Below, one piece after another: positions 1 through 64,000 of a stretch of DNA of 64,000 bases. Below the pieces are notes generated by a model. It was not told where the DNA came from and searched no databases. It saw only the letters and a program-made list of their open reading frames with translations. The position numbers were made by a program, and so were the translations under genes. Source of the stretch: Rhodococcus jostii RHA1 (GTDB lineage: Bacteria > Actinomycetota > Actinomycetes > Mycobacteriales > Mycobacteriaceae); assembly GCF_000014565.1 (NCBI RefSeq), contig NC_008268.1, positions 2,914,001 to 2,978,000 of the forward strand. Direction: 5' to 3'. Numbering within the stretch: the first letter of the stretch is position 1; the number at the start of each line of letters is the position of its first letter.

Positions 1-236
1 CGTTCTCCTTCGCCAGTCTCCGGTTCTCCTCCAGCATCGACGTCGACGGCCAAATCGTTGCGCTCGCCGTGGTCGGCCTCGGCCTGGCGGATCCGCAACG
101 CCTCCGGGTGCACGTTCAGCTGCTCGGCCAGCCGCCGGATCACAGGTCTCGGCTCCGACTCGCGGTACAGCCGCACCGCACGCTCCCGCAGCTCCGGCGG
201 ATACTTTCTCGTTCCCACAGTGACATCCTCCTCCAT
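1..236 (-). pseudogene. IS3-family transposase OrfA, 5' part, frameshifted
   Basis: Read on the minus strand from ATG 236, the protein starts MEEDVTVGTRKYPPELRERA and continues with the helix-turn-helix of IS3-type OrfA (AVRLYRES, IRRLAEQLNVHPEALR). Near position 60 the expected coiled-coil continuation (SMLEENRRLAKEN) is found only in another frame, so a single-base frameshift is inferred. Two residues also seem to be missing after EALR. The element runs off the left edge. It lies directly upstream of a broken hydrolase and may have removed that gene's promoter. IS3 OrfA identity is fairly sure; the remnant is probably inactive. Confidence 0.7.
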
Positions 237-1060
237 CTACCCAGGATCAAACCTGGCTCGGAAGTCTCCGGGAAAACGGGGGAAGCTCACACCCTCCGCA
301 CACGGCGAGGCACTCGCCGCTCGATGAAGCTGGCCGGCGCCGGTATCGCCACGCTCGCCGTCCTGGCCGCCTCGGCCTGCTCCTCCTCGGCCGCCCCTGT
401 GTCGCCGGTGGCGAACCTGGCCTCCGGCGATCTGTCCCACGGCGCCGACAACTTCTACACCAGCGACTAGGTCACCATGGAGAAGGTGACGTTCAAGTAC
501 CAGTACCAGATAGAGGTCGCCGGCAACCTGTTCGTTCCCAGGAACCTCGACCGCAACACCAAGAACGCAGCCATGGTGGTCGGGCACCCGATGGGTGCGG
601 TCAAGGAACAGAGCGCCAACCTCTACGCCACCAAGATGGCCGAGCAGGGTTTCGTGACGCTCTCGCTGGACCTGTCGTTCTGGGGCGAGAGCGCCGGCGA
701 GCCCCGCAATGCCGTCGCCCCCGACATCTACACCGAGGACTTCAGTGCCGGCGTGGACTTCCTGCGCACCCAGTCCTTCGTCGACACCGAACGCATCGGC
801 GCGCTCGGAATCTGCGGCAGCGGCAGCTTCGTCATCAGCGCCGCCAAGATCGACCCCCGCATCAAGGCCGTCGCCACGGTCAGCATGTACGACATGGGCG
901 GTGCCACCCGCAACGGGCTGGGCCACTCGGTCACCCCCGATCAGCGCAAAGCCGCCCTGGCCCGAGCCGCAGCCCAGCGTGACGTCGAATTCACCGGCGG
1001 TCCCACCGAATACACCGGCGGCACACCCGAGCAGCTGACCGATCAATCCAGCCCGATCGA

Positions 1061-1068
1061 ACGCGAGT
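1061..1068. repeat. Left 8-bp target-site duplication of the ISL3 element
   Basis: The octamer ACGCGAGT at the left edge of the insertion is repeated exactly at 2435-2442. Eight bases is the usual duplication length for ISL3-family elements. Both copies fall in the hydrolase codons for R-E-F. Confidence 0.85.
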
Positions 1069-2434
1069 GGCTCTCTGACCCTTTGATGAGTGATCTCCGC
1101 GAGCCTGATAGACGCAACGCCGTCCCTCACATAGGTTTTGGTTTGCGAAGACAAGACCTAAGGGAGAAGGCGTTGCGCGCTGCCAGAATACTGCAGAAAC
1201 TGCTGGGAATCGACAGGGCCCGGATAATCGATGTCGCATTCACGGATGACGAACGAGGGCCCGCGATCGTGGTGACCCTCGAGCCACACGCGTCGGTGCG
1301 GTCCCGCTGCCCGCATTGTGAACAGCGCTGCCCTGGATACGATCGCCCGAATCGACCTCGACAGTGGCGTCACCTGGATATGGGCGGCATGCGGTGCTTC
1401 GTACGAGCTTCGGTATCGAGGATTCGATGCCCCGACCACGGCGTGGTGACCGAGATGGTGCCGTGGGCACGGCCGGCTGCGAACATGACCAGGGCGTTCG
1501 ACGACAACGTGGCGTGGTTGGCCGCACACAGTCCGGCTACGTCGGTGTGCGAGTACGCCCGAGTGGCGTGGCGATCTGTGACCAGGATCGTCACCCGTGT
1601 CGTCGGCGATGCTGTCGGGCGTACTGATCGGCTCCAGGGATTGCGGCGCTTGGGGATCGACGAAATTGCCTACCGGAAAGGTCACCGATACCTCACCGTG
1701 GTGGTCGATCATGACACAGGCCGACTCGTATGGGCAGCCGAAGGGCACAACGAGAGCACCTTGAATCGATTCTTCGACGAGTTGGGTGAAGAACGCACAG
1801 CTCGTCTGACACACATCAGTGCTGATGCTGCGAAGTGGATCGCCTCGACCGTGCGCAGTAGGGCGCCGCAGGTGAAGCGGTGTATGGATCCGTTTCATGT
1901 TATTCAGTGGATGACGCGGGCTCTGGACCGACTGCGGTCGCGTGTGTTGTCGCGGCTGTGGGGATTCACCGACCGGGATCGACGGCACCTGCGGTGGGCA
2001 TTGTTGAAGAACGTCGAGAATCTCAACCCCGCGCAGATATCAGTCCGAGCAAAGATCCTCGAGGACAGAAACAGCGAACTGTGTCGAGGCTATGTCATGA
2101 AAGAACAACTGCAACATGTCTATTCCGGATCGAAGAAGAGAGCCTCGGCACGACTGCGAGCATGGAGGCAGATGGCCCAGGACAGTCGGATCCCGGAACT
2201 TGTAGGCCTGGCTAAGAGCATCGCTCGCTATCGGCGCGAGATCCTCAACGCAATCGAATACGACCTGTCCAATGCCCGCGTCGAGGCTAACAACACCCAC
2301 CTGCGGTCACTGACGAAGCGATCCTACGGATTTCGCAGCCCCGAGGCCTTGATTGCGATGGCGACCCTGACACGAGGAGGGGCGTGCCCAGCTTTGCCAC
2401 AACGTTAATCGCCCACCAAAGGGTCAGGACGGCC
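1069..2434 (+). mobile_element. ISL3-family insertion sequence, about 1366 bp
   Basis: The element has imperfect terminal inverted repeats. The left end begins GGCTCTCTGACCCTTTG; the right end, read inwards, begins GGCCGTCCTGACCCTTTG. It is bounded by a perfect 8-bp direct repeat and carries one transposase gene in the same direction as the hydrolase it splits. By chance the host frame stays open into the transposase frame, which gives a misleading fused ORF from 477 to 2408. The exact duplication suggests a fairly recent insertion. Confidence 0.85.
1173..2408 (+). CDS. ISL3-family transposase
   Basis: This DDE transposase of 411 residues moves the surrounding element. Near the N-terminus is a zinc-finger pair (SRCPHCEQRCPG), followed by a helix-turn-helix region. 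The catalytic blocks are GIDEIAYRKGHRYLTVVVD (first Asp), SADAAKW...CMDPFHVIQW (second Asp) and NARVEANNTHLR (Glu), in the order usual for ISL3. I chose the TTG at 1173 because AGGGAG lies just upstream; an in-frame ATG at 1086 lies next to the terminal repeat and would lengthen the protein. No frameshift is visible, so it may be active. Confidence 0.85.
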   Translation: MRAARILQKLLGIDRARIIDVAFTDDERGPAIVVTLEPHASVRSRCPHCEQRCPGYDRPNRPRQWRHLDMGGMRCFVRASVSRIRCPDHGVVTEMVPWARPAANMTRAFDDNVAWLAAHSPATSVCEYARVAWRSVTRIVTRVVGDAVGRTDRLQGLRRLGIDEIAYRKGHRYLTVVVDHDTGRLVWAAEGHNESTLNRFFDELGEERTARLTHISADAAKWIASTVRSRAPQVKRCMDPFHVIQWMTRALDRLRSRVLSRLWGFTDRDRRHLRWALLKNVENLNPAQISVRAKILEDRNSELCRGYVMKEQLQHVYSGSKKRASARLRAWRQMAQDSRIPELVGLAKSIARYRREILNAIEYDLSNARVEANNTHLRSLTKRSYGFRSPEALIAMATLTRGGACPALPQR

Positions 2435-2442
2435 ACGCGAGT
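2435..2442. repeat. Right 8-bp target-site duplication of the ISL3 element
   Basis: ACGCGAGT matches 1061-1068 exactly and is followed directly by the resumed hydrolase frame (TTC TAC GAC once joined to base 1068). Confidence 0.85.
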
Positions 2443-2753
2443 TCTACGACTTCTACCGCACCGCGCGCGGGAACAGCCCCGACACCACCACTCAGCCGAC
2501 ACTGTCGAGCAACGTCAAATTCATGAACTTTTACCCGTTCAACGACATCGAGACCATCTCACCCCGCCCGATGCTGTTCATCGCCGGCGAAAACGCGCAC
2601 TCGCGCGAGTTCACCGAAGAGGCTTACCGCCTCGCCGGGGACCGCAAGGAACTGGTGATCGTGCCCGGTGCCGGTCACGTCGACCTCTACGACCGGGCCG
2701 AGATGATCCCGTTCGACAAGCTGACCGAGTTCTACACCCAGAACCTCACCTAA

Positions 2754-2991
2754 CGGGTGGGCGAGCACTGACCGGACCCGGTCAAGCACACGTACCCCAA
2801 CCCCGAGATGCCGGCGTACACCAACGACGCACGCCGGCATTACCCCATCACCATCAACCTCGGGCATCTGGTGCCAGGGACACCGAGACGCTTCCACAGG
2901 TGCACGGACAAACCCGTTCTCACCATGACACGCGCGCACCGCACCGCGGTTGCCGAACCGGAGTGACGAAGTACGGACGGAAGGGGCACCG
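2754..2991 (+). other. Gene-poor stretch with an unrecognised protein-like frame
   Basis: No confident gene is seen here. The frame 2781-2966 reads V-K-H-T-Y-P-N-P-E then MPAYTNDARRHYPITINLG and has protein-like composition. It has no clear ribosome site and no family I recognise. It may be the tail of a decayed gene next to the broken hydrolase. Confidence 0.25.
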
Positions 2992-3099
2992 ATGGCCGCG
3001 AACAGTGCCGACAACAATGAACGAGCGGGAACGATCGCGATCGGACTGACCATCGCGATCACCGCCCTCCTGACCTACCTGGAGGCACTGGCCCGTTGA
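2992..3099 (+). CDS. Small single-pass membrane protein, 35 residues
   Basis: ATG 2992 follows GGAAGGGG at suitable spacing. The product begins with a short polar N-terminus (MAANSADNNERAG), has one hydrophobic helix (TIAIGLTIAITALLTYL) and ends EALAR. I do not recognise a family. The ribosome site plus one clean transmembrane segment make it more likely than a chance ORF, but it sits among gene remnants and its role is unknown. Confidence 0.4.
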   Translation: MAANSADNNERAGTIAIGLTIAITALLTYLEALAR

Positions 3100-3553
3100 T
3101 TGCCTTGTCAAGACAAGAGCGGTAGCGGACTCTCACACTCGCAAGGCACAGTAGTCCGCTACACGGGGTACAGCCATCACCGCGCCGCACTCGCCTACGA
3201 GGCGCCTGGACGTAGGCCGTACCGGCCCGCGACCCAGCACAGGGATGAATTCCGTCATCAAGCGGTTTGCCGCCCAGGACTGATCCGGTGCCCGTCCGAG
3301 AGCAAACAACGCTCGACCGATGCTCGACCCGAATCTCGTCGAACCTCCCGTGAACCACCGCGGTGACATGCCGACGACCAACCCCAACCCCATTGCCACA
3401 CAGCGGAAGCGACGTTCGATGGCAGGGCCCAAGAGACCGCCGGAACCCGCGGGCCAGTGGTGGCGCCGAAAGCTGATGTCAACCCACTCCCCTCGAGGGG
3501 CGCGGCCGCCGTCGCCCTCCGTGTGGGCGGCGCAATGGGTGCGCTCGAAAGGG
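3100..3553. other. No gene recognised
   Basis: Open frames here are arginine/proline-rich shadows with no ribosome site or family motif. The stretch lies between a tiny membrane ORF and a decayed permease, and is best seen as degenerate intergenic DNA. Confidence 0.5.
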
Positions 3554-4050
3554 TCAGCTGGTGGCGAGAAGGGTGACCGCGGACGCGGCGACGAGTAACC
3601 CGGCTGCCTGTCTCGGGATGAGGGCGTTCTCCAAGGACGGTGACGCCGAGCAGTACGGGGACGACCGGGTAGAGGTAGGACACCACCACCGCGACCACGG
3701 CGAGTTGCTCCCTCGCGGCGAGCAGATACGCGATCAGCGCCAGTGCCGCTGCCGCGCCCGTGAACCCGGCGGCCAACGCCGGGACCAGGGACCACCGGAT
3801 GTGTGCGCCTCCCGAACTCGGCAGCAGCGGCGCGATGGTGAGGATCGCCGCAACCCGCCCAGCGGCCACGGGCCACAATCCTGACCCCGCGCCGGCCTGC
3901 GCCAACGCCACATACTGCACCGCAATCCCGAGTCCCGCGATGAGGCCGTCGAGGGCCGCGGCCGACAGCACGGGTCCAGCCTGCGTGCCGGTGTGTGCGA
4001 CCAGCCACAGTGCCGGAACCGCGATCACGATACCGAGCCAGCCGACCTGC
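3554..4050 (-). pseudogene. EamA/DMT-family permease, C-terminal half, frameshifted
   Basis: The minus strand encodes about five hydrophobic helices typical of the second EamA domain (GWLGIVIAVPALWLVA, LDGLIAGLGIAVQYVALAQ, VSYLYPVVPVLLGVTVLGE). Near 3620 the family ending (RQAAGLLVAASAVTLLATS then TGA 3556-3554) continues only after a one-base frame change. The first EamA domain is absent: homology stops near 4045, where a plus-strand STAS-like fragment begins. The gene is both truncated and frameshifted, so it is not functional. It was formerly a metabolite exporter of the drug/metabolite transporter superfamily. Confidence 0.7.
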
Positions 4051-4259
4051 ACTCCGCCCTGGACCGACTCGGACTCAGCACGGCGGTGTCCTGCTTCGAC
4101 ACCGTCGCCGACGCATTCCACGCAGCACTCGCCCACCCTGCTGTCACCGCAGAACACGCACCGACGTTTCCGATGCTCGACCGACCCCATTCGGTGCACT
4201 GCTCCCTCGCCGCCGTCCCTGCCACGACAGGACTCGACCGGAAAGGCATCGCCCCATGA
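4041..4259 (+). pseudogene. STAS-domain-like C-terminal fragment
   Basis: The frame reads DLHSALDRLGLSTAVSCFDTVADAFHAALAHP, which resembles the last helix and strand of anti-sigma-factor antagonist (STAS) domains, then a short tail ending IAP at TGA 4257-4259. The start of the domain is missing at the junction with the truncated EamA gene, so this looks like one side of a deletion or rearrangement. The stop overlaps the ATG of the next ORF (ATGA). The STAS identity is an inference from pattern only. Confidence 0.35.
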
Positions 4260-4429
4260 CGAACCCGCCTCCTCGCCTGACGAATCCGTCTCCCCACCCA
4301 TCCCCGCCGTCCGGGTGGTCGGCCGCGTGGATCAAGCATTACCTCGATTTGAAGGCGCGCGGCGACCGCGGCGGCGAGGTCGGGACCGTGGATGCGGGCG
4401 CCGCACGGCCGTCGCAGACACGGCGATGA
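4257..4429 (+). CDS. Small hypothetical protein, 57 residues
   Basis: ATG 4257 overlaps the preceding stop in an ATGA arrangement, and its own stop overlaps another ATG (4426), both typical of translational coupling. The product has a proline-rich start (MTNPPPRLTNPSPHPSPPSG) and an amphipathic segment (WIKHYLDLKARGD). No family is recognised. The coupling supports it, but the upstream partner is itself a fragment. Confidence 0.35.
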
Positions 4430-4450
4430 CCGTGGAAGCCGCTCGGGTGA

Positions 4451-4657
4451 ATGGGGTGGTCGCGTTTCGAAGTGCGGTGGTGCGCCCTCGGCGGTGGGCC
4501 CGCCGAGACGATCATGGCCGACTTCGGCATGGACGCCGCCGCATTCTTCCGGCACCTGGCCGAGTATCTGGAACTGTCCCCGCCCACTCCCCTGCGCCCC
4601 GACCTGCTCGAGCGCATGAAGGCCGTCGCGCGGCGACGCCTGTGGCTGGCCACCTGA
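4451..4657 (+). CDS. Small DUF3263-like protein
   Basis: The 68-residue product contains RFEVRWCALGGGPAETIMADFGMD...FFRHLAEYLE...LLERMKAVARRRL. This resembles the DUF3263 pattern of short actinobacterial proteins (FExxWW...K..AI...F.MS...Y...LN...L.R.R..R). A TGA lies directly before ATG 4451. A coupled start at 4426 (MTVEAARVNGVV) is in a different frame, so the real N-terminus may have been lost to a frameshift near 4450. Function unknown. Confidence 0.4.
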   Translation: MGWSRFEVRWCALGGGPAETIMADFGMDAAAFFRHLAEYLELSPPTPLRPDLLERMKAVARRRLWLAT

Positions 4658-5063
4658 CACGCCCCAAAAGGCCTGGTCTGTCAGCGTCGGCATCACCGCT
4701 CCGCAATGGTCGGAGCCGTCAATCATTGCCGCGGGCAACGAGTTGGTGCAACGACTCCGTTGCCCGTCCAGTTTGCGGACCTGAATCCGCCCGTCCCCGG
4801 GTTCGCACACCTGCGGCGGGCACCCTCCGCAATACCAGTCCCCGAACGAAACCGATCACGTCGCGGACTCGTTATCGGGCGTCGGCTGCACGCGCCGTGG
4901 TCCATGCGACCCCACATATAGCCCGCACGGCGCCTCCCCACGCCTGCAGGCGCACCGAGATCACGGGGCGCATCTTGCAGGCTCAGCGCCACACCACACG
5001 GGGATACTGGAAGGGCGACGGCTCCACCCATCCGCAGGGCTCGCGCCGAGAGGGTGATCAACG
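4658..5063. other. Intergenic stretch with one hairpin
   Basis: No gene is recognised. The only structure noted is an inverted repeat at 4733-4765 (GGGCAACGAGT pairing with ACTCCGTTGCCC, with a bulge). It could be a terminator for the preceding small ORFs but has no T-run. Confidence 0.4.
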
Positions 5064-5519
5064 GTGTTCGACAAATTCAGCGATCAAGCACGCCACGTCG
5101 TCGTCCTCGCCTCCGACGCGGCCCGCACCCACCACCACAACCACCTCGGCACCGAACACCTCCTCACCGGCATCCACGCCGCCGGCGGCCCCACCGCTGC
5201 CACCCTCACCAACTGGGGGATCACCAGCCCCCACCTGGACAGCGCCCTCGACGAGATCCCCGCCTACCCCAACACCGACACCGAATGCGCCGGACCCCCC
5301 TTCACCCCGACCTTGACAAAGACCCTCGTCCAAAGCCTGCGAGAAGCCTCCCTACTCGGACACCACACCATCCGCACCGAACACCTCCTCCTCGCCCTCC
5401 TCGCCGACACCACCTGCACCGGCACCCGAATCCTCACCCACCTCACCGCCCTCAGCCCGCACCAGATGCGCGACCACCTCCGACACCAACTCACCGAACA
5501 CCCCCAACCCCACGAGTAG
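5064..5519 (+). CDS. Clp N-domain (Clp_N repeat) protein
   Basis: This 151-residue protein consists of two ClpC/ClpA-type N-domain repeats: MFDKFSDQARHVVVLASDAA...LGTEHLLTGI, then LVQSLREASLLGHHTIRTEHLLLALL. It has no AAA+ ATPase region. Stand-alone Clp_N proteins are thought to bind substrates or modulate Clp proteases. GTG 5064 is the only start giving the canonical MFDKF beginning. It stands alone, with decayed stress-signalling genes (STAS, ANTAR, anti-sigma) around it. Confidence 0.85.
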   Translation: MFDKFSDQARHVVVLASDAARTHHHNHLGTEHLLTGIHAAGGPTAATLTNWGITSPHLDSALDEIPAYPNTDTECAGPPFTPTLTKTLVQSLREASLLGHHTIRTEHLLLALLADTTCTGTRILTHLTALSPHQMRDHLRHQLTEHPQPHE

Positions 5520-5627
5520 ACCCGCACACCCCACCGAAATCCATCCACCCCGCCCGACTCCACGGGCGACCGCTAAGCCGGAGAACACCAGAGCTCAGGT
5601 CAGAAATTCGGTAGGAGTGGGGCAGCG

Positions 5628-5881
5628 TTGTCCCTGATCGTCGACGCCGCGCTCACCCACGCAGTCGCCGAACTCGAGCAATCCCGGACGGTGATCAACA
5701 GGCCAAGGGTGCGCTCATGCTCGCCTACGGCCTCTCCCCCGAACGAGTCTTCGGCATCCTCACCTGGCGCCACGGCAGACCAACAGCAAACCGCGTCCTC
5801 GCCGATCGCTTCGTCGATACCCTCACCGCCGAGGCGACCTCCCCGCGGCGTCTCGTGCCCGGTTCGACCACCTGCTCCTGA
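5628..5881 (+). pseudogene. ANTAR-domain RNA-binding regulator, frameshifted
   Basis: From TTG 5628 the frame runs THAVAELEQSRTVIN and then leaves the family at 5700. In the next frame, from 5699, it continues exactly as an ANTAR domain: QAKGALMLAYGLSPERVF, GILTWR, ANRVLADRFVDTL, to TGA 5879-5881. One lost C in the AACCAG codon pair explains the break. ANTAR domains act as antiterminators by binding paired RNA hexaloops. The gene also lacks an N-terminal sensor domain. It is probably inactive unless the ribosome shifts frame. Confidence 0.75.
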
Positions 5882-5992
5882 CCGCACACGAGCAGCCCGA
5901 CGAACAGACCACCCGGGCTCACCGGTGGCCCACCCCTCGGGCGGGGACGGGAAGGCCAGAGTGAGGTGTGCCAGCGGTGGACAGTGACCGTC

Positions 5993-6445
5993 TCAGGTGC
6001 ACCAATGCCGTCGTGTGACGAACCCGACCACGATTTCGTGCTCGCCCTCCGACTCCCCCGGAAGGTCGGTGGTCAGCACGCGATCGGTCAACGCCTCGAG
6101 CACCCTCCACCTCGGATCGGGGTGCCGCGGAAGGCATCGGCGCGAGGTGACGGTACTCGTCATGAGAAAGACAGAGCCCGAGACGACGAACGAACAGCGC
6201 AGTGGGGACCCGATCGACGCCGCATCGATCAACATCGCGCCCACCTCATCGATCGCGTGGGTGACCTCCGCTACCTCTTCGAGCGCGAAGCCGCGGCGGC
6301 GGGTTAACGTCCGCGCCGCCGCCAGGACTATCGGCAACTGATCCAGGGCTGCGCTCACCCGCAGCTGGGTGGTCGGTGGTCCGGCGCTCACAATGTCCAG
6401 CACAGGTTCCCGCAATTCATTCCACTCATTCCACCTATCTGACAA
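5993..6445 (-). CDS. Anti-sigma-factor-like protein (HATPase_c/RsbW type)
   Basis: The 150-residue product has the layout of small actinobacterial anti-sigma regulatory proteins: an N-terminal strand (TTQLRVSAALDQLPIVLAAAR), then an acidic helix EEVAEVTHAIDEVGAMLIDAA matching the N-box region, and the closing block WRVLEALTDRV. The G-box nucleotide motifs are weak, so ATP binding or kinase activity is uncertain. The ATG at 6445 gives the usual family length. It stands alone but next to ANTAR and STAS relics, which suggests a former general-stress signalling group. Confidence 0.65.
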   Translation of the reverse strand: MSDRWNEWNELREPVLDIVSAGPPTTQLRVSAALDQLPIVLAAARTLTRRRGFALEEVAEVTHAIDEVGAMLIDAASIGSPLRCSFVVSGSVFLMTSTVTSRRCLPRHPDPRWRVLEALTDRVLTTDLPGESEGEHEIVVGFVTRRHWCT

Positions 6446-6590
6446 GCCGGCGCCGCATCCATCAGCTCACCCCATCCCCGCACCAACCACCGGTCTCACT
6501 TCCCGGTGCTCAACGAACTCTTCGAACGTGTCAATCGTTCTAGCCCTGTCACCGAGAACGCCAGACTCCTTACTCCTTGCTCCTCGCTCC

Positions 6591-7130
6591 TCAGAGTGCG
6601 AGCAGCCGCTGGAAGAATTCGCGGTACCGCTTGAGCGCGAGACGAAGATCCTCCGTCGAGCCCTCTTCGCCCCGAGCCCACTGCTCCTCGAGCCGCGAAC
6701 GCGCCTCCGAGAATCCGGTGGTGATCCGATCGACGACATCGGACACGAGACCATCGGCCTTCTGAACACACTCTCTGGGATCGTCGACGAAGCCCGCCTG
6801 AACCTCGTCCCACCGCAAGCGCAGGACCGACAACTCGTCCTCAGCGAACAGTGTCTGATTAGCCGATGATTCGGTCTCCTCTGCGGACGGATGGGCGTTC
6901 TCCGTCGAGCGGACCGGCTCATCAGTCGCCCGCTGGTCCGCAACCGGCGAACTGGAGGCGTCCGTGGACCGCTGGGTGCTCTCGGCCGCAGGGCCGGGAG
7001 CCTCGGTCGACGATTCGGTTGTCCCGGTCGAGGGCTCGGTCCTGATCGAGCCGGTGGTCTCGGTCGAATCCGTGGTCTTGGTCTCCCTGGTCGGGCTGGT
7101 GCTCTCGGGTTGCTGATCTGGGGTGGTCAT
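6591..7130 (-). CDS. Conserved hypothetical protein with Thr/Ser-rich N-terminus
   Basis: The 179-residue protein has a long low-complexity Thr/Ser/Glu-rich first half (about residues 1-90). The C-terminal domain contains LRLRWDEVQAGFVDDPRECV, ADGLVSDVVDRI and EDLRLALKRYREFFQRLL. This domain matches the soluble part of the upstream neighbour (W-x-x-VQ-x-x-FVD-D/N-P, then AD-x-LV, then YR-x-F-x-x-LL). Its ATG overlaps that gene's stop (ATGA), so the two are co-translated. The N-terminus may be a disordered linker. Function unknown. Confidence 0.75.
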   Translation of the reverse strand: MTTPDQQPESTSPTRETKTTDSTETTGSIRTEPSTGTTESSTEAPGPAAESTQRSTDASSSPVADQRATDEPVRSTENAHPSAEETESSANQTLFAEDELSVLRLRWDEVQAGFVDDPRECVQKADGLVSDVVDRITTGFSEARSRLEEQWARGEEGSTEDLRLALKRYREFFQRLLAL

Positions 7131-7699
7131 GCGCGCGTCTCCTTCGGCTTGTCTTTGTTCTCATCCGTCTCGAGCAACTTCTCGAACAGCGCCCGATAGT
7201 GCACGAACGCCTCACGCTGATCCTCGGTACCGACGTCGCCCCGCTCCTGCGCCAGATAAATGCTGTGCGCCCGTCGGTAGTTCTCGACAACCTTCGGGTG
7301 ATCGACCGAAATGTCGGCCGCCCGCTGATCGAAGTCGTCGATCGGGTAACCGCGCTCGCGCATGACCTGGATCACGAGCCGGTCCGCGGCCCCGACCGCA
7401 CTGGACGGATTGTCGACGAACTCGATCTGCACCGTCCGCCACGAGTCGGCGTACTTCGCTTGCGCCTCGGGCGGCAACGGGACGATATCGAGCTTCTCCC
7501 GCTTTCGTTCGCGGGCGGTGAGCTCGTCCTCCGCGGCGTCGAGGTTGCCGACCTCTCCCACGGTCCGCTCGTACTCGGGACCAAACCGTCCCCTCAGCCG
7601 TTCCGTCCGCTGACGGCTGCTGACCGAACGCGCAACGATGACCGCCACCACGGCAATCACGACGATAACCGCGATCAAGATCCATCCCCAAACAGGCAT
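7127..7699 (-). CDS. Membrane-anchored conserved hypothetical protein
   Basis: The 190-residue product starts with one strong transmembrane helix (MPVWGWILIAVIVVIAVVAV) and a basic stop-transfer (SSRQRTERLRGRFG). A charged soluble domain follows, with SWRTVQIEFVDNPSSAV, ADRLVIQVMRERGYPIDDF and EAFVHYRALFEKLLE. I do not know a named function; similar proteins occur in actinobacteria. It overlaps the downstream gene by four bases, and that gene repeats the same domain without the anchor, suggesting a membrane/soluble pair that may work together. Confidence 0.8.
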   Translation of the reverse strand: MPVWGWILIAVIVVIAVVAVIVARSVSSRQRTERLRGRFGPEYERTVGEVGNLDAAEDELTARERKREKLDIVPLPPEAQAKYADSWRTVQIEFVDNPSSAVGAADRLVIQVMRERGYPIDDFDQRAADISVDHPKVVENYRRAHSIYLAQERGDVGTEDQREAFVHYRALFEKLLETDENKDKPKETRA

Positions 7700-7942
7700 T
7701 TCCTCAGACCTCCTCGTCCTTCGAACGGGTACCCGAGCGGCCTATTCGGAAACGGCCATTGCGCTGCACAGCCCGCCGGTCGGGCGACCACCCTGCCCCT
7801 GAGACAAACGGTTGCTCCGAAGGGTCCAGCGCTGCCGGCCATCCTGGTGCGCGCGAAATAGTCGCTCCGCCCACCGGACGGTCGACCCCATCGAAAACAC
7901 CGGGCAGGCCGAGCGAGCTGCGGCCTCAGCGCAGTCAAACAG

Positions 7943-8350
7943 TCACACGCGGTCGGTGGGATGCTGCTGCCCTCGCCGACGGAGGAACCGTTCACGCTGC
8001 TCGTCGAGCAGGATCACGCCACGGTGCCGAATTCGGTGCTGCTCTCGCGCGATGAGCAGCCGCACCGCCGCTGTATGTCGCCGGAGGTCAGCGGCGCGCT
8101 CCCGGGCGGCGTCATCGCTGAGCCAGTGCGCGGCGGCTGCGTCGCAGCCGGTGAGAAACCGCTCGTAGACGAGCCGACTCGGTGCCTGCTCGTCGAGCTG
8201 CGAGACCGCGAGATCCTCGACGAGCTGCAACGGGATCCGAGCCAGCCGGTACTGCAGCCGCAGCAGGGCCATCGGCAATGTGCCCACTGTTGTCACGATG
8301 GGCGATGCTACTTTCCATGGACCGAACACGGGGATGAATCGTGCAACCAT
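7943..8350 (-). CDS. Hypothetical protein, 135 residues
   Basis: ATG 8350 gives MVARFIPVFGPWKVASPIVT...LPMALLRLQYRLARIPLQLVED. It starts with a mildly hydrophobic region that could lie along a membrane, followed by a helical, Arg/Glu-rich C-terminal half (DDAARERAADLRRHTAAVRLLIAREQ...ERFLRRR). No family recognised. The frame stays open upstream to 8449 but that extension looks non-coding. No strong ribosome site was seen, so the start is uncertain. Confidence 0.5.
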   Translation of the reverse strand: MVARFIPVFGPWKVASPIVTTVGTLPMALLRLQYRLARIPLQLVEDLAVSQLDEQAPSRLVYERFLTGCDAAAAHWLSDDAARERAADLRRHTAAVRLLIAREQHRIRHRGVILLDEQRERFLRRRGQQHPTDRV

Positions 8351-8683
8351 CAACCCACCAGCGGTGCGTGCCCCGGCAAACGCGGCAGCTGACGCACAGA
8401 CGCCGCCCCCACAATCGCTGCGATGCGCTCTATCGCCGTGTTGTAGCACGCACCGCTGACCGCAACGTAGCGGTCGGGGCCGCGTCGGTGCTCACGGGTC
8501 CGAGCCCCGGACTGCCGGAGACCTCGGGGGTCGGTGTCAGGGTTTTCGCGACTGCTGTTCCGGATCTGCCCCGGCTGTGTCTCACGTGACTTCGAGTCCG
8601 GGTCGACTCGTCCGCGCGCTCCCACTCCTTGTCCAGCGCGAAGCTGCGCGCGCCGCAGCCGCCAGCCCGGGCCCGCACCGGTG
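8351..8683. other. No gene recognised
   Basis: This gap lies between two minus-strand genes. Frames here are Arg/Pro-rich and lack family motifs or ribosome sites. The promoter of the 7943-8350 gene should lie in it, but no clear -10/-35 pair was picked out. Confidence 0.5.
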
Positions 8684-9550
8684 TCACCGAGGGAATTCCG
8701 AAGCAGGACCGAGGAATTCGTCGAGTACGCGGAAGAACAGTTCCGGTTCGTCGAGTTGAGGGAAGTGACCTGCGCGGGGAAAGATCTCGACGCGACTGTG
8801 GGGTACCACGCGGCGCAGGTTCTCGGCGTGTGAGGCGGGAATCATTCTGTCTCTGCCACCCCACACCAGCAGCGACGGAAGCGACTCGAACTTCGAGAAG
8901 TGTTGCTTGGCGCTGACAGTCTGTCCGCGCAGTCCCACGACGGCACGGGTGGAGGCGAGAAACGCGGCTCGCGAAGACTTGTCGGACACGGTCTCGAGGG
9001 ATCGCCAGGTTTCGGTGGCGCTGCGACTGGGCTGCACGGGCAGCCCGAGCCGGCCCAGGTGTTTGAGGATGTTCTCGGTGGTGCGCCGAAGTCGGTCGGA
9101 GGCCAAGAGGGGCAGGACCAGTTCGCTGCCAGGCAGAGTGGCCGCCTTGAGGAACACGCTCACCTCGCGGCCGAGGCCGCCGCTGCTCACCAGACACAGA
9201 CGGTCGACTCGCTCGGGAAACAGGTACGACAGCTGCATCACGATGCCGCCGCCGAGGGAATGGCCCACGAACGCGGCGGAGGAGATCCCGAGATGATCCA
9301 TCAGGTCGCGGAGGGTGGCCGCGTGGGCACTGAGGGAGTAGTCACCGGAGGGTTTGTCGGATTGGCCGTGCCCGAACAGGTCGGGTGCCACGACGCGATG
9401 CTTCTTGGCGAGCCTACTGATTTGCGGTGCCCAGGATTCATGGGAGCCGAGCAGGCCGTGCACGAGCACCACCGGCGGTCCCTCTCCGACGTCGACGAAC
9501 CTGAGGACATCGTGGTGCAGGATCACGGACTCGAGCTTGCGCGGCGACAC
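8684..9550 (-). CDS. Alpha/beta hydrolase
   Basis: This 288-residue serine hydrolase has all the expected motifs: oxyanion loop VLVHGLLGSHESW, nucleophile elbow VGHSLGGG (Ser98), acid in LVWGGRDRMIP and catalytic His in PRAGHFPQLDEPE. The layout is that of the epoxide-hydrolase/haloperoxidase/meta-cleavage-product hydrolase group. The substrate cannot be read from the sequence. It is monocistronic, with no aromatic-ring genes beside it. Confidence 0.85.
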   Translation of the reverse strand: MSPRKLESVILHHDVLRFVDVGEGPPVVLVHGLLGSHESWAPQISRLAKKHRVVAPDLFGHGQSDKPSGDYSLSAHAATLRDLMDHLGISSAAFVGHSLGGGIVMQLSYLFPERVDRLCLVSSGGLGREVSVFLKAATLPGSELVLPLLASDRLRRTTENILKHLGRLGLPVQPSRSATETWRSLETVSDKSSRAAFLASTRAVVGLRGQTVSAKQHFSKFESLPSLLVWGGRDRMIPASHAENLRRVVPHSRVEIFPRAGHFPQLDEPELFFRVLDEFLGPASEFPR

Positions 9551-10321
9551 CGTGCCCTCCTGTCTCGTTGTTCAACCGTAGAACGCCAGAGCGTCCCCTA
9601 CCCCCGAGGGCCATTCGAGGCCGGAGTCAGGTACCTCGGGAATGGGGACGGCATCACTAGCCCGACTGGCAGCTTCGCGGGATGACTGCTTGGTGGGAGC
9701 ACACCGGTGGTGGTGGAACGGCGCCTACCACCGCGTCTGTCCGTGTACGACCTGCCTGATCTTCTCACGTGTGTGCGGAGCCGGCGCGGCGGCGCCGGGC
9801 GAAGTCCTCGCCACACTAGTGCTGGGTCGGGGGTGCGGGCAGGAAGGTTCGTATCGTGGGAGGGCGACCACGAACCGGTCGACAAGCTCGAACGTCGACT
9901 CATACATCTGATTATGGTGGCAGCTGCGAACCCCGCAGGAGAGCCGTTCCGAAAACGGATCGTTGCCCGGTCATCGATCCCTAAGCGGCTCCGGGTTCAC
10001 CCGCAGGGCGGCCCAGTATTCGAACTCGTACCAGGGCCTGCCGCTGTGGGCAGGAGACGAGGAGCCGTCCGTCGTCATCGGATACGCGGTCCGGCGAGTA
10101 GATCCACCCGGTTATCGAAGGGACGGAGTTGTAGTTGTCGGCGTCGACGAAATTCACGAAGCTGCCGATACGGGCGCAATACTGCCGATCTCGATCCCGC
10201 CCGATTTCGATATCGCGCCGGCGCCGTCCGGCTTCGCGAGAACATCCGGTGTGCGGCCTGCTCGAGCTCCGGACGAAGCGACGACGGCTGGACCATGGTC
10301 GTGCTCCACCCCGGAGGACTC
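9551..10321. other. Long stretch without a confident gene
   Basis: About 770 bases hold no recognisable gene except a possible micro-ORF at 9971-10078 on the minus strand. Frames on both strands near 9980-10250 look partly protein-like, which is common in old pseudogene DNA. No terminator or IS end was identified. Confidence 0.45.
9971..10078 (-). CDS. Possible 35-residue micro-protein
   Basis: ATG 10078 opens a short frame reading MTTDGSSSPAHSGRPWYEFE and then YWAALRVNPEPLRDR before TGA. The second half is rich in aromatic and structured residues, unlike the surrounding random frames. It could be a true micro-protein or the last exon-like piece of a decayed gene. No clear ribosome site is seen. 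Confidence 0.25.
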   Translation of the reverse strand: MTTDGSSSPAHSGRPWYEFEYWAALRVNPEPLRDR

Positions 10322-11125
10322 TCAGCGAGCGGGTTCGAAGCCTGCCAGCATTTGCTCGAGTGCGGCCTGGTCGGGCCCGATGAAGGGGTCTGACTTCGGT
10401 GCCTCGGCGAGCATGTCCAGAAACTCGGCGGTGCGTCCGTCCGCCGGGGGGAGGTGGGTGCTGAGGATCCATCGCGGGTCGAGCGCGCGCAGCGCGGCGA
10501 CGGTGGGCAGGAACTTCGTCTCGTCCACCAGGTGCACCCAGGGACTGTCGACGGTGGCCCACAGGTGCTGCGCGGAACGGACGGCGTTGGGTGTGGCGTA
10601 CCCGACGTCGTTGGCGGTGGCGAGTTCGGCGGTCTCCATCGGCGCCCCGAAGCAATCCGACGAGAAGTAGGCGCCGCTGCGGTCTTCGTAGAAGCCCACG
10701 GTGCTGGGATTGTCGAACAGCGGGGGCCGCAGCGCCGTCAGTGTCCGATCGCCGACGTCGAGGGATTGACCCGGATTGAGCAGGTAGACCCGGTCCATCG
10801 GGACGGGCCGTGCGCAGGACATGATGCCTACGCCCGCGAAGGTCGTGATCAGGCGGGCGTGCGGCGCCGCGTCGAGCAGGTCGAACAGTGCGCCGGTGTG
10901 ATCGCGGTCCGGATGTGTCAGCCAGATCCACTCGACGTCCGCGGGGTCGAGCACCGAGCCCAGGGTGTCCATGAAGCCGCGTCCGGGCAGGCTGAGTCCG
11001 GTGTCGACGACGACGGGTTCGGCGGCGTGCAGAACGTACGCGTTCACCGGTAGGTGCCCGATCCCCGGTACTTCCAGTTCATCGCTGAGAGCGGTGATAT
11101 CACGTCGGATTTTGTTGATACGCAT
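10322..11125 (-). CDS. MBL-fold metallohydrolase
   Basis: The 267-residue protein has the metallo-beta-lactamase fold: VNAYVLHAAEPVVVDTGL, then the metal motif WLTHPDRDHTGAL, then SDCFGAP and the final His in ILSTHLPPADG. The metal motif is H-x-D-x-D-H rather than HxHxDH, so an acid replaces the second His. This recalls the flavodiiron/ODP-type di-iron subgroup (HxExDH), and an oxygen- or NO-related redox role is possible. ATG 11125 follows GAGGAG. It starts 11 bp after the DDN-like gene and is probably co-transcribed with it. Confidence 0.8.
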   Translation of the reverse strand: MRINKIRRDITALSDELEVPGIGHLPVNAYVLHAAEPVVVDTGLSLPGRGFMDTLGSVLDPADVEWIWLTHPDRDHTGALFDLLDAAPHARLITTFAGVGIMSCARPVPMDRVYLLNPGQSLDVGDRTLTALRPPLFDNPSTVGFYEDRSGAYFSSDCFGAPMETAELATANDVGYATPNAVRSAQHLWATVDSPWVHLVDETKFLPTVAALRALDPRWILSTHLPPADGRTAEFLDMLAEAPKSDPFIGPDQAALEQMLAGFEPAR

Positions 11126-11136
11126 GGGAACTCTCC

Positions 11137-11607
11137 TCAGTCGTCGTAGTCGACGCGGATCAGTGACCGGGCGATCGTGGCCAGTTCGGCTTCGGTCGGC
11201 TCGTATCCCCGCGGGACCTTCAGGCCCAGTTCGAACGGGGTGGCCCCGTCGTCGAGCGCGGCACGGAATGCGGCGCCTGCCTCGGCGGGGGTGGCCTCGA
11301 GTAGCAGGGCCCGGCCCCGGCGGACACGGCCCCGGTGGGTGACCGTCACGGGTGCGCCGCCGGCGAAGTTGCGCCGCCACGGACGCTCGGTGAACACGAG
11401 CGTCTGACCGTCGACGTCGTGCAGGCACACCGGCACCCGCAGGGTGCGCCCGGTACGACGGCCGGTGAACTCGATCAGCGCTTGGCGCCGGATGCGCCGC
11501 CCCAGTGACCGGGTCGTGAGGACCCGCCGGACCAACGGGTTGACCAGCCGCATCAATTGGGGTGGCGGCGGGCTCAGCCGCACATTCGTGGTATCGGTTT
11601 TGGACAT
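11137..11607 (-). CDS. DDN-like (nitroreductase/deazaflavin-dependent fold) protein
   Basis: The 156-residue protein carries the split-barrel pattern of the DDN family: RRQALIEFTGRRTGRTLRVPV, then TLVFTERPWRRNFAGGAPVTV and RGRVRRGRALLLE. DDN relatives often use cofactor F420, though some members bind none. ATG 11607 gives the typical length. It leads a two-gene unit with the MBL-fold gene and is divergent from a LuxR regulator whose start is about 90 bp away, so that regulator probably controls it. Confidence 0.75.
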   Translation of the reverse strand: MSKTDTTNVRLSPPPPQLMRLVNPLVRRVLTTRSLGRRIRRQALIEFTGRRTGRTLRVPVCLHDVDGQTLVFTERPWRRNFAGGAPVTVTHRGRVRRGRALLLEATPAEAGAAFRAALDDGATPFELGLKVPRGYEPTEAELATIARSLIRVDYDD

Positions 11608-11694
11608 GTCACCGACGCTAGGGTCGGCGCGGTGGGGGCACCATTCCACAATTCTGGTATTTCCGGCGCCGATCCGCGCTCGTACGATTGACTC

Positions 11695-12855
11695 GTGAGC
11701 GTGGATTCCGTGCAGTGCGCGGCAGACAAGGTCGCACGATTGTGCGCCGCACCACGCGGCCTGGTCTCGCTGTGGCGGGACGCGTCGGACGTCGTCGCCG
11801 GTGTCGTCCCGTACTACTGGACGCCGTGCTGGTTCACCCTCGACCCCGTGTCCATGCTGATGACCAGTCACTATCACTTCGGCATGGACGAATTTCCCGG
11901 CGAATGGCTGGCCGCGGAGTACTACGAGGACGACGTTCAGTCCATCCCCGACGTAATGCGTTCGGCCGAAGGGATTTCCACGTTGCACGAAGCCGCGCAC
12001 GGTGATCCGTCGGGAAGTCCGCGCTGGCGCCGGAACCGGACACTCGGCGGCGACCAGGAGTTGATCGCACGGTTACGCACGCGCACGGGAGAAACGTGGG
12101 GAGCGCTGAGCCTCTATCGCGACGAGGGGATGCCGATGTTCTCGGAAACCGAGAAGTCGTTCGTGCAGGAGATCGCGCCGATCCTCGCGGGCGGGGCCCG
12201 CCGCGCACTGCTGTACGGGCAGGCCGAGGAACCGGAGTATGCCGATTCGCCGGGTTTGCTCGTCCTCGACGAGAACTGGAACATCGAATCCGCGACGCCC
12301 GGGGTCGACCGGTGGATGGTGGATCTGCCGGGCGGGGACTGGGATCGGGGGGAGTTGCCGGCCGCGGTGATCACTCTCGCCGGTCGTGTATTGCGGTGTG
12401 TGGAAGACCGCGACCGGCTGGGCGACGTGGCCATCTCGCGGGTGCTGTCGAGGTCGGGGGCGTGGTTGGTGCTGCACGGGGCATGCCTGACATCGACGGG
12501 CAGGCGGCGGATCGCGGTGATCGTGGAGCCGGCCCATCCGAGCCGCCTGTATCCGCTGCTGATGTCGGCGTACGGGCTGACCGAGCGTGAGAAGGAGGTC
12601 ACCGCGATGGTGTTGCAAGGGGCGTCGACCTCGCAGATCTCCGCCGAACTACACGTGTCGGCACAGACCGTGCAGCAACATCTGAAGAGCATCTTCGACA
12701 AGACCGGCGTGCACAGCCGCCGCGACCTGGTCGGCAAGGTGTTCTTCCACCACTACGAACCACGGTTCCGTGACAACGAGAAACGCACGCTCGCCGACCG
12801 ACCGCTCCGGGGTGGCCCCTGGCCCACGGATCGTCGGCGCCGCACAGGCCAGTAG
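11695..12855 (+). CDS. LuxR-family transcriptional regulator
   Basis: This 386-residue regulator ends in a LuxR/GerE helix-turn-helix (LTEREKEVTAMVLQGASTSQ, then ISAELHVSAQTVQQHLKSIF) at about residues 298-355. The N-terminal region is GAF-like (WGALSLYRDEG). The same build is seen in large actinobacterial LuxR proteins next to oxidoreductases. GTG 11695 gives the full N-terminus. It is divergent from the DDN/MBL unit, the likely target. A basic, Arg-rich tail follows the HTH. Confidence 0.85.
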   Translation: MSVDSVQCAADKVARLCAAPRGLVSLWRDASDVVAGVVPYYWTPCWFTLDPVSMLMTSHYHFGMDEFPGEWLAAEYYEDDVQSIPDVMRSAEGISTLHEAAHGDPSGSPRWRRNRTLGGDQELIARLRTRTGETWGALSLYRDEGMPMFSETEKSFVQEIAPILAGGARRALLYGQAEEPEYADSPGLLVLDENWNIESATPGVDRWMVDLPGGDWDRGELPAAVITLAGRVLRCVEDRDRLGDVAISRVLSRSGAWLVLHGACLTSTGRRRIAVIVEPAHPSRLYPLLMSAYGLTEREKEVTAMVLQGASTSQISAELHVSAQTVQQHLKSIFDKTGVHSRRDLVGKVFFHHYEPRFRDNEKRTLADRPLRGGPWPTDRRRRTGQ

Positions 12856-13021
12856 CCGAACCATCAGCGGGGCACTCCGACCGACAGCGCGCCGGCGGAC
12901 AGGTGGTTCCGTAAGCGGATCCTCAATCGGCCCTTCCCAATTCCACCCCCGCCTCTATCTGTCGCCGGACTCGTCCGGTGAACAGGTCGATCCCACGCCT
13001 GAACCAAGAAAGGGCTTTCAC

Positions 13022-13620
13022 TCAGGAGTAGTACGGGGGTTCGGTGTCGGGATCGTCGACGACGACGTCAACACGCGAGTCGGCCACGAGCCGATCGATC
13101 GCGTCCGGGCTTGCGCCGATCGACGCGAAGTGAGGATCGACGTCGCAGGTCACGCACCACGCGTGATCGGATGGCCACACGAACGCGGGGGGAGGTGCGT
13201 CACCTGGTCCCCCACGTCATCCAGCAGTGTCTTGATCTGGGCGTTCCAGTCGGCGACGTCGGCAAGGGTGCCGTGGAACAAGAAGTAGTCGCGGTTCGGG
13301 ATCGAGATCTTCGGCGTCGGATCGTCGGCGGTGAAACTCGGCCACCCGTCCCAGATGCAGAAGTAGCAGTCATCAGGCCTGCCGGTGTGACGGGCAGGCT
13401 CGGCCAGGACGACCCCGAATTGTTTGTTGTCGGACAGACCCTCTGAGTCGCGTTGGGCATCGCCTTCCGGTTGTGCCGGATAGGCCGGGTCTGGGATGAA
13501 CCGTAGGCGTGCGTACTTGTCGAAGGCGACCGGCCCCCGAGCCGCCAGCCGTCGCCAGTCCTCGTCCCGCTGTTCGAGCCAGCGCGCGGCCGACAGATCG
13601 ACACACCGTGTGATGCTCAT
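13022..13620 (-). pseudogene. Conserved hypothetical gene, frameshifted at a C-run
   Basis: From ATG 13620 the protein runs MSITRCVDLSAARWLEQRDE...YFCIWDGWPSF...NRDYFLFHGTLADV...VTHLPP. In that frame it ends early at ITRGA. After a one-base change in the six-C run (plus-strand G-run 13187-13192) the other frame continues smoothly: AFVWPSDHAWCVTCDVDPHF, DRLVADSRVDVV, ending EPPYYS at 13022. The whole would be about 199 residues. I do not know the function. It is either a true frameshift mutation or a homopolymer sequencing error. Confidence 0.75.
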
Positions 13621-13647
13621 TCGACCAGTGTGACCGTTCTGACGTCC

Positions 13648-13669
13648 GTGGTGTCACCAGTAACACCAC
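13648..13669. promoter_or_regulatory. Palindrome upstream of the frameshifted gene
   Basis: GTGGTGT and ACACCAC form perfect seven-base arms around an eight-base spacer, 28 bp upstream of ATG 13620. The size and position fit a repressor operator (TetR or GntR type). No regulator gene for it is adjacent; the IS30 element lies just beyond. Confidence 0.4.
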
Positions 13670-13735
13670 CGAAGCGTCGAGAACGTGCCAGACATCGAGT
13701 CTCTCCGAGAGGCCGATTGGGGATCGGCGGATTCT

Positions 13736-14937
13736 GGCGGTCATCGCAACAGCAGTCGTTCCATCTCTTCGATGGGTGTGCGAAATTCTAGCCGTTTCCG
13801 GGGGCGCTCATTGAGTTGCCGTGAGACCCACTCCAGGTCTGCTTTCGAGTGCACACTCAGGTCCGAACCTTTGGGGAAGTACTGACGGAGAATGCCGTTC
13901 GTATTCTCGTTGGTCCCGCGCTGCCAGGGTGCGTGTGGATCACAGAAGTAGATGTCGATCCCGGTGGCCGCGCTGACGCTCTTCCAGTCCCGCATCTCCG
14001 AACCCTGGTCCCACGTCAGGGTCCGGCGCAGGCTCGTGGGCAGCGTCTCGAGCTGTTCGGTCAACGCGGGCGCGGTCTGCTCGGGCTTGTATCCGTCGGG
14101 CAGATGAACGAGCATGACGGTGCCGGTCGAACGTTCGACGAGTGTGCCGATCGCGCTCAGATTCCGTTTGCCGACAATGAGATCACCCTCCCAATGTCCC
14201 GGTACTGCACGGTCTTTCACGTCTTTGGGGCGGTCCGCGATGTTGGCCATATCGGGGATCCGATTCTTGCGCTGGCCGGCCTTCCGACTGGGTCGGCGCA
14301 GCCCACGTCCGGTCCGCAACGATCGAGTGAGGGTGTGTTCGAGTCCGCCGCGGGAGGGTTGGTAGAGCGATTGGTAGATGGTCTCGGTGCTCACCCGCAT
14401 CTGTGGATCGTCGGGGAAATCGAGTCGGAGGCGGCCCGCGATCTGCTCGGGTGAGTGGCGCTCGGTCAGGGATTTCTCGACCGTCTCGCGCAGCGACGGA
14501 TTGATGGCGAGCTTGGACGGCTTGGGCCGCGAGGCCCGATGGTAGGCGGCTGCGTGAGCCGATCTGGCTCGGTACCGCCCGGACGGCTCACAATTGCGGG
14601 CGATCTCGCGTGAGATCGTCGACGGACTCCGGTTCAAGGCTTTCGCGATCTCACGAAGCGTGTGACCTGCGGCGTCGCCGATGGCGATCTCTTCCCGCTC
14701 CGCGAACGTCAAACACCGGCCCTTGAGGTTGCGGCCACGCCGGGGACGCACCCCACCACAGGCCGCAAGCCACCGAGCACCCTGTTTGCGATACGAGCCG
14801 GCCGCCTCGGCCGCGCCCGTGATGAACTCACCCGCCGCCATCCCCGACCAGAACGTCTGAAAGATCTCCGGAACCATCCGATGAGAATATTTCGCCATGT
14901 GCAACACCCTTTGATCAGTGGTGTTGCGATCACCGCA
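13736..14937 (-). mobile_element. IS30-family insertion sequence, about 1.2 kb
   Basis: One IS30-type transposase lies between imperfect inverted ends: GGCGGTCATCGCAACAG at 13736-13752, and TGCGGTGATCGCAACAC reading inwards from 14937. The transposase stop codon sits inside the left repeat. No matching target duplication was found at these borders, so the flanks may have rearranged after insertion. To its right lies a decayed P450 gene. Confidence 0.75.
13741..14898 (-). CDS. IS30-family transposase
   Basis: This intact 385-residue transposase has an N-terminal HTH (TFAEREEIAIGDAAGHTLRE, then IAKALNRSPSTISREI) and the IS30 catalytic core: GHWEGDLIVGKRN (first Asp), TLTWDQGSEM (second Asp) and WQRGTNENTNGILRQYFPKG (Glu). 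It ends with the typical LNERPRKRLEFRTPIE block. ATG 14898 gives MAKYSHRM; the frame stays open upstream into the repeat. It catalyses movement of its own element. Confidence 0.9.
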   Translation of the reverse strand: MAKYSHRMVPEIFQTFWSGMAAGEFITGAAEAAGSYRKQGARWLAACGGVRPRRGRNLKGRCLTFAEREEIAIGDAAGHTLREIAKALNRSPSTISREIARNCEPSGRYRARSAHAAAYHRASRPKPSKLAINPSLRETVEKSLTERHSPEQIAGRLRLDFPDDPQMRVSTETIYQSLYQPSRGGLEHTLTRSLRTGRGLRRPSRKAGQRKNRIPDMANIADRPKDVKDRAVPGHWEGDLIVGKRNLSAIGTLVERSTGTVMLVHLPDGYKPEQTAPALTEQLETLPTSLRRTLTWDQGSEMRDWKSVSAATGIDIYFCDPHAPWQRGTNENTNGILRQYFPKGSDLSVHSKADLEWVSRQLNERPRKRLEFRTPIEEMERLLLR

Positions 14938-15083
14938 CGAACCCAAGGATCGTCTATCGAGACGAGCGCCAACCCTTGCGGGTGCGCGCTGGGCGCCGAT
15001 CTCGTCCCGGTGCAGGTTCGAGCTTGCGGGATCACCATGGACGTTGTCGATGACCCATACGCCGACCCGCGGAATCGACATCT

Positions 15084-16057
15084 TCGATCGCGGCCACCGC
15101 CGACGACCCGGCGCACCTGCACCATCGCACACTCGTGCTGACGACGCCCGGCCGCCGCATCCGCGCGCTGACCCCGACCGTGCACTCGCTCGTCGACACG
15201 CTGTGGGACGAGGGGCTCCGCGACGGGCAGATCGATTGGGCGTCCGCGATGGCGAACCGACTGCCGCCGGCGATGGTCGCGCATCTCATCGGCCTGACCG
15301 AGTCGGACGTACCCTAGCTCCTGACGTGGGCCTACGACAGCACGGAAATACTCGGCGGGGTCGTCACCGCGGATCGCCTCCGCCCCCTCGTCACCTCCGC
15401 GGCCGAACTGGCCGGCTATCCGCGGGCCGACCTCGTGCGTGCGAGGACAAATCCGCGCGAGGATCTCCTGGGTGTCCTCGCGCACGCATGCAATGCAAGT
15501 GAACTCTCCGAGGACGTGGCGACACTCGTCCTGGTCCAGTTGGTCGGCGCGGGCGGCGAATCGACCGCGGGGCTGATCGGGGGGCCGCCCGCCTCCTCGC
15601 CACCCGCCCCGGACTTCAGGCCCGGCTCCGGCAACAACCCGCACTCGTCGACGCGTTCCTCGACGAGGCGCTTCGTCTCGCGTCCGAGTTCCGCGGGCGT
15701 CACCGGCACGTGCTTGCCGACACCACGCTCGGCGGCGCCGAACTGCCCGCCGGTAGCCACCTGCTCCTGCTGTGGGGTGCGGCCAACCGGGATCCGGCCG
15801 TGTTCGAGCGTCCGGACGAGATAGTGCTCGACCGGCCGCACATCCGTTCGCATCTGGCATTCGGCAAGGGCGTTCACTTCTGTGTCGCATCGGCGCTCGC
15901 CCGCATGGAAGCGCTCGCCGCGACCACCGCACTGCTCGCGCGCACCGGCCGCTTCGCCCTCGCCGCCGACTCCGAGCCACGTTGGGTCCCCAGCTTGTCC
16001 GTGCGGCGCCACAGCGCGCTCCCGCTCCGCCTCGAGCAGGTGACACCCGAAGATTGA
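15084..16057 (+). pseudogene. Cytochrome P450, truncated, with stop and frameshift
   Basis: Homology begins mid-protein (ADDPAHLHHRTLVLTTPGRR). A TAG at 15315-15317 interrupts TESDVP/LLTWAYD. The I-helix is clear (LVQLVGAGGESTAGLIG). At about 15590 the frame shifts by one in a G-run and continues FLDEALRLAS (the ExxR motif), then the haem loop LAFGKGVHFCVASALARMEA with its Cys, ending at TGA 16057. The first 80-100 residues are missing next to the IS30 end. With three lesions it is certainly inactive. The stop overlaps the operator of the following TetR gene, which suggests the repressor once controlled neighbours here. Confidence 0.85.
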
Positions 16058-16075
16058 CATTGACGTCAATATCAA
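16054..16075. promoter_or_regulatory. 22-bp palindromic TetR operator
   Basis: The site reads TTGA-CA-TTGACGTCAA-TA-TCAA and is a near-perfect palindrome centred on ACGT. It starts inside the P450 stop codon and ends eight bases before the TetR GTG at 16084. Size, symmetry and position fit auto-repression by the TetR protein and control of the downstream synthetase and carboxylase genes. Confidence 0.7.
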
Positions 16076-16083
16076 CACATACT

Positions 16084-16710
16084 GTGACCGTGACCACAAG
16101 TGAGGCTCAGGAGCGGGCACGATCGGCGCGGAAAGACAACGACGGTCCCCGCCGCCGCGAACTCCTCCGCGCCGCGAGCGCCTGCTTCGCCGAACTCGGT
16201 TACGACCGGACGACCGTCGAGGTGATCACCACTCAGGCCGAAGTGTCGCGGGCAACGTTCTACGCCTACTTCTCGTCGAAGGAGGAGGTGTTCCACGCCG
16301 TCGCCGCCGACGTGTGCGAGGAGTTCCTCGAGTCGCAGCACGTGGAAGGACCGGCGAGCGAGGACCTGCGAGAGGTGCTGCACACCACCACGAAAGCGTT
16401 CGTGGAAGCCGTGTACACCAACGGACGCGTCCTCGAACTGATCAGGCACCGCGCCCGGCTCGACCCCGAGGTCGGCCGAAGCTGGACCACCGTGCAGACT
16501 CGGCTCATCCGCCGCTATACCCGGTTCATCGAGCGCATCAACGCCACCTGCGACGTCACGCCGTGCGCGCCGCCCGCCCGCATCGCGCAGACCCTCGCCG
16601 ACGCCCAGCTCGCGGGCGCCGCCCGGCTGGTCGACGCGACGGCCCGTGAACAGCGCCGGTACACCGCCGACCTGACCGCCATCTCCGAAAGACTCATCGG
16701 CTTCGCCTAG
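16084..16710 (+). CDS. TetR-family transcriptional regulator
   Basis: The 208-residue protein has the classic N-terminal HTH: RRRELLRAASACFAELGYDR, then TTVEVITTQAEVSRATFYAYF and SSKEEVFHAV. The ligand domain follows. Two GTG codons (16084, 16090) are possible starts; I chose the first. It leads a co-directional group with acyl-CoA synthetase (33 bp downstream) and a fused carboxylase, with a strong palindrome just upstream. The ligand is probably an acyl-CoA or free acid, by context only. Confidence 0.88.
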   Translation: MTVTTSEAQERARSARKDNDGPRRRELLRAASACFAELGYDRTTVEVITTQAEVSRATFYAYFSSKEEVFHAVAADVCEEFLESQHVEGPASEDLREVLHTTTKAFVEAVYTNGRVLELIRHRARLDPEVGRSWTTVQTRLIRRYTRFIERINATCDVTPCAPPARIAQTLADAQLAGAARLVDATAREQRRYTADLTAISERLIGFA

Positions 16711-16743
16711 CAACGACAATCCGCACAGAATCGGGAGTTCGGT

Positions 16744-18453
16744 ATGCCCACTTCGCCTTCGAGTGACCTCACGGCCCTGGAATCGGCCCTCGCCGAGATA
16801 CGCGAACTCCAGGACGCCGCGTGGCCACCGCAGGTACCGCGGACAGTCGAGTACCCGATCGAGGGCCGCACCGTGATCGACTACCTGCGACACTGGGCGA
16901 CGGAACGACCGCAGACCGTCGCGATCGACTTCTACGGTCGTGCCATCACCTACGCCGAACTCGACGAACTGTCCGACCGCTTCGCCGGCTGGCTCCTGCA
17001 GCGGGGCGCGGCCGCCGGCGACCGCGTCGGCGTCCATCTCACCAACTGTCCGCAGTTCCATGTGGCGATGCTCGGGATCCTGAAGATCGGCGCCGTCCAC
17101 GTCCCGATCAATCCGCTGTTCCGGGAGCACGAACTGGCGTACGAACTCGACGACGCCGGCGTGGAGATCCTGCTGACGCAGGATTCGTTCGCGGCCATGG
17201 TCGACTCCGTGCTCGACCAGACGGCGTTGCGGCACGTCGCGATCACCGCCCTGTCGGACCTGCTGCCCGCCGAACCCAGCGTCGCACCGCCGTTCCCCCT
17301 CACCTCCGCACCCACCGACTGGGCGCAGATCATGAACTCCGTTCGCGCCGAGCCGATTCCGATGAATCCCGACGCGTTGGCGGCACTGAACTACACCGGC
17401 GGCACCACCGGGATGCCGAAGGGCTGCGAACACACGCAGGCGCACATGGTCTACACCGCCGCCACCGCGACACTGGCCGGCGGCAGGCAGGTGGGCGAGG
17501 CTCCCCCGGTGGTCCTCGGGTTCCTGCCCATCTTCTGGATCGCCGGCGAGGACTTCGGCATCCTGTACCCGCTGATCAACGGCGGCACCGTCGTGCTCCT
17601 CAACCGCTGGGACCCGGACGCCGCGGCGACCCTCGTCGACAGTCGTGGGGTGACGTCGATGGTCGGGACGGTCGACAACTATGTCGAACTGATGGATCTG
17701 CCCGGCTTCGCCGAACGAGACTTCTCCACGCTGGACAACGCGATGGCCGTGTCGTTCGTGCTGAAGCTCGACCCCGCGATTCGCGGCCGCTGGCGCGACG
17801 CCACCGGCCACGTGCTACGGGAAGCCAGTTACGGGATGACGGAGACGCACACCGCCGACACCATCACGCTCGGCTTCCAGACCGACGACGAAGACCTGCT
17901 CAGCGAACCCGTGTTCTGCGGACTTCCGGTTCCGGGCACCGACGTGCTGATCGTCGACGATGCCGGGGCGCCCGTGCCGGTGGGGCAAGCCGGACAGATC
18001 GTCGTGCGCAGTCCGTCGCTGCTCACCGGTTACTACGGCAAACCTGACGCCACCGCTGCCGCGCTCCGCGACGGATGGCTCCAGACCGGCGACGTCGGCA
18101 AGCTGAACGGCAAAGGCGCACTGCACTATCTGGCGCGCAACAAGGAGATGATCAAGACCAACGGAATGAGCGTGTTCCCCTCCGAGGTCGAGGCACTGCT
18201 CATGCTGCACCCCGACATCCAGTCGGCCGCGGTGGTGCCGAAGCCCGATCCGGGCAAAGGCCAGGTGCCGTTCGCGTTCGTTCAGCTCCTGCCCGACCGT
18301 GAGGTCTCGGGCGAGGAACTGCAGGAGTGGGCCGCCCGGAACATGGCCACCTATAAGGTGCCCACCGTCGAGGTGCTCGACGCCCTACCCATGACGGCGA
18401 CCGGGAAGGTCCGCAAGGCCGACCTGTTCGCCCTGGCCGAGGAGTACAAGTGA
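16744..18453 (+). CDS. Acyl-CoA synthetase (AMP-forming)
   Basis: This 569-residue ANL-superfamily ligase would activate a carboxylic acid to its CoA thioester via an acyl-adenylate. Visible motifs are the phosphate loop NYTGGTTGMPKGCEH, A5-type SYGMTETHT, A7 DGWLQTGDVGKLN, A8 RNKEMIKTNGMSVFPSEVE and the A10 lysine PMTATGKVRKADL. ATG 16744 follows GGGAG. The stop overlaps the GTG of the carboxylase (GTGA), so synthesis is coupled: the synthetase product is a likely substrate for that enzyme. The acid itself cannot be named. Confidence 0.88.
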   Translation: MPTSPSSDLTALESALAEIRELQDAAWPPQVPRTVEYPIEGRTVIDYLRHWATERPQTVAIDFYGRAITYAELDELSDRFAGWLLQRGAAAGDRVGVHLTNCPQFHVAMLGILKIGAVHVPINPLFREHELAYELDDAGVEILLTQDSFAAMVDSVLDQTALRHVAITALSDLLPAEPSVAPPFPLTSAPTDWAQIMNSVRAEPIPMNPDALAALNYTGGTTGMPKGCEHTQAHMVYTAATATLAGGRQVGEAPPVVLGFLPIFWIAGEDFGILYPLINGGTVVLLNRWDPDAAATLVDSRGVTSMVGTVDNYVELMDLPGFAERDFSTLDNAMAVSFVLKLDPAIRGRWRDATGHVLREASYGMTETHTADTITLGFQTDDEDLLSEPVFCGLPVPGTDVLIVDDAGAPVPVGQAGQIVVRSPSLLTGYYGKPDATAAALRDGWLQTGDVGKLNGKGALHYLARNKEMIKTNGMSVFPSEVEALLMLHPDIQSAAVVPKPDPGKGQVPFAFVQLLPDREVSGEELQEWAARNMATYKVPTVEVLDALPMTATGKVRKADLFALAEEYK

Positions 18454-21400
18454 CCCTGCTGGTCGCCAATCGTGGCGAGATCGCGCTCCGCATCATCCGC
18501 ACCGCCGAGGAGATGTCGGTCGACACCGTCGCCGTCTACGCGGAGGACGATGCGGACAGTCCCCACGTGCGCGCGGCAACCGAAGCGGTCGCGCTCCGCG
18601 GTTCCGGCCCGTCCGCGTATCTGGACCCCCGGGCCATTCTCGGCGCGGCCGCCGAGTTCGGTGCCACGGCAGTGCACCCCGGCTACGGATTCCTCAGCGA
18701 GAACGCCGCTTTCGCACGCGCCTGCGCCGAGGCCGGACTGACCTTCGTGGGCCCGAGCCCCGACGTGCTCGACATCTTCGGCGACAAGTCGTCGGCACGT
18801 GAGGCCGCGGTGGCCGCGAAGGTGCCGGTGCTCACCGCGACCACCGGTCCCACCGACTTGGACGGCGTCCGCGCGTTCTTCGCGGAACACCCGGGCGGCA
18901 TCATGATCAAGGCGCTCGCGGGCGGCGGTGGTCGCGGCATCCGTGCCGTCCGCAGCGCGGACCGGGTCGAGGAGGAGTACCGGCTGTGCGCGTCCGAGGC
19001 GCAACTCGGATTCGGCAACCCCGCACTGTTCGCCGAGGCACTCCTCGACGGCGCCCGGCACATCGAGGTGCAGGTCGTGGCGGCACCGCAGGCGGGTGTG
19101 ACGCGGGCCCTGGCCGTCGGTGACCGCGACTGCAGCGTGCAGCGCCGCCACCAGAAACTCGTCGAGATCGCCCCCGCGCAGGGGCTCGACCCGGGACTGC
19201 GCAGCGAACTGCACGAGGCCGCGGCTCGGCTGTGCGCCAGTGTCGGGTACCGGGGACTCGCCACCGTCGAATTCCTGGTGTTCCGGGACGGCTTCGTGTT
19301 CCTGGAGGTCAATCCCCGAATCCAGGTGGAGCACACGGTCACCGAGGAGGTGACGGGGGTCGACCTCGTCGCCGTGCAAATCGACGTCGCCCGGGGTGCG
19401 GACTACGGGGACCTGTCGCTTCCCGACGGCGTCAGCGCCGTGGGGCTCGACACGTCGGGCACCCCCGCCGCCGCGCGTGGAATCGCCGTCCAGGCCCGCG
19501 TCAACATGGAAACGATGCGCCCCGACGGTCAGGCCGTTCCCGCCGCGGGCACCCTGTCCGTCTTCTCGCCGCCGACGGGACCGGGTGTGCGCGTCGACAC
19601 CTACGGCCGGCCCGGACTGTCGCCGAGCCCGCGGTACGACTCGCTGCTCGCGAAGGTGATCGTGCATTCGCGGGGCCCGTCGTTCTCGGCCGCAGTGCGC
19701 AAGGCGGATGCGGCGCTCGCCGAGTTCGTCGTCGAGGGCGTCCCCACCAATATCGGCTTCCTCCGGGCGATTCTGGCGGATCCCGGCTTCGCCGACGGCG
19801 TCGTCGGCACCGACCATCTCGCCGAGCGGATGAGCGCGCTCGTCGACGCCGCGCACGTGCACCAGCCGGCGGAGGTGGCGTCGGAAACACTCGAGTTGCG
19901 GGCGGGTGAGGACGTGCTGCGCGCCCACATGGCCGGGACCGTCGTGGAGGCTGCCGGAGAAGGTGCGACCGTGGAGTCGGGTGCTCAGCTCGTGGTGCTC
20001 GAAGCCATGAAGATGCAGCACGTGATCGCCGCGCCCGCCGGTGCGGTGGTCCAGCGGAATCTGGTGTCGCCCGGGCAGAACGTCAACGCCGGCGACCCGT
20101 TGGTCGTGATCCGCCGCACGGGATCGGAGGCCGGCGACGTCGCCGACAGCGCAACCGATCTGGATCGTGAGCGCGCAGACCTGGCGGAGATCCGGCAGCG
20201 ACACGAGGTGACCCTCGACGCCGCCCGGCCCGCCGCGATCGCGAAGCGCACGAAGCTCGGGCGGCGCAGCGCACGGGCCAACATCGACGATCTGGTCGAT
20301 CCCGGCAGCTTCGTCGAATACGGACCTCTCGTCCTGGCCGCGCAGCGCAGCCGCCGCTCCGAGCAGGACCTGATCGAGAACACCCCCGCCGACGGGCTCG
20401 TCGCCGGGCTCGCCACCGTCAACGGCGACGTATTCGGTTCGCGCGACGCGCAGGCGGTGGTGCTGTCGTACGACTACACGGTGCTCGCCGGAACCCAGGG
20501 CATGCGCAACCACGCGAAGACCGACCGGGTGATCGAACTCGCCGGCCGCAAGCAGGTCCCGGTGGTCCTGTTCGCCGAGGGCGGCGGCGGACGGCCGGGT
20601 GACACCGACGCCGGCCCGGCAGCAGGACTGGACCTGAACACCTTCCGGTCGCTGGCGGCGCTGAACGGGAAGGTCCCGCTGGTGTCGGTCGTCTCCGGGC
20701 GCTGCTTCGCGGGCAACGCCGCCCTCGCCGGAGTCTGCGACGTCCTCATCGCCACCCCCGACGCGAACATCGGCATGGGCGGCCCGGCGATGGTGGAGGG
20801 CGGCGGACTCGGGGTGTACCGGCCGGAGGACATCGGACCCGTCGACGTGCAGCGGCGAAACGGCGTCATCGATCTGCTCGCCAGGGACGAGGCGCACGCC
20901 GTCGAACTGGCGAAGAAGTACTTGTCGTACTTCCAGGGCGCGCTGCCCGAGTGGGAGGCCCCCGACGAGCGGCTCGCACGCCACGTCGTCCCGGAGAACC
21001 GGTTGCGCGCCTACGACGTTCGCAGTGCCGTGGAAGCCATCGCCGACGTCGGCTCTGTCCTCGAACTACGCCGCGACCACGGCGTCGGCATCGTCACCGC
21101 GCTGATCCGGGTGGAGGGGGCGCCGTACGGGCTGGTCGCGAACAGCAGCCACCACCTCGGCGGCGCGATCGACGCGGTCGCGGCGGACAAGATGGCCCGC
21201 TTCCTGGAGCTGTGCGAATCGTTCGGCCTGCCCGTCGTCTCGCTGTGCGACACACCGGGATTCATGGTCGGCCCCGACTCGGAGAAGGAGGCCACGGTTC
21301 GCCGGTTCGGCAAGCTGTTCGTCGCGGGCGCGCGGATGACCGTGCCGTACGGGACGATCATCCTGCGCAAGGGGTACGGCCTCGGCGCGATGGCCATGGC

Positions 21401-21671
21401 GGGCGGTTCCTTCCACGCGTCCGAGTTCACGGTCGCGTGGCCGACCGGAGAGATCGGGGCCATGGGACTGGAAGGCGCGGTGCGGCTCGGATTCCGGAAG
21501 GAACTCGAGGCCATCGACGACCCCGCCGAGCGCAACACCGCGTTCGCACAACTCGTCGACGCCGCCTACCAGCACGGGAAGGCCCTGAACGCGGCGACGA
21601 TCTTCGAACTCGACGACGTCATCGACCCGGCCGACTCCCGTGCCTGGATCGTGCGCCTCCGGCGCCCGTGA
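18450..21671 (+). CDS. Single-chain acyl-CoA carboxylase (BC-BCCP-CT fusion)
   Basis: This 1073-residue enzyme joins three activities. Biotin carboxylase spans about 1-450 (ANRGEIALRIIRTAEE, ATP-grasp GGGGRGIRAV, EVNPRIQVEHTVTEE). The biotinyl domain is at about 480-555 with LEAMKMQ, biotinylated on Lys521. A carboxyltransferase fills about 575-1073 (GTQGMRNHAKTDR, FAGNAALAGVCD, CDTPGFMVGPDSE). The layout matches the long-chain acyl-CoA carboxylase (LCC) class described from mycobacteria, which accepts a range of acyl-CoAs. It carboxylates acyl-CoA using ATP and bicarbonate. It overlaps the synthetase gene, so the pair likely activates and carboxylates one acid. Confidence 0.9.
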   Translation: MTLLVANRGEIALRIIRTAEEMSVDTVAVYAEDDADSPHVRAATEAVALRGSGPSAYLDPRAILGAAAEFGATAVHPGYGFLSENAAFARACAEAGLTFVGPSPDVLDIFGDKSSAREAAVAAKVPVLTATTGPTDLDGVRAFFAEHPGGIMIKALAGGGGRGIRAVRSADRVEEEYRLCASEAQLGFGNPALFAEALLDGARHIEVQVVAAPQAGVTRALAVGDRDCSVQRRHQKLVEIAPAQGLDPGLRSELHEAAARLCASVGYRGLATVEFLVFRDGFVFLEVNPRIQVEHTVTEEVTGVDLVAVQIDVARGADYGDLSLPDGVSAVGLDTSGTPAAARGIAVQARVNMETMRPDGQAVPAAGTLSVFSPPTGPGVRVDTYGRPGLSPSPRYDSLLAKVIVHSRGPSFSAAVRKADAALAEFVVEGVPTNIGFLRAILADPGFADGVVGTDHLAERMSALVDAAHVHQPAEVASETLELRAGEDVLRAHMAGTVVEAAGEGATVESGAQLVVLEAMKMQHVIAAPAGAVVQRNLVSPGQNVNAGDPLVVIRRTGSEAGDVADSATDLDRERADLAEIRQRHEVTLDAARPAAIAKRTKLGRRSARANIDDLVDPGSFVEYGPLVLAAQRSRRSEQDLIENTPADGLVAGLATVNGDVFGSRDAQAVVLSYDYTVLAGTQGMRNHAKTDRVIELAGRKQVPVVLFAEGGGGRPGDTDAGPAAGLDLNTFRSLAALNGKVPLVSVVSGRCFAGNAALAGVCDVLIATPDANIGMGGPAMVEGGGLGVYRPEDIGPVDVQRRNGVIDLLARDEAHAVELAKKYLSYFQGALPEWEAPDERLARHVVPENRLRAYDVRSAVEAIADVGSVLELRRDHGVGIVTALIRVEGAPYGLVANSSHHLGGAIDAVAADKMARFLELCESFGLPVVSLCDTPGFMVGPDSEKEATVRRFGKLFVAGARMTVPYGTIILRKGYGLGAMAMAGGSFHASEFTVAWPTGEIGAMGLEGAVRLGFRKELEAIDDPAERNTAFAQLVDAAYQHGKALNAATIFELDDVIDPADSRAWIVRLRRP

Positions 21672-21710
21672 GTACTTGTTAACCGCGGGACGTTAATAAG
21701 TACTCACGGG
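21665..21710. terminator. Long bidirectional palindrome between convergent genes
   Basis: CCCGTGAGTACTT...GTTAAC pairs with GTTAA...AAGTACTCACGGG, giving a stem of about 18 bp around a short GC loop. The stop codons of both the carboxylase (21669-21671) and the AcuI-like gene (21693-21695) lie within it. It probably terminates both transcripts. A small second stem (GGGCGACGCCC) follows. Confidence 0.8.
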
Positions 21711-22694
21711 GGCGACGCCCACCACGGCCCGGCCCGAGTAGGTGCCTGCCCGCACCTGGTCGATCACCGAGACGACGTCCGCGATCGGAACATCGTGGGT
21801 GATCGATTCGAGCCGGGACGGTGCGAGGTCGGACGCGAGACGGCCCCACAGCCGGCGCCGCTGGTCGATCGGGTACTGCACCGAGTCGATGCCGAGCAGG
21901 CTGACACCCCGCAGGATGAACGGCAGGACCGTGGTCTCCAACTTCGGTCCGCCGGTCAGCCCACTCGCCGCGACCGCGCCCCCGTATTCGATGGTGCTGA
22001 GCACGTGCGCCAGGGTGGCGCCGCCGACGCAGTCGACGGCGGCGGCCCACTGGGCCTTGCCGAGCGGACGCGGTTTCGTATCGGGCTCCGGAAGTCGTCC
22101 GATCACCCTGCTCGCGCCCAGTTCGGTGAGCAGTTCCGCCTTCTCCGGCTTTCCGCTCGACGCGACCACCTCGAAGCCCGCCGCCGACAGCAGGTCGACG
22201 GCGACGGTGCCGACGCCGCCACTCGCACCGGTCACGAGCACCGGACCGTTTCCCGGCTCGACACCACGGGACAGCAGCGCCTCCACGCTCATCGCGGCCG
22301 TGAAACCGGCGGTCCCGATCGCGGCGGCGGTGCGGGTGGACATGCCGTCGAGTTTCACCACCCAGTCCGCCGGGACACGGGCGAACTGCGCGTACCCGCC
22401 GTGGCGGGCGGTGCCGATGTCGTAGCCGTGGGCGACGACCGTGTCACCGACGGAGAACTCCGGGGACTGCGACTCGACGACGGTGCCTGCCACATCGATG
22501 CCGGGCACGATGGGGTACTCGCGGACCACTCCACCCTTCGGCGTGAGAGCCAGCGCGTCCTTGAAGTTCACGCTGGAGTACTCGACCTGGATCGTGACCT
22601 CGCCCTGCGGCAGGAACGACTCGTCGACCGTCTCCTGGGAGAGGCCGATGGCGCCCTCGTTCTCGCGAGCGATCCAGGCGGTGAATTCCTTCAT
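21693..22694 (-). CDS. AcuI/YhdH-type acryloyl-CoA reductase (MDR family)
   Basis: This 333-residue zinc-free medium-chain reductase has VEYSSVNFKDALALTPKGGVV at the N-terminus, GIDVAGTVVES, and the NADPH fold VLVTGASGGVGTVAVDLL, all typical of AcuI/YhdH, which reduce acrylyl-CoA to propionyl-CoA with NADPH. The C-terminal block (LLGIDSVQYPIDQRRRLWGRL) is diagnostic of the group. ATG 22694 gives MKEFTAWIA. It is convergent with the acyl-CoA synthetase/carboxylase genes, so a shared short-chain acyl-CoA role is possible. Confidence 0.85.
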   Translation of the reverse strand: MKEFTAWIARENEGAIGLSQETVDESFLPQGEVTIQVEYSSVNFKDALALTPKGGVVREYPIVPGIDVAGTVVESQSPEFSVGDTVVAHGYDIGTARHGGYAQFARVPADWVVKLDGMSTRTAAAIGTAGFTAAMSVEALLSRGVEPGNGPVLVTGASGGVGTVAVDLLSAAGFEVVASSGKPEKAELLTELGASRVIGRLPEPDTKPRPLGKAQWAAAVDCVGGATLAHVLSTIEYGGAVAASGLTGGPKLETTVLPFILRGVSLLGIDSVQYPIDQRRRLWGRLASDLAPSRLESITHDVPIADVVSVIDQVRAGTYSGRAVVGVAPVSTY

Positions 22695-22782
22695 CAGCTT
22701 GCTCTCCTGACCTCGGGGGTGCGTCGAGACCATCATGCGACAACCGTGTCCCGCAGACGAGGCCGGGGCGAAGTTCCCCGGA

Positions 22783-23853
22783 TCAGAAGCGCAGGAGCAC
22801 CTTGCTCGACGAGGACGCATCCCGGGCCGATGCGAAGGCGGTGAGCGCATCGGCGACGTCGTACTCGGCGGTGACGATCGGATCCACCACCAGGGAGCCG
22901 TCGGCGAGGGCGGCCACCACCTCGTCGATCTCGTCGTTGAACCGGAAGGAGCCGACCAGGTCCAGTTCCCGGGTGATCGCGATCGACACGGGTACCGGCT
23001 GATCGCCGGAGGGAAGTAGACCGACCATGACGACCCGGCCGCCGCGGGCCGTGCCGTGTATCGCCGATGCGAGACCACGATGGTTGCCGGAGCATTCGAT
23101 GGTGACGTCCGCTTCCACCGCCGCGACGGCGTCGGCATCGGTGGCGGTGAGGGTCTCGTCCGCGCCCACGGCGCGCGCGATCCTCAGCGGGTACTCGTGC
23201 ATGTCCACCGCCGTGATCTTCCCGGCGCCCGCACGCTTCAGTACCGCCACCACGAGCGCGCCGATGGGTCCGGCCCCGATGACGAGGACCGACCGGTCCT
23301 TCACCTCCCCTGCCCGCGCGACCGCGTGCCACGCCACGCTCGCCGGCTCGGCCAGTGAGGCCAGACGCAGATCGAGTCCGTCGGGAAGGACCCGGAGCAT
23401 GCGGGTCGGCACGGCGACGTGGCTGACGAACAACCCGTCCGCGTGCGGAAAATGCGCCGCACTGCCCAGGTACGTGCATCCGGGCGAGATATTGGGGCGA
23501 TCGGCCGGATACTTCGCGCTGTCGCCGCCGGGGGTCGCAGGATGGATGGTGACGGGGGTGCCGGCGCCGGGACCGCTTCCGTCCGTCGCACCGATCAGGA
23601 CGGTGCCCGACGCCTCGTGTCCGAGCCGCATGGGTGCGCGAAGGATCGATTCGCCGGCGGCGCCGTGCTGCCAGTAGTGGAGATCGGATCCGCAGATCCC
23701 GCCGTAGGCGATGCGGATCACCGCTTCGTCCGGTTTCGGTGCGGCGATAGGCACCTCCTCCACGCGCAGGTCCTGCGCACCGTGGGCGACGACCGCCTGC
23801 GCGTGCGTCGGAACCTCGATGGCGTGTGAAGCGGTGGTCGGGCTGGTGTTCAT
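22783..23853 (-). CDS. Zn-dependent L-idonate/L-gulonate 5-dehydrogenase
   Basis: This 356-residue zinc alcohol dehydrogenase has GGICGSDLHYWQHGAAG, LGHEASG, and VLVIGAGPIGALVVAVLKRAGA. GSDLHYWQHG is typical of the IdnD/RspB group, which oxidises the C5 hydroxyl of L-idonate or L-gulonate with NAD(P). It ends the minus-strand hexonate operon. With mannonate oxidoreductase and mannonate dehydratase alongside, oxidation of L-gulonate to D-fructuronate fits better than idonate use, but the choice is an inference. ATG 23853 gives MNTSPTT. Confidence 0.8.
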   Translation of the reverse strand: MNTSPTTASHAIEVPTHAQAVVAHGAQDLRVEEVPIAAPKPDEAVIRIAYGGICGSDLHYWQHGAAGESILRAPMRLGHEASGTVLIGATDGSGPGAGTPVTIHPATPGGDSAKYPADRPNISPGCTYLGSAAHFPHADGLFVSHVAVPTRMLRVLPDGLDLRLASLAEPASVAWHAVARAGEVKDRSVLVIGAGPIGALVVAVLKRAGAGKITAVDMHEYPLRIARAVGADETLTATDADAVAAVEADVTIECSGNHRGLASAIHGTARGGRVVMVGLLPSGDQPVPVSIAITRELDLVGSFRFNDEIDEVVAALADGSLVVDPIVTAEYDVADALTAFASARDASSSSKVLLRF

Positions 23854-23888
23854 CGGTGAAGTCCAGTTCTGTCGGAGGTCGGAGCCTG

Positions 23889-24827
23889 TCATCTGGTGAC
23901 GGGTTCCGCGGTGGTGAGGAGCCCGAGTTCGTCCCGGCGCGGCATGCCCTCCCAGTCGCCGGACACGGTGCATGCGAACGCCCCGACTGTCACAGCGGTT
24001 CGCAGCCGGTCGGCGGGTGCCACGCCGGCCAGTCGTTCCGCGAGGTAGCCGGCGACGAAACCGTCTCCGGCCCCGACGGAGTCGACCACGCTCACCGGCA
24101 CCGCGGGCAGGGAGTACGTCTCTCCGTCGATCATCGCCAGGCATCCCTGGGCCCCCAGTTTCAGGATGCTCTCGCGTGGTCCGAGGTCGCGGACACGGGC
24201 GACGAGTTCGGCGGGGGTGCCGTCGCCCACCGCGATCGCGGCCTCGTCCTCACCTGCGAAGACGATGTCCGACAACGCGATCAGCTCACGGAAGACGGGG
24301 GCCGCGTCGTCCGGCGACCACAGCGCGCGGCGATAGTTGAGATCGAATGACACCGGAATGCCCAGTGCGCGTGCCCGTTCGGCGCAGTGCAGGGTGGTCT
24401 TCCTGGCGGTGTCGGACAGGGCAGGGGTGATGCCGGTGACGTGCAGCAGGGACGCCGACTCGAGGCGGTCGTCCGCGATGTCCGACATCGTGAGCCGCGA
24501 CCCCGCGCTGCCGGTCCGGTAATACCAGACGCGGGTGGCGGTGGCGGTTCGCCGCTCCTTCACCATCAGCCCGGTCGGAGCATCCGGATCGCGGATGACG
24601 TCGGCGGTGATTCCCTCGGCCCGGAGTTCCCGTTCGATCAGGTCGCCCAGACTGTCCTGGCCGACGCGCCCGATCCAGGTGACGTCGACGCCGAGTCGCC
24701 GCAGCGCGATCGCGAAGTTCGATTCGGCGCCGCCGATTCCCACGTGGAGCGTGGAGGTGTGGGCGAGCGGTCCGGTGTCGACCGCCCTGGTGAGGGCCAT
24801 CGTCTCGCCGAATGTCAGCACCGTCAT
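23889..24827 (-). CDS. 2-keto-3-deoxygluconate kinase (PfkB family)
   Basis: The 312-residue sugar kinase begins MTVLTFGETMALTRAV and has GIGGAESNFAIALRRLG for substrate binding, the KDG-kinase-like VWYYRTGSAGSRL, and the catalytic VDSVGAGDGFVAGYL with its Asp. It would phosphorylate 2-keto-3-deoxygluconate to KDPG using ATP in the cytoplasm. Its ATG overlaps the stop of the KDPG aldolase gene, the next enzyme in the pathway, so the two are translationally coupled. Confidence 0.88.
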   Translation of the reverse strand: MTVLTFGETMALTRAVDTGPLAHTSTLHVGIGGAESNFAIALRRLGVDVTWIGRVGQDSLGDLIERELRAEGITADVIRDPDAPTGLMVKERRTATATRVWYYRTGSAGSRLTMSDIADDRLESASLLHVTGITPALSDTARKTTLHCAERARALGIPVSFDLNYRRALWSPDDAAPVFRELIALSDIVFAGEDEAAIAVGDGTPAELVARVRDLGPRESILKLGAQGCLAMIDGETYSLPAVPVSVVDSVGAGDGFVAGYLAERLAGVAPADRLRTAVTVGAFACTVSGDWEGMPRRDELGLLTTAEPVTR

Positions 24828-25441
24828 CACGCGACCTCCAGTTCGGCGACGACGTCGGCGAGGCGCCGGCATCGTTCGGCCAGCTGCCCGAGGTCGCCGC
24901 CGCGGAGTGCGTCCCCGATCAGCGGGCCGCCGAGGCTGACCGCCGCCGCTCCGGCCGCGAACCACGCGGGGACGTCCTCGATGCCCACCCCACCCGAGGG
25001 AACCACCTGGATGTCGGGGAAGGGGCCGCGCAGGTGCCCGATGTACTCCGGCCCGACCACCGACGCCGGGAACAGCTTCACGGCAGTCGCACCCGCGTGC
25101 CATCCGTTCCACAGTTCGGTCGGGGTGAATCCGCCCGGGTAGATCGGAACTCCGGCACGCACGGCGGTGGCGATGACGTCGAGGTTGGTCGTCGGGGTCA
25201 CGAGGTAGTCGGCACCCACGTCGAGGGCGGCGCGGGCCTGGTCGACGGTGGTGACCGTCCCGACCCCGATCTCGACGCCGTCGGGTGCGGCGCGCCGGAT
25301 GCTGTTCAGGGACTCGAGGGTGCCCGGCGTGCTCATCGTCAGCTCGACGGCGCGCACCCCGTTCTCGGCGAGGACGGTCACCACGGGGGCGTATCGGTCG
25401 GCGTGCGCGGCGCGCAGCACCGCGATGACGGAGGAGGTCAT
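24827..25441 (-). CDS. eda: KDPG aldolase (Eda)
   Basis: This 204-residue class I aldolase splits 2-keto-3-deoxy-6-phosphogluconate into pyruvate and glyceraldehyde-3-phosphate. Features are the catalytic Glu in VRAVELTMSTPG, IGVGTVTTVDQARAAL, the Schiff-base lysine in TAVKLFPASVVG, and the phosphate loop VVPSGGVGIEDV. It lies between the transporter and the KDG kinase, overlapping both by a few bases. It gives the final step of the operon's pathway. Confidence 0.9.
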   Translation of the reverse strand: MTSSVIAVLRAAHADRYAPVVTVLAENGVRAVELTMSTPGTLESLNSIRRAAPDGVEIGVGTVTTVDQARAALDVGADYLVTPTTNLDVIATAVRAGVPIYPGGFTPTELWNGWHAGATAVKLFPASVVGPEYIGHLRGPFPDIQVVPSGGVGIEDVPAWFAAGAAAVSLGGPLIGDALRGGDLGQLAERCRRLADVVAELEVA

Positions 25442-26817
25442 GCCGCCGTCACCTCGCGGTCGGTGGAGTTGGCGGCCAGTGTGAGGTCGCGGTCGCGGGT
25501 TTCCGGTGCCATCGTCGAGGCGATCAGAACGGTCACGGCCATCACGATCATGTAGACGGCCACGGGGATCCACGAGCCGGAGAAGGCCGTGACGAGGGCC
25601 GCGCAGATCAGTGGTGCGACACCGCCCCCGAAGATCGAGGCGAATTCACGGCCGAGTGTGACGCCGGCGTAGCGGTAACGGGAGCCGAAGATTTCCGGGA
25701 AGTAGCTCATGGTGACGCCGACGGCGCCCTGGCAGGCCAGGATGAAGCCGACGATCATCGCCATCGTGATCAGCAGGTGTGAGCCGGTGTTCAGGGCCAG
25801 GAAGGTCGGCACCGGCAGGATGATCAGGGCGATCACGATCGAGATGTACACCGGCTTGCGGCCCACCCGGTCGGACAGACGACCGAACCCGTATGCCGCG
25901 ATGCCGCCGCAGATGGCCCCGACCAGCAGCACCTTGGGAATGAACGTGGGGTCGACGTGCACGTCGTTCTTGAGGTACGACGCCATGAACACCTGGTACG
26001 TGTACGACTGCGCGCTGATGCCGATGGTCATGAACATGACGATGAATAGCGGCTTCTTGCCGTTCGCGAAGATCTCCTTCACCGGCGTCTTCGGAACCTG
26101 GTGCTGCTCCTTCAGTTCCTGGAACACCGGGCTCTCGTTGAGCTTGCGGCGAATGACGAACGCGGCGACCGTGACGAACAGACTGCTGATGAAGACGAGA
26201 CGCCAACCCCAGGACATGAGCTGCTCTTCCGGCAGGAGCTGCGCTGCGATCCACGCGACTGCGCCGAGCGCCGTGCCCAGTGCGGCTCCCGTCATCACCA
26301 GGGCGGCGAGCCGACCTCGCCTGCCTATCTGCGCCGTCTCCGTCAGAAGGGTTGCACCACCGGACTGTTCGGCTCCCGCTCCGAACCCCTGGAAGAATCG
26401 GCATGCGACGAGGAGAGCGGGTGCGAGCAGCCCGACCTGACTGTAGGTGGGCAGCAGGCCGATACCCAGTGTCGCGCCGCCCATCAGCATCAGCGTCGCG
26501 ACGAGCACCCACTTGCGGCCGAGACGTTCTCCGTACCGCGAGAAGAACAGGCCGCCGAGCGGCCGGGCGAGAAACCCGACGGCGTAGGCGCTGAAGCTCG
26601 CGAGGATGCCCGCCGCGGGCGAGATGTTCGGGAAGAACAGGGTGTTGAAGATCAGCGCCGAAGCGGTGCCGTAGATGACGAAGTCGTACTGCTCGAGCGT
26701 GGTGCCGATGAGCCCCGCCCACGCCGCCCGGCGGACCGCGGACGGGTCTGCCTGGGATGTACCGCCTGCGCGGCCGGGAGTTTTCGGGTTCACCGTGGGG
26801 TCGAGTGTAGTGTCCAT
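25438..26817 (-). CDS. MFS metabolite:H+ symporter
   Basis: This 459-residue transporter has twelve predicted helices and the sugar-acid/dicarboxylate (MHS) subgroup signatures: GLIGTTLEQYDFVIYGTAS near the N-terminus, RPLGGLFFSRYGERLGRK, CRFFQGFGAGAEQSGG and GRLSDRVGRKPVY. I chose ATG 26817 because GGAGGA precedes it; the MEES start is inside that ribosome site. Placed in the hexonate operon between the aldolase and the mannonate oxidoreductase, it most likely imports the hexonate substrate with protons. Confidence 0.88.
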   Translation of the reverse strand: MDTTLDPTVNPKTPGRAGGTSQADPSAVRRAAWAGLIGTTLEQYDFVIYGTASALIFNTLFFPNISPAAGILASFSAYAVGFLARPLGGLFFSRYGERLGRKWVLVATLMLMGGATLGIGLLPTYSQVGLLAPALLVACRFFQGFGAGAEQSGGATLLTETAQIGRRGRLAALVMTGAALGTALGAVAWIAAQLLPEEQLMSWGWRLVFISSLFVTVAAFVIRRKLNESPVFQELKEQHQVPKTPVKEIFANGKKPLFIVMFMTIGISAQSYTYQVFMASYLKNDVHVDPTFIPKVLLVGAICGGIAAYGFGRLSDRVGRKPVYISIVIALIILPVPTFLALNTGSHLLITMAMIVGFILACQGAVGVTMSYFPEIFGSRYRYAGVTLGREFASIFGGGVAPLICAALVTAFSGSWIPVAVYMIVMAVTVLIASTMAPETRDRDLTLAANSTDREVTAA

Positions 26818-26868
26818 GGATTCCTCCATTGGTGGTTCCCGGAATTGTCCGGGCAAGGGGTGAGGGAG

Positions 26869-28404
26869 TCAGATGGTCGCGCTGGACCGCAGCGACGTGA
26901 TCGTCCGGAGGTCCGGGACCGGATCGGATGCTTCGCCTGCGGCGACTGCCGGCCCGTGACGGACGATGATGTCGACGAAGTCGGCGATTCGCGAGACGAA
27001 CTCGGTGTGCGAAGCGAGAGTGCTGGGAAACAGACCTCCGTCGACGAAGACGGAGCGAACGAATTCGGTAGTGGACGCGGCGTTGTCGGCCATTCCTGCC
27101 AGGCGCGCTCGAGCGGGGTCGGTCATGGATCGTGCGTGGGGGCCGGGGTCGAACCCGGGCGGCGGGGCGATGCAGCAGAGGTATGCCGCGACTGTGAGAG
27201 AAAGGTACTGCGGGACAGTACCGCGGCGGAGGTGTTCGAGCGCGGGGATCGGGATGCGCTGCGCCAGTTTGACCGATCCGTCGGATCCGACCTGCGAGGT
27301 GCGGTGTCCCAGAGCGGTATTGGACCAACGCGAGAAGAGTTGCCGGATGTAGTCGTCCGTGTCCACCGATTCGGGAACGGTGACCGTCGGCAGGTACTCG
27401 TCGCAGAGGATGCGCCGCGCTGCGGCCTCGACGAACGGTTGCGCGACGGATTCGGGGATGGTGGCCCGCCCGTCGAGTGCGCCGAGGCAGGCGATGAGCG
27501 AATGCGTCCCGTTGAGCAGCCGGACCTTCATCAGCTCGTAGGGCTCGACGTCGTCGGTGAACAGCGCGCCACCGTGCTCCCAGGCGGGACGGCCGGCGGC
27601 GAACCGCTCCTCCATGACCCACATCGTGAACGGCTCCGCGGGGACGGCGATCGTGTCGCGCACGCCGAGGTGTGCCAGTGCCGTCTCGTTGTAGCGGTCC
27701 GAACCGGAGGGCACGATGCGGTCCACCATGGAGTTGGGGAACGTCACGGACGAGTCCATCCAGGACAGCAGGTCGTCGCGGAGAGTCGGCGCGAACGTGC
27801 CGACGAACTCGCGGACGAGTTTTTCGGTCTGACGCCCGTTGGACAGCAGGTTGTCGCAGCTGAGGATCGTGACCGGGGCGGCGTGTGTACTCGCCCGCAG
27901 GGCCAGTCCGCGGGCGATCTGCCCGATCGTGGTGCGGGGCGTCCGCACCTCGCGGAGGTCGCGGCGAACGGCGTCGGAGTCGAGGTCGAGGGAACCGGTC
28001 TCGGGTGACACCGTGTACCCGTGTTCGGTCACCGTGATCGTGACGATCTTCGTCGCCGGGTCCGCGATCGCGCGGACGACGGACTCCGGGTCCTGTTCGG
28101 CCACCAGGGTTCCGGTGTGCGAACCCGGGACGCTCACACGAGAACCGTCCGGCGAGATCTCGACGACGCCGTACAGGAGGTCCTGCGCGTTCATCGCATC
28201 GGCAACGGTACTCGAGCGGCTCGCCACACCGAGGATGCCCCACGGTCCGGGTTCGCGTTCCATCGCGAGCGCGGTGTACACCGCCTGGTGTGCGCGGTGG
28301 AAGTTGCCGAGGCCCAGGTGCACGATCCCGGTGCCTTCCGGCACCCGCCGGTGGATCAGTGCCGCGGCGGGAACGTTTCGGCGCGAGAGTGTCGGTTCGG
28401 ACAT
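26869..28404 (-). CDS. Mannitol-dehydrogenase-family D-mannonate/fructuronate oxidoreductase
   Basis: This 511-residue NAD-dependent enzyme has the family start GIVHLGLGNFHRAHQAVYT, MSCDN-like LSCDNLLSNGRQTEKLV, SMVDRIVP and the catalytic lysine in YELMKVRLLNGTHS (Lys293). In its operon the expected reaction is reversible reduction of D-fructuronate to D-mannonate (UxuB/RspD role). ATG 28404 lies six bases after the mannonate dehydratase stop; a GTG at 28416 is an alternative. Its product feeds ManD. Confidence 0.87.
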   Translation of the reverse strand: MSEPTLSRRNVPAAALIHRRVPEGTGIVHLGLGNFHRAHQAVYTALAMEREPGPWGILGVASRSSTVADAMNAQDLLYGVVEISPDGSRVSVPGSHTGTLVAEQDPESVVRAIADPATKIVTITVTEHGYTVSPETGSLDLDSDAVRRDLREVRTPRTTIGQIARGLALRASTHAAPVTILSCDNLLSNGRQTEKLVREFVGTFAPTLRDDLLSWMDSSVTFPNSMVDRIVPSGSDRYNETALAHLGVRDTIAVPAEPFTMWVMEERFAAGRPAWEHGGALFTDDVEPYELMKVRLLNGTHSLIACLGALDGRATIPESVAQPFVEAAARRILCDEYLPTVTVPESVDTDDYIRQLFSRWSNTALGHRTSQVGSDGSVKLAQRIPIPALEHLRRGTVPQYLSLTVAAYLCCIAPPPGFDPGPHARSMTDPARARLAGMADNAASTTEFVRSVFVDGGLFPSTLASHTEFVSRIADFVDIIVRHGPAVAAGEASDPVPDLRTITSLRSSATI

Positions 28405-28409
28405 GCTCG

Positions 28410-29627
28410 TCACCAATCCGTCATGGAGCCGTCACGGCGCCGGGCGACCGGGAGATAGGCCTGCTCGTACGGATGTTGCTCCGCGAGTTCCTCGTTCATG
28501 CTCACTCCGATGCCCGGAACGTCGCCGGGGGTGAGGTGCCCGTCCGAGAACGACCACGCGTGGGGGAAGACCTCGCTGACGAGCGGGTCGTAACCCATGT
28601 ACTCCTGGATTCCGAAGTTCGGCGTCGCGAGCCCGAGGTGCAGACTCGCACCCAGGGAGATCGGCGAGACGTCCGACGGGCCGTGCGGGCCGCCACGAAT
28701 CTGATACACCTCGGCGAGCGCGAAGATCTTGCGGACGTGGCTGATTCCTCCCGCGTGGACGATGGCCACGCGGATGAAGTCGATCAACTGTTCGGTGATC
28801 AGGTGCTGGCAGTCCCAGATCGTGTTGAAGACCTCCCCGATCGCCAGGGGTGTGGTGGTGTGGTTGCGCACCAGTCGCAGCGCGTCCTGGTTCTCGGCCG
28901 GCGTGACGTCCTCGAGCCAGAACAGGTCCACGTGTTCGACCGACTTTCCCAGCCGCGCGGCCTGCTGCGGGGTGAGCCGATGGTGGGCGTCGTGGAGCAA
29001 TTTGAGGTCGGGGCCGACGTGTTCACGGACGGCTTCGAGGATCCGGGGTGCATGGTTGAGGTAGGCGTCGGTGTCCCACACTTCCTCGACCGGGAGGGCG
29101 CCGCGGCTCGCGGGCTCGTATCCGGTGGCGCCCTGGTGCACGCCGTACACCGAATCCAGGCCGGGAACCCCGGACTGCACTCGAATCGCCTGAAAGCCCT
29201 TCGCGCGCTTGGCATCGACGGAGTCGAGCAACGCGGGCGCGTCCCACCCGGTCGCGTGGGTGTAGGACAGCACCCGGTCGCGGACGGCGCCGCCGAGCAG
29301 CTGGTAGACGGGCTGGCCGAGGGTCTTGCCCTTGATGTCCCAGAGGGCGACGTCGACGGCGCCGATCGCGGCCATCGTGACGGGCCCGCGCCGCCAGTAC
29401 ACGCCGCGGTAGAGGTACTGCCAGGTGTCCTCGATCCGCGCCGGGTCGCGCCCGATCAGCAAGGGCGCGACATGGTCCCGGAGGTACGACGCGACGGACA
29501 GTTCGCGGCCGTTGAGCGTGGCGTCACCGTAGCCGACGACGCCGTCGGCGGTGGTGATCTTCAGGGTGACGAAGTTGCGGGTGGGGCTGCAGACCAGCAC
29601 GTCCGCGGAGATGATCTTGTCGGTCAT
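28410..29627 (-). CDS. manD: D-mannonate dehydratase (ManD/RspA, enolase superfamily)
   Basis: This 405-residue enzyme removes water from D-mannonate to give 2-keto-3-deoxygluconate. All key residues are visible three positions above the published ManD numbering: metal ligands Asp213 (HDAHHRL), Glu239 (FWLEDVTP) and Glu265 (AIGEVFNT), catalytic His215, and Arg149 (QAIRVQSG). The N-terminal capping domain is complete. Its ATG overlaps the stop of the upstream hydroxyacid dehydrogenase. The conserved set argues for a true, efficient mannonate dehydratase. Confidence 0.92.
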
Positions 29628-30628
29628 GCTCGTGATCCTTTCGAGCCGACGGCGGGAGCGACGACGTTGCGCAGTTGCTCACCGCGCGTGAGTCGAGTGA
29701 TGTTGTCGGCGATGTCGTCGACGCGGCCGACGAACGTCTGTTGTGAGACCCCGGAAGAGTGCGGTGTCATCAGGATGTTGGGGAGTTCGGAGAACGGCAG
29801 AGCGCTGGGCGTCCCGCGACCGTTGGGTCCGGGATAGTCGTACCAGACGTCGATGGCCGCGGCCGCGATGGTCGACGAGGACAGTGCGTCGTACAGGGCC
29901 TGCTCCTGGACGAGGGGTCCGCGGCCCACATTGACCAGCACCCCGTCGCGGCCGAGTGCGCGCAATTCGTCGGCGCCGATCATTCCCCGTGTCCGGTCGT
30001 CGAGCGGTGCGGACACCACGACGACATCGGATTCGTCGAGGAGACGCCCGAGTTGGGAAACGTCGGCAGCCCAGTCCAGTCCCGCGCTCGGCGCGTCGAC
30101 GTTGCCACGACCGGTCACGGCCGCTCCTGTCGCGCCGAATGCCCGGAACAGGTTCCACGTGGCGTGGCCGATGTGGCCGAACCCCACGAAGCCCACTCGC
30201 GCGCCCTGCAGCGAATTCGACTGCGTGAGTCGGTCGTCGTAGACCGAGGTCGCCCAGACGCCCTGCCGGAGCGCCGTGTCCTGCGCGACGAAGCCGCGCC
30301 GGAGCATCACGGTGGCCGCCACGACGTATTCGGCGATCGACTTCTCGTGATGGAAGGTGTTCGCCACCAGCACGTCCGGCGTCAGAGTATCGAAGGCGAT
30401 GTTGTCCGTGCCGGCACCGGCGACGTGGACCAGACGCAGCCGCTCGGCAGCCGATGCCATGGACGGTGTGAACTTTCCCCCGACGTAGACGTCGGCGTCG
30501 CCCAGATCCTCGATCAGGGCGGCCTCGTCGAAGCTGTCGTGCCACGACAACCGTGTATCGGACGGAACTGCGGCCTCGAGCCGGGGGCGGTGCGGGATCA
30601 GGTTGCTGTCGGCAACAACGATTTTCAT
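29624..30628 (-). CDS. D-2-hydroxyacid dehydrogenase (NAD-dependent)
   Basis: The 334-residue protein has the Rossmann motif [22 protein letters not shown] and the catalytic Arg in [13 protein letters not shown], plus His in [13 protein letters not shown], as in phosphoglycerate/glyoxylate reductases. It is the first enzyme gene after the LacI regulator, whose stop touches its ATG, and it overlaps manD. The substrate is unknown. In this operon it might reduce a 2-keto sugar acid such as KDG or a 2-ketogluconate, opening a side branch. Confidence 0.85.
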
Positions 30629-31645
30629 CTAGCGACTCTCTCTTCCGGGGCGAAACACCCGATCGTGCGCCGGTCCGGCCGAAGCTCTGACGACCAGTTG
30701 AGTGGGGAGATGGATTTCTCGGATATCGGAGTCCGGCTCGTTCGCGCGCTGGAATACCAGGTCCAGACTCAGCACACCGGCTCGTGCCATCGGCACGTTG
30801 ATGCTCGTGAGTGCAGGGCTGGCGAGTTCGGCCAGCGGCGAGTCGTCGATGCCGACGACACTCAGGTCGGCCGGCACCGAGAAGCCCATTGCGCGGACGC
30901 CGTTCATCACTCCGATGGCCATCGGATCGTTGTGCGTGATCACGGCGCTCGCACCCGTCGCGATCACGCTCGCGGCCGCGGCGTGACCGCCCGCGAGGGT
31001 TTCCTGCTGCCAGCCGAGCAGACTCAGCTGCACGTCGCGGGCCTTGCAGAATTCCTCGACCGCGGCGACGCGGCGTTGGTTCGACCAGGATTGCGGCGAG
31101 CCCTGGACATACGCCAGGTGCTCGTGTCCGAGGGCGACGAGATAGTCGATGGCCTGGCGAATTCCGTCTTCCGAATCCGCCACGATGCAATCGCATTCGG
31201 GTGACGAACGGTTGACGAGCACCAAGGGTGTGTCGCCGGCGAGCTGCACGATGTCCGATGCGGGCAGCCGTGGAGCGCAGACAACGAGTGCGTCGACGCG
31301 CCCCTGCAACTCGCCGAGAACCTCACGCTCACGGTCGGCGCTGCCGTCGGTGTCGGTGAGGAGCACGGTCTGGCGCCGGTGCCACCCCTGCGCCTGCGCC
31401 GCCTTCACGAAGCTCGCGAACACGGTGTGCCCGATGTCGGGTACCACGACCGCGACGGTGGTGGCGGTGGGGCGCACGACGTCGGTGCGGGTCGGTGACG
31501 CCGCCCGGTAGCCGATCTCGTCGGCGACCGCGATGATCCGCGCGAGCGTGTCCGGTCCGATCCGGTCCGGGGCACTGAATGCCCGTGACGCGGTGGACAG
31601 GGATACCCCTGCGCGTTGTGCGACCTCGGTCAAGGTGGGTGCCAC
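30629..31645 (-). CDS. LacI-family repressor of the hexonate operon
   Basis: The 338-residue protein has the LacI HTH and hinge (TLTEVAQRAGVSLSTASRAF, IGPDTLARIIAVADEIGYR) and a periplasmic-binding-like ligand domain (VVVPDIGHTVFASFVKAAQ, SVVGIDDSPLAELASPALTS). I chose GTG 31645, which follows GAGGCGG; the frame stays open to 31687. It is first in its own operon. Two CTTGCGCAAG-type sites in the promoter region are likely its operators. The inducer is probably a hexonate. Confidence 0.88.
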   Translation of the reverse strand: MAPTLTEVAQRAGVSLSTASRAFSAPDRIGPDTLARIIAVADEIGYRAASPTRTDVVRPTATTVAVVVPDIGHTVFASFVKAAQAQGWHRRQTVLLTDTDGSADREREVLGELQGRVDALVVCAPRLPASDIVQLAGDTPLVLVNRSSPECDCIVADSEDGIRQAIDYLVALGHEHLAYVQGSPQSWSNQRRVAAVEEFCKARDVQLSLLGWQQETLAGGHAAAASVIATGASAVITHNDPMAIGVMNGVRAMGFSVPADLSVVGIDDSPLAELASPALTSINVPMARAGVLSLDLVFQRANEPDSDIREIHLPTQLVVRASAGPAHDRVFRPGRESR

Positions 31646-31697
31646 GGTGCTGCCGCCTCGCTGTTCGTTGTGACTGCCGACACACACTATCCGCTGT

Positions 31698-31726
31698 CTT
31701 GCGCAAGATTGTCAATAGTTGCGCAA
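31698..31726. promoter_or_regulatory. Tandem LacI-type operators
   Basis: CTTGCGCAAG at 31698-31707 and TTGCGCAA at 31719-31726 are palindromes with the central CG typical of LacI-family sites. Their centres are 20 bp apart, about two helical turns. A third, imperfect copy (CTTGCGGCAAG) starts at 31729. All lie upstream of the LacI start, fitting auto-repression and control of the whole operon. Confidence 0.75.
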
Positions 31727-31757
31727 GGCTTGCGGCAAGCGTGTGCGTCGTGCGTGT

Positions 31758-32732
31758 TCACACGTCCAGGAGCGACAACTGCCGATCGGATTCGAACAGC
31801 GCGGCCCGGTCGAACGTCGACGTCGAGGCCAGTAGTTCGTCCGCACCGGTACGCGCGGCCAGGGCCCCGAGCGCGACTCTCACCTGCTCGGCGGTGCCGT
31901 GAATGGAGTTCGCGATCGACGCGTCGACCTGTTCGCGCAGCCGCGAAGTCCACGCCTGACCCCGGATGTCCGCGACCGATTCGAGCGGCGGGAACTCGCC
32001 GGTCCGGCTCGACTGTGCCAGCGCCCACGCCTCCGGAAGCAGCAGCTCACGCGCGCGGTCTTCGTCCTCGGCGATCATGACCTCGAGCGAGACGATCACG
32101 TACGGGGACCGGTTACCCGCGGACGGGACGAAGCTGTCGCGGTACCGGTCCAGTTCCGGAACGCGGGCCCCCGATCCGTCGAGGATCGGCCCACCGACCA
32201 CCACCGGCAGACCCGCCTGCGCGGCGAAGTCGAGCCCGCGCCGGGTAGCGAGAACGAACATCGGCGGTGGACTCGTCACGTGGGGCCGGGCGGTCACGGC
32301 CCCCTTGCCCTCGAGGTAGCTCCGCACCTCGTCGAGATCGGCGGCGAACGTGTCGGGGGCGTTGCGGTCGCGGCGCAGCGCCTCGCGCACCGGCTTCGTG
32401 AATCCCAGCGACCGCCCGACGCCCAGGTCGATCCGGCCCGGGTACATCGCCTCGAGCACCAGGAACTGCTCGGCCACCACGAGAGGCTGATGATTCGGCA
32501 GCATCACACCACCCGAGCCCAGCCGGATCCGGTCGGTGCGGGCACCGAGGGCAGCGAGCAGCACCGGCGGCGACCCACTCGCGATTCCCGGCACGGCGTG
32601 GTGTTCGGCGACCCAGAACCGATGGAATCCCCACTGTTCGGCATGCACCGCACGCTCGATCGTTCCGGTCAACGCGGCAGAGTCGGGCGCACCCCGGCGC
32701 GTGCGGGACCGGTCCAGAATCGACAGCTTCAC
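31758..32732 (-). CDS. LLM-class flavin-dependent oxidoreductase
   Basis: The 324-residue protein has the luciferase-like pattern: AEQWGFHRFWVAEHHAVPGIA, IRLGSGGVMLPNHQPLVVAEQ and MYPGRIDLGVGRS, with VVVGGP further on. Members are FMN- or F420-dependent monooxygenases or reductases, and this shorter single-domain type usually uses FMNH2. Substrate unknown. It is divergent from the NO synthase gene across a 123-bp gap, which may hold shared control. Confidence 0.85.
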   Translation of the reverse strand: MKLSILDRSRTRRGAPDSAALTGTIERAVHAEQWGFHRFWVAEHHAVPGIASGSPPVLLAALGARTDRIRLGSGGVMLPNHQPLVVAEQFLVLEAMYPGRIDLGVGRSLGFTKPVREALRRDRNAPDTFAADLDEVRSYLEGKGAVTARPHVTSPPPMFVLATRRGLDFAAQAGLPVVVGGPILDGSGARVPELDRYRDSFVPSAGNRSPYVIVSLEVMIAEDEDRARELLLPEAWALAQSSRTGEFPPLESVADIRGQAWTSRLREQVDASIANSIHGTAEQVRVALGALAARTGADELLASTSTFDRAALFESDRQLSLLDV

Positions 32733-32855
32733 CCCCGGGGCAACGGTCCGCCTGCCGGCGGTATTTCCTCACCCCGTCCGCACTCGGTGGACGAGTGTGC
32801 CCGCTTCGCTGACATACTGACCGCCGCAGGATCCACGATCGCCGGGAGGTCAAGG

Positions 32856-34004
32856 GTGAGCAGCACAGGGACTATGTCGTACTCGCTGGACGTCACGTCG
32901 CGGTCCGCAGCGCAGATGCGGGAGTGCGCAGAATTCTTCAGCGAGCCCGAGCTGGCCCACCTGCCCACCGCCCGCCTCGCGGACGCACTGGAGTCGCTGG
33001 CCGAGACGGGCCGCTACGAGCACACCGTGGAGGAACTCGAGGTCGGCTCGCAGCTGGCGTGGCGCAATCACGCCCGCTGCGTCGGTCGCAAGCACTGGCG
33101 CACGCTGAAGCTGATCGATGCCCGGCACGTCACCACCGCGGACGAGATCGCGGAGGCGTGCTGGGAGCACCTGCGGGTCGCGACGAACGGCGGCGCCCTG
33201 CGCTCGGTCATCACGGTCGGTCCGCTACCGCTGGCGGACGGACGCGAGTACAAGATCGTCAGCCCGCAACTGATCCGGTACGCGGGCTATCGCAACGCGG
33301 ACGGGACGGTGACCGGGGACCCCGCGCAGGTGGGCATCACCGAGGCGGTGACGAAGATGGGGTGGCGCGGCGCAGGCACGCCGTTCGACGTGCTGCCGCT
33401 GTTGATCAGCACCCCGGACGAACCGCTGCGCTGGTACGACGTTCCCCCCGACCTGGTGCTCGAGGTCGAGATCGAGCACCCCGACTACGCCTGGTTCGCC
33501 GATCTCGGTCTCAAATGGCATGCGGTGCCCGCCGTGTCGAACATGAGTTTCTCGGTCGGCGGGCTGACCTACCCCCTCGCCCCGTTCAGCGGGTGGTACG
33601 TGAGCACGGAGGTCGGGGCCCGCAACCTCAGCGACCAGGATCGGTACGACATGCTGCCCGCCATCGCCGAACGGCTGTGCCTGGACACGACGTCGGAGCG
33701 AACGCTGTGGCGCGACCGCGCACTGGTCGAACTGAACCGCGCCGTGATCCACAGCTACCGGCAGGCCGGTGTGCACATGGTCGATCATCACACCGTCGCC
33801 AAGCAGTTCATCAGCCACGTCGAACGCGAAGAGTCACTCGGCCGGAAGTGCCCCACCGACTGGTCGTGGATCAACCCGCCGATGTCGGCGGCACTCACTC
33901 CGACGTTTCACCGGCTCTACGACGCACCCGACATGGACATCCGCCCGAACTTTCTCCCGGCCGCCACTGCATCAGGATGTCCAATCGGCGGCGGGAGCCT
34001 GTAG
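32856..34004 (+). CDS. nos: Bacterial nitric oxide synthase oxygenase
   Basis: This 382-residue protein matches the NOS oxygenase domain: haem-thiolate Cys75 in AWRNHARCVGRKHW, TPFDVLPLL, and the arginine/pterin block FSGWYVSTEVGARNLSD with its conserved Trp-Tyr-Glu. It would oxidise L-arginine to citrulline and nitric oxide. No reductase domain is fused or adjacent, as usual for bacterial NOS, so generic flavodoxin/ferredoxin reductases must serve. GTG 32856 follows GGGAGG. Its last 33 bases overlap the LysR gene on the other strand. A truncated haemoglobin lies 6 kb away. Confidence 0.92.
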   Translation: MSSTGTMSYSLDVTSRSAAQMRECAEFFSEPELAHLPTARLADALESLAETGRYEHTVEELEVGSQLAWRNHARCVGRKHWRTLKLIDARHVTTADEIAEACWEHLRVATNGGALRSVITVGPLPLADGREYKIVSPQLIRYAGYRNADGTVTGDPAQVGITEAVTKMGWRGAGTPFDVLPLLISTPDEPLRWYDVPPDLVLEVEIEHPDYAWFADLGLKWHAVPAVSNMSFSVGGLTYPLAPFSGWYVSTEVGARNLSDQDRYDMLPAIAERLCLDTTSERTLWRDRALVELNRAVIHSYRQAGVHMVDHHTVAKQFISHVEREESLGRKCPTDWSWINPPMSAALTPTFHRLYDAPDMDIRPNFLPAATASGCPIGGGSL

Positions 34005-34886
34005 GACGTCGGCTATCAACTCCCGCAACCAATCGACGCCCGGCGACGGGAGAGCCCGCCGCACGGTAAAGAGCGACACCTCGACGTTCGGTATCTCGAC
34101 AGGTAGCGCGAACGTGCGGACGGGCGAGGACCGGGTGAACAGTTCCGCGACCCGGCTCGGCACCACGGCGAGGTGCCGGGTCTGCGCCACCAGTTCCGGC
34201 AGCACCGCGAAGTGCGGTACCCGCACGGCGATGTCACGGCGACGCCCCATCCTCGCGAGGGCTTGATCAGCGTCCACGTGCCCGGCGGCGGCGTCGACGA
34301 CGATGTGCCGTTCGGCAAGGAAATCGTCCAGTCCGGGTTCGACTCCGATCCGCGGATGCCCGAGTGCGCACAGTCCGACATAGCCTTCCCGAAACAGGGG
34401 GTCGCGGCGCAGATCCGGCGCGTCGATGCGCGGTGTGCAGATGACGGCGTCAGCACGACCCTGACGCAATTCCTCTGCAGCACTGGCAAAATCGAGCGGC
34501 GTTACTTGCACGGCGCAGCCGGGAGCGCGGGTTTCCAGCGCCGCGAGCACTCCGGGGAGCAGTGAAATCTCCCCGAGATCGGTGGCGCAGATCCGAAAGG
34601 TTCGGTCCGACGTCTCGGCGTCGAAGTGACCGACACCGGAGACGGTCTCGTCGATGACCTCCAGCGCCTGATGCAATTGCGGGTACATACTCGCCGCCAG
34701 AACCGTGGGCGCCAAGCCGTCCGACGACCGGATGAAGAGGTCGTCGTTGAACTGCCGCCGCAGTCGGCGGAGCGAATGGCTCACCGACGGCTGCGTGATG
34801 AACAGCAGCTCCGCCGTACGGGTGACGCTCCGCGTTTCATACAGCAGCACGAAGGTCCTGATGAGGTTGAGGTCCACGTCGGCCAT
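33972..34886 (-). CDS. LysR-family regulator
   Basis: The 304-residue regulator has the LysR HTH (LNLIRTFVLLYETRSVTRTA, ELLFITQPSVSHSLRRLRRQ) and a co-inducer domain resembling NodD/PcaQ/DntR-type proteins (FRICATDLGEISLLPGVLAAL). It is divergent from benzoylformate decarboxylase with T-N11-A sites between them, so benzoylformate, mandelate or benzoate is a plausible inducer. Its 3' end overlaps the NO synthase gene tail-to-tail. Confidence 0.88.
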   Translation of the reverse strand: MADVDLNLIRTFVLLYETRSVTRTAELLFITQPSVSHSLRRLRRQFNDDLFIRSSDGLAPTVLAASMYPQLHQALEVIDETVSGVGHFDAETSDRTFRICATDLGEISLLPGVLAALETRAPGCAVQVTPLDFASAAEELRQGRADAVICTPRIDAPDLRRDPLFREGYVGLCALGHPRIGVEPGLDDFLAERHIVVDAAAGHVDADQALARMGRRRDIAVRVPHFAVLPELVAQTRHLAVVPSRVAELFTRSSPVRTFALPVEIPNVEVSLFTVRRALPSPGVDWLRELIADVLQAPAADWTS

Positions 34887-34895
34887 ACCGATAAT

Positions 34896-34943
34896 ATAGA
34901 TCCTGTCTATGTGCTGATCGACAGTATTCATTGGACCTATAGG
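34896..34943. promoter_or_regulatory. LysR binding region of the benzoylformate operon
   Basis: ATAGATCCTGTCTAT at 34896-34910 is an inverted repeat with the LysR core T-N11-A. A second small palindrome, CCTATAGG, lies at 34936-34943. Both sit between the divergent LysR and decarboxylase starts, the usual place for recognition and activation sites. Confidence 0.6.
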
Positions 34944-35008
34944 ACGCGGCTCCCTACCGTGGTTCACGTCACACCGCGAGAACCATGCGAAGAAATGGAG
35001 AACACCTG

Positions 35009-36595
35009 ATGGCCGACGTCAGCGAAGCGACCTATGACCTACTGCGGGCGCATGGCCTGACCACGATCTTCGGCAACCCTGGATCGAACGAGCTCCCCTT
35101 CCTCGCCGGGATGCCCGACGACTTCCGCTACATCCTGGGTCTGCACGAAGGCGCCGTCCTGGCCATGGCCGACGGGTACGCCCAGGCCCGTGGCGGCGCG
35201 GCCTTCGTCAATCTGCACGCCGCCGCGGGCACCGGCAACGCGATGGGCGCGCTCACGAACTCGGTCTACTCCCACAGCCCGTTGATCATCACCGCCGGGC
35301 AACAAGTCCGCTCGACCATCGGCCAGGAGGTGATGCTCGCCAACGTGGACGCGCAGTCGCTGCCGAAACCCCTGGTCAAGTGGTCCTGCGAGCCGGCGTG
35401 CGCGCAGGACGTGCCGCGGTCGATCAGCCAGGCCATCCACATCGCGAACCTGCCCGCGAAGGGTCCGGTCTATGTGTCGGTGCCGTACGACGACTGGGCG
35501 CAGGAAGCACCCGCCGAGACGAAGCACCTCCTCACCCGCGCCACAACCACTGCCGGTTCCCTCAGTGCGGATCAACTCGCCACCCTCGTCGACGCCCTCG
35601 ACCGCGCCGAGAACCCGGTCCTCGTACTCGGACCGGAAGTCGATGCCGAGTACGCCAATGACGACGCGGTCCGTCTCGCGGACGCACTCGGCGCCCCCGT
35701 CTGGATCGCGCCGTCCCCGTCACGGTGCCCGTTCCCCACCCGCCACCGCAGCTTCCGCGGGGTCCTGCCAGCCGCCGTCCAGGGCATCACCGACGCACTG
35801 GTCGGGCACGACCTGATCCTCGTCGCGGGAGCACCCGTGTTCCGGTACCACCAGTTCGTCCCCGGCGAGTACCTGCCCGACGGCGCCCGGCTCATCCACC
35901 TCACCAGCGATCCCGGCGAGGCCGCCCGCGCCCCGATGGGTGACGCACTGGTCGGCGGTGTGCGGGATGCGTTGTCCCGCCTCGCCGACAGCGTGACGCC
36001 GGGCCGCCGCCCGGTCCTGCCGCCGCTGCCCGACATCCCACAGGCCAGGACGTCGTCCGAGCGCGTGCATCCGGAGGAGCTGTTCGAACTGTTGCGCGGC
36101 ACTGCGCCGGACGACGCCGTGTACGTCAAGGAGTCGACGTCCACCACCGGCGCGTTCTGGTCGCAGGCCGACGTCTCCCGCCAAGGCAGCTACTTCTTCC
36201 CCGCATCGGGCGGGCTTGGATTCGGACTGCCCGCCGCAGTCGGTGCCCAGCTGGCGAATCCGGACCGTCAGGTGATCGGCCTGATCGGAGACGGCTCGGC
36301 CAACTACGGCATCACCGCCCTGTGGACGGCCGCGCAGTACGACATTCCGGTGATCATCGTCATCCTCAAGAACGGGACCTACGGCGCACTGCGCTGGTTC
36401 TCAACGGTGCTGGGGTCCGGCGAGACCCCCGGCATGGACGTTCCCGGGATCGACTTCACCGCCATCGCTGCGGGGTACGGCGTGACGGCCACCGCGGTAC
36501 GGACCGGCGACGACTTCGTCCGCGCCTTCAAGACCGCCCTCGGCAGCGGAAAGCCTGCCGTGATCGAGGTCGAGACCGACCTCACCGAGCCGTGA
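35009..36595 (+). CDS. mdlC: Benzoylformate decarboxylase (ThDP-dependent)
   Basis: This 528-residue enzyme converts benzoylformate to benzaldehyde and CO2. Active-site residues fall at the same numbers as in the Pseudomonas putida enzyme: Ser26 (GNPGSNELPFL), Glu47 (LHEGAVLAMADGYA), His70 (FVNLHAAAGTGN) and His281 (FRYHQFVPG). The ThDP/Mg motif is GDGSANYGITALWTAAQ...NGTYGALRW. It leads a unit with an aromatic-acid transporter and benzaldehyde dehydrogenase. No mandelate racemase or dehydrogenase lies within the window, so benzoylformate itself or distant genes may supply it. Confidence 0.93.
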   Translation: MADVSEATYDLLRAHGLTTIFGNPGSNELPFLAGMPDDFRYILGLHEGAVLAMADGYAQARGGAAFVNLHAAAGTGNAMGALTNSVYSHSPLIITAGQQVRSTIGQEVMLANVDAQSLPKPLVKWSCEPACAQDVPRSISQAIHIANLPAKGPVYVSVPYDDWAQEAPAETKHLLTRATTTAGSLSADQLATLVDALDRAENPVLVLGPEVDAEYANDDAVRLADALGAPVWIAPSPSRCPFPTRHRSFRGVLPAAVQGITDALVGHDLILVAGAPVFRYHQFVPGEYLPDGARLIHLTSDPGEAARAPMGDALVGGVRDALSRLADSVTPGRRPVLPPLPDIPQARTSSERVHPEELFELLRGTAPDDAVYVKESTSTTGAFWSQADVSRQGSYFFPASGGLGFGLPAAVGAQLANPDRQVIGLIGDGSANYGITALWTAAQYDIPVIIVILKNGTYGALRWFSTVLGSGETPGMDVPGIDFTAIAAGYGVTATAVRTGDDFVRAFKTALGSGKPAVIEVETDLTEP

Positions 36596-36642
36596 TAGCC
36601 CCACTCGTTCCCACGGCAGCAACGCTGCCCCGCATCGGGAGT

Positions 36643-38019
36643 ATGCCCTTGTCCCAGAACTCGCTGTCCCAGAACCCGCTGTCCCAGAACACAGTTACCT
36701 CGATCATCTCCAACGCCCGACTGCGGCCGTTCCATTATGGTGTCGTGGCCCTGTGCTCACTGCTGATGATCATCGACGGATACGACATGGTCTCGTACGG
36801 CACCGTGATCGTCCATCTGATGGACGAGTGGAACATGGACCCGGTCACCGCCGGTACCCTCGGATCCGCGGCGCTCGTCGGCATGCTGATCGGCGGACTG
36901 TTCGTCGCCCCGCTCGCCGATCGGTACGGCCGCCGTCCGCTCATGCTCATCTGCGTGACAGTGGCGAGCGTGGCGTCGTTCAGCTGCGCCTTCGCCGGCG
37001 CCCCGGCGCAACTCGGCATTCTCCGCCTCGTCGTCGGTGTGTCGCTCGGCGCGCTCGTACCCAACTTCACGGCACTGATCGCCGAGCTCGCCCCACGCAC
37101 GTCGAAGGCACTGCTCGTCACGTTCGTGTCGTCGTTCTATTCCGTCGGTGGCATCGCCGCCGCGGTGTTCGCAATCAACGTGGAGCCGCTCTGGACGTGG
37201 CGCGGTGTGTTCTACGTCGCCGGTCTGCCTCTCCTGTTGCTACCCGTTCTGCTGAGGTACCTGCCGGAGTCGCCGGAGTTCCTCGCCATCAACGGTCGTC
37301 AGGACAAGCTGGAGGCTGTGCTGTCCAAGGTCGACCCGGGTCGCGACCTGAGCGACGTCGTGGCCACGCCACGTCCGGAAGCTCGGAAGGCACCCGTCGC
37401 GCAGCTCTTTACCAACGGAAACGCCCTGAACAGCTTCCTGATTTGGGTCTTCTTCGCGATGTGCATGTTGTTGAGTTACGGGCTCAACACGTGGCTACCG
37501 AAACTGATGCAGACCGCCGGCTACGCTTTGAGTTCCGCGCTGTGGACCCTGGTGGTGCTGAATCTCGGTGGCATCGCCGGCGCGATATTCGGCGGCTGGC
37601 TGGCCGACCGCTGGTCCTACCGCAACACCCTGATCACGTATTTCTCCCTGGCATCCCTGTCGCTGGTGGGACTGTCCTTCGACCCAGCCGCCGCACTGCT
37701 CAACGTGCTGCTGTTCGTCGCCGGTGCGGCGACCATCGGCGCGCTCGCCATCATCCACGCGTTCGCCGTCGAGTTCTACCCGACCGAGGTACGGTCGACC
37801 GGCGTCGGGTGGGCTGCGGGCATGGGACGGATCGGTGCGATCGGTGGCCCCACCCTCGGCGGCGCGCTCCTCGCTCTTCATCTACCGTTCCAGCAGAACT
37901 TTCTCGCCGTCGCCGTCCCCGGAGTCGTCGGCGCGGTCGCGGTGGCAATCGTCGCCAAGCGGAAGTTCCGCTCACCCCGCACCGAATCCGCGGCGCCATC
38001 ACCCGTACTCGCGTCCTGA
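36643..38019 (+). CDS. Aromatic acid:H+ symporter (MFS, AAHS type)
   Basis: The 458-residue transporter has twelve helices and AAHS signatures: LCSLLMIIDGYDMVSYGTVI with the buried Asp pair, GGLFVAPLADRYGRRP, GLNTWLPKLMQTAGY and FAVEFYPTEVRSTGVGWAAGMGR. It lies between benzoylformate decarboxylase and benzaldehyde dehydrogenase, so it probably imports benzoylformate, mandelate or a related acid. The start is uncertain: ATG 36643 lies too close to GGGAG, while TTG 36649 has better spacing. The N-terminus holds three LSQN repeats. Confidence 0.88.
   Translation: MPLSQNSLSQNPLSQNTVTSIISNARLRPFHYGVVALCSLLMIIDGYDMVSYGTVIVHLMDEWNMDPVTAGTLGSAALVGMLIGGLFVAPLADRYGRRPLMLICVTVASVASFSCAFAGAPAQLGILRLVVGVSLGALVPNFTALIAELAPRTSKALLVTFVSSFYSVGGIAAAVFAINVEPLWTWRGVFYVAGLPLLLLPVLLRYLPESPEFLAINGRQDKLEAVLSKVDPGRDLSDVVATPRPEARKAPVAQLFTNGNALNSFLIWVFFAMCMLLSYGLNTWLPKLMQTAGYALSSALWTLVVLNLGGIAGAIFGGWLADRWSYRNTLITYFSLASLSLVGLSFDPAAALLNVLLFVAGAATIGALAIIHAFAVEFYPTEVRSTGVGWAAGMGRIGAIGGPTLGGALLALHLPFQQNFLAVAVPGVVGAVAVAIVAKRKFRSPRTESAAPSPVLAS
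36649..36693 (+). repeat. Three 15-bp tandem repeats encoding LSQNx
   Basis: The units are (T/C)TGTCCCAGAAC plus a variable codon, repeated three times to give LSQNS-LSQNP-LSQNT before the first transmembrane helix of the symporter. Copy number could vary among strains by slippage. Confidence 0.85.
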
Positions 38020-38046
38020 CCGACCTCACCGAAAGAAGGATCGACC

Positions 38047-39504
38047 ATGAGCCTGCTCGACATCGACTGGGAGAAGAAGGTCTTCACCGGCAGCTGGACC
38101 GCCACCGAAGGCGCGTTCTCAGATGTCGTGGAGCCCGCGACGGGTAGCACCCTCGGTCACGTCGGCACCACGACCGCCGCCGACGTCGCCGCGGCTTGCA
38201 TCAAGGCCGCCGAGGTCCAGCGCCGCTGGGAGAAAATGCCTTTCGAGGATCGGGCCGCGATCCTGCGCCGCGCAGGCCAGCTCTTCGAGGAGCACGCAGC
38301 CGAGATCGAGACGTGGATCGTCCGGGAGGCCGGATCGATTCGCGCGAAAGCGAGCCTCGAGACGCACGTCGCAGCGCAGGAATGCTACGAGGCGTCGGCG
38401 TTGCCTTCGCATCCCAAGGGTGAGGTGCTCCCGTCCGCCGACGGACGTCTGAGTTTCAGCCGTCGGATCGCGGCGGGTGTCGTCGGCGTGATCGCTCCGT
38501 TCAACTTCCCCCTGATCCTCTCGATCCGCGCAGTGGCACCCGCACTGGCACTGGGCAACTCAGTGATTCTGAAACCCGACACCCGGACCGCAGTGTGCGG
38601 CGGTGTGGTGCTGGCGGCCGTGTTCGCGGCCGCCGGGGTGCCGGACGGCGTCTTCCAGATGCTGCCCGGCGGCGCCGATGCCGGTGCCGCCCTCGTCACC
38701 GACCGGCACACCCGCGTCATCGCGTTCACCGGCTCCACGTCGGCGGGACGGAAGGTCGGCCAGGCCGCGGCCGCGCACCTCACGCGGGCACACCTCGAAC
38801 TCGGCGGCAACAACGCCCTCATCGTCCTTCCCGACGCCGACGTCACCAAGGCTGCGTCGGCCGGAGCCTGGGGCGCATACCTCCACCAGGGCCAGATCTG
38901 CATGGCCGCAGGCAGGCACCTGGTCCACGACTCGGTTGCCGACGAATACGTGGCGGTGCTCGCCGAGAAGGCGCGAGCGCTCCCCGTCGGCGACCCGTAC
39001 ACCAGCGAGGTGGCACTCGGCCCCATCATCGACGCGGTGCAGCGCGACAGCATCCACCGACTCGTGACCGAGAGCGTCTCGGCCGGAGTGACCCTCGTCG
39101 AGGGCGGCACCCACGACGGGCTGTTCTACCGCCCGACCGTCCTCGACCACGTGCAGCGCGACACCCCCGCGTTCTGCCAGGAAGTGTTCGGCCCCGTCGC
39201 TCCCGTGCTGCGCTACTCGACGATCGACGAGGCCGTCGAGATCGCGCGCGACACCGAGTTCGGATTGTCGCTGAGCGTCCTCGGCTCGGATGCGATGGCG
39301 GCCTGGGAAGTTGCGCAGCAGATTCCCACCGGGCTCGTGCACATCAACGATCAGACCGTCGGCGACCACGCCCACATCCCGTTCGGCGGAATGGGATCCT
39401 CCGGAAACGGCGGACGAGTCGGCGGCGCCGCAGCGAACCTCGAGGCGTTCACCGAACTCCAGTGGGCCACCATCCAGGGGCCGATTCAGCAGTACCCGTT
39501 CTGA
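38047..39504 (+). CDS. Benzaldehyde dehydrogenase (NAD+)
   Basis: This 485-residue aldehyde dehydrogenase oxidises benzaldehyde to benzoate. It shows Asn153 (APFNFPL), Glu251 (HLELGGNNAL), the nucleophile Cys285 (GQICMAAGRH) and EVFGPVAPV. The pattern GQICM and the HAHIPFGGMGSSGNGGR tail are like XylC/MdlD-type benzaldehyde dehydrogenases. ATG 38047 follows AAAGGA. It completes conversion of benzoylformate to benzoate with the decarboxylase upstream. Benzoate catabolic genes are not in the window. Confidence 0.9.
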   Translation: MSLLDIDWEKKVFTGSWTATEGAFSDVVEPATGSTLGHVGTTTAADVAAACIKAAEVQRRWEKMPFEDRAAILRRAGQLFEEHAAEIETWIVREAGSIRAKASLETHVAAQECYEASALPSHPKGEVLPSADGRLSFSRRIAAGVVGVIAPFNFPLILSIRAVAPALALGNSVILKPDTRTAVCGGVVLAAVFAAAGVPDGVFQMLPGGADAGAALVTDRHTRVIAFTGSTSAGRKVGQAAAAHLTRAHLELGGNNALIVLPDADVTKAASAGAWGAYLHQGQICMAAGRHLVHDSVADEYVAVLAEKARALPVGDPYTSEVALGPIIDAVQRDSIHRLVTESVSAGVTLVEGGTHDGLFYRPTVLDHVQRDTPAFCQEVFGPVAPVLRYSTIDEAVEIARDTEFGLSLSVLGSDAMAAWEVAQQIPTGLVHINDQTVGDHAHIPFGGMGSSGNGGRVGGAAANLEAFTELQWATIQGPIQQYPF

Positions 39505-39520
39505 TCGGACAGGCTGACAC

Positions 39521-39549
39521 CCTGCCCTACTCAGCCGCGGTAGGGCGGG
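39521..39549. terminator. Hairpin between convergent genes
   Basis: CCTGCCCTAC pairs with GTAGGGCGGG (one G-T) around a nine-base loop. It lies just past the benzaldehyde dehydrogenase stop and includes the globin stop codon on the other strand, so it may end both transcripts. Confidence 0.65.
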
Positions 39550-40001
39550 GCCACGCCCCACCCCCAGTGCGGGACGGGTGCGTGCTCGACCACCTCGGCT
39601 CCGGGGCTCGAATTCTGCAGCGCGAGCCTGGTCCCCCACTCGACGTATGCCATGAAGGCGGAGCGGAATTCGGGATCGGACGGCAACTTCGCGTCGTCGG
39701 CGGCGAGGCTCATCGTCGCAGCGAAGCGGTGCCGCTGCTCCGGGGTGATACCCAGACCGATGTGGTGTCGCAGCATCCGTTCGTAACCCCCGAGTCGGTC
39801 GGTGTAGCCGGGTGGACCGCCGAACACCTCGCACCACCACAGCGTCACGTTGCGGCGATGCTCCTCGTGCACTCCGCCGGGGAACATCGGGGACAGCAGG
39901 TCGTCGCGCTCGACCCGGTCGTAGAAGGCGTCGATCAGCCGCCGGAACGACTGCTCACCGCCCGCCCATTCGTACAGGGACGGTGTTTCCTGATCACTCA
40001 T
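39531..40001 (-). CDS. Truncated haemoglobin (group II/GlbO-like)
   Basis: The 156-residue globin has LYEWAGGEQSFRRLIDAFYD at the start, a proximal His in ERMLRHHIGLGITPEQR and the Trp of group II truncated globins in YVEWGTRLALQNS. Such proteins bind O2 and can oxidise NO to nitrate or interact with the respiratory chain. It is divergent from a TetR gene and lies near an NO synthase, so handling of self-made NO is possible. The C-terminal Pro-Trp tail is common to the family. Confidence 0.87.
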   Translation of the reverse strand: MSDQETPSLYEWAGGEQSFRRLIDAFYDRVERDDLLSPMFPGGVHEEHRRNVTLWWCEVFGGPPGYTDRLGGYERMLRHHIGLGITPEQRHRFAATMSLAADDAKLPSDPEFRSAFMAYVEWGTRLALQNSSPGAEVVEHAPVPHWGWGVAPPYRG

Positions 40002-40031
40002 GGGAGCTCCTCATCTCCGTCGTCTCCATTA

Positions 40032-40049
40032 CAATACACATCAGTATTG
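40032..40049. promoter_or_regulatory. Operator between globin and TetR genes
   Basis: CAATAC and GTATTG form six-base inverted arms around a six-base spacer. The site lies between the divergent globin start (40001) and TetR start (40070), where a TetR repressor would control both promoters. Confidence 0.6.
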
Positions 40050-40069
40050 GATTGAAACGAGGAACGAAC

Positions 40070-40648
40070 ATGACCGTGACCGGGCGCAGCCGCGACACCG
40101 ACATCGACACCCGCGTGCTGAAAGTGGCGGGCAGGCAATTGTCCCGGGTCGGATACGACGCGATGTCGATCGCCGCGATCGCCGCGGAGGCCGGCACCAC
40201 CCGGCAGGCGCTGTACCGGCGGTGGGCGTCGAAGTCGGAGCTCGCCGCGGCCGTCGTGGCGCAGTTGGCCGACGAACAGCCGGGGCGGTCGTCGGCCGAT
40301 CCCTTCGGGGATCTGGTGCGCGAGTTGACCGACTTCCAGCGCGGGGTGTCGCGGAGCGGCCGGTTGTCGCTGGTCGGCACGATGCTCCAGGACACGACGG
40401 ACGCCGACGTCCGCGCGCAATACCGCGCCCGGGTGGTGGCGCCGCGCCGGCGCCGCATCCGCGCCATCCTGGACCGCGCCGCCGAACTGAAGCTGATCGA
40501 CGCGGACGCCGATCTCGACGTCGCCGTCACCATGACCACCGGTAGTTGGTACGGCCGGGCGTTGGCCGGTGATCGCCCACCCGCCGACTGGCCGGCCCGG
40601 ACCGCGACACTGATCTGGCGGGCCGTCGGCGGGGTGCCGCCGACCTGA
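40070..40648 (+). CDS. TetR-family regulator
   Basis: The 192-residue regulator has an HTH of AcrR type: VLKVAGRQLSRVGYDAMSIA, then AIAAEAGTTRQALYRRWASKSEL. The C-terminal domain (TetR_C_11 style: YRARVVAPRRRRIRAILDRA, ending in a short WYGRAL motif) resembles repressors of efflux pumps. ATG 40070 is preceded by an AACGAGGAACG ribosome site. It is convergent with an MFS drug transporter eight bases away and divergent from the globin gene, so its target may be the globin, itself or the pump. Confidence 0.87.
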   Translation: MTVTGRSRDTDIDTRVLKVAGRQLSRVGYDAMSIAAIAAEAGTTRQALYRRWASKSELAAAVVAQLADEQPGRSSADPFGDLVRELTDFQRGVSRSGRLSLVGTMLQDTTDADVRAQYRARVVAPRRRRIRAILDRAAELKLIDADADLDVAVTMTTGSWYGRALAGDRPPADWPARTATLIWRAVGGVPPT

Positions 40649-40656
40649 CGCGGTTG

Positions 40657-42081
40657 CTACGCCGTCGACGCGTTCGCCGACCGCCGGTCCCCCATGTTCC
40701 GTGACATCAGGACACCGACGAGGAGGAGAACGCCTGCGACGGCGATGAACCAGCCCGTGCGGTGCAGTCCGTCGTCGCCGATGACGTGACCGGCGGTGGT
40801 CTGCAGCACGACGGCCGACAGGTTCGCCCCGATGTACTGCACGGTGCGGTACATCCCGATCGCCGTGCCCACTTCCTCGACGGACGTGACCGAGCTGATC
40901 AGGTTCTGATTGCCGATATTGTTGAATCCATTGGGAATTCCCAGCACTGCGGCCACGAGGAGCAGCACGACGATCGGGGCCGTACTGCTCTCCACCGACG
41001 CCAGAAGCAGGCCACCCACCAGGAGCGCACACGTTCCGACGGTGAGCGTTCGGCGCACCCCGTACCGCCGATATGTCCGTGACGCGAACAACGTGGAGCC
41101 GATACCGACGACGGCGACGGGCAGCATCGTCAGACCCGCCTCGGTGGCGCTCATTCCGCGGGAGTACTGCAACCACTGCGGGATGCCGAAGAAGACGCAG
41201 TAGAACGCCGTGTAGGTGAGGAGGGTGCGGGCGAGTGTGGCGCTGAGCGCACGGTTCCGGGCCAGGGCCCGAACGTCGATGAACGGTTCGTCCGCGCGTC
41301 GTTCCCATTGGACGAACAGGGCGAACACCAGCGCCCACACGGGGATCAGCCACCAGACGGGATCGGTGGTGAGCGACAGCAGGAACAGCATCGTCGACGA
41401 GACGAGCCCGAGGAACAGGACGACCCCGGCCACGTCGAGCGCGTGCAGCAGTTGCCGACCGCTGACCGAGATGCCGCCGACGAAGCCGACCTTCGCGAAC
41501 TTCGTGACCGCGACCGCGCTGAACGCGACGATCGGCAGGTTGATCCACATGATCGACTGCCAGCCGAACGCCCCGACGAGCAGCCCGCCGAGCGTCGGGC
41601 CCAGTGCCACGACCGCCTGGCTGCAGATCGCGAGGGTCGTGATTGCGGTGCGCGGCTGCGCGCCGTGTCGCTCCGCGTACCCGCGAATCATCGTCATCGC
41701 ATTGGGATACTGCGTGGCGGTTCCGATTCCGACGAGGATTCGGGAGAAGATGAGCCAGCCGACGCTGGGTGCGAGCAGACCGGCGATCGAGCCCAGCGCC
41801 ACCAGGGCGAGGCCCCCGAGGTAGACCTTCCGGGCTCCGAGCAGCGCGCCGAGCTTGCCTGCCATCGGGGCGGTGACGGCCGTGGCGATGTAGAGCCCAG
41901 AGATCACCCATGTGATCCCGGACGAGGAGCCGAACTGGGCGGCGATGCCGACGATCGCCACCGCGATCATCGACGAGTTCAGCGGTTGGAGGATGCTCCC
42001 GGTGGCGACGGAGCCGCTGACCCGGAACGGTACGGACGGGGACTTCTGCGCGAGTCCGGCATCGGCGACGGGCGCGCTCAC
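40657..42081 (-). CDS. MFS multidrug-type efflux transporter
   Basis: The 474-residue protein has about fourteen hydrophobic segments and DHA2-like motifs: LNSSMIAVAIVGIAAQFGSS, WVISGLYIATAVTAPMAGKLG, SRILVGIGTATQYPNAMTMI and GPTLGGLLVGAFGWQSIMWINLP. It probably exports small lipophilic compounds with protons. The GTG start at 42081 overlaps the MarR stop (GTGA), so the repressor and pump are co-translated, a common drug-resistance layout. Substrate unknown. Confidence 0.87.
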   Translation of the reverse strand: MSAPVADAGLAQKSPSVPFRVSGSVATGSILQPLNSSMIAVAIVGIAAQFGSSSGITWVISGLYIATAVTAPMAGKLGALLGARKVYLGGLALVALGSIAGLLAPSVGWLIFSRILVGIGTATQYPNAMTMIRGYAERHGAQPRTAITTLAICSQAVVALGPTLGGLLVGAFGWQSIMWINLPIVAFSAVAVTKFAKVGFVGGISVSGRQLLHALDVAGVVLFLGLVSSTMLFLLSLTTDPVWWLIPVWALVFALFVQWERRADEPFIDVRALARNRALSATLARTLLTYTAFYCVFFGIPQWLQYSRGMSATEAGLTMLPVAVVGIGSTLFASRTYRRYGVRRTLTVGTCALLVGGLLLASVESSTAPIVVLLLVAAVLGIPNGFNNIGNQNLISSVTSVEEVGTAIGMYRTVQYIGANLSAVVLQTTAGHVIGDDGLHRTGWFIAVAGVLLLVGVLMSRNMGDRRSANASTA

Positions 42082-42533
42082 GAGTTCATCAGTGACTCCT
42101 GCTGCGGCGCCGGCTCGGGAGTTCCTGCGAGTCGGCGGAGCAGCCGTCCGGCGATGAAGAGGAGGTCACGTTCGACATCGGTGCATTCGGCGGCGAGCGC
42201 GGCCGTCAGCCACTCGCTTCGCCGCGACCGGTCGTCGACGAGCGTCTGCAACCCCAGCGGGGTGATCGCGACGATGCTCGCTCGCGCGTCCTGGGGGTCC
42301 ACGGTCCGGGAGACCATCCCGGACTCCTCGAGGATCGAGACGGTCCGCGCGATGGACTGCGGGGCGACCTGCTCGCGGTCGGCGAGAGCGCGCGCACTCA
42401 TCGGTCCTTCCCGGTCGAGATGCGCGAGGGCCTGGAGCTGCGAGGGGGTGAGTAGGTGCCCGGCGCGCTGGGCACGGATGCGTCGGCTGAACAGAACGAC
42501 GTCCTCGCGAAGCTGATCGACCTTCTGGTCCAT
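42078..42533 (-). CDS. MarR-family regulator
   Basis: The 151-residue winged-helix protein has LLTPSQLQALAHLDREGPMS and ARALADREQVAPQSIARTVS, then the wing GMVSRTVDPQDARASIVAITP. ATG 42533 follows GAGGGAGG; the frame stays open far upstream but that part looks non-coding. It leads the MFS pump gene and likely represses the pair until a ligand (phenolic or drug) binds. The 266-bp gap to the divergent transpeptidase gene is AT-rich at 42560-42620 and probably holds its promoter. Confidence 0.88.
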   Translation of the reverse strand: MDQKVDQLREDVVLFSRRIRAQRAGHLLTPSQLQALAHLDREGPMSARALADREQVAPQSIARTVSILEESGMVSRTVDPQDARASIVAITPLGLQTLVDDRSRRSEWLTAALAAECTDVERDLLFIAGRLLRRLAGTPEPAPQQESLMNS

Positions 42534-42799
42534 GCGGTGGCCTCCCTCTCGCTGGTCAGGTTCATTAGCCAGTCTAGCTGTTTTATTTGCGAACCTCAAT
42601 AGTTCATTTACCCTGAGCGATCGCCGTTCCGAGCCCTGAACTTCATCAGCACTGCTGTCTAATTTGTCCAGGGGAGGCGTCGCGCGCTCGAATTCCTGCA
42701 GGTGGGGCGGGCGGGGCACGCGTCTCACAGGAAACTCCGAGGCTATCGCTGGCAGTATGAGGACGGCGAGCGCTGATCCAGATCCGAAAGAAGGTGGTC

Positions 42800-43990
42800 G
42801 TGACTCTTCGCACACGGACAGCCGGCATTGTTGCGGTGGTGGCCCTGACGTTCCTGGCCACGGCGTGCACCATCGGAGACACCGGCACGTCGGAACCCCC
42901 GACCACCTCACAGTCCGCGCCCGCCTCGATTGCCGTCCCCGCTGCCGACGGGGCGCCGATCAATCCGACCACCCCGATCGTGGTCACCGCGACGGGCGGC
43001 AAGCTGACCGCCGTGACCGTCACGAATCCCGCGGAGCAGAACACCCCGGTCGCCGGAAATCTCACACCCGACGGCACGAACTGGACGAGCAGCCGACCAC
43101 TCGGCTACGGCTCCACGTACACAGTCGTCGCGGACGCGGTCAACCCCGACGGCGCACCGGTCGAGCAGACCTTCACCGTCACGACGTTGACGCCCGGCAC
43201 CACGGCGTACGCGAACGTCGTCCCGGCACCCGAGGTCGTGGCGGACACCGGCATCGGCGTCGGCCAGCCGATGGTCTTCCAGTTCACCGCACCGGTCGCG
43301 AACAAGGCCGAGGTCCAGCAGCGCCTGCACGTGACGACGACACCGCCGCAGCCCGGCGCCTGGTATTGGACCGACGACCAGAACGCGCACTACCGAGCGG
43401 CGGGATACTGGGCGCCCGGCACCAAGATCCACATCGAGGCCGACGTGTACGGCGTCGATCTGGGCGACGGGGCCTTCGGCGCCGAGAACAACTCTGCCGA
43501 CTACACCGTGCACGACTCGTGGGTGGCCAAGGCGGACGGGGCGAGCAAAATGCTCACCGTCTTCCACAACGGCGTCCAGGAGAACGCGATGCCGATGAGT
43601 CTCGGCACCCCCGACCACCCCTCGCACGAGGGTCCCCACGTGATCTCCGACAAGCAGCAGAGCATCATCATGGACTCCTGCACGTACGGGGTCTGCGCCG
43701 GCGATCCCGACTACTACCGCGAAAAGGTCGATCTCAACCTGCGGATCTCCAACGACGGCGAGTTCGTCCACTCGGCGCCGTGGTCGGTGGGTGATCAGGG
43801 CAGCAGCAACGTCTCCCACGGCTGCGTCAACCTGGCACCCGCCAACGCCCAGTGGATGTTCGACCATTTCGGTATCGGCGACGTCGTCGAGATCACCAAC
43901 TCGGGCGGACCGCTCCTGCCCGTGTGGGACACGTACGGTGACTGGGAGGTCCCGTGGGACCAGTGGCAGGCAGGTAACGCAACGGGATAG
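42800..43990 (+). CDS. L,D-transpeptidase lipoprotein (LdtMt2-like)
   Basis: This 396-residue secreted enzyme forms 3-3 peptidoglycan crosslinks. It has a signal peptide with lipobox (VVALTFLATAC), two immunoglobulin-like domains, then the YkuD domain with its catalytic motif SNVSHGCVNLAP (His340, Cys342). The WDQW-rich tail is typical of mycobacterial and rhodococcal Ldts. I chose GTG 42800 because AGAAGG lies at the right distance; GTG 42794 is an alternative. It acts on the outer side of the membrane. Carbapenem sensitivity is a family property. Confidence 0.92.
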   Translation: MTLRTRTAGIVAVVALTFLATACTIGDTGTSEPPTTSQSAPASIAVPAADGAPINPTTPIVVTATGGKLTAVTVTNPAEQNTPVAGNLTPDGTNWTSSRPLGYGSTYTVVADAVNPDGAPVEQTFTVTTLTPGTTAYANVVPAPEVVADTGIGVGQPMVFQFTAPVANKAEVQQRLHVTTTPPQPGAWYWTDDQNAHYRAAGYWAPGTKIHIEADVYGVDLGDGAFGAENNSADYTVHDSWVAKADGASKMLTVFHNGVQENAMPMSLGTPDHPSHEGPHVISDKQQSIIMDSCTYGVCAGDPDYYREKVDLNLRISNDGEFVHSAPWSVGDQGSSNVSHGCVNLAPANAQWMFDHFGIGDVVEITNSGGPLLPVWDTYGDWEVPWDQWQAGNATG

Positions 43991-43999
43991 GAGGCGCTC

Positions 44000-45409
44000 G
44001 TGAGTTCACCATCCGCGGAATGTGTCGCGCAGTTGAAGGCGGTCCTCCCGCACCGGGTTCATCTGCCGGACACCGGCGACTACCGCACCGCGCTGGGCAG
44101 AGTGTTCTTTCCCGATGCCGCGAGACGCCGTCCGTCCTGCGTCGTCGAACCGGTGTCCGTGGAGGAGGTCTCCACCGTCATGAGGGTTGCGCACCGGACG
44201 GGCGGCACCGTCACCGTCCGCGGCGGCGGGCTGAGTTCCAACTGCGTCGCCGACGACGCCGTCATGCTCGACCTGTCGGCGCACCTGAACACGGCCCGAC
44301 CCGACGGCGACCGGGTGGTCGTCGCCGGCGGCGCCACAGTGGAAACCATGCTGGACGCCGTCGCACCCACCGGCCGGGTGGTGCCGGTGGGAATCGTGGG
44401 CCACGCCGGGTTCGGACTCGTCACCCGCGGCGGTGTCGGATACCTCACGCGCAGTCTGGGATTGACGCTCGATCAGCTCGTCGAGGTCGAACTCGTGCTC
44501 CCGTCCGGCGAGGTCGTCCACCTGTCCGATGCCAGCACCGGCGACGAGGCGGACCTGTGGTGGGCGGTCCGGGGGTGCGCACCGTGTTTCGGCGTCGTGA
44601 CGTCGGCGGTGCTGCGCACGCACCCGGTGGGGCCGGTGTGGGTCGACCGGATGGTGCTCGGACTCGAAGCACTCGCCACCTATTTCCGTGTCGCACCGAC
44701 GCTTCCGCGGGACACGACGATGGGCGCGGTACTCGGTTACAGCGCACTGTCTTCCGACGAACCCGTCCTCTTCGTGTACACCGCGTGTGCGAGCGGAGAC
44801 GAATCCGCCATCGACCGCGCCCGGGCCGCCGCCACCACGGTCGCCGACGTGTCGGGCACCGTGCTGTATCGATCCGAGACGACCGGCACGTACCTCACCG
44901 GGCTACCCGAATTTGCGCCACCCGGCGCCGACGGCGAAGAGCCCGAACCGATCCGGCTGCCCGAACCGGGCGAGCGCCGGGGATCGTTCTTCGGGAAGGC
45001 CGTCTTCACCGGACCGACCCTCGACTCCGAACTCGCGGAGGCCCTGGCCACCCAGATCCGTGGGGCGCCGACGCGGGAATGTCGTATCGACTTCCAGCAC
45101 ACCGGCGGCGCCCTCGCCGACGTCGGTGACGACGACACCGCATTCTGGGGCCGAAGCGGCGAGTGGAACATCCCGCTCAACGCCATCTGGTCCGACCCCT
45201 ACGACGGCGCCGCCTGTCTGTCGTGGGCGGGCGGCACCCTCGACGCCCTCGCACCCCACACGATCGGCGTCTACAGCGTCGAAGTCCGGCCCGGCTTCCC
45301 CGAGACCGGCGCCGAGATCGGCGCGGCCTACGGCGGGAACCTTCGCCGACTGCGCGAACTGCGGCAGAGGCACGATCCGATGGGGGTGCTGACGCACTAT
45401 CCGCTCTAG
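44000..45409 (+). CDS. FAD-linked oxidase (BBE-like)
   Basis: The 469-residue flavoenzyme has the PCMH FAD-binding fold (VTVRGGGLSSNCVADDAVML, VTRGGVGYLTRSLGLTLDQL) and a C-terminal berberine-bridge-type end (YGGNLRRLRELRQRHDPMGVL). The usual GGHS histidine that binds FAD covalently is replaced by GGLS, so FAD is perhaps non-covalent. It is nine bases downstream of the transpeptidase stop, behind AGGAGG, and may be co-transcribed. Substrate unknown; sugar or aromatic alcohols are typical for the family. Confidence 0.8.
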   Translation: MSSPSAECVAQLKAVLPHRVHLPDTGDYRTALGRVFFPDAARRRPSCVVEPVSVEEVSTVMRVAHRTGGTVTVRGGGLSSNCVADDAVMLDLSAHLNTARPDGDRVVVAGGATVETMLDAVAPTGRVVPVGIVGHAGFGLVTRGGVGYLTRSLGLTLDQLVEVELVLPSGEVVHLSDASTGDEADLWWAVRGCAPCFGVVTSAVLRTHPVGPVWVDRMVLGLEALATYFRVAPTLPRDTTMGAVLGYSALSSDEPVLFVYTACASGDESAIDRARAAATTVADVSGTVLYRSETTGTYLTGLPEFAPPGADGEEPEPIRLPEPGERRGSFFGKAVFTGPTLDSELAEALATQIRGAPTRECRIDFQHTGGALADVGDDDTAFWGRSGEWNIPLNAIWSDPYDGAACLSWAGGTLDALAPHTIGVYSVEVRPGFPETGAEIGAAYGGNLRRLRELRQRHDPMGVLTHYPL

Positions 45410-45563
45410 GGCATGTCGCCCAATCCTTCTCGGATGGACCTGGCGAAACGATCGTCGTCCGGCAAGGCGGAGCCGATACCGCTGTTGTATCGGCTCCGAC
45501 GACAACGCAGCGGGGCGGCGATTGGGCGCCAGGTGCGCCGAAATGGGGATTGGGAGATATGTC

Positions 45564-45567
<4 letters not shown>
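45406..45567. repeat. 162-bp imperfect palindrome between convergent genes
   Basis: The outer arms (CTAGGGCATGTCGCCCAATCC and the complement of GGATTGGGAGATATGTCCTAG) match with a few differences. Inner blocks (ACCTGGCG) also pair. The centre is a perfect 12-bp hairpin, CGGAGCCGATAC/GTATCGGCTCCG, at 45468-45498. Both neighbouring stop codons lie inside it. It may be a strong terminator or the remains of a MITE-like element. Confidence 0.7.
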
Positions 45568-46649
<1,082 letters not shown>

Positions 46650-46700
46650 GATTGCTCCTCTTGTGGGTACCGAAGTCGGGGGAAGTGGTTGCCGGGGTGA

Positions 46701-47579
46701 TCATTTGATCGCACCGAAGGACAGGCCGCGGACCAGTTTGTTCTGTGCGACCCAGCCGGCCAGGATGACCGGGAGCGCCGCCAGCGTCGCCGCTGCCGAC
46801 AGCCGGGCCCAGTACAGGCCCTCACCGGTGATGAATCCGACGAGGAACACCGGAATGGTCTGCGCCTGAACGGCGGTGAGGTTGACTGCGAAGAAGAATT
46901 CGTTCCACGAGAAGATCACGCAGATCAACGCGGTGGCCGCGATGCCGGGCGACACGAGCGGAAGGATCACCTCGCGCACCGACGTCCACAGGCTCGCGCC
47001 GTCCATGCTCGCGGCCTCGAGCAGCTCACCGGGGACCTCGAGGAAGAACGAACGCATCATCCACACCGCGATGGGCAGGTTCATCGCCGTGTACAGGATC
47101 ACCAGCGCCCAGATGTTGTCGAGCAAACCGATGTCGTTGACGATCACGTACAGCGGGATGATCGCGGCGACGATCGGGAGCATCTTCGTGCTGATGAAGA
47201 AGAACAGGGCGTCCTTCGTCTTGCGGACCGGTCGCAGCGACAGCGCGAACGCCGCCGGCACACCGAGCACGAGCACGAGGATCGTCGACATGGCGGTCGC
47301 GAACGCCGAATTCAGCAGTGCCGTGCCGATTCCGCTGTCGAGCACTGCCTTGAACTGGTCCAGGGTGGGCGTGAAGAACAGTTTCGGCGGAGTCGTGTAG
47401 GCGTCGCCCTCCTGCTTGAACGCGGTGAGCACCATCCACGCCACAGGGAAGAAGAAGCCGAGCGCCACGATCCACGCCACCACGCTCCACGGGCTGAACT
47501 TGCGGTGCTTGCGCGCCCGCTTCGTCTCCGGCGCGGTGGGGGTGGACTCCACCGGCGCCGCCGCAGTGTCGGTACTCAT
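46701..47579 (-). CDS. ABC polyol/sugar permease, MalG type
   Basis: The 292-residue inner-membrane protein has six hydrophobic segments and the EAA loop (ELLEAASMDGASLWTSVREV, ILPLVSPGIAATALI) that docks to the ATPase. The N-terminal cytoplasmic tail is Ala/Lys-rich. Its ATG touches the stop of the other permease, so both are coupled. It is the second permease subunit for polyol uptake. Confidence 0.9.
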   Translation of the reverse strand: MSTDTAAAPVESTPTAPETKRARKHRKFSPWSVVAWIVALGFFFPVAWMVLTAFKQEGDAYTTPPKLFFTPTLDQFKAVLDSGIGTALLNSAFATAMSTILVLVLGVPAAFALSLRPVRKTKDALFFFISTKMLPIVAAIIPLYVIVNDIGLLDNIWALVILYTAMNLPIAVWMMRSFFLEVPGELLEAASMDGASLWTSVREVILPLVSPGIAATALICVIFSWNEFFFAVNLTAVQAQTIPVFLVGFITGEGLYWARLSAAATLAALPVILAGWVAQNKLVRGLSFGAIK

Positions 47580-48544
47580 TACGCTGCCTCCTCGTTACCG
47601 GTAAAGCTCTTGAAGATCAGGCGCAGCGCCAGGGTCGCGACGACGATGGTCGCGATCACGACGATGACGCCCATCGCTGCGGCCTGCCCGATGTCGAAAC
47701 CGAGGAATGCGCGCTGATAGATGTAGAAGGGCAGGTTGGCACTGGCGGTGCCCGGCCCGCCCTGGGTCATCATGTAGATGGCGTCGAACGTGTTGATCAG
47801 GTAGATCGCGCCCAGCACCGCGCCGAGTTCGATGAACCGGCGCAGATGTGGGAGCGTCAGTTCGCGGAACATCGCGATCGGCTTGGCGCCGTCCACCCGT
47901 GCCGCCTCGAGGATGTCGCGCGGCATGGACTGCAGACCCGCCAGGATCAGCAGCATCATGAACGGGGTCCACTGCCAGATCAGGTTCACCATGACCGCGG
48001 CGAGCGGGAACTTGCTGACCCAGTCGACCTGTCCCACCCCGAACGGGGAGAGGACGAAGTTGACGATGCCGAACACCGGGTCGAACATCGTGGTCTTCCA
48101 CAGCAGCGCACCGGCGACGGGTGTCACCAGGAACGGGGTGATGAGGAGCGTGCGCACGATGCCGCGGCCCAGGAAGGCACGGTCGAGCAGCAGGGCGAGC
48201 AGCAACCCGAGCACCACCGAGATCAGCACGGTACCGACGATCAGGATCACGGTGTTGACCGCGACCTCACGGAACTGGCTGTCCTGGAACACGTCCACGT
48301 AGTTCTGCAGTCCGACGAACGCCTGGGAGCCCGGACGCACCAGGTTCCAGGACTGCGTCGAGTAGTACAGCGTGAACAGGAACGGGATCTGGGTCACCAC
48401 GATCATGAAGATCAGAGCGGGCAGCAACGGCCCCCGGCGACGCCATCCCTCGGCGCGGGAGACGCTGTCGTCCTTGGCCTCCCGCAGTTCCCGCACCCGG
48501 TCGGCGGTGTCGTTCGCGGTGGGTTTCTCGGCAATGGTTGTCAT
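47579..48544 (-). CDS. ABC polyol/sugar permease, MalF type
   Basis: The 321-residue membrane protein has six segments (LLPALIFMIVVTQIPFLFTL and others) and the EAA motif ILEAARVDGAKPIAMFREL. It forms the channel with the MalG-type subunit. It overlaps the substrate-binding protein gene by four bases (ATGA) and the next permease by one, giving tight translational coupling. Confidence 0.9.
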   Translation of the reverse strand: MTTIAEKPTANDTADRVRELREAKDDSVSRAEGWRRRGPLLPALIFMIVVTQIPFLFTLYYSTQSWNLVRPGSQAFVGLQNYVDVFQDSQFREVAVNTVILIVGTVLISVVLGLLLALLLDRAFLGRGIVRTLLITPFLVTPVAGALLWKTTMFDPVFGIVNFVLSPFGVGQVDWVSKFPLAAVMVNLIWQWTPFMMLLILAGLQSMPRDILEAARVDGAKPIAMFRELTLPHLRRFIELGAVLGAIYLINTFDAIYMMTQGGPGTASANLPFYIYQRAFLGFDIGQAAAMGVIVVIATIVVATLALRLIFKSFTGNEEAA

Positions 48545-49893
48545 CGGTCCTCCCGATATGTCGCGCCGACCACCTCGGCGTACTGCTGTGCCTGGGCGAG
48601 CGCCTCGGGCACGGTCTGCTGGCCTGCGATCGCCGCACTGATCTGCTGGCTGACGCGGGTTCCGAGATCCTGGAATTCCGGGATCGCCAGGAACTGCACG
48701 CCGGTGTACGGAACCGGTTGCACGGTGGGCGCATTCGGTGTCGCGTCCTCGATCGCCTCGAGCGTCAGCGGACCGTAGGCCGCCGAGGCTTCCTTGTACT
48801 CGGGAATCTCGTAGGTCGACAGCCGGCTGCCCGGAGGCACCCGCTCCCAGCCCAGATCCTCACCGACCGTGCGTATGTATTGCTTGTCGGTCATCCACGA
48901 GATGAACTTCCACGCCGCGTCGGGATTCTCGCTGCTCTCGGGAATTCCCAACGACCAGCTGTACAGCCAGCCGGAGTTGTCCTTCACCTCGATCGGCGCG
49001 GGGGCGTACCCGATCTTGCCGACGACGGCGCTCGACGCCGGATCCTCCAGCGTGGACACCGCGGACGTCGAGTCGTACCACATCGCCACCTGGCCCTGGG
49101 CCAGCTGTGTGGCGCACTCACCGAAACCGCTCGTCGCGGCGCCGGGCTCCCCGTACTCGCGCACCAGGTCGACGTAGAACTGCACCGCGCGTTCCACCTC
49201 CGGGCTGGTCAGCTGAGCGTTCCAGTCCTCGTCGAACCAACGGCCACCGAACGTGTTGATGACCGTGTCGAGGGGTGCGAGCAATTCACCCCAGCCCGGC
49301 TTGCCACGAAGGCAGATGCCGGCCATGTCCTCGGAGTCGAGTTGCTTTGCCGCCGTCGCGACCTCGGTCCACGTCGGCTTCTCCGACAGGGTGATTCCGG
49401 CCTGCTCGAACAGGTCCTTGCGGTACATCAGGAACGAGGACTCGCCGTAGAACGGCACCGAGTACATGTTCCCCTCGTAGGACAGCGACTCGCGCAGGGT
49501 GGGGATGAAGTCGGCCTCGTCGTAACCCTCCGTCGCCTCGGCGTATTCCGACAGGTTCTTCAGCCAGCCGTACTTGGCCCATTGCGGGGTCTCGTAGTTG
49601 CTGATCATCACGACGTCGAACTCGCCGCCACCGGTCGCCGTGGACGCCGTGATCTTCGCGCGCGCCTGGTTCTCCGACAGCGTGACGAACTTCAGGTCGA
49701 TGTCGGGATTCTCTTCCTCGAACTGCGAGGCGAGCTTCTGAGCATCCTGCATCTGCGAGTTGGAGACCATCGCGATGGTGATGGTCTGGTCCGACGCGCC
49801 CAGCGATCCGGCGCCCGCACATCCGCTCAGCGTGAGGCAGAGCGCTCCCGCTCCGGCTACCAGCATCGTCGCTGGTTTCCTGTGTTTCTTCAC
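48541..49893 (-). CDS. Extracellular solute-binding lipoprotein for polyols
   Basis: The 450-residue lipoprotein has a signal peptide with lipobox LTLSGC and a type 1 (MalE-like) binding fold: VTLSENQARAKITA, MISNYETPQWAKYGWLKNL, YSVPFYGESSFLMYRKDLF and AAWKFISWMTDKQY. It captures the substrate outside the membrane for the two permeases. The closest general pattern is SmoE/MtlE. It is the first gene of the transport set and lies 25 bp below the SorC regulator. Confidence 0.88.
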   Translation of the reverse strand: MKKHRKPATMLVAGAGALCLTLSGCAGAGSLGASDQTITIAMVSNSQMQDAQKLASQFEEENPDIDLKFVTLSENQARAKITASTATGGGEFDVVMISNYETPQWAKYGWLKNLSEYAEATEGYDEADFIPTLRESLSYEGNMYSVPFYGESSFLMYRKDLFEQAGITLSEKPTWTEVATAAKQLDSEDMAGICLRGKPGWGELLAPLDTVINTFGGRWFDEDWNAQLTSPEVERAVQFYVDLVREYGEPGAATSGFGECATQLAQGQVAMWYDSTSAVSTLEDPASSAVVGKIGYAPAPIEVKDNSGWLYSWSLGIPESSENPDAAWKFISWMTDKQYIRTVGEDLGWERVPPGSRLSTYEIPEYKEASAAYGPLTLEAIEDATPNAPTVQPVPYTGVQFLAIPEFQDLGTRVSQQISAAIAGQQTVPEALAQAQQYAEVVGATYREDR

Positions 49894-49918
49894 CGATCTT
49901 CACCTCTCTTGCGTGGTG

Positions 49919-50941
49919 CTACTGATCGAGCAGCCAACGCGCGCATTCGATGTCGCAGACCAGCATCTTGGCCAGTCCGCCATGGAGGGCACCCAGTGCC
50001 GCTTGGTGTTTGGCGACGCCACCCGTGACGAGGATCGACCCCTCGCACGCGCGGATGTCGTCGAGAGGAACGGACATGGCCCGTTCGTCCAGAGGGCCGG
50101 CAACCTCGGTTCCGTCGAGCCGGTAGAAGCGTCCACCGACTTCGCCGACCGCGCCGAGGCCGGTGAGCACGGACAGCATGTCCGTGTCGATGAAGCTGCC
50201 CTCGAACAGGGTGGTCGACGTGGAGACGGCACCCGTTCCGAACATCATCATTTCCGCGGTCCGCCCGGCCTCGAGCGCCTTGGAGATGACGGAGTCGCCC
50301 CGCATGGATACCACGGTCGACGCGTCCGCGTACAGCGGAACGGGAAGCCGAACAGTGTTGGCCTGCAGCTGCTCCGCGCATCTACCCAGGACGTACTCCG
50401 TTCCGGTCTGGTAATTGATGGCACTCACCGAACCGTCGAGCTGGACGACGGACGCGCACGTGGCCGCCCCGGACGGCAATCCCTGCGCGACTGCGACCGT
50501 CTCCGGCCCCCACGTGAATCCGAGGGTGTCGCCTTCGCGAATCCGGCGAACCAGCAGGGACGCCGCGGCCCGCCCGACACCGGCGAAGCTGTTGTGGTCG
50601 TCGATCGCACCGGCGGCGTCGACGGAATCGGCGACCACCACCGCCTCGACGAGTCCGTACTTCTCCTCGAGCGCGCGCTCCTCGTCCGAGCGCAGCGCAT
50701 CCCGCAGATGCGCGGGTGCCTGCACCTCGATGCGCACCAGGCCCTGGGCGCGGGCTCGCGCCACCAGCCTGCCCGCGGTGGGGCGGGAGACACCGAGTCG
50801 TGTGGCGACCTCGGCCTGGGTCATTCCGTCGAGGTAGTACAGCGTTGCAGCGCGCAACGCAAGGCGCAGATCCTCCGTCGTGGACGGCGGTGGTGCCGTG
50901 ATGAGAGACGGCGTCGGGGCCGTCGAATTGGGGGACGTCAC
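49919..50941 (-). CDS. SorC/DeoR-type sugar regulator
   Basis: The 340-residue regulator has an HTH (YYLDGMTQAEVATRLGVSRP, TAGRLVARARAQGLV) and the SorC sugar-phosphate-binding domain (GRAAASLLVRRIREGDTLGF, PLYADASTVVSM, VTGGVAKHQAALGALHGG). GTG 50941 follows GAGGAG. It is divergent from the polyol catabolic genes and upstream of the ABC genes on its own strand, so it can control both halves of the regulon. The ligand is likely a polyol-derived sugar phosphate. Confidence 0.88.
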   Translation of the reverse strand: MTSPNSTAPTPSLITAPPPSTTEDLRLALRAATLYYLDGMTQAEVATRLGVSRPTAGRLVARARAQGLVRIEVQAPAHLRDALRSDEERALEEKYGLVEAVVVADSVDAAGAIDDHNSFAGVGRAAASLLVRRIREGDTLGFTWGPETVAVAQGLPSGAATCASVVQLDGSVSAINYQTGTEYVLGRCAEQLQANTVRLPVPLYADASTVVSMRGDSVISKALEAGRTAEMMMFGTGAVSTSTTLFEGSFIDTDMLSVLTGLGAVGEVGGRFYRLDGTEVAGPLDERAMSVPLDDIRACEGSILVTGGVAKHQAALGALHGGLAKMLVCDIECARWLLDQ

Positions 50942-51001
50942 TGGTTCTCCTCGCCATGATCCCGGGTCCGTCGTGTGTGTCTTCGGAACCTCGAGAAACC
51001 G

Positions 51002-51046
51002 TGAGCAAATGATCACTATGCGTTCATCTGCTCAATACGCTAGCAT
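51002..51046. promoter_or_regulatory. SorC operator and probable leaderless promoter
   Basis: TGAGCAAATGA at 51002-51012 and TTCATCTGCTCA ending at 51034 form a long inverted repeat with one mismatch. TAGCAT at 51041-51046 could be a -10 box placing the transcription start at or near GTG 51053, which lacks a ribosome site. This suggests a leaderless mRNA, common in actinobacteria. Confidence 0.55.
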
Positions 51047-51052
51047 CGAAGT

Positions 51053-52096
51053 GTGACCCACACAACACTCCCTTCGGATATCCCCAGGACGATGCGTGCC
51101 AGCGTGCTCGTCGAGCCGGGCGTGATCGAGATCCGGGAACGCCCCGTGCCCACTCCCGCTCCCGGCGACGTCCTGGTCCGCGTGGCCTCGGTGGGCGTCT
51201 GCGGATCGGATGCCCACTACTACCGCGAGGGCCGCATCGGCGAGTTCGTGGTCGAACAGCCGATCGTGCTGGGCCACGAGGCGTCGGGCACGGTCGTGGG
51301 TGTCGGCGACGGGGTCCCGGCAACGCGTATCGGGCAGCGTGTCTCCATCGAACCGCAGCGCCCCGACCCGGACACCGACGAATCCCGGCGCGGTCTCTAC
51401 AACCTGTGCCCGCACATGCAGTTCTATGCCACCCCGCCGATCGACGGGGCGCTGGCCGAATACGTGACCATCGGCTCGGCGTTCGCCCACGCGATTCCGG
51501 ACGAGATGTCCGAGGATGCGGCCGCGCTGTGCGAGCCGCTGTCCGTGGCCATCGCCACCACCCGCAAAGCCGGAGTGACCGCCGGATCCCGTGTTCTGAT
51601 CGCGGGCGCGGGACCGATCGGAATCGCCATGGTGCAGACCGCCCTCGCGTTCGGTGCCACCGAAGTGGTCGTCTCGGACCTCGATCCCCGGCGCCGCGAC
51701 GTCGCAACCAAATTCGGCGCCACCGCGGTGCTCGACCCGCGCGAGCAGGACGTCGCGGGACTCCACGTGGACGCGTTCGTCGACGCGTCCGGCGCCCCGA
51801 GTGCGGTGCTGGCCGGGATCCAGGCCGTCCGGCCTGCGGGATCCGTGGTTCTGGTGGGCATGGGCGCCCCCGAGATGACGCTGCCGGTCCAGACCATTCA
51901 GAACCGGGAGTTGGTGCTGACCGGGGTATTCCGTTACGCCAACACCTGGCCGACGGCGATCGCCCTCGCGCGGTCGGGACGGGTCGACCTCGATTCGATG
52001 GTCACCGGAAGGTTTCCGCTCGCCGAGGCGGAGCAAGCACTGAACGCAGACCGGACGCCGGGCAGCCTCAAGGCCGTCGTGCGCGTCCAGGAATGA
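51053..52096 (+). CDS. Zn-dependent polyol dehydrogenase (sorbitol/xylitol type)
   Basis: This 347-residue dehydrogenase oxidises a polyol to a ketose with NAD. It has the catalytic zinc region VGVCGSDAHYYREGRIGEFV, LGHEASGTVVGVG, and VLIAGAGPIGIAMVQTALAFGA. It fits sorbitol/xylitol dehydrogenases (D-sorbitol to fructose, xylitol to xylulose). GTG 51053 has no clear ribosome site; ATG 51092 is a second option. It leads four co-directional genes with mannitol dehydrogenase, PfkB kinase and xylulokinase. Confidence 0.87.
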   Translation: MTHTTLPSDIPRTMRASVLVEPGVIEIRERPVPTPAPGDVLVRVASVGVCGSDAHYYREGRIGEFVVEQPIVLGHEASGTVVGVGDGVPATRIGQRVSIEPQRPDPDTDESRRGLYNLCPHMQFYATPPIDGALAEYVTIGSAFAHAIPDEMSEDAAALCEPLSVAIATTRKAGVTAGSRVLIAGAGPIGIAMVQTALAFGATEVVVSDLDPRRRDVATKFGATAVLDPREQDVAGLHVDAFVDASGAPSAVLAGIQAVRPAGSVVLVGMGAPEMTLPVQTIQNRELVLTGVFRYANTWPTAIALARSGRVDLDSMVTGRFPLAEAEQALNADRTPGSLKAVVRVQE

Positions 52097-52106
52097 GGAG
52101 AGACCG

Positions 52107-53588
52107 ATGCAATTGTGCGCGCAGGCACTGCAACAGTTCGACGACACCGTGCAGGTGCCGAATTACGATCGAAGCGACATCACCGTAGGGATAGTGCATT
52201 TCGGTGTCGGCGGATTCCACCGCGCGCATCAGGCGATGTACGTCGACCGGTTGCTGCGGCGCGGGGAGGCCCGCGAGTGGGGCATCTGCGGGGTCGGGGT
52301 CCTGCCCGGTGACCGGCGCATGAAGGACGTCCTCGACGCGCAGGACGGCCTGTACACGCTGGCACTGCGGCACCCGGACGGCACCTGGGACGTCAGCGTC
52401 ATCGGGTCCATCGTCGACTACCTCTTCGCCCCCGACGACCCCGAGGCCGTGATCGAGAAGATCGCCGCGGAGTCCACGAAGATCGTCTCGCTGACGATCA
52501 CGGAGGGCGGCTACAACTTCACCCACGACACGGGCGAGTTCGATGCCGAGAACCCGGATGTCGTACACGATCTCACCGACGGTGTCGCACCGCGGACCAC
52601 GTTCGGACTCGTCATCGAGGCGCTGGCCCGGCGCCGAGCGCGCGGGCTGGCGTCGCCGACCATCATGTCCTGCGACAACATTCAGGGCAACGGCGACGTG
52701 GCGCGCAAGATGTTCCTGGCGTACGCCGAATTGAGGGATCCCGAACTGGCGGCGTGGATGCGCGAGGAGACGTCGTTCCCCAACTCGATGGTCGACCGCA
52801 TCACGCCCGTCACCACCCCCGAGGTGACGGAGGCGCTGTCGTCGCGGTTCGGCATCGACGACCAGTGGCCCGTCGCCGCCGAACCGTTCACGTCATGGGT
52901 GCTCGAGGACGCCTTCCCGCTCGGCCGCCCCGCATTCGAGGACGTCGGCGTCCAGGTGGTCGACGACGTCGAACCGTACGAACTGATGAAGCTGCGTCTG
53001 CTCAACGCCAGCCACCAGGGCCTCTGCTACTTCGGCTACCTGTCGGGATACCGGCTCGTGCACGACGTCGCGCAGGACCCACTCTTCGCCGACTTCCTGC
53101 TCGCGTACATGGACGAGGAGGCCACGCCCACCCTGGCGCCGGTGCCCGGCGTCGATCTCGACGAGTACAAGCGCACGCTCATCGAACGCTTCTCCAACCC
53201 CGAGATCCGCGACACCGTCGCCCGCCTGTGTGCCGAATCGTCCGACCGCATCCCGAAGTGGCTGCTGCCGGTGATCCGTGAAAACCTGCTGGCCGACCGG
53301 CACATCCGGCTGTCGGCCGCGATCGTCGCGAGCTGGGCCCGGTATGCCGAGGGAGTCGACGAGGACGGCGAGCCCATCGACGTCGTCGACCAGTTGAAGG
53401 ACTCCCTCGTGCCGATCGCGCGCAGCCAGCACGAGAACCGCACGGCGTTCATCGAGAATCAGTCGGTCTTCGGCGACCTGGCCGACAATCCGCGCTTCGT
53501 CACCGCGTACCTCTGGGCGCTGGACTCACTGCACAGCGTCGGTGCACGGAAGACACTCGAGGCTCTGCGTGAGAAGGTGCAGTCATGA
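52107..53588 (+). CDS. mtlD: Mannitol/arabitol 2-dehydrogenase
   Basis: The 493-residue polyol dehydrogenase has VHFGVGGFHRAHQAMYVDRL, MSCDNIQGNGDVARKMF and the catalytic lysine in YELMKLRLLNASHQG at Lys295, the same number as in the Pseudomonas fluorescens enzyme. It oxidises D-mannitol to fructose, D-arabitol to xylulose or sorbitol. ATG 52107 follows GAGGAGA. Its stop overlaps the kinase ATG. A divergent paralogue (26869-28404) serves hexonates elsewhere in the window. Confidence 0.92.
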   Translation: MQLCAQALQQFDDTVQVPNYDRSDITVGIVHFGVGGFHRAHQAMYVDRLLRRGEAREWGICGVGVLPGDRRMKDVLDAQDGLYTLALRHPDGTWDVSVIGSIVDYLFAPDDPEAVIEKIAAESTKIVSLTITEGGYNFTHDTGEFDAENPDVVHDLTDGVAPRTTFGLVIEALARRRARGLASPTIMSCDNIQGNGDVARKMFLAYAELRDPELAAWMREETSFPNSMVDRITPVTTPEVTEALSSRFGIDDQWPVAAEPFTSWVLEDAFPLGRPAFEDVGVQVVDDVEPYELMKLRLLNASHQGLCYFGYLSGYRLVHDVAQDPLFADFLLAYMDEEATPTLAPVPGVDLDEYKRTLIERFSNPEIRDTVARLCAESSDRIPKWLLPVIRENLLADRHIRLSAAIVASWARYAEGVDEDGEPIDVVDQLKDSLVPIARSQHENRTAFIENQSVFGDLADNPRFVTAYLWALDSLHSVGARKTLEALREKVQS

Positions 53589-54508
53589 GTCTGGTCATCG
53601 GTGAAGCCCTCATCGACATCGTGACGGCGAGCAGCGGCGCCACCACCGAGTATGTCGGCGGCAGCCCGCTCAACGTCGCGGTCGGTCTCGGCCGGCTCGG
53701 TCGTCCGGTCGAATTCGTCACCCGGATCGGCGACGACACGAGAGGCGGCGCGATCGTCCGGCACCTCGAGCAGTCGGGAGTGAGCCTCGCGCCCGGCAGC
53801 GTCACCGCGCAGCGAACGGCGACGGCCCACGCCACCCTCGATTCCGCCGGATCCGCCACCTACGAGTTCGACATCGAGTGGGACCTCCCCTCCCCCAGCG
53901 GGTCGTCTACCCCGGCGCTCGTCCACACCGGTTCCATTGCTGCCGTGATGGAACCCGGCTGCGACGTCGTCGCCGACATGCTCGACCGCCGCCGCTCGTC
54001 GGCGACCATCAGCTACGACCCCAACGTGCGACCGGTGCTGATCACCGACAAGGCACGCGCCCGGCAGCGGATCGAGCACCTCGTGTCGATCTCGGACATC
54101 ATCAAGGTCAGCGACGAGGACCTCCGCTGGTACGACCCCGAACGGGATCCCGACGACATCGCCCGCGAATGGCTGTCCCGCGGACCGGCGATGGTCGCGG
54201 TGACGAAGGGCGCCGAGGGCGCATTCGCGGTCTGCGCGGCCGGACTCGTCGAGGTCGCGGCCCGCAACGTCGAGGTGGTCGACACGGTGGGCGCGGGTGA
54301 CGCGTTCATGGCCGGGCTCCTCGACGGGTTCTGGGCGCACGGCTTCCTCGGCGCGGAGAGCCGCGACGCCCTCCACGCGATCGACCCGGAAGAGGTGCGG
54401 AACGTGCTGGACAACGCGGCACTTATGTCGGGTCTCACCGTCGCGCGCGCAGGGGCGGACCTCCCCAGCCGCGAAACACTGGATCGCGCGGCAGGTGTCC
54501 GGCAATGA
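53585..54508 (+). CDS. PfkB-family fructokinase
   Basis: The 307-residue kinase has GEALIDIV...[29 protein letters not shown] and the catalytic [17 protein letters not shown]. It would phosphorylate fructose made by the dehydrogenases to fructose-6-phosphate. ATG 53585 overlaps the mannitol dehydrogenase stop (ATGA) and its own stop overlaps xylulokinase (ATGA), so all three are coupled. Confidence 0.87.
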
Positions 54509-55887
54509 CCCTCGTCGCGGGCATCGATTCATCCACCCAGTCGTGCAAGGTGATCGTCTGCGACGCCGACACCGGTGAGTTCGTCCGCGAGGGCAGGGCC
54601 TCGCATCCGGACGGCACCGAGGTCGACCCGCAGGCGTGGGCGTCGGCCCTCGACAACGCCATCGCCGCCGCCGGCGGACTCGACGACGTCGCCGCGGTGT
54701 CGGTCGGCGCGCAACAGCACGGCATGGTGTGCCTCGACGACACCGGGACGGTCGTGCGTCCGGCGTTGTTGTGGAACGACACTCGTTCCGCCGACGCCGC
54801 CACCCAGCTGGTGGACGACCTCGGTGGTCCGGACGCGTGGGCGGACGCCGTCGGTGTGGTGCCGCTCGCCGCGATCACCGTCAGCAAGCTGCGCTGGCTC
54901 GCCGATTCGGAACCGGCCAACGCCGACCGGACGTCCGCGGTGTGCCTGCCGCACGACTGGCTCGGCTGGCAGCTCACCGGCAGGTCCGATCTCGGCACCC
55001 TGGCCACCGACCGCGGCGACGCCAGCGGCACCGGATACTTCTCCGCGGCCACGGATTCCTACCGACCCGACCTGCTGTCGCTGGCACTGCGCGGACGCAC
55101 CGCCGCCGTGCCGCGGGTGGCCCGCCCGGCCGAGAAGATCGGGGAAACCCGATGGGGCGCCGCGGTCGGTCCCGGCACCGGCGACAATGCTGCCGCCGCA
55201 CTCGCTCTCGACGCCCAGGAAGGTGACGTCGTCGTCTCCGTGGGAACGTCGGGCGTCGTATCCGCGGTATCGGTGACCCCGGCGAACGATCCGGGCGGTT
55301 TCGTCGCCGGCTTCGCCGACGCCACCGGACGTCAACTTCCCCTCGTGTGCACGCTGAACGCTGCCCGGGTACTCGACGCGACCGCCTCGCTGCTGGGTGT
55401 CGATCACGACGAGCTGTCGCGGCTGGCGCTGTCGGCGCCATCCGGCAGTGGCGGGCTCGTGATGGTGCCGTATTTCGAGGGTGAGCGCACCCCCAACCGT
55501 CCCAATGCCACCGGCTCCGTTCACGGACTCCGGCTGGCCAATTCGACCCCCGCCCACCTCGCCCGCGCGGCAGTCGAGGGGCTGCTGTGCGGCCTGGCGG
55601 AAGGCATCGACCACCTGACCGCCCAGGGCGTCACGGTGCGTCGCATCCTCCTCGTCGGCGGCGGCGCCCGCTCCCAGGCACTGTGCGAACTCGCGCCCGC
55701 CATCTTCGGGGCCCCGGTCCTGGTGCCGCAGCCGGCGGAGTACGTCGCGATCGGCGCATGCAGGCAGGCGGCTTGGACGCTGGCCGGGACCCCTGAACCA
55801 CCCAAGTGGGATCAGACGTCCACCCAGCGATACGAGGCCGACCCGGCACCCCAAGTGCGCGAACGGTATTCCTCCGTGAGGCGCTGA
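54505..55887 (+). CDS. xylB: Xylulokinase
   Basis: This 460-residue FGGY kinase phosphorylates D-xylulose to xylulose-5-phosphate. It shows [51 protein letters not shown] and the C-terminal [15 protein letters not shown]. It follows the kinase and dehydrogenase genes, so arabitol or xylitol can enter the pentose phosphate pathway. A long palindrome ends the operon. Confidence 0.92.
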
Positions 55888-55891
55888 CGCG

Positions 55892-55937
55892 CCCGTGCGC
55901 GGTTAACGAGTCTCTGGACTCTTTAACCGCGCACGGG
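55892..55937. terminator. Long palindromic terminator between convergent genes
   Basis: CCCGTGCGCGGTTAA pairs perfectly with TTAACCGCGCACGGG, with an inner GAGTC/GACTC stem. It lies between the xylulokinase stop (55887) and the MDR stop (55941). A nearly identical copy is at 59356-59401. Confidence 0.8.
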
Positions 55938-55940
55938 TGG

Positions 55941-56948
55941 CTACGCCACCTTCACCAGCATCTTCCCGACATTTCCGCCGTGCATGAGCTGCAGGAAGGC
56001 GTCGACCGAGTTCTCGATGCCGTCGACGACGGTCTCGTCGTGGACCACGTCGCCGGATGCGAGCCACGGTCCCATCTTGGCGGCGAACTCGGGGAAGACG
56101 TGCGTGTAGTTGCCGAGGGTGAAGCCCTCGAGGGTGAGCCCCCGGCTGATGATGTTCACCATGTTGTCGGGGCCCGGTGTGCGCTCGGTGGCGTTGTACG
56201 CGGAGATGGCGCCGCACAGCGCGGCCCGGCCGCCGTTCCGCATGACGTCGAGTGCGGCCTCGAGGTGGTCGCCGCCGACGTTGTCGAAGTAGACGTCGAT
56301 GCCGTCGCCCGCGAGTCCGCGGAGTTGCTCACGCACCGGCGCCTGCTTGTAGTCGAAGGCGGCGTCGTATCCGTAACGATCGGTCAGCAGCGCGACCTTC
56401 TCCGCGGACCCGGCGGATCCGATGACGCGGGACGCCCCCTCGAGTCGTGCGATCTGCCCGGCGGCCGTCCCCACCGCACCCGCGGCGCCGGAGATGAACA
56501 CGGAGTCGCCGGCCTTCAGGTGTGCGACGTGGACGAGTCCGACGTACGCCGTGAGCCCGGTCAGTCCGAGAATCCCCAGATAGGCCGAGATCGGCACTCC
56601 CGGAATCTCGTCGACGACGCGGAATGCCGAGGCGTCACCCTGCGCGAGGTCCCGCCACCCGAGATCGTGGACCACTACCGAGCCGACCGGATGCGTGGCG
56701 GCGGTCGATTCGACGACGCGACCGACAGCTCCGCCGGTCATCGTCTCGCCCAGCGCGAACGGCGGGATGTACGACTTCACGTCGTTCATCCGGCCGCGCA
56801 TGTACGGGTCGACGGAGACGAATTCGTTGGCCACGCGCACCTGGTCGGGCCCGAGGTCGGGCAGCTCGACGGTGGCGGTGCGGAAGTCGTCCTGGGTGGG
56901 CCAGCCCACCGGCCGTTTGATCAGCTGAATCTGGGTGCTGGGCGTCAT
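55941..56948 (-). CDS. NADP-dependent zinc-free reductase (curcumin-reductase/PTGR type)
   Basis: This 335-residue MDR protein has the NADP-reductase pattern: NEFVSVDPYMRGRMNDVKSY, FISGAAGAVGTAAGQIARLEGA, VIGSAGSAEKVALL, DVYFDNVGGDHLEAAL. It reduces the double bond of alkenals or enones with NADPH and has no zinc ligands. ATG 56948 gives MTPSTQIQLIKRP. It is followed upstream by a DUF1304 protein and a divergent TetR, likely its regulator. Confidence 0.88.
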   Translation of the reverse strand: MTPSTQIQLIKRPVGWPTQDDFRTATVELPDLGPDQVRVANEFVSVDPYMRGRMNDVKSYIPPFALGETMTGGAVGRVVESTAATHPVGSVVVHDLGWRDLAQGDASAFRVVDEIPGVPISAYLGILGLTGLTAYVGLVHVAHLKAGDSVFISGAAGAVGTAAGQIARLEGASRVIGSAGSAEKVALLTDRYGYDAAFDYKQAPVREQLRGLAGDGIDVYFDNVGGDHLEAALDVMRNGGRAALCGAISAYNATERTPGPDNMVNIISRGLTLEGFTLGNYTHVFPEFAAKMGPWLASGDVVHDETVVDGIENSVDAFLQLMHGGNVGKMLVKVA

Positions 56949-56973
56949 GGTGTTCCTTTCGATACTTCTGAGG

Positions 56974-57360
56974 TCACAGCGCCAGTCCGAGCGCGAGGAG
57001 GATTACCGCGAGCAGCGGAAGTGTTCCCTGCGTGATCGCCGCGCGAGCCTTGTCGGGCGACGACAGCAGGAGCACGAGGGCTGCGAGCAGCATCGATCCC
57101 GCGCCGGCGAATACGAGGGCCGCACCGACGGCGGTCGCGCCGATGATCACGGCGACGATGCCGACTGCCGTCACGATCGCCAGGAAGAGGTTGTAGAAGC
57201 CCTGGTTGAAGGCAAGCTCCTTGGTGGCGCCGGCTTCTTCGGCACTGGTCCCGAACGTCGCGCGGGTGCGCGGCGAGGTCCAGAGGACGGACTCGAGCAC
57301 GAAGATGTAGACGTGCAGCGCACTGGCGAGTGCGGCAAGAACAAGACCCGCGGCGACCAT
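56974..57360 (-). CDS. DUF1304 membrane protein
   Basis: The 128-residue protein has four hydrophobic segments and the DUF1304 pattern LVLAALASALHVYIFVLESV, WTSPRTRATFGTS, FNQGFYNLFLAIV. ATG 57360 follows GAGGAGGG. Function unknown. It is divergent from the TetR gene across operator palindromes and co-directional with the MDR reductase 25 bp downstream, suggesting one stress-induced unit. Confidence 0.85.
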   Translation of the reverse strand: MVAAGLVLAALASALHVYIFVLESVLWTSPRTRATFGTSAEEAGATKELAFNQGFYNLFLAIVTAVGIVAVIIGATAVGAALVFAGAGSMLLAALVLLLSSPDKARAAITQGTLPLLAVILLALGLAL

Positions 57361-57390
57361 ACGAAAACCCTCCTCGTTCTGAACTGACCA

Positions 57391-57419
57391 TTTCAATATA
57401 TACTGAAACGGTCGTTTCA
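57391..57419. promoter_or_regulatory. TetR operators between divergent genes
   Basis: TGAAAC-GGTC-GTTTCA at 57404-57419 is an inverted repeat, and TTTCA...CTGAAA at 57391-57408 overlaps it. They sit between the DUF1304 and TetR starts, where the repressor would control both promoters. Confidence 0.65.
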
Positions 57420-57440
57420 CAACCAGGAGTGAGGATCGTC

Positions 57441-58034
57441 ATGCCGCGCACGCAGGATTTCGACACGGTCGAAGTGGTCGGCCGCGCCCGCGACCTGTTC
57501 TGGGACAAGGGCTTCGAAGCCACCTCGATACCCGACCTCGAGCGCGTCACCGGATTGAATCGGTCGAGCCTGTACAACGCGTTCACCAGCAAACGCGGGC
57601 TCTTCGACGCCGCCGTGCACGACTACCTGGACCGGGTGGTTCGCCCCCGGCTCCGCATCCTGACCGGCGAGCCGACCCGCCCCGACGCCGCCGTGCGCTA
57701 CTACCGCAGCCTTGCAGGCGCCCTCGCGGCCCTCCCCGACGAAACCCCCGGACGCGGCTGCCTACTGCTCAACAGTGCCGCCGGATTCGCCGCGCACGAC
57801 GACACGCAACGGTCCGTCGTCGACGCATACCAGCGCGAACTGTCCGGGGCACTCAGCCACGCACTCCGGGCCCACGACCCGGACGCGTCGACCGCCACCC
57901 TGGCCCACCGGACCCGGCTCCTGACGTCACTGTCCGTCAGCGCGCTCCTGCTGTCGCGGGTCAACCGGGACGAGGCCGTCGCGGTCGCGAACACCGCCGT
58001 CGAGCAGCTGGAGGAATGGCGGCCCACCTCCTGA
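57441..58034 (+). CDS. TetR-family regulator
   Basis: The 197-residue protein has an AcrR-type HTH (VVGRARDLFWDKGFEATSIP, DLERVTGLNRSSLYNAFTSK) and a TetR_C domain with PGRGCLLLNSAAGFA, the pattern of NemR/AcrR-like regulators that sense electrophiles via cysteine. ATG 57441 follows AGGAGTGAGG. It is divergent from DUF1304/MDR, which fits control of an enone-reducing stress unit. It ends in a long hairpin with the amidohydrolase gene. Confidence 0.88.
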   Translation: MPRTQDFDTVEVVGRARDLFWDKGFEATSIPDLERVTGLNRSSLYNAFTSKRGLFDAAVHDYLDRVVRPRLRILTGEPTRPDAAVRYYRSLAGALAALPDETPGRGCLLLNSAAGFAAHDDTQRSVVDAYQRELSGALSHALRAHDPDASTATLAHRTRLLTSLSVSALLLSRVNRDEAVAVANTAVEQLEEWRPTS

Positions 58035-58077
58035 CGTGAGTGGCAAAGAGTGCCCCGACACGCTTTGCCACTCACGT
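58034..58077. terminator. Palindrome holding both convergent stop codons
   Basis: ACGTGAGTGGCAAAG pairs perfectly with CTTTGCCACTCACGT around a fourteen-base loop. The TetR stop ends on its first base and the amidohydrolase stop (58072-58074) is inside its right arm. It probably acts as a bidirectional terminator. Confidence 0.75.
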
Positions 58078-59310
58078 GCGCTGGTGCCCGCTGACCCAGT
58101 CCGCCATGACGTCCGCCAGCGCCTCGGCGCCGCGGTTGCAGTCGTCGGCCTCGGCGAACTCGTCGGGCGAGTGGGACACCCCGGTGGGGTTGCGGACGAA
58201 CATCATCGCCGTGGGCACCTTCGCGGACAGGATCCCGGCGTCGTGCCCGGCAGCGGTCGGGAGGACGGGAATGTCACCGAGATGGGCGAGTGAGCGGCGC
58301 AGTCGTTCCCGGGTGGAGTGCGGGAATTCGACGATCGGCGTGACCGATTCGGCGTCCACCTCGAGACCGATACCGTCGGCGGCGGCGTAGGCCTGTGCCT
58401 CGGCGGTAATCTGCTGCACCAGCTTGGTCAACGTCTCCTCGTCGGCGGCCCGCGCGTCCAGCCACGCCCGCACCTCCGACGGAATGGCGTTGGCACCGTT
58501 GGGAAGTACTCGCACCTTGCCGAACGTCGCGACCGCCTCGTGCAGCGTCGCGGCGGTTCGGGCCGTATGGACCGAGGAGGCGAAGGCGAGCATGGGGTCG
58601 CGACGGTCGACGAGTCGGGTGGCGCCGGCGTGGTTGGCCTCCCCGGAGAACACGAACTGCCACCGGCCGTGCGGCCAGATCGACGACGCCACGGCGATGG
58701 GGCTGTCGATCAGGTCGAGGGCGCGCCCCTGCTCGACGTGCAACTCGACGTACACCCCGACGCGGTCGACGAGGTCGGGGTCCTCACCGAGAAGGTGCGG
58801 GTCGCGGCCGGCGCCGACCAGGGCCTCACCGAGGCTGATGCCGTCGTTGTCCCGCAGCGCAAGGGCGCGCGCGGGTGCCAGTGCCCCGGTGGACAGTTGC
58901 GAGCCAACGCACGCGACACCGAACCGCGCGCCCTCCTCGTCGGAGAAGGCAGTGACCGCCACCGGACGGGTTGGAGCGATCCCCCGTTTCCGCACGAGGT
59001 CGATCGCGGCGAACGCGGACACCACGCCCAGCGGTCCGTCGTAGGCGCCGCCGTCGGGTACCGAATCGAGGTGCGATCCGGTGACGAAACTGTCGCGGGG
59101 GTCGCCGTCCCAGCCGTCGGGCATCCACCACGCCCACAGATTGCCGTTGCGGTCCTCCTCGACGCTCATGCCGCGTGCCTGCGCACAGTCCGAGAACCAT
59201 TCGCGCAGCGTCATGTCGGCGTCGTTCCACGCGAATCTTCGGTAGCCCCGGGTCGACTTGTGCTGTCCCACATCGAGGATGGTCGCCCACAGCGAATCGA
59301 AGGAAGTCAT
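58072..59310 (-). CDS. M20 amidohydrolase (allantoate / N-carbamoyl-amino-acid type)
   Basis: The 412-residue metal enzyme has TGSHLDSVPDGGAYDGPLGV, the catalytic Glu in FSDEEGARFG, LHVEQGRALD and the dimerisation and closing motifs PTAAGHDAGILS and GVSHSPDEF. These mark the allantoate amidohydrolase/N-carbamoyl-L-amino acid hydrolase group, which splits C-N bonds releasing ammonia and CO2. The exact substrate is open. It lies upstream of the GlxD gene, so nitrogen recovery is a likely theme. Confidence 0.87.
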   Translation of the reverse strand: MTSFDSLWATILDVGQHKSTRGYRRFAWNDADMTLREWFSDCAQARGMSVEEDRNGNLWAWWMPDGWDGDPRDSFVTGSHLDSVPDGGAYDGPLGVVSAFAAIDLVRKRGIAPTRPVAVTAFSDEEGARFGVACVGSQLSTGALAPARALALRDNDGISLGEALVGAGRDPHLLGEDPDLVDRVGVYVELHVEQGRALDLIDSPIAVASSIWPHGRWQFVFSGEANHAGATRLVDRRDPMLAFASSVHTARTAATLHEAVATFGKVRVLPNGANAIPSEVRAWLDARAADEETLTKLVQQITAEAQAYAAADGIGLEVDAESVTPIVEFPHSTRERLRRSLAHLGDIPVLPTAAGHDAGILSAKVPTAMMFVRNPTGVSHSPDEFAEADDCNRGAEALADVMADWVSGHQRT

Positions 59311-59355
59311 GTTCTCGGTCCTCTACTCATAGTGTCAAGCCGGCAGCGCTTCGCG

Positions 59356-59401
59356 CCCGTGTGTGGTTAGCGAGTCCCTGGACTCCTTAACCGCGCACGG
59401 G
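59356..59401. terminator. Second copy of the palindromic repeat
   Basis: The sequence is a near copy of 55892-55937: arms CCCGTGTGTGGTTAG and TTAACCGCGCACGGG, with the same GAGTCCCTGGACTC centre. It lies downstream of the GlxD stop and just upstream of the amidohydrolase, so it should end the Glx transcript. Confidence 0.75.
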
Positions 59402-59414
59402 TGGCGGAGCCGCC

Positions 59415-60731
59415 CTACAGGGTGCCGGGGATCCAGGTGGTTCCGGCGAGGGGCACGCGGGCCATCGCCGACGCCTCGACGGTGAGGGCGACGAGGTCCT
59501 CCGGTTCGAGGTTGCGCAGGTGCGACTTGCCGCAGGCGCGGGCGAGGGTCTGCGCCTCCATGGTGAGCACCCGCAAGTAGTTCGCGAGCCGCCGTCCGCC
59601 CTCGACGGGGTCGAGGTTCTTCGACAGTTCCGGGTCCTGGGTGGTGATGCCGGCGGGATCCTTGCCGGCCTGGAAGTCGTCGTAGAACCCGGCGGCCGAG
59701 CCGAGCTCCTCGTACTGCTTCGCGTAGCGGGGGCTGTTGTCGCCCAGCGCGATCAGGGCTGCGGTGCCGATGGCGACGGCGTCCGCCCCGAGGGCCATCG
59801 CCTTCGCGACGTCGGCGCCGCTGCGGATGCCACCGGACACGATGAGCTGCACCTTCCTGTGCACACCCAGTTCCTGCAGCGCCTGGACCGCCTGCGGGAT
59901 CGCGGCCAGGGTGGGGATGCCGACGTGCTCGATGAACACGTCCTGGGTGGCGGCAGTGCCACCCTGCATGCCGTCGACCACGACGACGTCGGCGCCGGCC
60001 TTCACGGCGAGTTTCACGTCGTAGTAGGTGCGGGTGGCGCCGACCTTGATGTAGATCGGCTTCTCCCAGTTGGTGATCTCGCGCAGTTCGATGATCTTGA
60101 TGGCGAGGTCGTCGGGGCCGGTCCAGTCGGGGTGCCTGCACGCTGACCGCTGATCCACACCCATCGGGAGGGTGCGCATCCCGGCGACACGTTCGGTGAT
60201 CTTCTGCCCCAGCAGCATTCCGCCGCCGCCGGGCTTGGCGCCCTGCCCGAGGACGATCTCGATGGCGTCGGCCTTGCGCAGATCGTCCGGGTTCATCCCG
60301 TACCGCGACGGCAGGTACTGGTAGACGAGGTTCTTCGACTGCCCCCGTTCCTCGGGCGTCATGCCGCCGTCACCGGTGGTGGTGGACGTGCCGACCTCGC
60401 TGGCGCCGCGGCCGAGCGCTTCCTTCGCCTGCCCGGACAGCGCACCGAAGCTCATGCCGGCGATGGTGATCGGGATGTCCAGGTGCAGCGGGAACTTGGC
60501 GTTGCGGTCGCCGAGCACGACGTCGGTGTCGCACTTCTCGCGGTAGCCCTCGAGCGGGTACCGCGACATCGACGCACCGAGGAACAGCAGATCGTCGAAG
60601 TGCGGCAGCTTGCGCTTGGCACCCCAGCCGCGGATGTCGTAGATGCCGGTCTCGGCGGCCCGCTGGATCTCGGAGATGACGCCGCGGTCGAACGTCGCCG
60701 ATTCGCGCAGGGCCGGGTTCGGGGTAGTCAT
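59415..60731 (-). CDS. glxD: FMN-binding glutamate synthase-like protein (GlxD/MgsC)
   Basis: The 438-residue protein is the FMN/Fe-S domain of glutamate synthase as a separate subunit: TIAGMSFGALSGQAKEALGRG, GEGG-like TGDGGMTPEERG, GAKPGGGGMLLGQK, VVVDGMQGGTAATQ and GGIRSGADVAKAMALGADAV. With GlxB and GlxC it makes a three-part enzyme resembling N-methylglutamate synthase. ATG 60731 gives MTTPNPALRE. It is the last gene of the set; the palindrome 59356 follows. Confidence 0.9.
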   Translation of the reverse strand: MTTPNPALRESATFDRGVISEIQRAAETGIYDIRGWGAKRKLPHFDDLLFLGASMSRYPLEGYREKCDTDVVLGDRNAKFPLHLDIPITIAGMSFGALSGQAKEALGRGASEVGTSTTTGDGGMTPEERGQSKNLVYQYLPSRYGMNPDDLRKADAIEIVLGQGAKPGGGGMLLGQKITERVAGMRTLPMGVDQRSACRHPDWTGPDDLAIKIIELREITNWEKPIYIKVGATRTYYDVKLAVKAGADVVVVDGMQGGTAATQDVFIEHVGIPTLAAIPQAVQALQELGVHRKVQLIVSGGIRSGADVAKAMALGADAVAIGTAALIALGDNSPRYAKQYEELGSAAGFYDDFQAGKDPAGITTQDPELSKNLDPVEGGRRLANYLRVLTMEAQTLARACGKSHLRNLEPEDLVALTVEASAMARVPLAGTTWIPGTL

Positions 60732-60741
60732 GACGGTTCTC

Positions 60742-61440
60742 CTAGTACGCGCTGGCGTTGTCGACGTGGAAGTTGTAGAGCTTGCGGGCGGAGCCGTAGC
60801 GGGTGAACTCGGACGGGTCGGCGTCGAAACCGGCCTGATCCAGCAGCTCCCGCAGTTCCGTCAGGTGCTCCTCGCGCATCTCCTTCTTGATGCAGTCGGC
60901 GCCGAGGGAGGCGACGGTGCCACGCACATAGATGCGGGCCTCGTACAGCGAGTCGCCGAGGGCCTCACCGGCGTCGCCCAGGACGACGAGCCGCCCCGCC
61001 TGACCCATGAACGCGGACATGTGGCCGATGTTGCCGCCGACGACGATGTCGACGCCCTTCATCGAGATTCCGCAGCGGGCGGCGGCATTGCCGTCGATCA
61101 CGAGCAGGCCGCCGTGGGCGGTGGCGCCCGCGGACTGCGACGCGTCACCCTTGACGTGCACCGTCCCCGACATCATGTTCTCGGCGACCCCCACCCCGGA
61201 GTTGCCGGTGACGGTCACCGTCGCGTGCTGGTTCATGCCGGCGCAGTAGTAGCCGACGTGTCCGTCGATGGTGACGTCGATGTCGGAGTCGAGGCCGCAG
61301 GCCAGTGCGTGCGCGCCCTGCGGGCCGGTGACGGTGACCTTCTTCGGGGCCTCCGGCGAGGTGAGCCGCTCGTTGATGGCACGGGTACTCGACGTCTCGA
61401 GGTTCAGGACAGTCGCTTCGGTGGTGGCTACCGGTGCCAT
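60742..61440 (-). CDS. glxC: GXGXG-motif glutamate synthase-like subunit (GlxC/MgsB)
   Basis: The 232-residue protein is the beta-helix domain of glutamate synthase: repeated G-x-x-G-x-x-x-G turns such as GHVGYYCAGMNQHATVTV, GTVHVKGDASQSAG, GGNIGHMSAFMGQ, GDAGEALGDSLYEARI. It forms a structural partner of GlxB and GlxD. ATG 61440 gives MAPVATTEA and overlaps the amidotransferase end by 13 bases, so the genes are coupled. Confidence 0.88.
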   Translation of the reverse strand: MAPVATTEATVLNLETSSTRAINERLTSPEAPKKVTVTGPQGAHALACGLDSDIDVTIDGHVGYYCAGMNQHATVTVTGNSGVGVAENMMSGTVHVKGDASQSAGATAHGGLLVIDGNAAARCGISMKGVDIVVGGNIGHMSAFMGQAGRLVVLGDAGEALGDSLYEARIYVRGTVASLGADCIKKEMREEHLTELRELLDQAGFDADPSEFTRYGSARKLYNFHVDNASAY

Positions 61441-62324
61441 ACGTACACCTCTTCCGGTTCGGGCTCGAAGATTCGGGCGTTGTCGACGCCGGGCAGGTTC
61501 GCCAGGGCGCGGTATTCGGACGCCATCGCGACCCACTGGTCGGTCTCGGCGATGACGGCGGGTTTGCAGGAGATGGCGTCCCGGACCACGGCGAACGAGT
61601 CGGCCGTCGAGACGAGCAGGGTGTAGAAACCGTCGAACGTCTCGTTCAGCATCAGCAGCGCCTTCTCCAAGTCGCCGCCCTCGGCGAGCTGCCTGGCGAC
61701 GAACCGCGCCCCGACCTCGGTGTCGTTGGCGCTGTCGAACACGACGCCGTCACGTTCGAGCTGATGCTTGATGCTCATGTGGTTGGAGAACGAGCCGTTG
61801 TGGACGAGGCACTGGTCGGGGCCGACGGAGAACGGGTGCGACCCCTCGGCGGTCACCGCGGATTCGGTGGCCATGCGGGTGTGCGCGACACCCTGCCAGC
61901 CGCTCGCCGACGGCAGCCCGAACCGGTTCGCCAGGTCGATGGGGTTTCCGACCCCCTTGAGGACGGTCAGGTCGTCGCCGAAGCCGATGACCCGTGCCGA
62001 CGGCACCACGCTGCGCACGGCCGCCGCGAGATCTGCCGCGCCGACGACGCCGTGCAGGATCGTCGTCGGGTCGAGGTCGATTCCGGTGACGGTGGTGTCG
62101 AGTGACGCCGACAGCGTTGCGGCGAGTTCCGTTGCGGGGACAGGGCAGTCGAGTAGCGAGACCGTGGACTCACCGACCGGCGACCAGGTCCGGTCGCCGT
62201 AAATCGCCATGCCTGCGGAATCGGGTCCGCGGTCGCACATCTGACCGAGCATGTCGGTGAGCAGGGCGCCGAGTTGTGGGTAGAGGGACGGCTCACGCAG
62301 GTGAAGTCCGACGATTCCACACAT
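61428..62324 (-). CDS. glxB: Class II glutamine amidotransferase (GlxB/MgsA)
   Basis: The 298-residue enzyme has the N-terminal nucleophile Cys2 (MCGIVGLHLREP), CDRGPDSAGMAIYGD and HTRMATESAVT...CLVHNGSFSNHMSI, the class II glutaminase pattern. It releases ammonia from glutamine (or uses a gamma-glutamyl donor) for transfer to the GlxC/GlxD parts. It follows glutamine-synthetase-like GlnT by 24 bp. Confidence 0.9.
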   Translation of the reverse strand: MCGIVGLHLREPSLYPQLGALLTDMLGQMCDRGPDSAGMAIYGDRTWSPVGESTVSLLDCPVPATELAATLSASLDTTVTGIDLDPTTILHGVVGAADLAAAVRSVVPSARVIGFGDDLTVLKGVGNPIDLANRFGLPSASGWQGVAHTRMATESAVTAEGSHPFSVGPDQCLVHNGSFSNHMSIKHQLERDGVVFDSANDTEVGARFVARQLAEGGDLEKALLMLNETFDGFYTLLVSTADSFAVVRDAISCKPAVIAETDQWVAMASEYRALANLPGVDNARIFEPEPEEVYVWHR

Positions 62325-62348
62325 GGATGTCTCCTTTCGGGAGGTCGT

Positions 62349-63710
62349 TCAGAACGCTGTCAGGTAGTGGTCGAGTTCCCAGGGGGAGACGGTGTTGTGC
62401 CAGGCGAAGAACTCCTCGCGCTTGAGTTTCGCGAAGTACTCGGCGACCCCGGGGCCTGCGACGTCCAGGGCGCCCGTGACGACCGGATCCGATTCCAGGG
62501 CGTCCATCGCGTGCAGCAGCGTCATCGGCAGCATGTCGCTGGGACTGTCGCCGGAGCCGGGGGTGCCGGGGTCGAGATCCCGTTCGATGCCGTCGAGGCC
62601 GGCGGCGATGGCGGCGGCCGCGGCGAGGTAGGGGTTGGCCGAGCCGTCGCCGCCGCGCAGTTCCACCCGGTTCCTGTCCGGAACCCGGAGGTAGTGGGTG
62701 CGGTCGTTGCCGCCGTACGTGGCGTAGCGCGGCGACCAGGTGGCACCGCTGCTGGTGGACGTGGCCCCGGTGCGTTTGTACGAGTTGACGGTCGGCGCGA
62801 TCACTCCCTGCAGCGCGCACGCGTGCTCGAGGATTCCCGCGATGAACGCGTACGCCGTCCTCGACAGTCCCAGCCCCTTGGGATCGTCGCCGTCCGGGAA
62901 CACCGAACCGGCGTCGTTCCACAGCGACAGGTGCAGGTGCATGCCGGAACCGGTGCGATCGGAGAAGGGTTTGGGCATGAACGTGGCTTTCATGCCACGC
63001 TTCTCGGCGATCACCGACAGCAGGTACCGGGCGGTGATCACCCGGTCGGCGGTGGTCAGGGCGTCGGCGTAGTCGAAGTTCTGCTCGAACTGCCCGTTGC
63101 CGTCCTCGTGGTCGTTGGCATAGTTGCCCCACCCGAGCGCGTTCATGGCCGCGGACACCTCGGTCAGATGGTCGTACATCCGGGTGACGTCGCGGGCGTC
63201 GTAACACGGCTGACGGCTGACGTCGGCCGTGTCCGCGGTGGTGAGGGCGCCGTCCCCGGTGCGGTGGACGAGGAAGTACTCGATCTCCGCGCCGACGTTG
63301 ACGGACAGGCCGAGATCGGACGCCTTCCTCAGCGTCTCCTTCAGGATCACCCGCGGCGCATACGGCCAGGGCTTTCCCTCCACGTGCGGGTCGCAGTGCA
63401 CGATCGCCAGTCCGGGCTTCACGAACGGGATCGGCGTGAACGACGAGACATCGGGCACGGCAACGAGATCGGAGTCCTTGGGCTCCTGCCCCATGTGCCC
63501 GGCCGCGTACCCGGCGAAGCCCACGCCGTCGTCCTGAAGCTGCTCGACGGCCTCGATCGGGACCAGTTTGGCGCACGGCTTGCCGGACAGCGTCACGAAC
63601 AGGGCGAGGATGAAGGTGGTTCCGGTGGCCCGGGCCACCTCGGACAAGGTCTGCGGTGGGGTTGTCACGATGTTCTGCGCGGTGAACGCGTCGGCAGTGT
63701 CGACAGCCAT
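62349..63710 (-). CDS. glnT: GlnT/gamma-glutamylmethylamide synthetase-like enzyme
   Basis: This 453-residue glutamine-synthetase-fold enzyme has GAEIEYFLVHRT, NGQFEQNFDYADALTTAD, GSGMHLHLSLW and NRVELRGGDGSANPYL for metal, glutamate and ATP binding. It groups with GlnT/GmaS rather than main GlnA: the N-terminus is short and the latch differs. It joins glutamate to ammonia or a small amine. ATG 63710 follows AGGAGC. With GlxBCD downstream, amine assimilation through gamma-glutamyl compounds is likely. Confidence 0.88.
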   Translation of the reverse strand: MAVDTADAFTAQNIVTTPPQTLSEVARATGTTFILALFVTLSGKPCAKLVPIEAVEQLQDDGVGFAGYAAGHMGQEPKDSDLVAVPDVSSFTPIPFVKPGLAIVHCDPHVEGKPWPYAPRVILKETLRKASDLGLSVNVGAEIEYFLVHRTGDGALTTADTADVSRQPCYDARDVTRMYDHLTEVSAAMNALGWGNYANDHEDGNGQFEQNFDYADALTTADRVITARYLLSVIAEKRGMKATFMPKPFSDRTGSGMHLHLSLWNDAGSVFPDGDDPKGLGLSRTAYAFIAGILEHACALQGVIAPTVNSYKRTGATSTSSGATWSPRYATYGGNDRTHYLRVPDRNRVELRGGDGSANPYLAAAAAIAAGLDGIERDLDPGTPGSGDSPSDMLPMTLLHAMDALESDPVVTGALDVAGPGVAEYFAKLKREEFFAWHNTVSPWELDHYLTAF

Positions 63711-63756
63711 GGGTAGCTCCTGAACTGGTGGTCTACGGGGTGAGGGGGTCTGTGGG

Positions 63757-64000
63757 TCAGCGCATCTCGCCGGCACCCTCGTACGGGTGCAGGCTGAACA
63801 GGAGGTCGCCCTCCTCGAAGCGTGAGTAGCGGAAGTCGGACGGCTCGACGTTCGGGAGGCCGGTCTTGCCGTCGTCGAGCAGCATGTCGGCGACGAGGCG
63901 GCCGACCGCCGGCGAGATCTTGAAACCGTGACCGGAGAACCCGGTGGCCAAGAAGAGTCCGTCGACCGGTGCGGGCCCGATGATGGGGTTGTAGTCGGGT
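63757..64000 (-). CDS. FAD-dependent oxidoreductase (DAO/sarcosine-oxidase type), C-terminal part
   Basis: Only the last 80 residues are in the window: PDYNPIIGPAPVDGLFLATG, FSGHGFKISPAVGRLVADML, ending GEGD-like EEGDLLFSLHPYEGAGEMR. The GFSGHGFK block is the usual C-terminal FAD-binding end of glycine/sarcosine oxidases. The start lies beyond the right edge. It heads the GlnT-Glx set, and would release methylamine, ammonia or an aldehyde for the next enzymes. Confidence 0.75.
   Translation of the reverse strand, partial: PDYNPIIGPAPVDGLFLATGFSGHGFKISPAVGRLVADMLLDDGKTGLPNVEPSDFRYSRFEEGDLLFSLHPYEGAGEMR

Follow-up and report, generated by a model that had tools for sequence, protein, structure and literature searches.

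A conserved eight-gene operon of Rhodococcus jostii RHA1 with a very likely role in importing a rare sugar acid and degrading it to central metabolites

Among the ManD dehydratases, the RspA type is rated a poor mannonate dehydratase. Wichelecki et al., who are said to have described RspAB-type L-gulonate pathways in 2014, reportedly suggested in the same year that low-efficiency ManDs are relics or starting points carrying little flux. To our knowledge, the physiological role of RspA-type enzymes is an open question, because the genomes with low-efficiency ManDs studied so far also carried UxuA. For Haemophilus influenzae, passages of PMC5788505 give L-gulonate, D-fructuronate, D-mannonate and 2-keto-3-deoxygluconate (KDG) as the best-scoring predicted pathway, with two dehydrogenases and UxuA. 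L-Idonate systems are represented by Salmonella SEN1433-SEN1436, which comprises IdnD, a hexonate transporter, a gluconate 5-dehydrogenase and a D-galactonate dehydratase family member (excerpts of PMC5428311), and by Escherichia coli, whose IdnR is listed among the LacI-family factors (excerpts of PMC4052901). In Aspergillus niger, the D-isomer specific 2-hydroxyacid dehydrogenase GluC converts 2-keto-L-gulonate to L-idonate, not L-gulonate, according to passages of PMC4870679.

The window analysed here is a stretch of 64,000 nucleotides of R. jostii RHA1 (contig NC_008268.1, positions 2,914,001 to 2,978,000), within which all coordinates are counted. Eight tightly packed minus-strand genes (31642-22783) follow one promoter (Table 1), and the spacings between successive genes, starting from the LacI gene, are 0, -4, 5, 51, -4, -1 and 35 nt. 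The operon is a real unit. The identical eight genes stand in identical order in 8 of 8 Rhodococcus relatives (loci L124-L131; a ninth locus, L132, belongs to a more distant genome and was left out), so that this order is not due to chance. The original prediction had correctly placed the families it named in one minus-strand unit, but it labelled the Zn enzyme RspB-like, which is wrong, and omitted the D-2-hydroxyacid dehydrogenase, although this gene lies inside the interval it covered.

Table 1. Features of the operon and its promoter (window coordinates)
Feature	Coordinates	Strand	Basis
LacI/GalR-family regulator, 337 aa	30629..31642	-	PF00356 + PF13377
D-2-hydroxyacid dehydrogenase, 334 aa, DVWYxYP subfamily; proposed 2-keto-sugar-acid reductase	29624..30628	-	PF02826 + PF00389
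ManD-type enolase-superfamily acid-sugar dehydratase, 405 aa, HGPSD type	28410..29627	-	NCBIfam NF043051
UxuB-like (mannitol dehydrogenase family) oxidoreductase, 511 aa; putative C5-keto reductase	26869..28404	-	PF01232/PF08125
Metabolite/H+ symporter-type MFS transporter, 459 aa	25438..26817	-	PF07690; TIGR00883, 358 bits, below cut-off 443
KDPG/KHG aldolase, 204 aa	24827..25441	-	TIGR01182; KLFPA + PSGGV motifs
2-Keto-3-deoxygluconate kinase-like PfkB kinase, 312 aa	23889..24827	-	PF00294; 1v19
Zn-dependent medium-chain dehydrogenase, 356 aa, IdnD-like C5 dehydrogenase	22783..23853	-	NCBIfam + grouping with IdnD
Promoter with two palindromic operator-like sites	31686..31727	-	boxes + conserved pairing
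Upstream operator-like site CTTGCGCAAC	31727-31718	-	palindrome
-35 TTGACA	31715-31710	-	promoter box
Second operator-like site CTTGCGCAAG	31707-31698	-	within -35/-10 spacer
-10 GATAGT	31691-31686	-	promoter box

A core formed by the LacI regulator, the D-2-hydroxyacid dehydrogenase, ManD and the UxuB-like enzyme is conserved in Streptomyces, Arthrobacter, Sinomonas, Actinotalea, Kribbella and other Rhodococcus, while the Zn enzyme, kinase and aldolase are variably present. In two of the nine named core loci (L040 and L046) no Zn dehydrogenase lies next to the core, and a third core locus, L039, carries a distant dehydrogenase whose best local match is RspB (36%, only 21% over the full alignment). 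Genes in loci outside the window were called by a simple GC3-based script, and some starts or genes were missed or misplaced (e.g. in L047 and L051). Within the genus, ManD (E <= 1e-60) was detected in 11 of the 28 genomes searched, RHA1 included, and nine of these, RHA1 and the eight relatives, carry this operon. A single operon of this kind had been considered notable in Rhodococcus, which holds in part, given these nine genomes and the presence of the core in other actinobacteria. No description of the operon was found at the level of titles and abstract openings, nor any paper matching six locus tags estimated for it; as the tags are estimates, this miss means little. A plasmid-borne copy was considered and rejected, as megablast gave only a 47-base match in one record.

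The predicted LacI control agrees with the LacI gene inside the operon and with conserved palindromic operator-like sites, putatively for repressor binding, at the promoter. The -35 box is flanked on both sides by TTGCGCAA palindromes, which occur only twice within the window, and the paired pattern is found once in the 9.7-Mb genome. The arrangement TTGCGCAA..TTGACA..TTGCGCAA is retained in 8/8 Rhodococcus relatives. The number of promoter-like matches in 21500-31900 (1 found against 0.6 expected from shuffles) is not significant by itself. The repressor would bind both palindromes around the -35 box and keep its own operon shut; since its gene is the first of the unit, it is probably autoregulated, and a hexonate or ketohexonate may be the effector that releases it.

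The ManD-type enzyme scores 670.7 bits against the NCBIfam D-mannonate dehydratase equivalog and so clears its cut-off of 550. Its residues R149, Y161, D213, H215, E239 and E265 align with the same residues in five solved ManDs; we take these to be the catalytic residues, all of which had been predicted to be present. The closest solved ManDs, 4e4f and 4il2 (RspA), are both HGPSD, and 4fi4, 3thu and 3v3w are HGATD. The Pro/Ala state of this HGxxD site is presumably linked to catalytic efficiency, Pro being the RspA-like state. Pro/Ala is only partly useful as a divider of ManDs, since 74 of 110 ManD loci read HGPTD (26 HGPSD, 7 HGATD, and 3 without a pattern match).

The D-2-hydroxyacid dehydrogenase passes PF02826 and PF00389 and so keeps the fold of its family, but the catalytic triad of such enzymes (Arg, Glu, His) is altered in it. 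R236 and H290 are kept, and Y265 aligns with the Glu of the SerA DVFPTEP stretch, presumably the catalytic Glu; this Tyr is conserved at that position across the DVWYxYP subfamily. The activity and stereochemistry of the enzyme are therefore uncertain. Its gene adjoins ManD in 20 of 26 HGPSD loci versus 0 of 84 other ManD loci. In other actinobacteria, relatives were found near GudD-like (glucarate-type) dehydratases in all 11 loci examined, with an importer in 10. A relative was present in 11 of 394 genomes, RHA1 included, and a wider survey (4 of 396, RHA1 included) added nothing. An apparent fusion of this dehydrogenase with ManD in a Rhodococcus MAG (P0002) was not accepted as evidence that such fusions occur naturally, because the beginning of ManD is missing at the join, which suggests a deletion or an error of assembly.

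The Zn-dependent dehydrogenase shares 34% identity with IdnD, the L-idonate 5-dehydrogenase of E. coli, versus 23% with E. coli RspB. It groups with IdnD, with which it has a GSAxxFPHxDG stretch in common, and among solved structures it scores 176 bits with IdnD (6dkh) versus 79 bits with RspB (4ilk), although sorbitol dehydrogenases score as high as IdnD. Its top NCBIfam family is L-idonate 5-dehydrogenase (236.9 bits, below the cut-off of 469). On the identity percentages, the grouping and the 4ilk score, the RspB assignment was rejected.

The UxuB-like enzyme is 35% identical to both E. coli UxuB and YdfI and forms its own clade; it contains KVRLLNGTH from residue 293, which we take to be the K..N..H motif, and its top NCBIfam family is fructuronate reductase (305.8 bits, below the cut-off of 603). 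The closest solved relative of the kinase is the 2-keto-3-deoxygluconate kinase 1v19 (211.6 bits), and its top NCBIfam family is KDG/KDGal kinase (199.7 bits, below the cut-off of 440). The aldolase passes TIGR01182 (158.2 bits, cut-off 156.05). Among the eight operon genes, there was no SDR or gluconokinase family match, and thus no IdnO-type reductase. Family searches of the whole genome gave no match to UxaC (PF02614; controls match in 7/14) or UxuA (PF03786; controls match in 5/14).

The sequence shows which gene families are present, how they are ordered and conserved, and where the promoter and operator-like sites lie; substrates, stereochemistry, repressor binding and effector are inferred. 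The sugar acid would enter through the symporter, become an aldonate by the action of the UxuB-like oxidoreductase and the two dehydrogenases, and be dehydrated to KDG by ManD; the kinase would then form KDPG, which the aldolase would split into pyruvate and glyceraldehyde-3-phosphate. The end of the pathway (KDG, its kinase and the KDPG aldolase) is well supported. The backbone from hexonate through KDG to these two products, which had been foreseen under LacI and agrees with 1v19, TIGR01182 and the ManD equivalog, is highly probable. At its entry, the D-2-hydroxyacid dehydrogenase may reduce C2 of 2-keto-L-gulonate to give L-idonate, the IdnD-like enzyme may oxidise C5 to 5-keto-D-gluconate, the UxuB-like enzyme may reduce C5 to D-gluconate, and ManD may work as a D-gluconate dehydratase. 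2-Keto-L-gulonate is a breakdown product of vitamin C and uronates.

We give this entry, from 2-keto-L-gulonate or L-idonate through 5-keto-D-gluconate and D-gluconate to KDG, a probability of roughly 0.4, and slightly favour it over a gulo/manno series because the Zn enzyme is IdnD-like and not RspB-like, the conserved core includes the 2-hydroxyacid dehydrogenase, GluC offers a precedent, UxaC and UxuA gave no match, and the gene neighbourhood of a Propionibacteriaceae MAG locus (L051) fits it. In L051, one apparent operon holds two ManDs. The HGPSD one has an aldolase and a KDG kinase-like gene before it and an IdnD-like gene after it; the HGATD one has a transporter and a UxuB-like gene after it; and an SDR with 48% identity to E. 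coli IdnO lies nearby on the other strand. As only this one locus is known and its two ManDs have a single IdnD-like gene between them, the split is suggestive only. IdnD-likeness is also no proof of L-idonate, since Amycolatopsis L099 pairs an IdnD-like Zn enzyme and a UxuB/YdfI-like gene with an HGATD ManD (its contig stops 89 nt upstream of ManD, too early to show whether a 2-hydroxyacid dehydrogenase lies there). The loci without a Zn dehydrogenase, L040 and L046, break a strictly linear use of all enzymes, and ManD would be dispensable for D-gluconate if this is handled by the gluconokinase/ED genes that have been reported in RHA1 (passages of PMC5327559). Two Rhodococcus loci, L163 and L164, were not counted as idonate-like clusters in support of this entry; in L163, which was scanned, the SDR matches generic reductases best and the Zn enzyme scyllo-inosose 3-dehydrogenase.

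In the gulo/manno series, possible yet less probable, the Zn enzyme would oxidise L-gulonate at C5 to D-fructuronate, the UxuB-like enzyme would form D-mannonate and ManD would yield KDG, with the 2-hydroxyacid dehydrogenase in an auxiliary role, such as bringing in a 2-keto acid by reduction. The ManD equivalog and the top family of the UxuB-like enzyme fit this series and so count against L-idonate entry; the H. influenzae pathway, the missing UxuA match in this genome, where ManD could take that role, and the L039 dehydrogenase also speak for it. It is opposed by the distance of the Zn enzyme from RspB, by the HGPSD site and by its giving no reason why the 2-hydroxyacid dehydrogenase is steadier than the Zn enzyme. 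L-Gulonate, the substrate originally predicted, is thus possible, while the 2-hydroxyacid dehydrogenase had no place in that scheme; the same enzymes can also be read as an L-idonate or 2-keto-L-gulonate route, so a "complete" gulonate pathway is unproven. The constant core with its variable or missing Zn enzyme would be accounted for if 2,5-diketo-D-gluconate or another environmental 2-keto acid were imported, reduced at C2 by the 2-hydroxyacid dehydrogenase and at C5 by the UxuB-like enzyme, and dehydrated by ManD, with the Zn enzyme as a non-essential extra entry point for L-idonate or L-gulonate. A 2-keto-aldarate reductase would likewise fit the GudD-like neighbourhoods. We consider this unlikely, as the diketo acid is deduced only and the Zn enzyme gene is present in RHA1 and in 8/8 Rhodococcus relatives. 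A catalytically weak ManD in an operon with little flux, as relic or starting point, is quite improbable: the HGPSD site resembles that of RspA, but all eight genes are open and conserved with operator-like sites in 8/8 relatives, and no UxuA was found by family search, unlike in the genomes known for low-efficiency ManDs.

Returning to entry through L-idonate, one broader proposal is rather doubtful: DVWYxYP enzymes may be a distinct subfamily of 2-keto-sugar-acid reductases, with Tyr for the catalytic Glu, forming a module whose products go to acid-sugar dehydratases of the enolase superfamily, such as ManD in this operon and GudD-like enzymes elsewhere. Here it would open a bacterial route from 2-keto-L-gulonate through L-idonate to KDG and, in a genome where UxuA was not found, would supply the physiological role that a "low-efficiency" ManD of the RspA type has lacked.

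Compared with known systems, the parts are of known kinds, and uptake of a rare sugar acid followed by its degradation to central metabolites is very likely what the operon does. With E. coli GntII (idnD, idnO, idnT, idnK, idnR) it shares an IdnD-like C5 dehydrogenase, a predicted C5-keto reductase step, a transporter and a LacI-family regulator (IdnR in E. coli). It differs from this and the Salmonella L-idonate pathway in lacking an IdnO-type SDR and a gluconokinase and in having a mannitol-dehydrogenase-family enzyme, a 2-hydroxyacid dehydrogenase and its own KDG kinase and aldolase. The A. niger D-glucuronate pathway (GluC, GluD, GluE, GluF) is alike in reducing 2-keto-L-gulonate to L-idonate and oxidising this to 5-keto-D-gluconate by an L-idonate 5-dehydrogenase; it is fungal, its 5-keto-D-gluconate is reduced by GluF (PMC5814732), and no ManD or KDG kinase appears in the passages covered. 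L-Gulonate pathways have comparable steps: an initial dehydrogenase, reduction by a UxuB-type enzyme, dehydration of mannonate, KDG kinase and KDPG aldolase. The H. influenzae Gul/Uxu pathway uses UxuA and a TRAP transporter (passages of PMC5788505), where a ManD-type dehydratase and an MFS symporter are found here. This operon departs from the RspAB type by its IdnD-like Zn enzyme and extra 2-hydroxyacid dehydrogenase. Its ManD is 58% identical to E. coli RspA and, like 4il2 and 4e4f, is of the HGPSD type. RspA has RspB as its neighbour in E. coli K-12, whereas here ManD lies with the UxuB-like enzyme and the 2-hydroxyacid dehydrogenase, a member of a reductase subfamily whose active site is altered and which is also found close to other acid-sugar dehydratases. 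An RspA-type ManD thus stands here without UxuA or UxaC, in a compact conserved operon of a soil strain that is probably well studied and genetically tractable.

Eight consecutive minus-strand genes, separated by intergenic gaps of 0, -4, 5, 51, -4, -1 and 35 nt, make up the operon within the window (C1:2914001-2978000; genome of 9,702,737 bases in four contigs). The minus strand continues, 88 nt beyond the Zn dehydrogenase gene, with the start of a YhdH-type reductase gene; this gene was set outside the operon, and a shared transcript is possible.

Genes of the operon, in order of transcription (window positions)
Product	Position	Strand
LacI-family regulator	31642-30629	minus
D-2-hydroxyacid dehydrogenase	30628-29624	minus
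ManD-type dehydratase	29627-28410	minus
UxuB-like oxidoreductase	28404-26869	minus
MFS symporter	26817-25438	minus
KDPG aldolase	25441-24827	minus
KDG kinase-like PfkB protein	24827-23889	minus
Zn dehydrogenase	23853-22783	minus

In the vicinity of the operon, a luciferase-like monooxygenase gene (31758-32732) lies upstream and is divergent from a gene for a bacterial nitric oxide synthase oxygenase domain protein (32874-34004, plus strand; PF02898, 459.8 bits). A 1073-aa protein fusing biotin carboxylase and carboxyltransferase domains is encoded at 18450-21671 (plus strand). Additionally, a second carbohydrate cluster (46701-55887) encompasses two ABC importer components (solute-binding protein and permease), a sugar-binding-domain protein, a mannitol dehydrogenase family protein (52107-53588), a PfkB kinase (53585-54508) and an FGGY kinase (54505-55887). 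Two mannitol dehydrogenase family genes were found in the genome, both inside the window.

One promoter-like site was detected in 21500-31900, just upstream of the regulator gene; with 0.6 expected from shuffles the count itself says little, and position and conservation weigh more. The -35 box stands between two TTGCGCAA palindromes spaced 20 nt apart, the second of which occupies the -35/-10 spacer, and this arrangement is kept in all eight Rhodococcus relatives. Two Streptomyces loci, L041 and L042, likewise have exact CTTGCGCAAG pairs around TTGACA upstream of the regulator. In the remaining eight compared loci, from other genera or species, at least one copy of the pair is degenerate. A genome-wide search of RHA1 gave a single occurrence of the paired pattern (reversed control, 0). 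Because of the promoter position, the conserved palindromes and this single genome-wide occurrence, a local LacI-type switch with predicted operator sites is well supported, and it is probably autoregulated.

The order of the eight genes is identical in 8/8 Rhodococcus relatives compared. ManD was identified (E <= 1e-60) in 28 of 151 genomes searched, RHA1 included; within Rhodococcus, 11 of the 28 genomes searched have it. A more distant genome (L132) encodes the 2-hydroxyacid dehydrogenase, ManD, UxuB-like protein, Zn enzyme, transporter, kinase and aldolase. Among 80 named loci (the best of 589), nine (L039-L044, L046, L050, L052; Streptomyces, Arthrobacter, Sinomonas, Actinotalea and Kribbella) contain the full core of LacI-type regulator, 2-hydroxyacid dehydrogenase, ManD and UxuB-like oxidoreductase, and in a tenth, L045, the 2-hydroxyacid dehydrogenase is only partial. 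A transporter relative is present in seven of the nine (absent from L050; L042 ends at a contig edge), and aldolase and kinase genes stand beside the core in L043 only. An IdnD- or sorbitol-dehydrogenase-like Zn enzyme adjoins the core in six; the L039 dehydrogenase is distant (best local match RspB, 36%; full alignment, 21%), and L040 and L046 have no Zn dehydrogenase beside the core.

Across 110 ManD loci, which include the RHA1 copy and close relatives and so do not give independent counts, a 2-hydroxyacid dehydrogenase adjoins ManD in 20 of 26 loci with HGPSD at the HGxxD site and in 0/74 HGPTD, 0/7 HGATD (one of them, L099, truncated by a contig end 89 nt upstream of ManD) and 0/3 patternless loci. 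The original prediction of a gulonate pathway omitted the 2-hydroxyacid dehydrogenase from its gene list, yet by the core-locus and adjacency counts this gene is more constant than that of the Zn enzyme behind the prediction. In two Rhodococcus relatives (L163 and L164), a 69% identical ManD has other partner genes in place of the operon, those in the scanned L163 being an SDR, a NanR-like regulator, a Zn dehydrogenase and a sugar porter.

The 2-hydroxyacid dehydrogenase keeps Arg236 and His290, and Tyr265 aligns opposite the SerA Glu, a position that forms, with the other two, the catalytic set of these enzymes. The DVWYxYP motif is present in all of the best 120 of 1091 passing homologues, and Tyr replaces Glu in 29/31 rows of a 32-row alignment (E. 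coli GhrB set aside; L155 has Asn, L156 Leu). Relatives at 44-68% identity were inspected at eleven loci, ten outside RHA1 and one within it (L146-L156). A GudD-like gene lies near all 11, and an importer near ten, its profile-scanned component being the family-5 solute-binding protein only. The GudD-like genes of eight loci form one cluster (scanned member 822.0 bits, just below the glucarate dehydratase cut-off of 828.7), and those of L152, L155 and L156 a second, more distant one (scanned member, from L147, 248.8). These relatives may reduce 2-keto sugar acids for GudD-like dehydratases. The RHA1 paralogue (L146, C1:4136844-4137798), 66% identical, is broken across two frames, with an importer in its neighbourhood as well as a GudD-like gene; full-length homologues (66-68% identity) occur in other Rhodococcus.

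The operon ManD scores above the D-mannonate dehydratase equivalog cut-off. Its nearest structures, 4e4f and RspA 4il2, share its HGPSD, and 4fi4, 3thu and 3v3w carry HGATD instead. In 2014, Wichelecki et al. reportedly found that the RspA type dehydrates D-mannonate and/or D-gluconate only weakly. For the Zn enzyme, the RspB likeness behind the gulonate reading gave way, with 23% identity to RspB versus 34% to E. coli IdnD. By the topology of a midpoint-rooted tree with Tdh, GatD, YdjJ and RspB of E. coli it clusters with IdnD, and the two proteins have the stretch GSAxxFPHxDG in common. Its top NCBIfam match is L-idonate 5-dehydrogenase, at 236.9 bits well below the cut-off of 469. Against solved structures, sorbitol dehydrogenases and IdnD score alike (180, 177 and 176 bits), so sorbitol-type substrates are possible.

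The C5 chemistry is identical in the gluco/ido and gulo/manno series. Products of 2-hydroxyacid dehydrogenases are usually 2R, namely L-idonate and D-gluconate; this stereochemistry and the IdnD-like enzyme favour the gluco/ido series, to which we assign a probability of roughly 0.4. Doubtful, though still the closest competitor, is the gulo/manno series originally predicted. The family matches of ManD and the UxuB-like protein speak for it, as do L099, which combines an IdnD-like enzyme, a UxuB/YdfI-like gene and an HGATD ManD, and the L039 dehydrogenase, which leans to RspB. PMC5788505 provides a precedent in H. influenzae, and PMC5327559 reports gluconokinase/ED genes for RHA1, which would leave a gluconate dehydratase superfluous. 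D-fructuronate supply from glucuronate by the isomerase route is unlikely, because family searches of the genome found neither UxuA nor UxaC. A diketo route is improbable, and an operon that is merely a relic more so.

In one Propionibacteriaceae MAG (L051, 8262-16493), what seems to be a single operon combines two ManD genes that differ in HGxxD type with aldolase, kinase, transporter and UxuB-like genes, and both ManDs share a single IdnD-like gene. This locus represents a natural test case for a substrate split between ManD types and, as a single MAG, is no more than suggestive of the gluco/ido series. Within literature titles and the first lines of abstracts, a scope outside which most subscription journals fall, no description was found of ManD, UxuB-like, IdnD-like and Tyr-type 2-hydroxyacid dehydrogenase proteins under one LacI switch. 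The parts of the operon and the backbone of its pathway are of known kinds.
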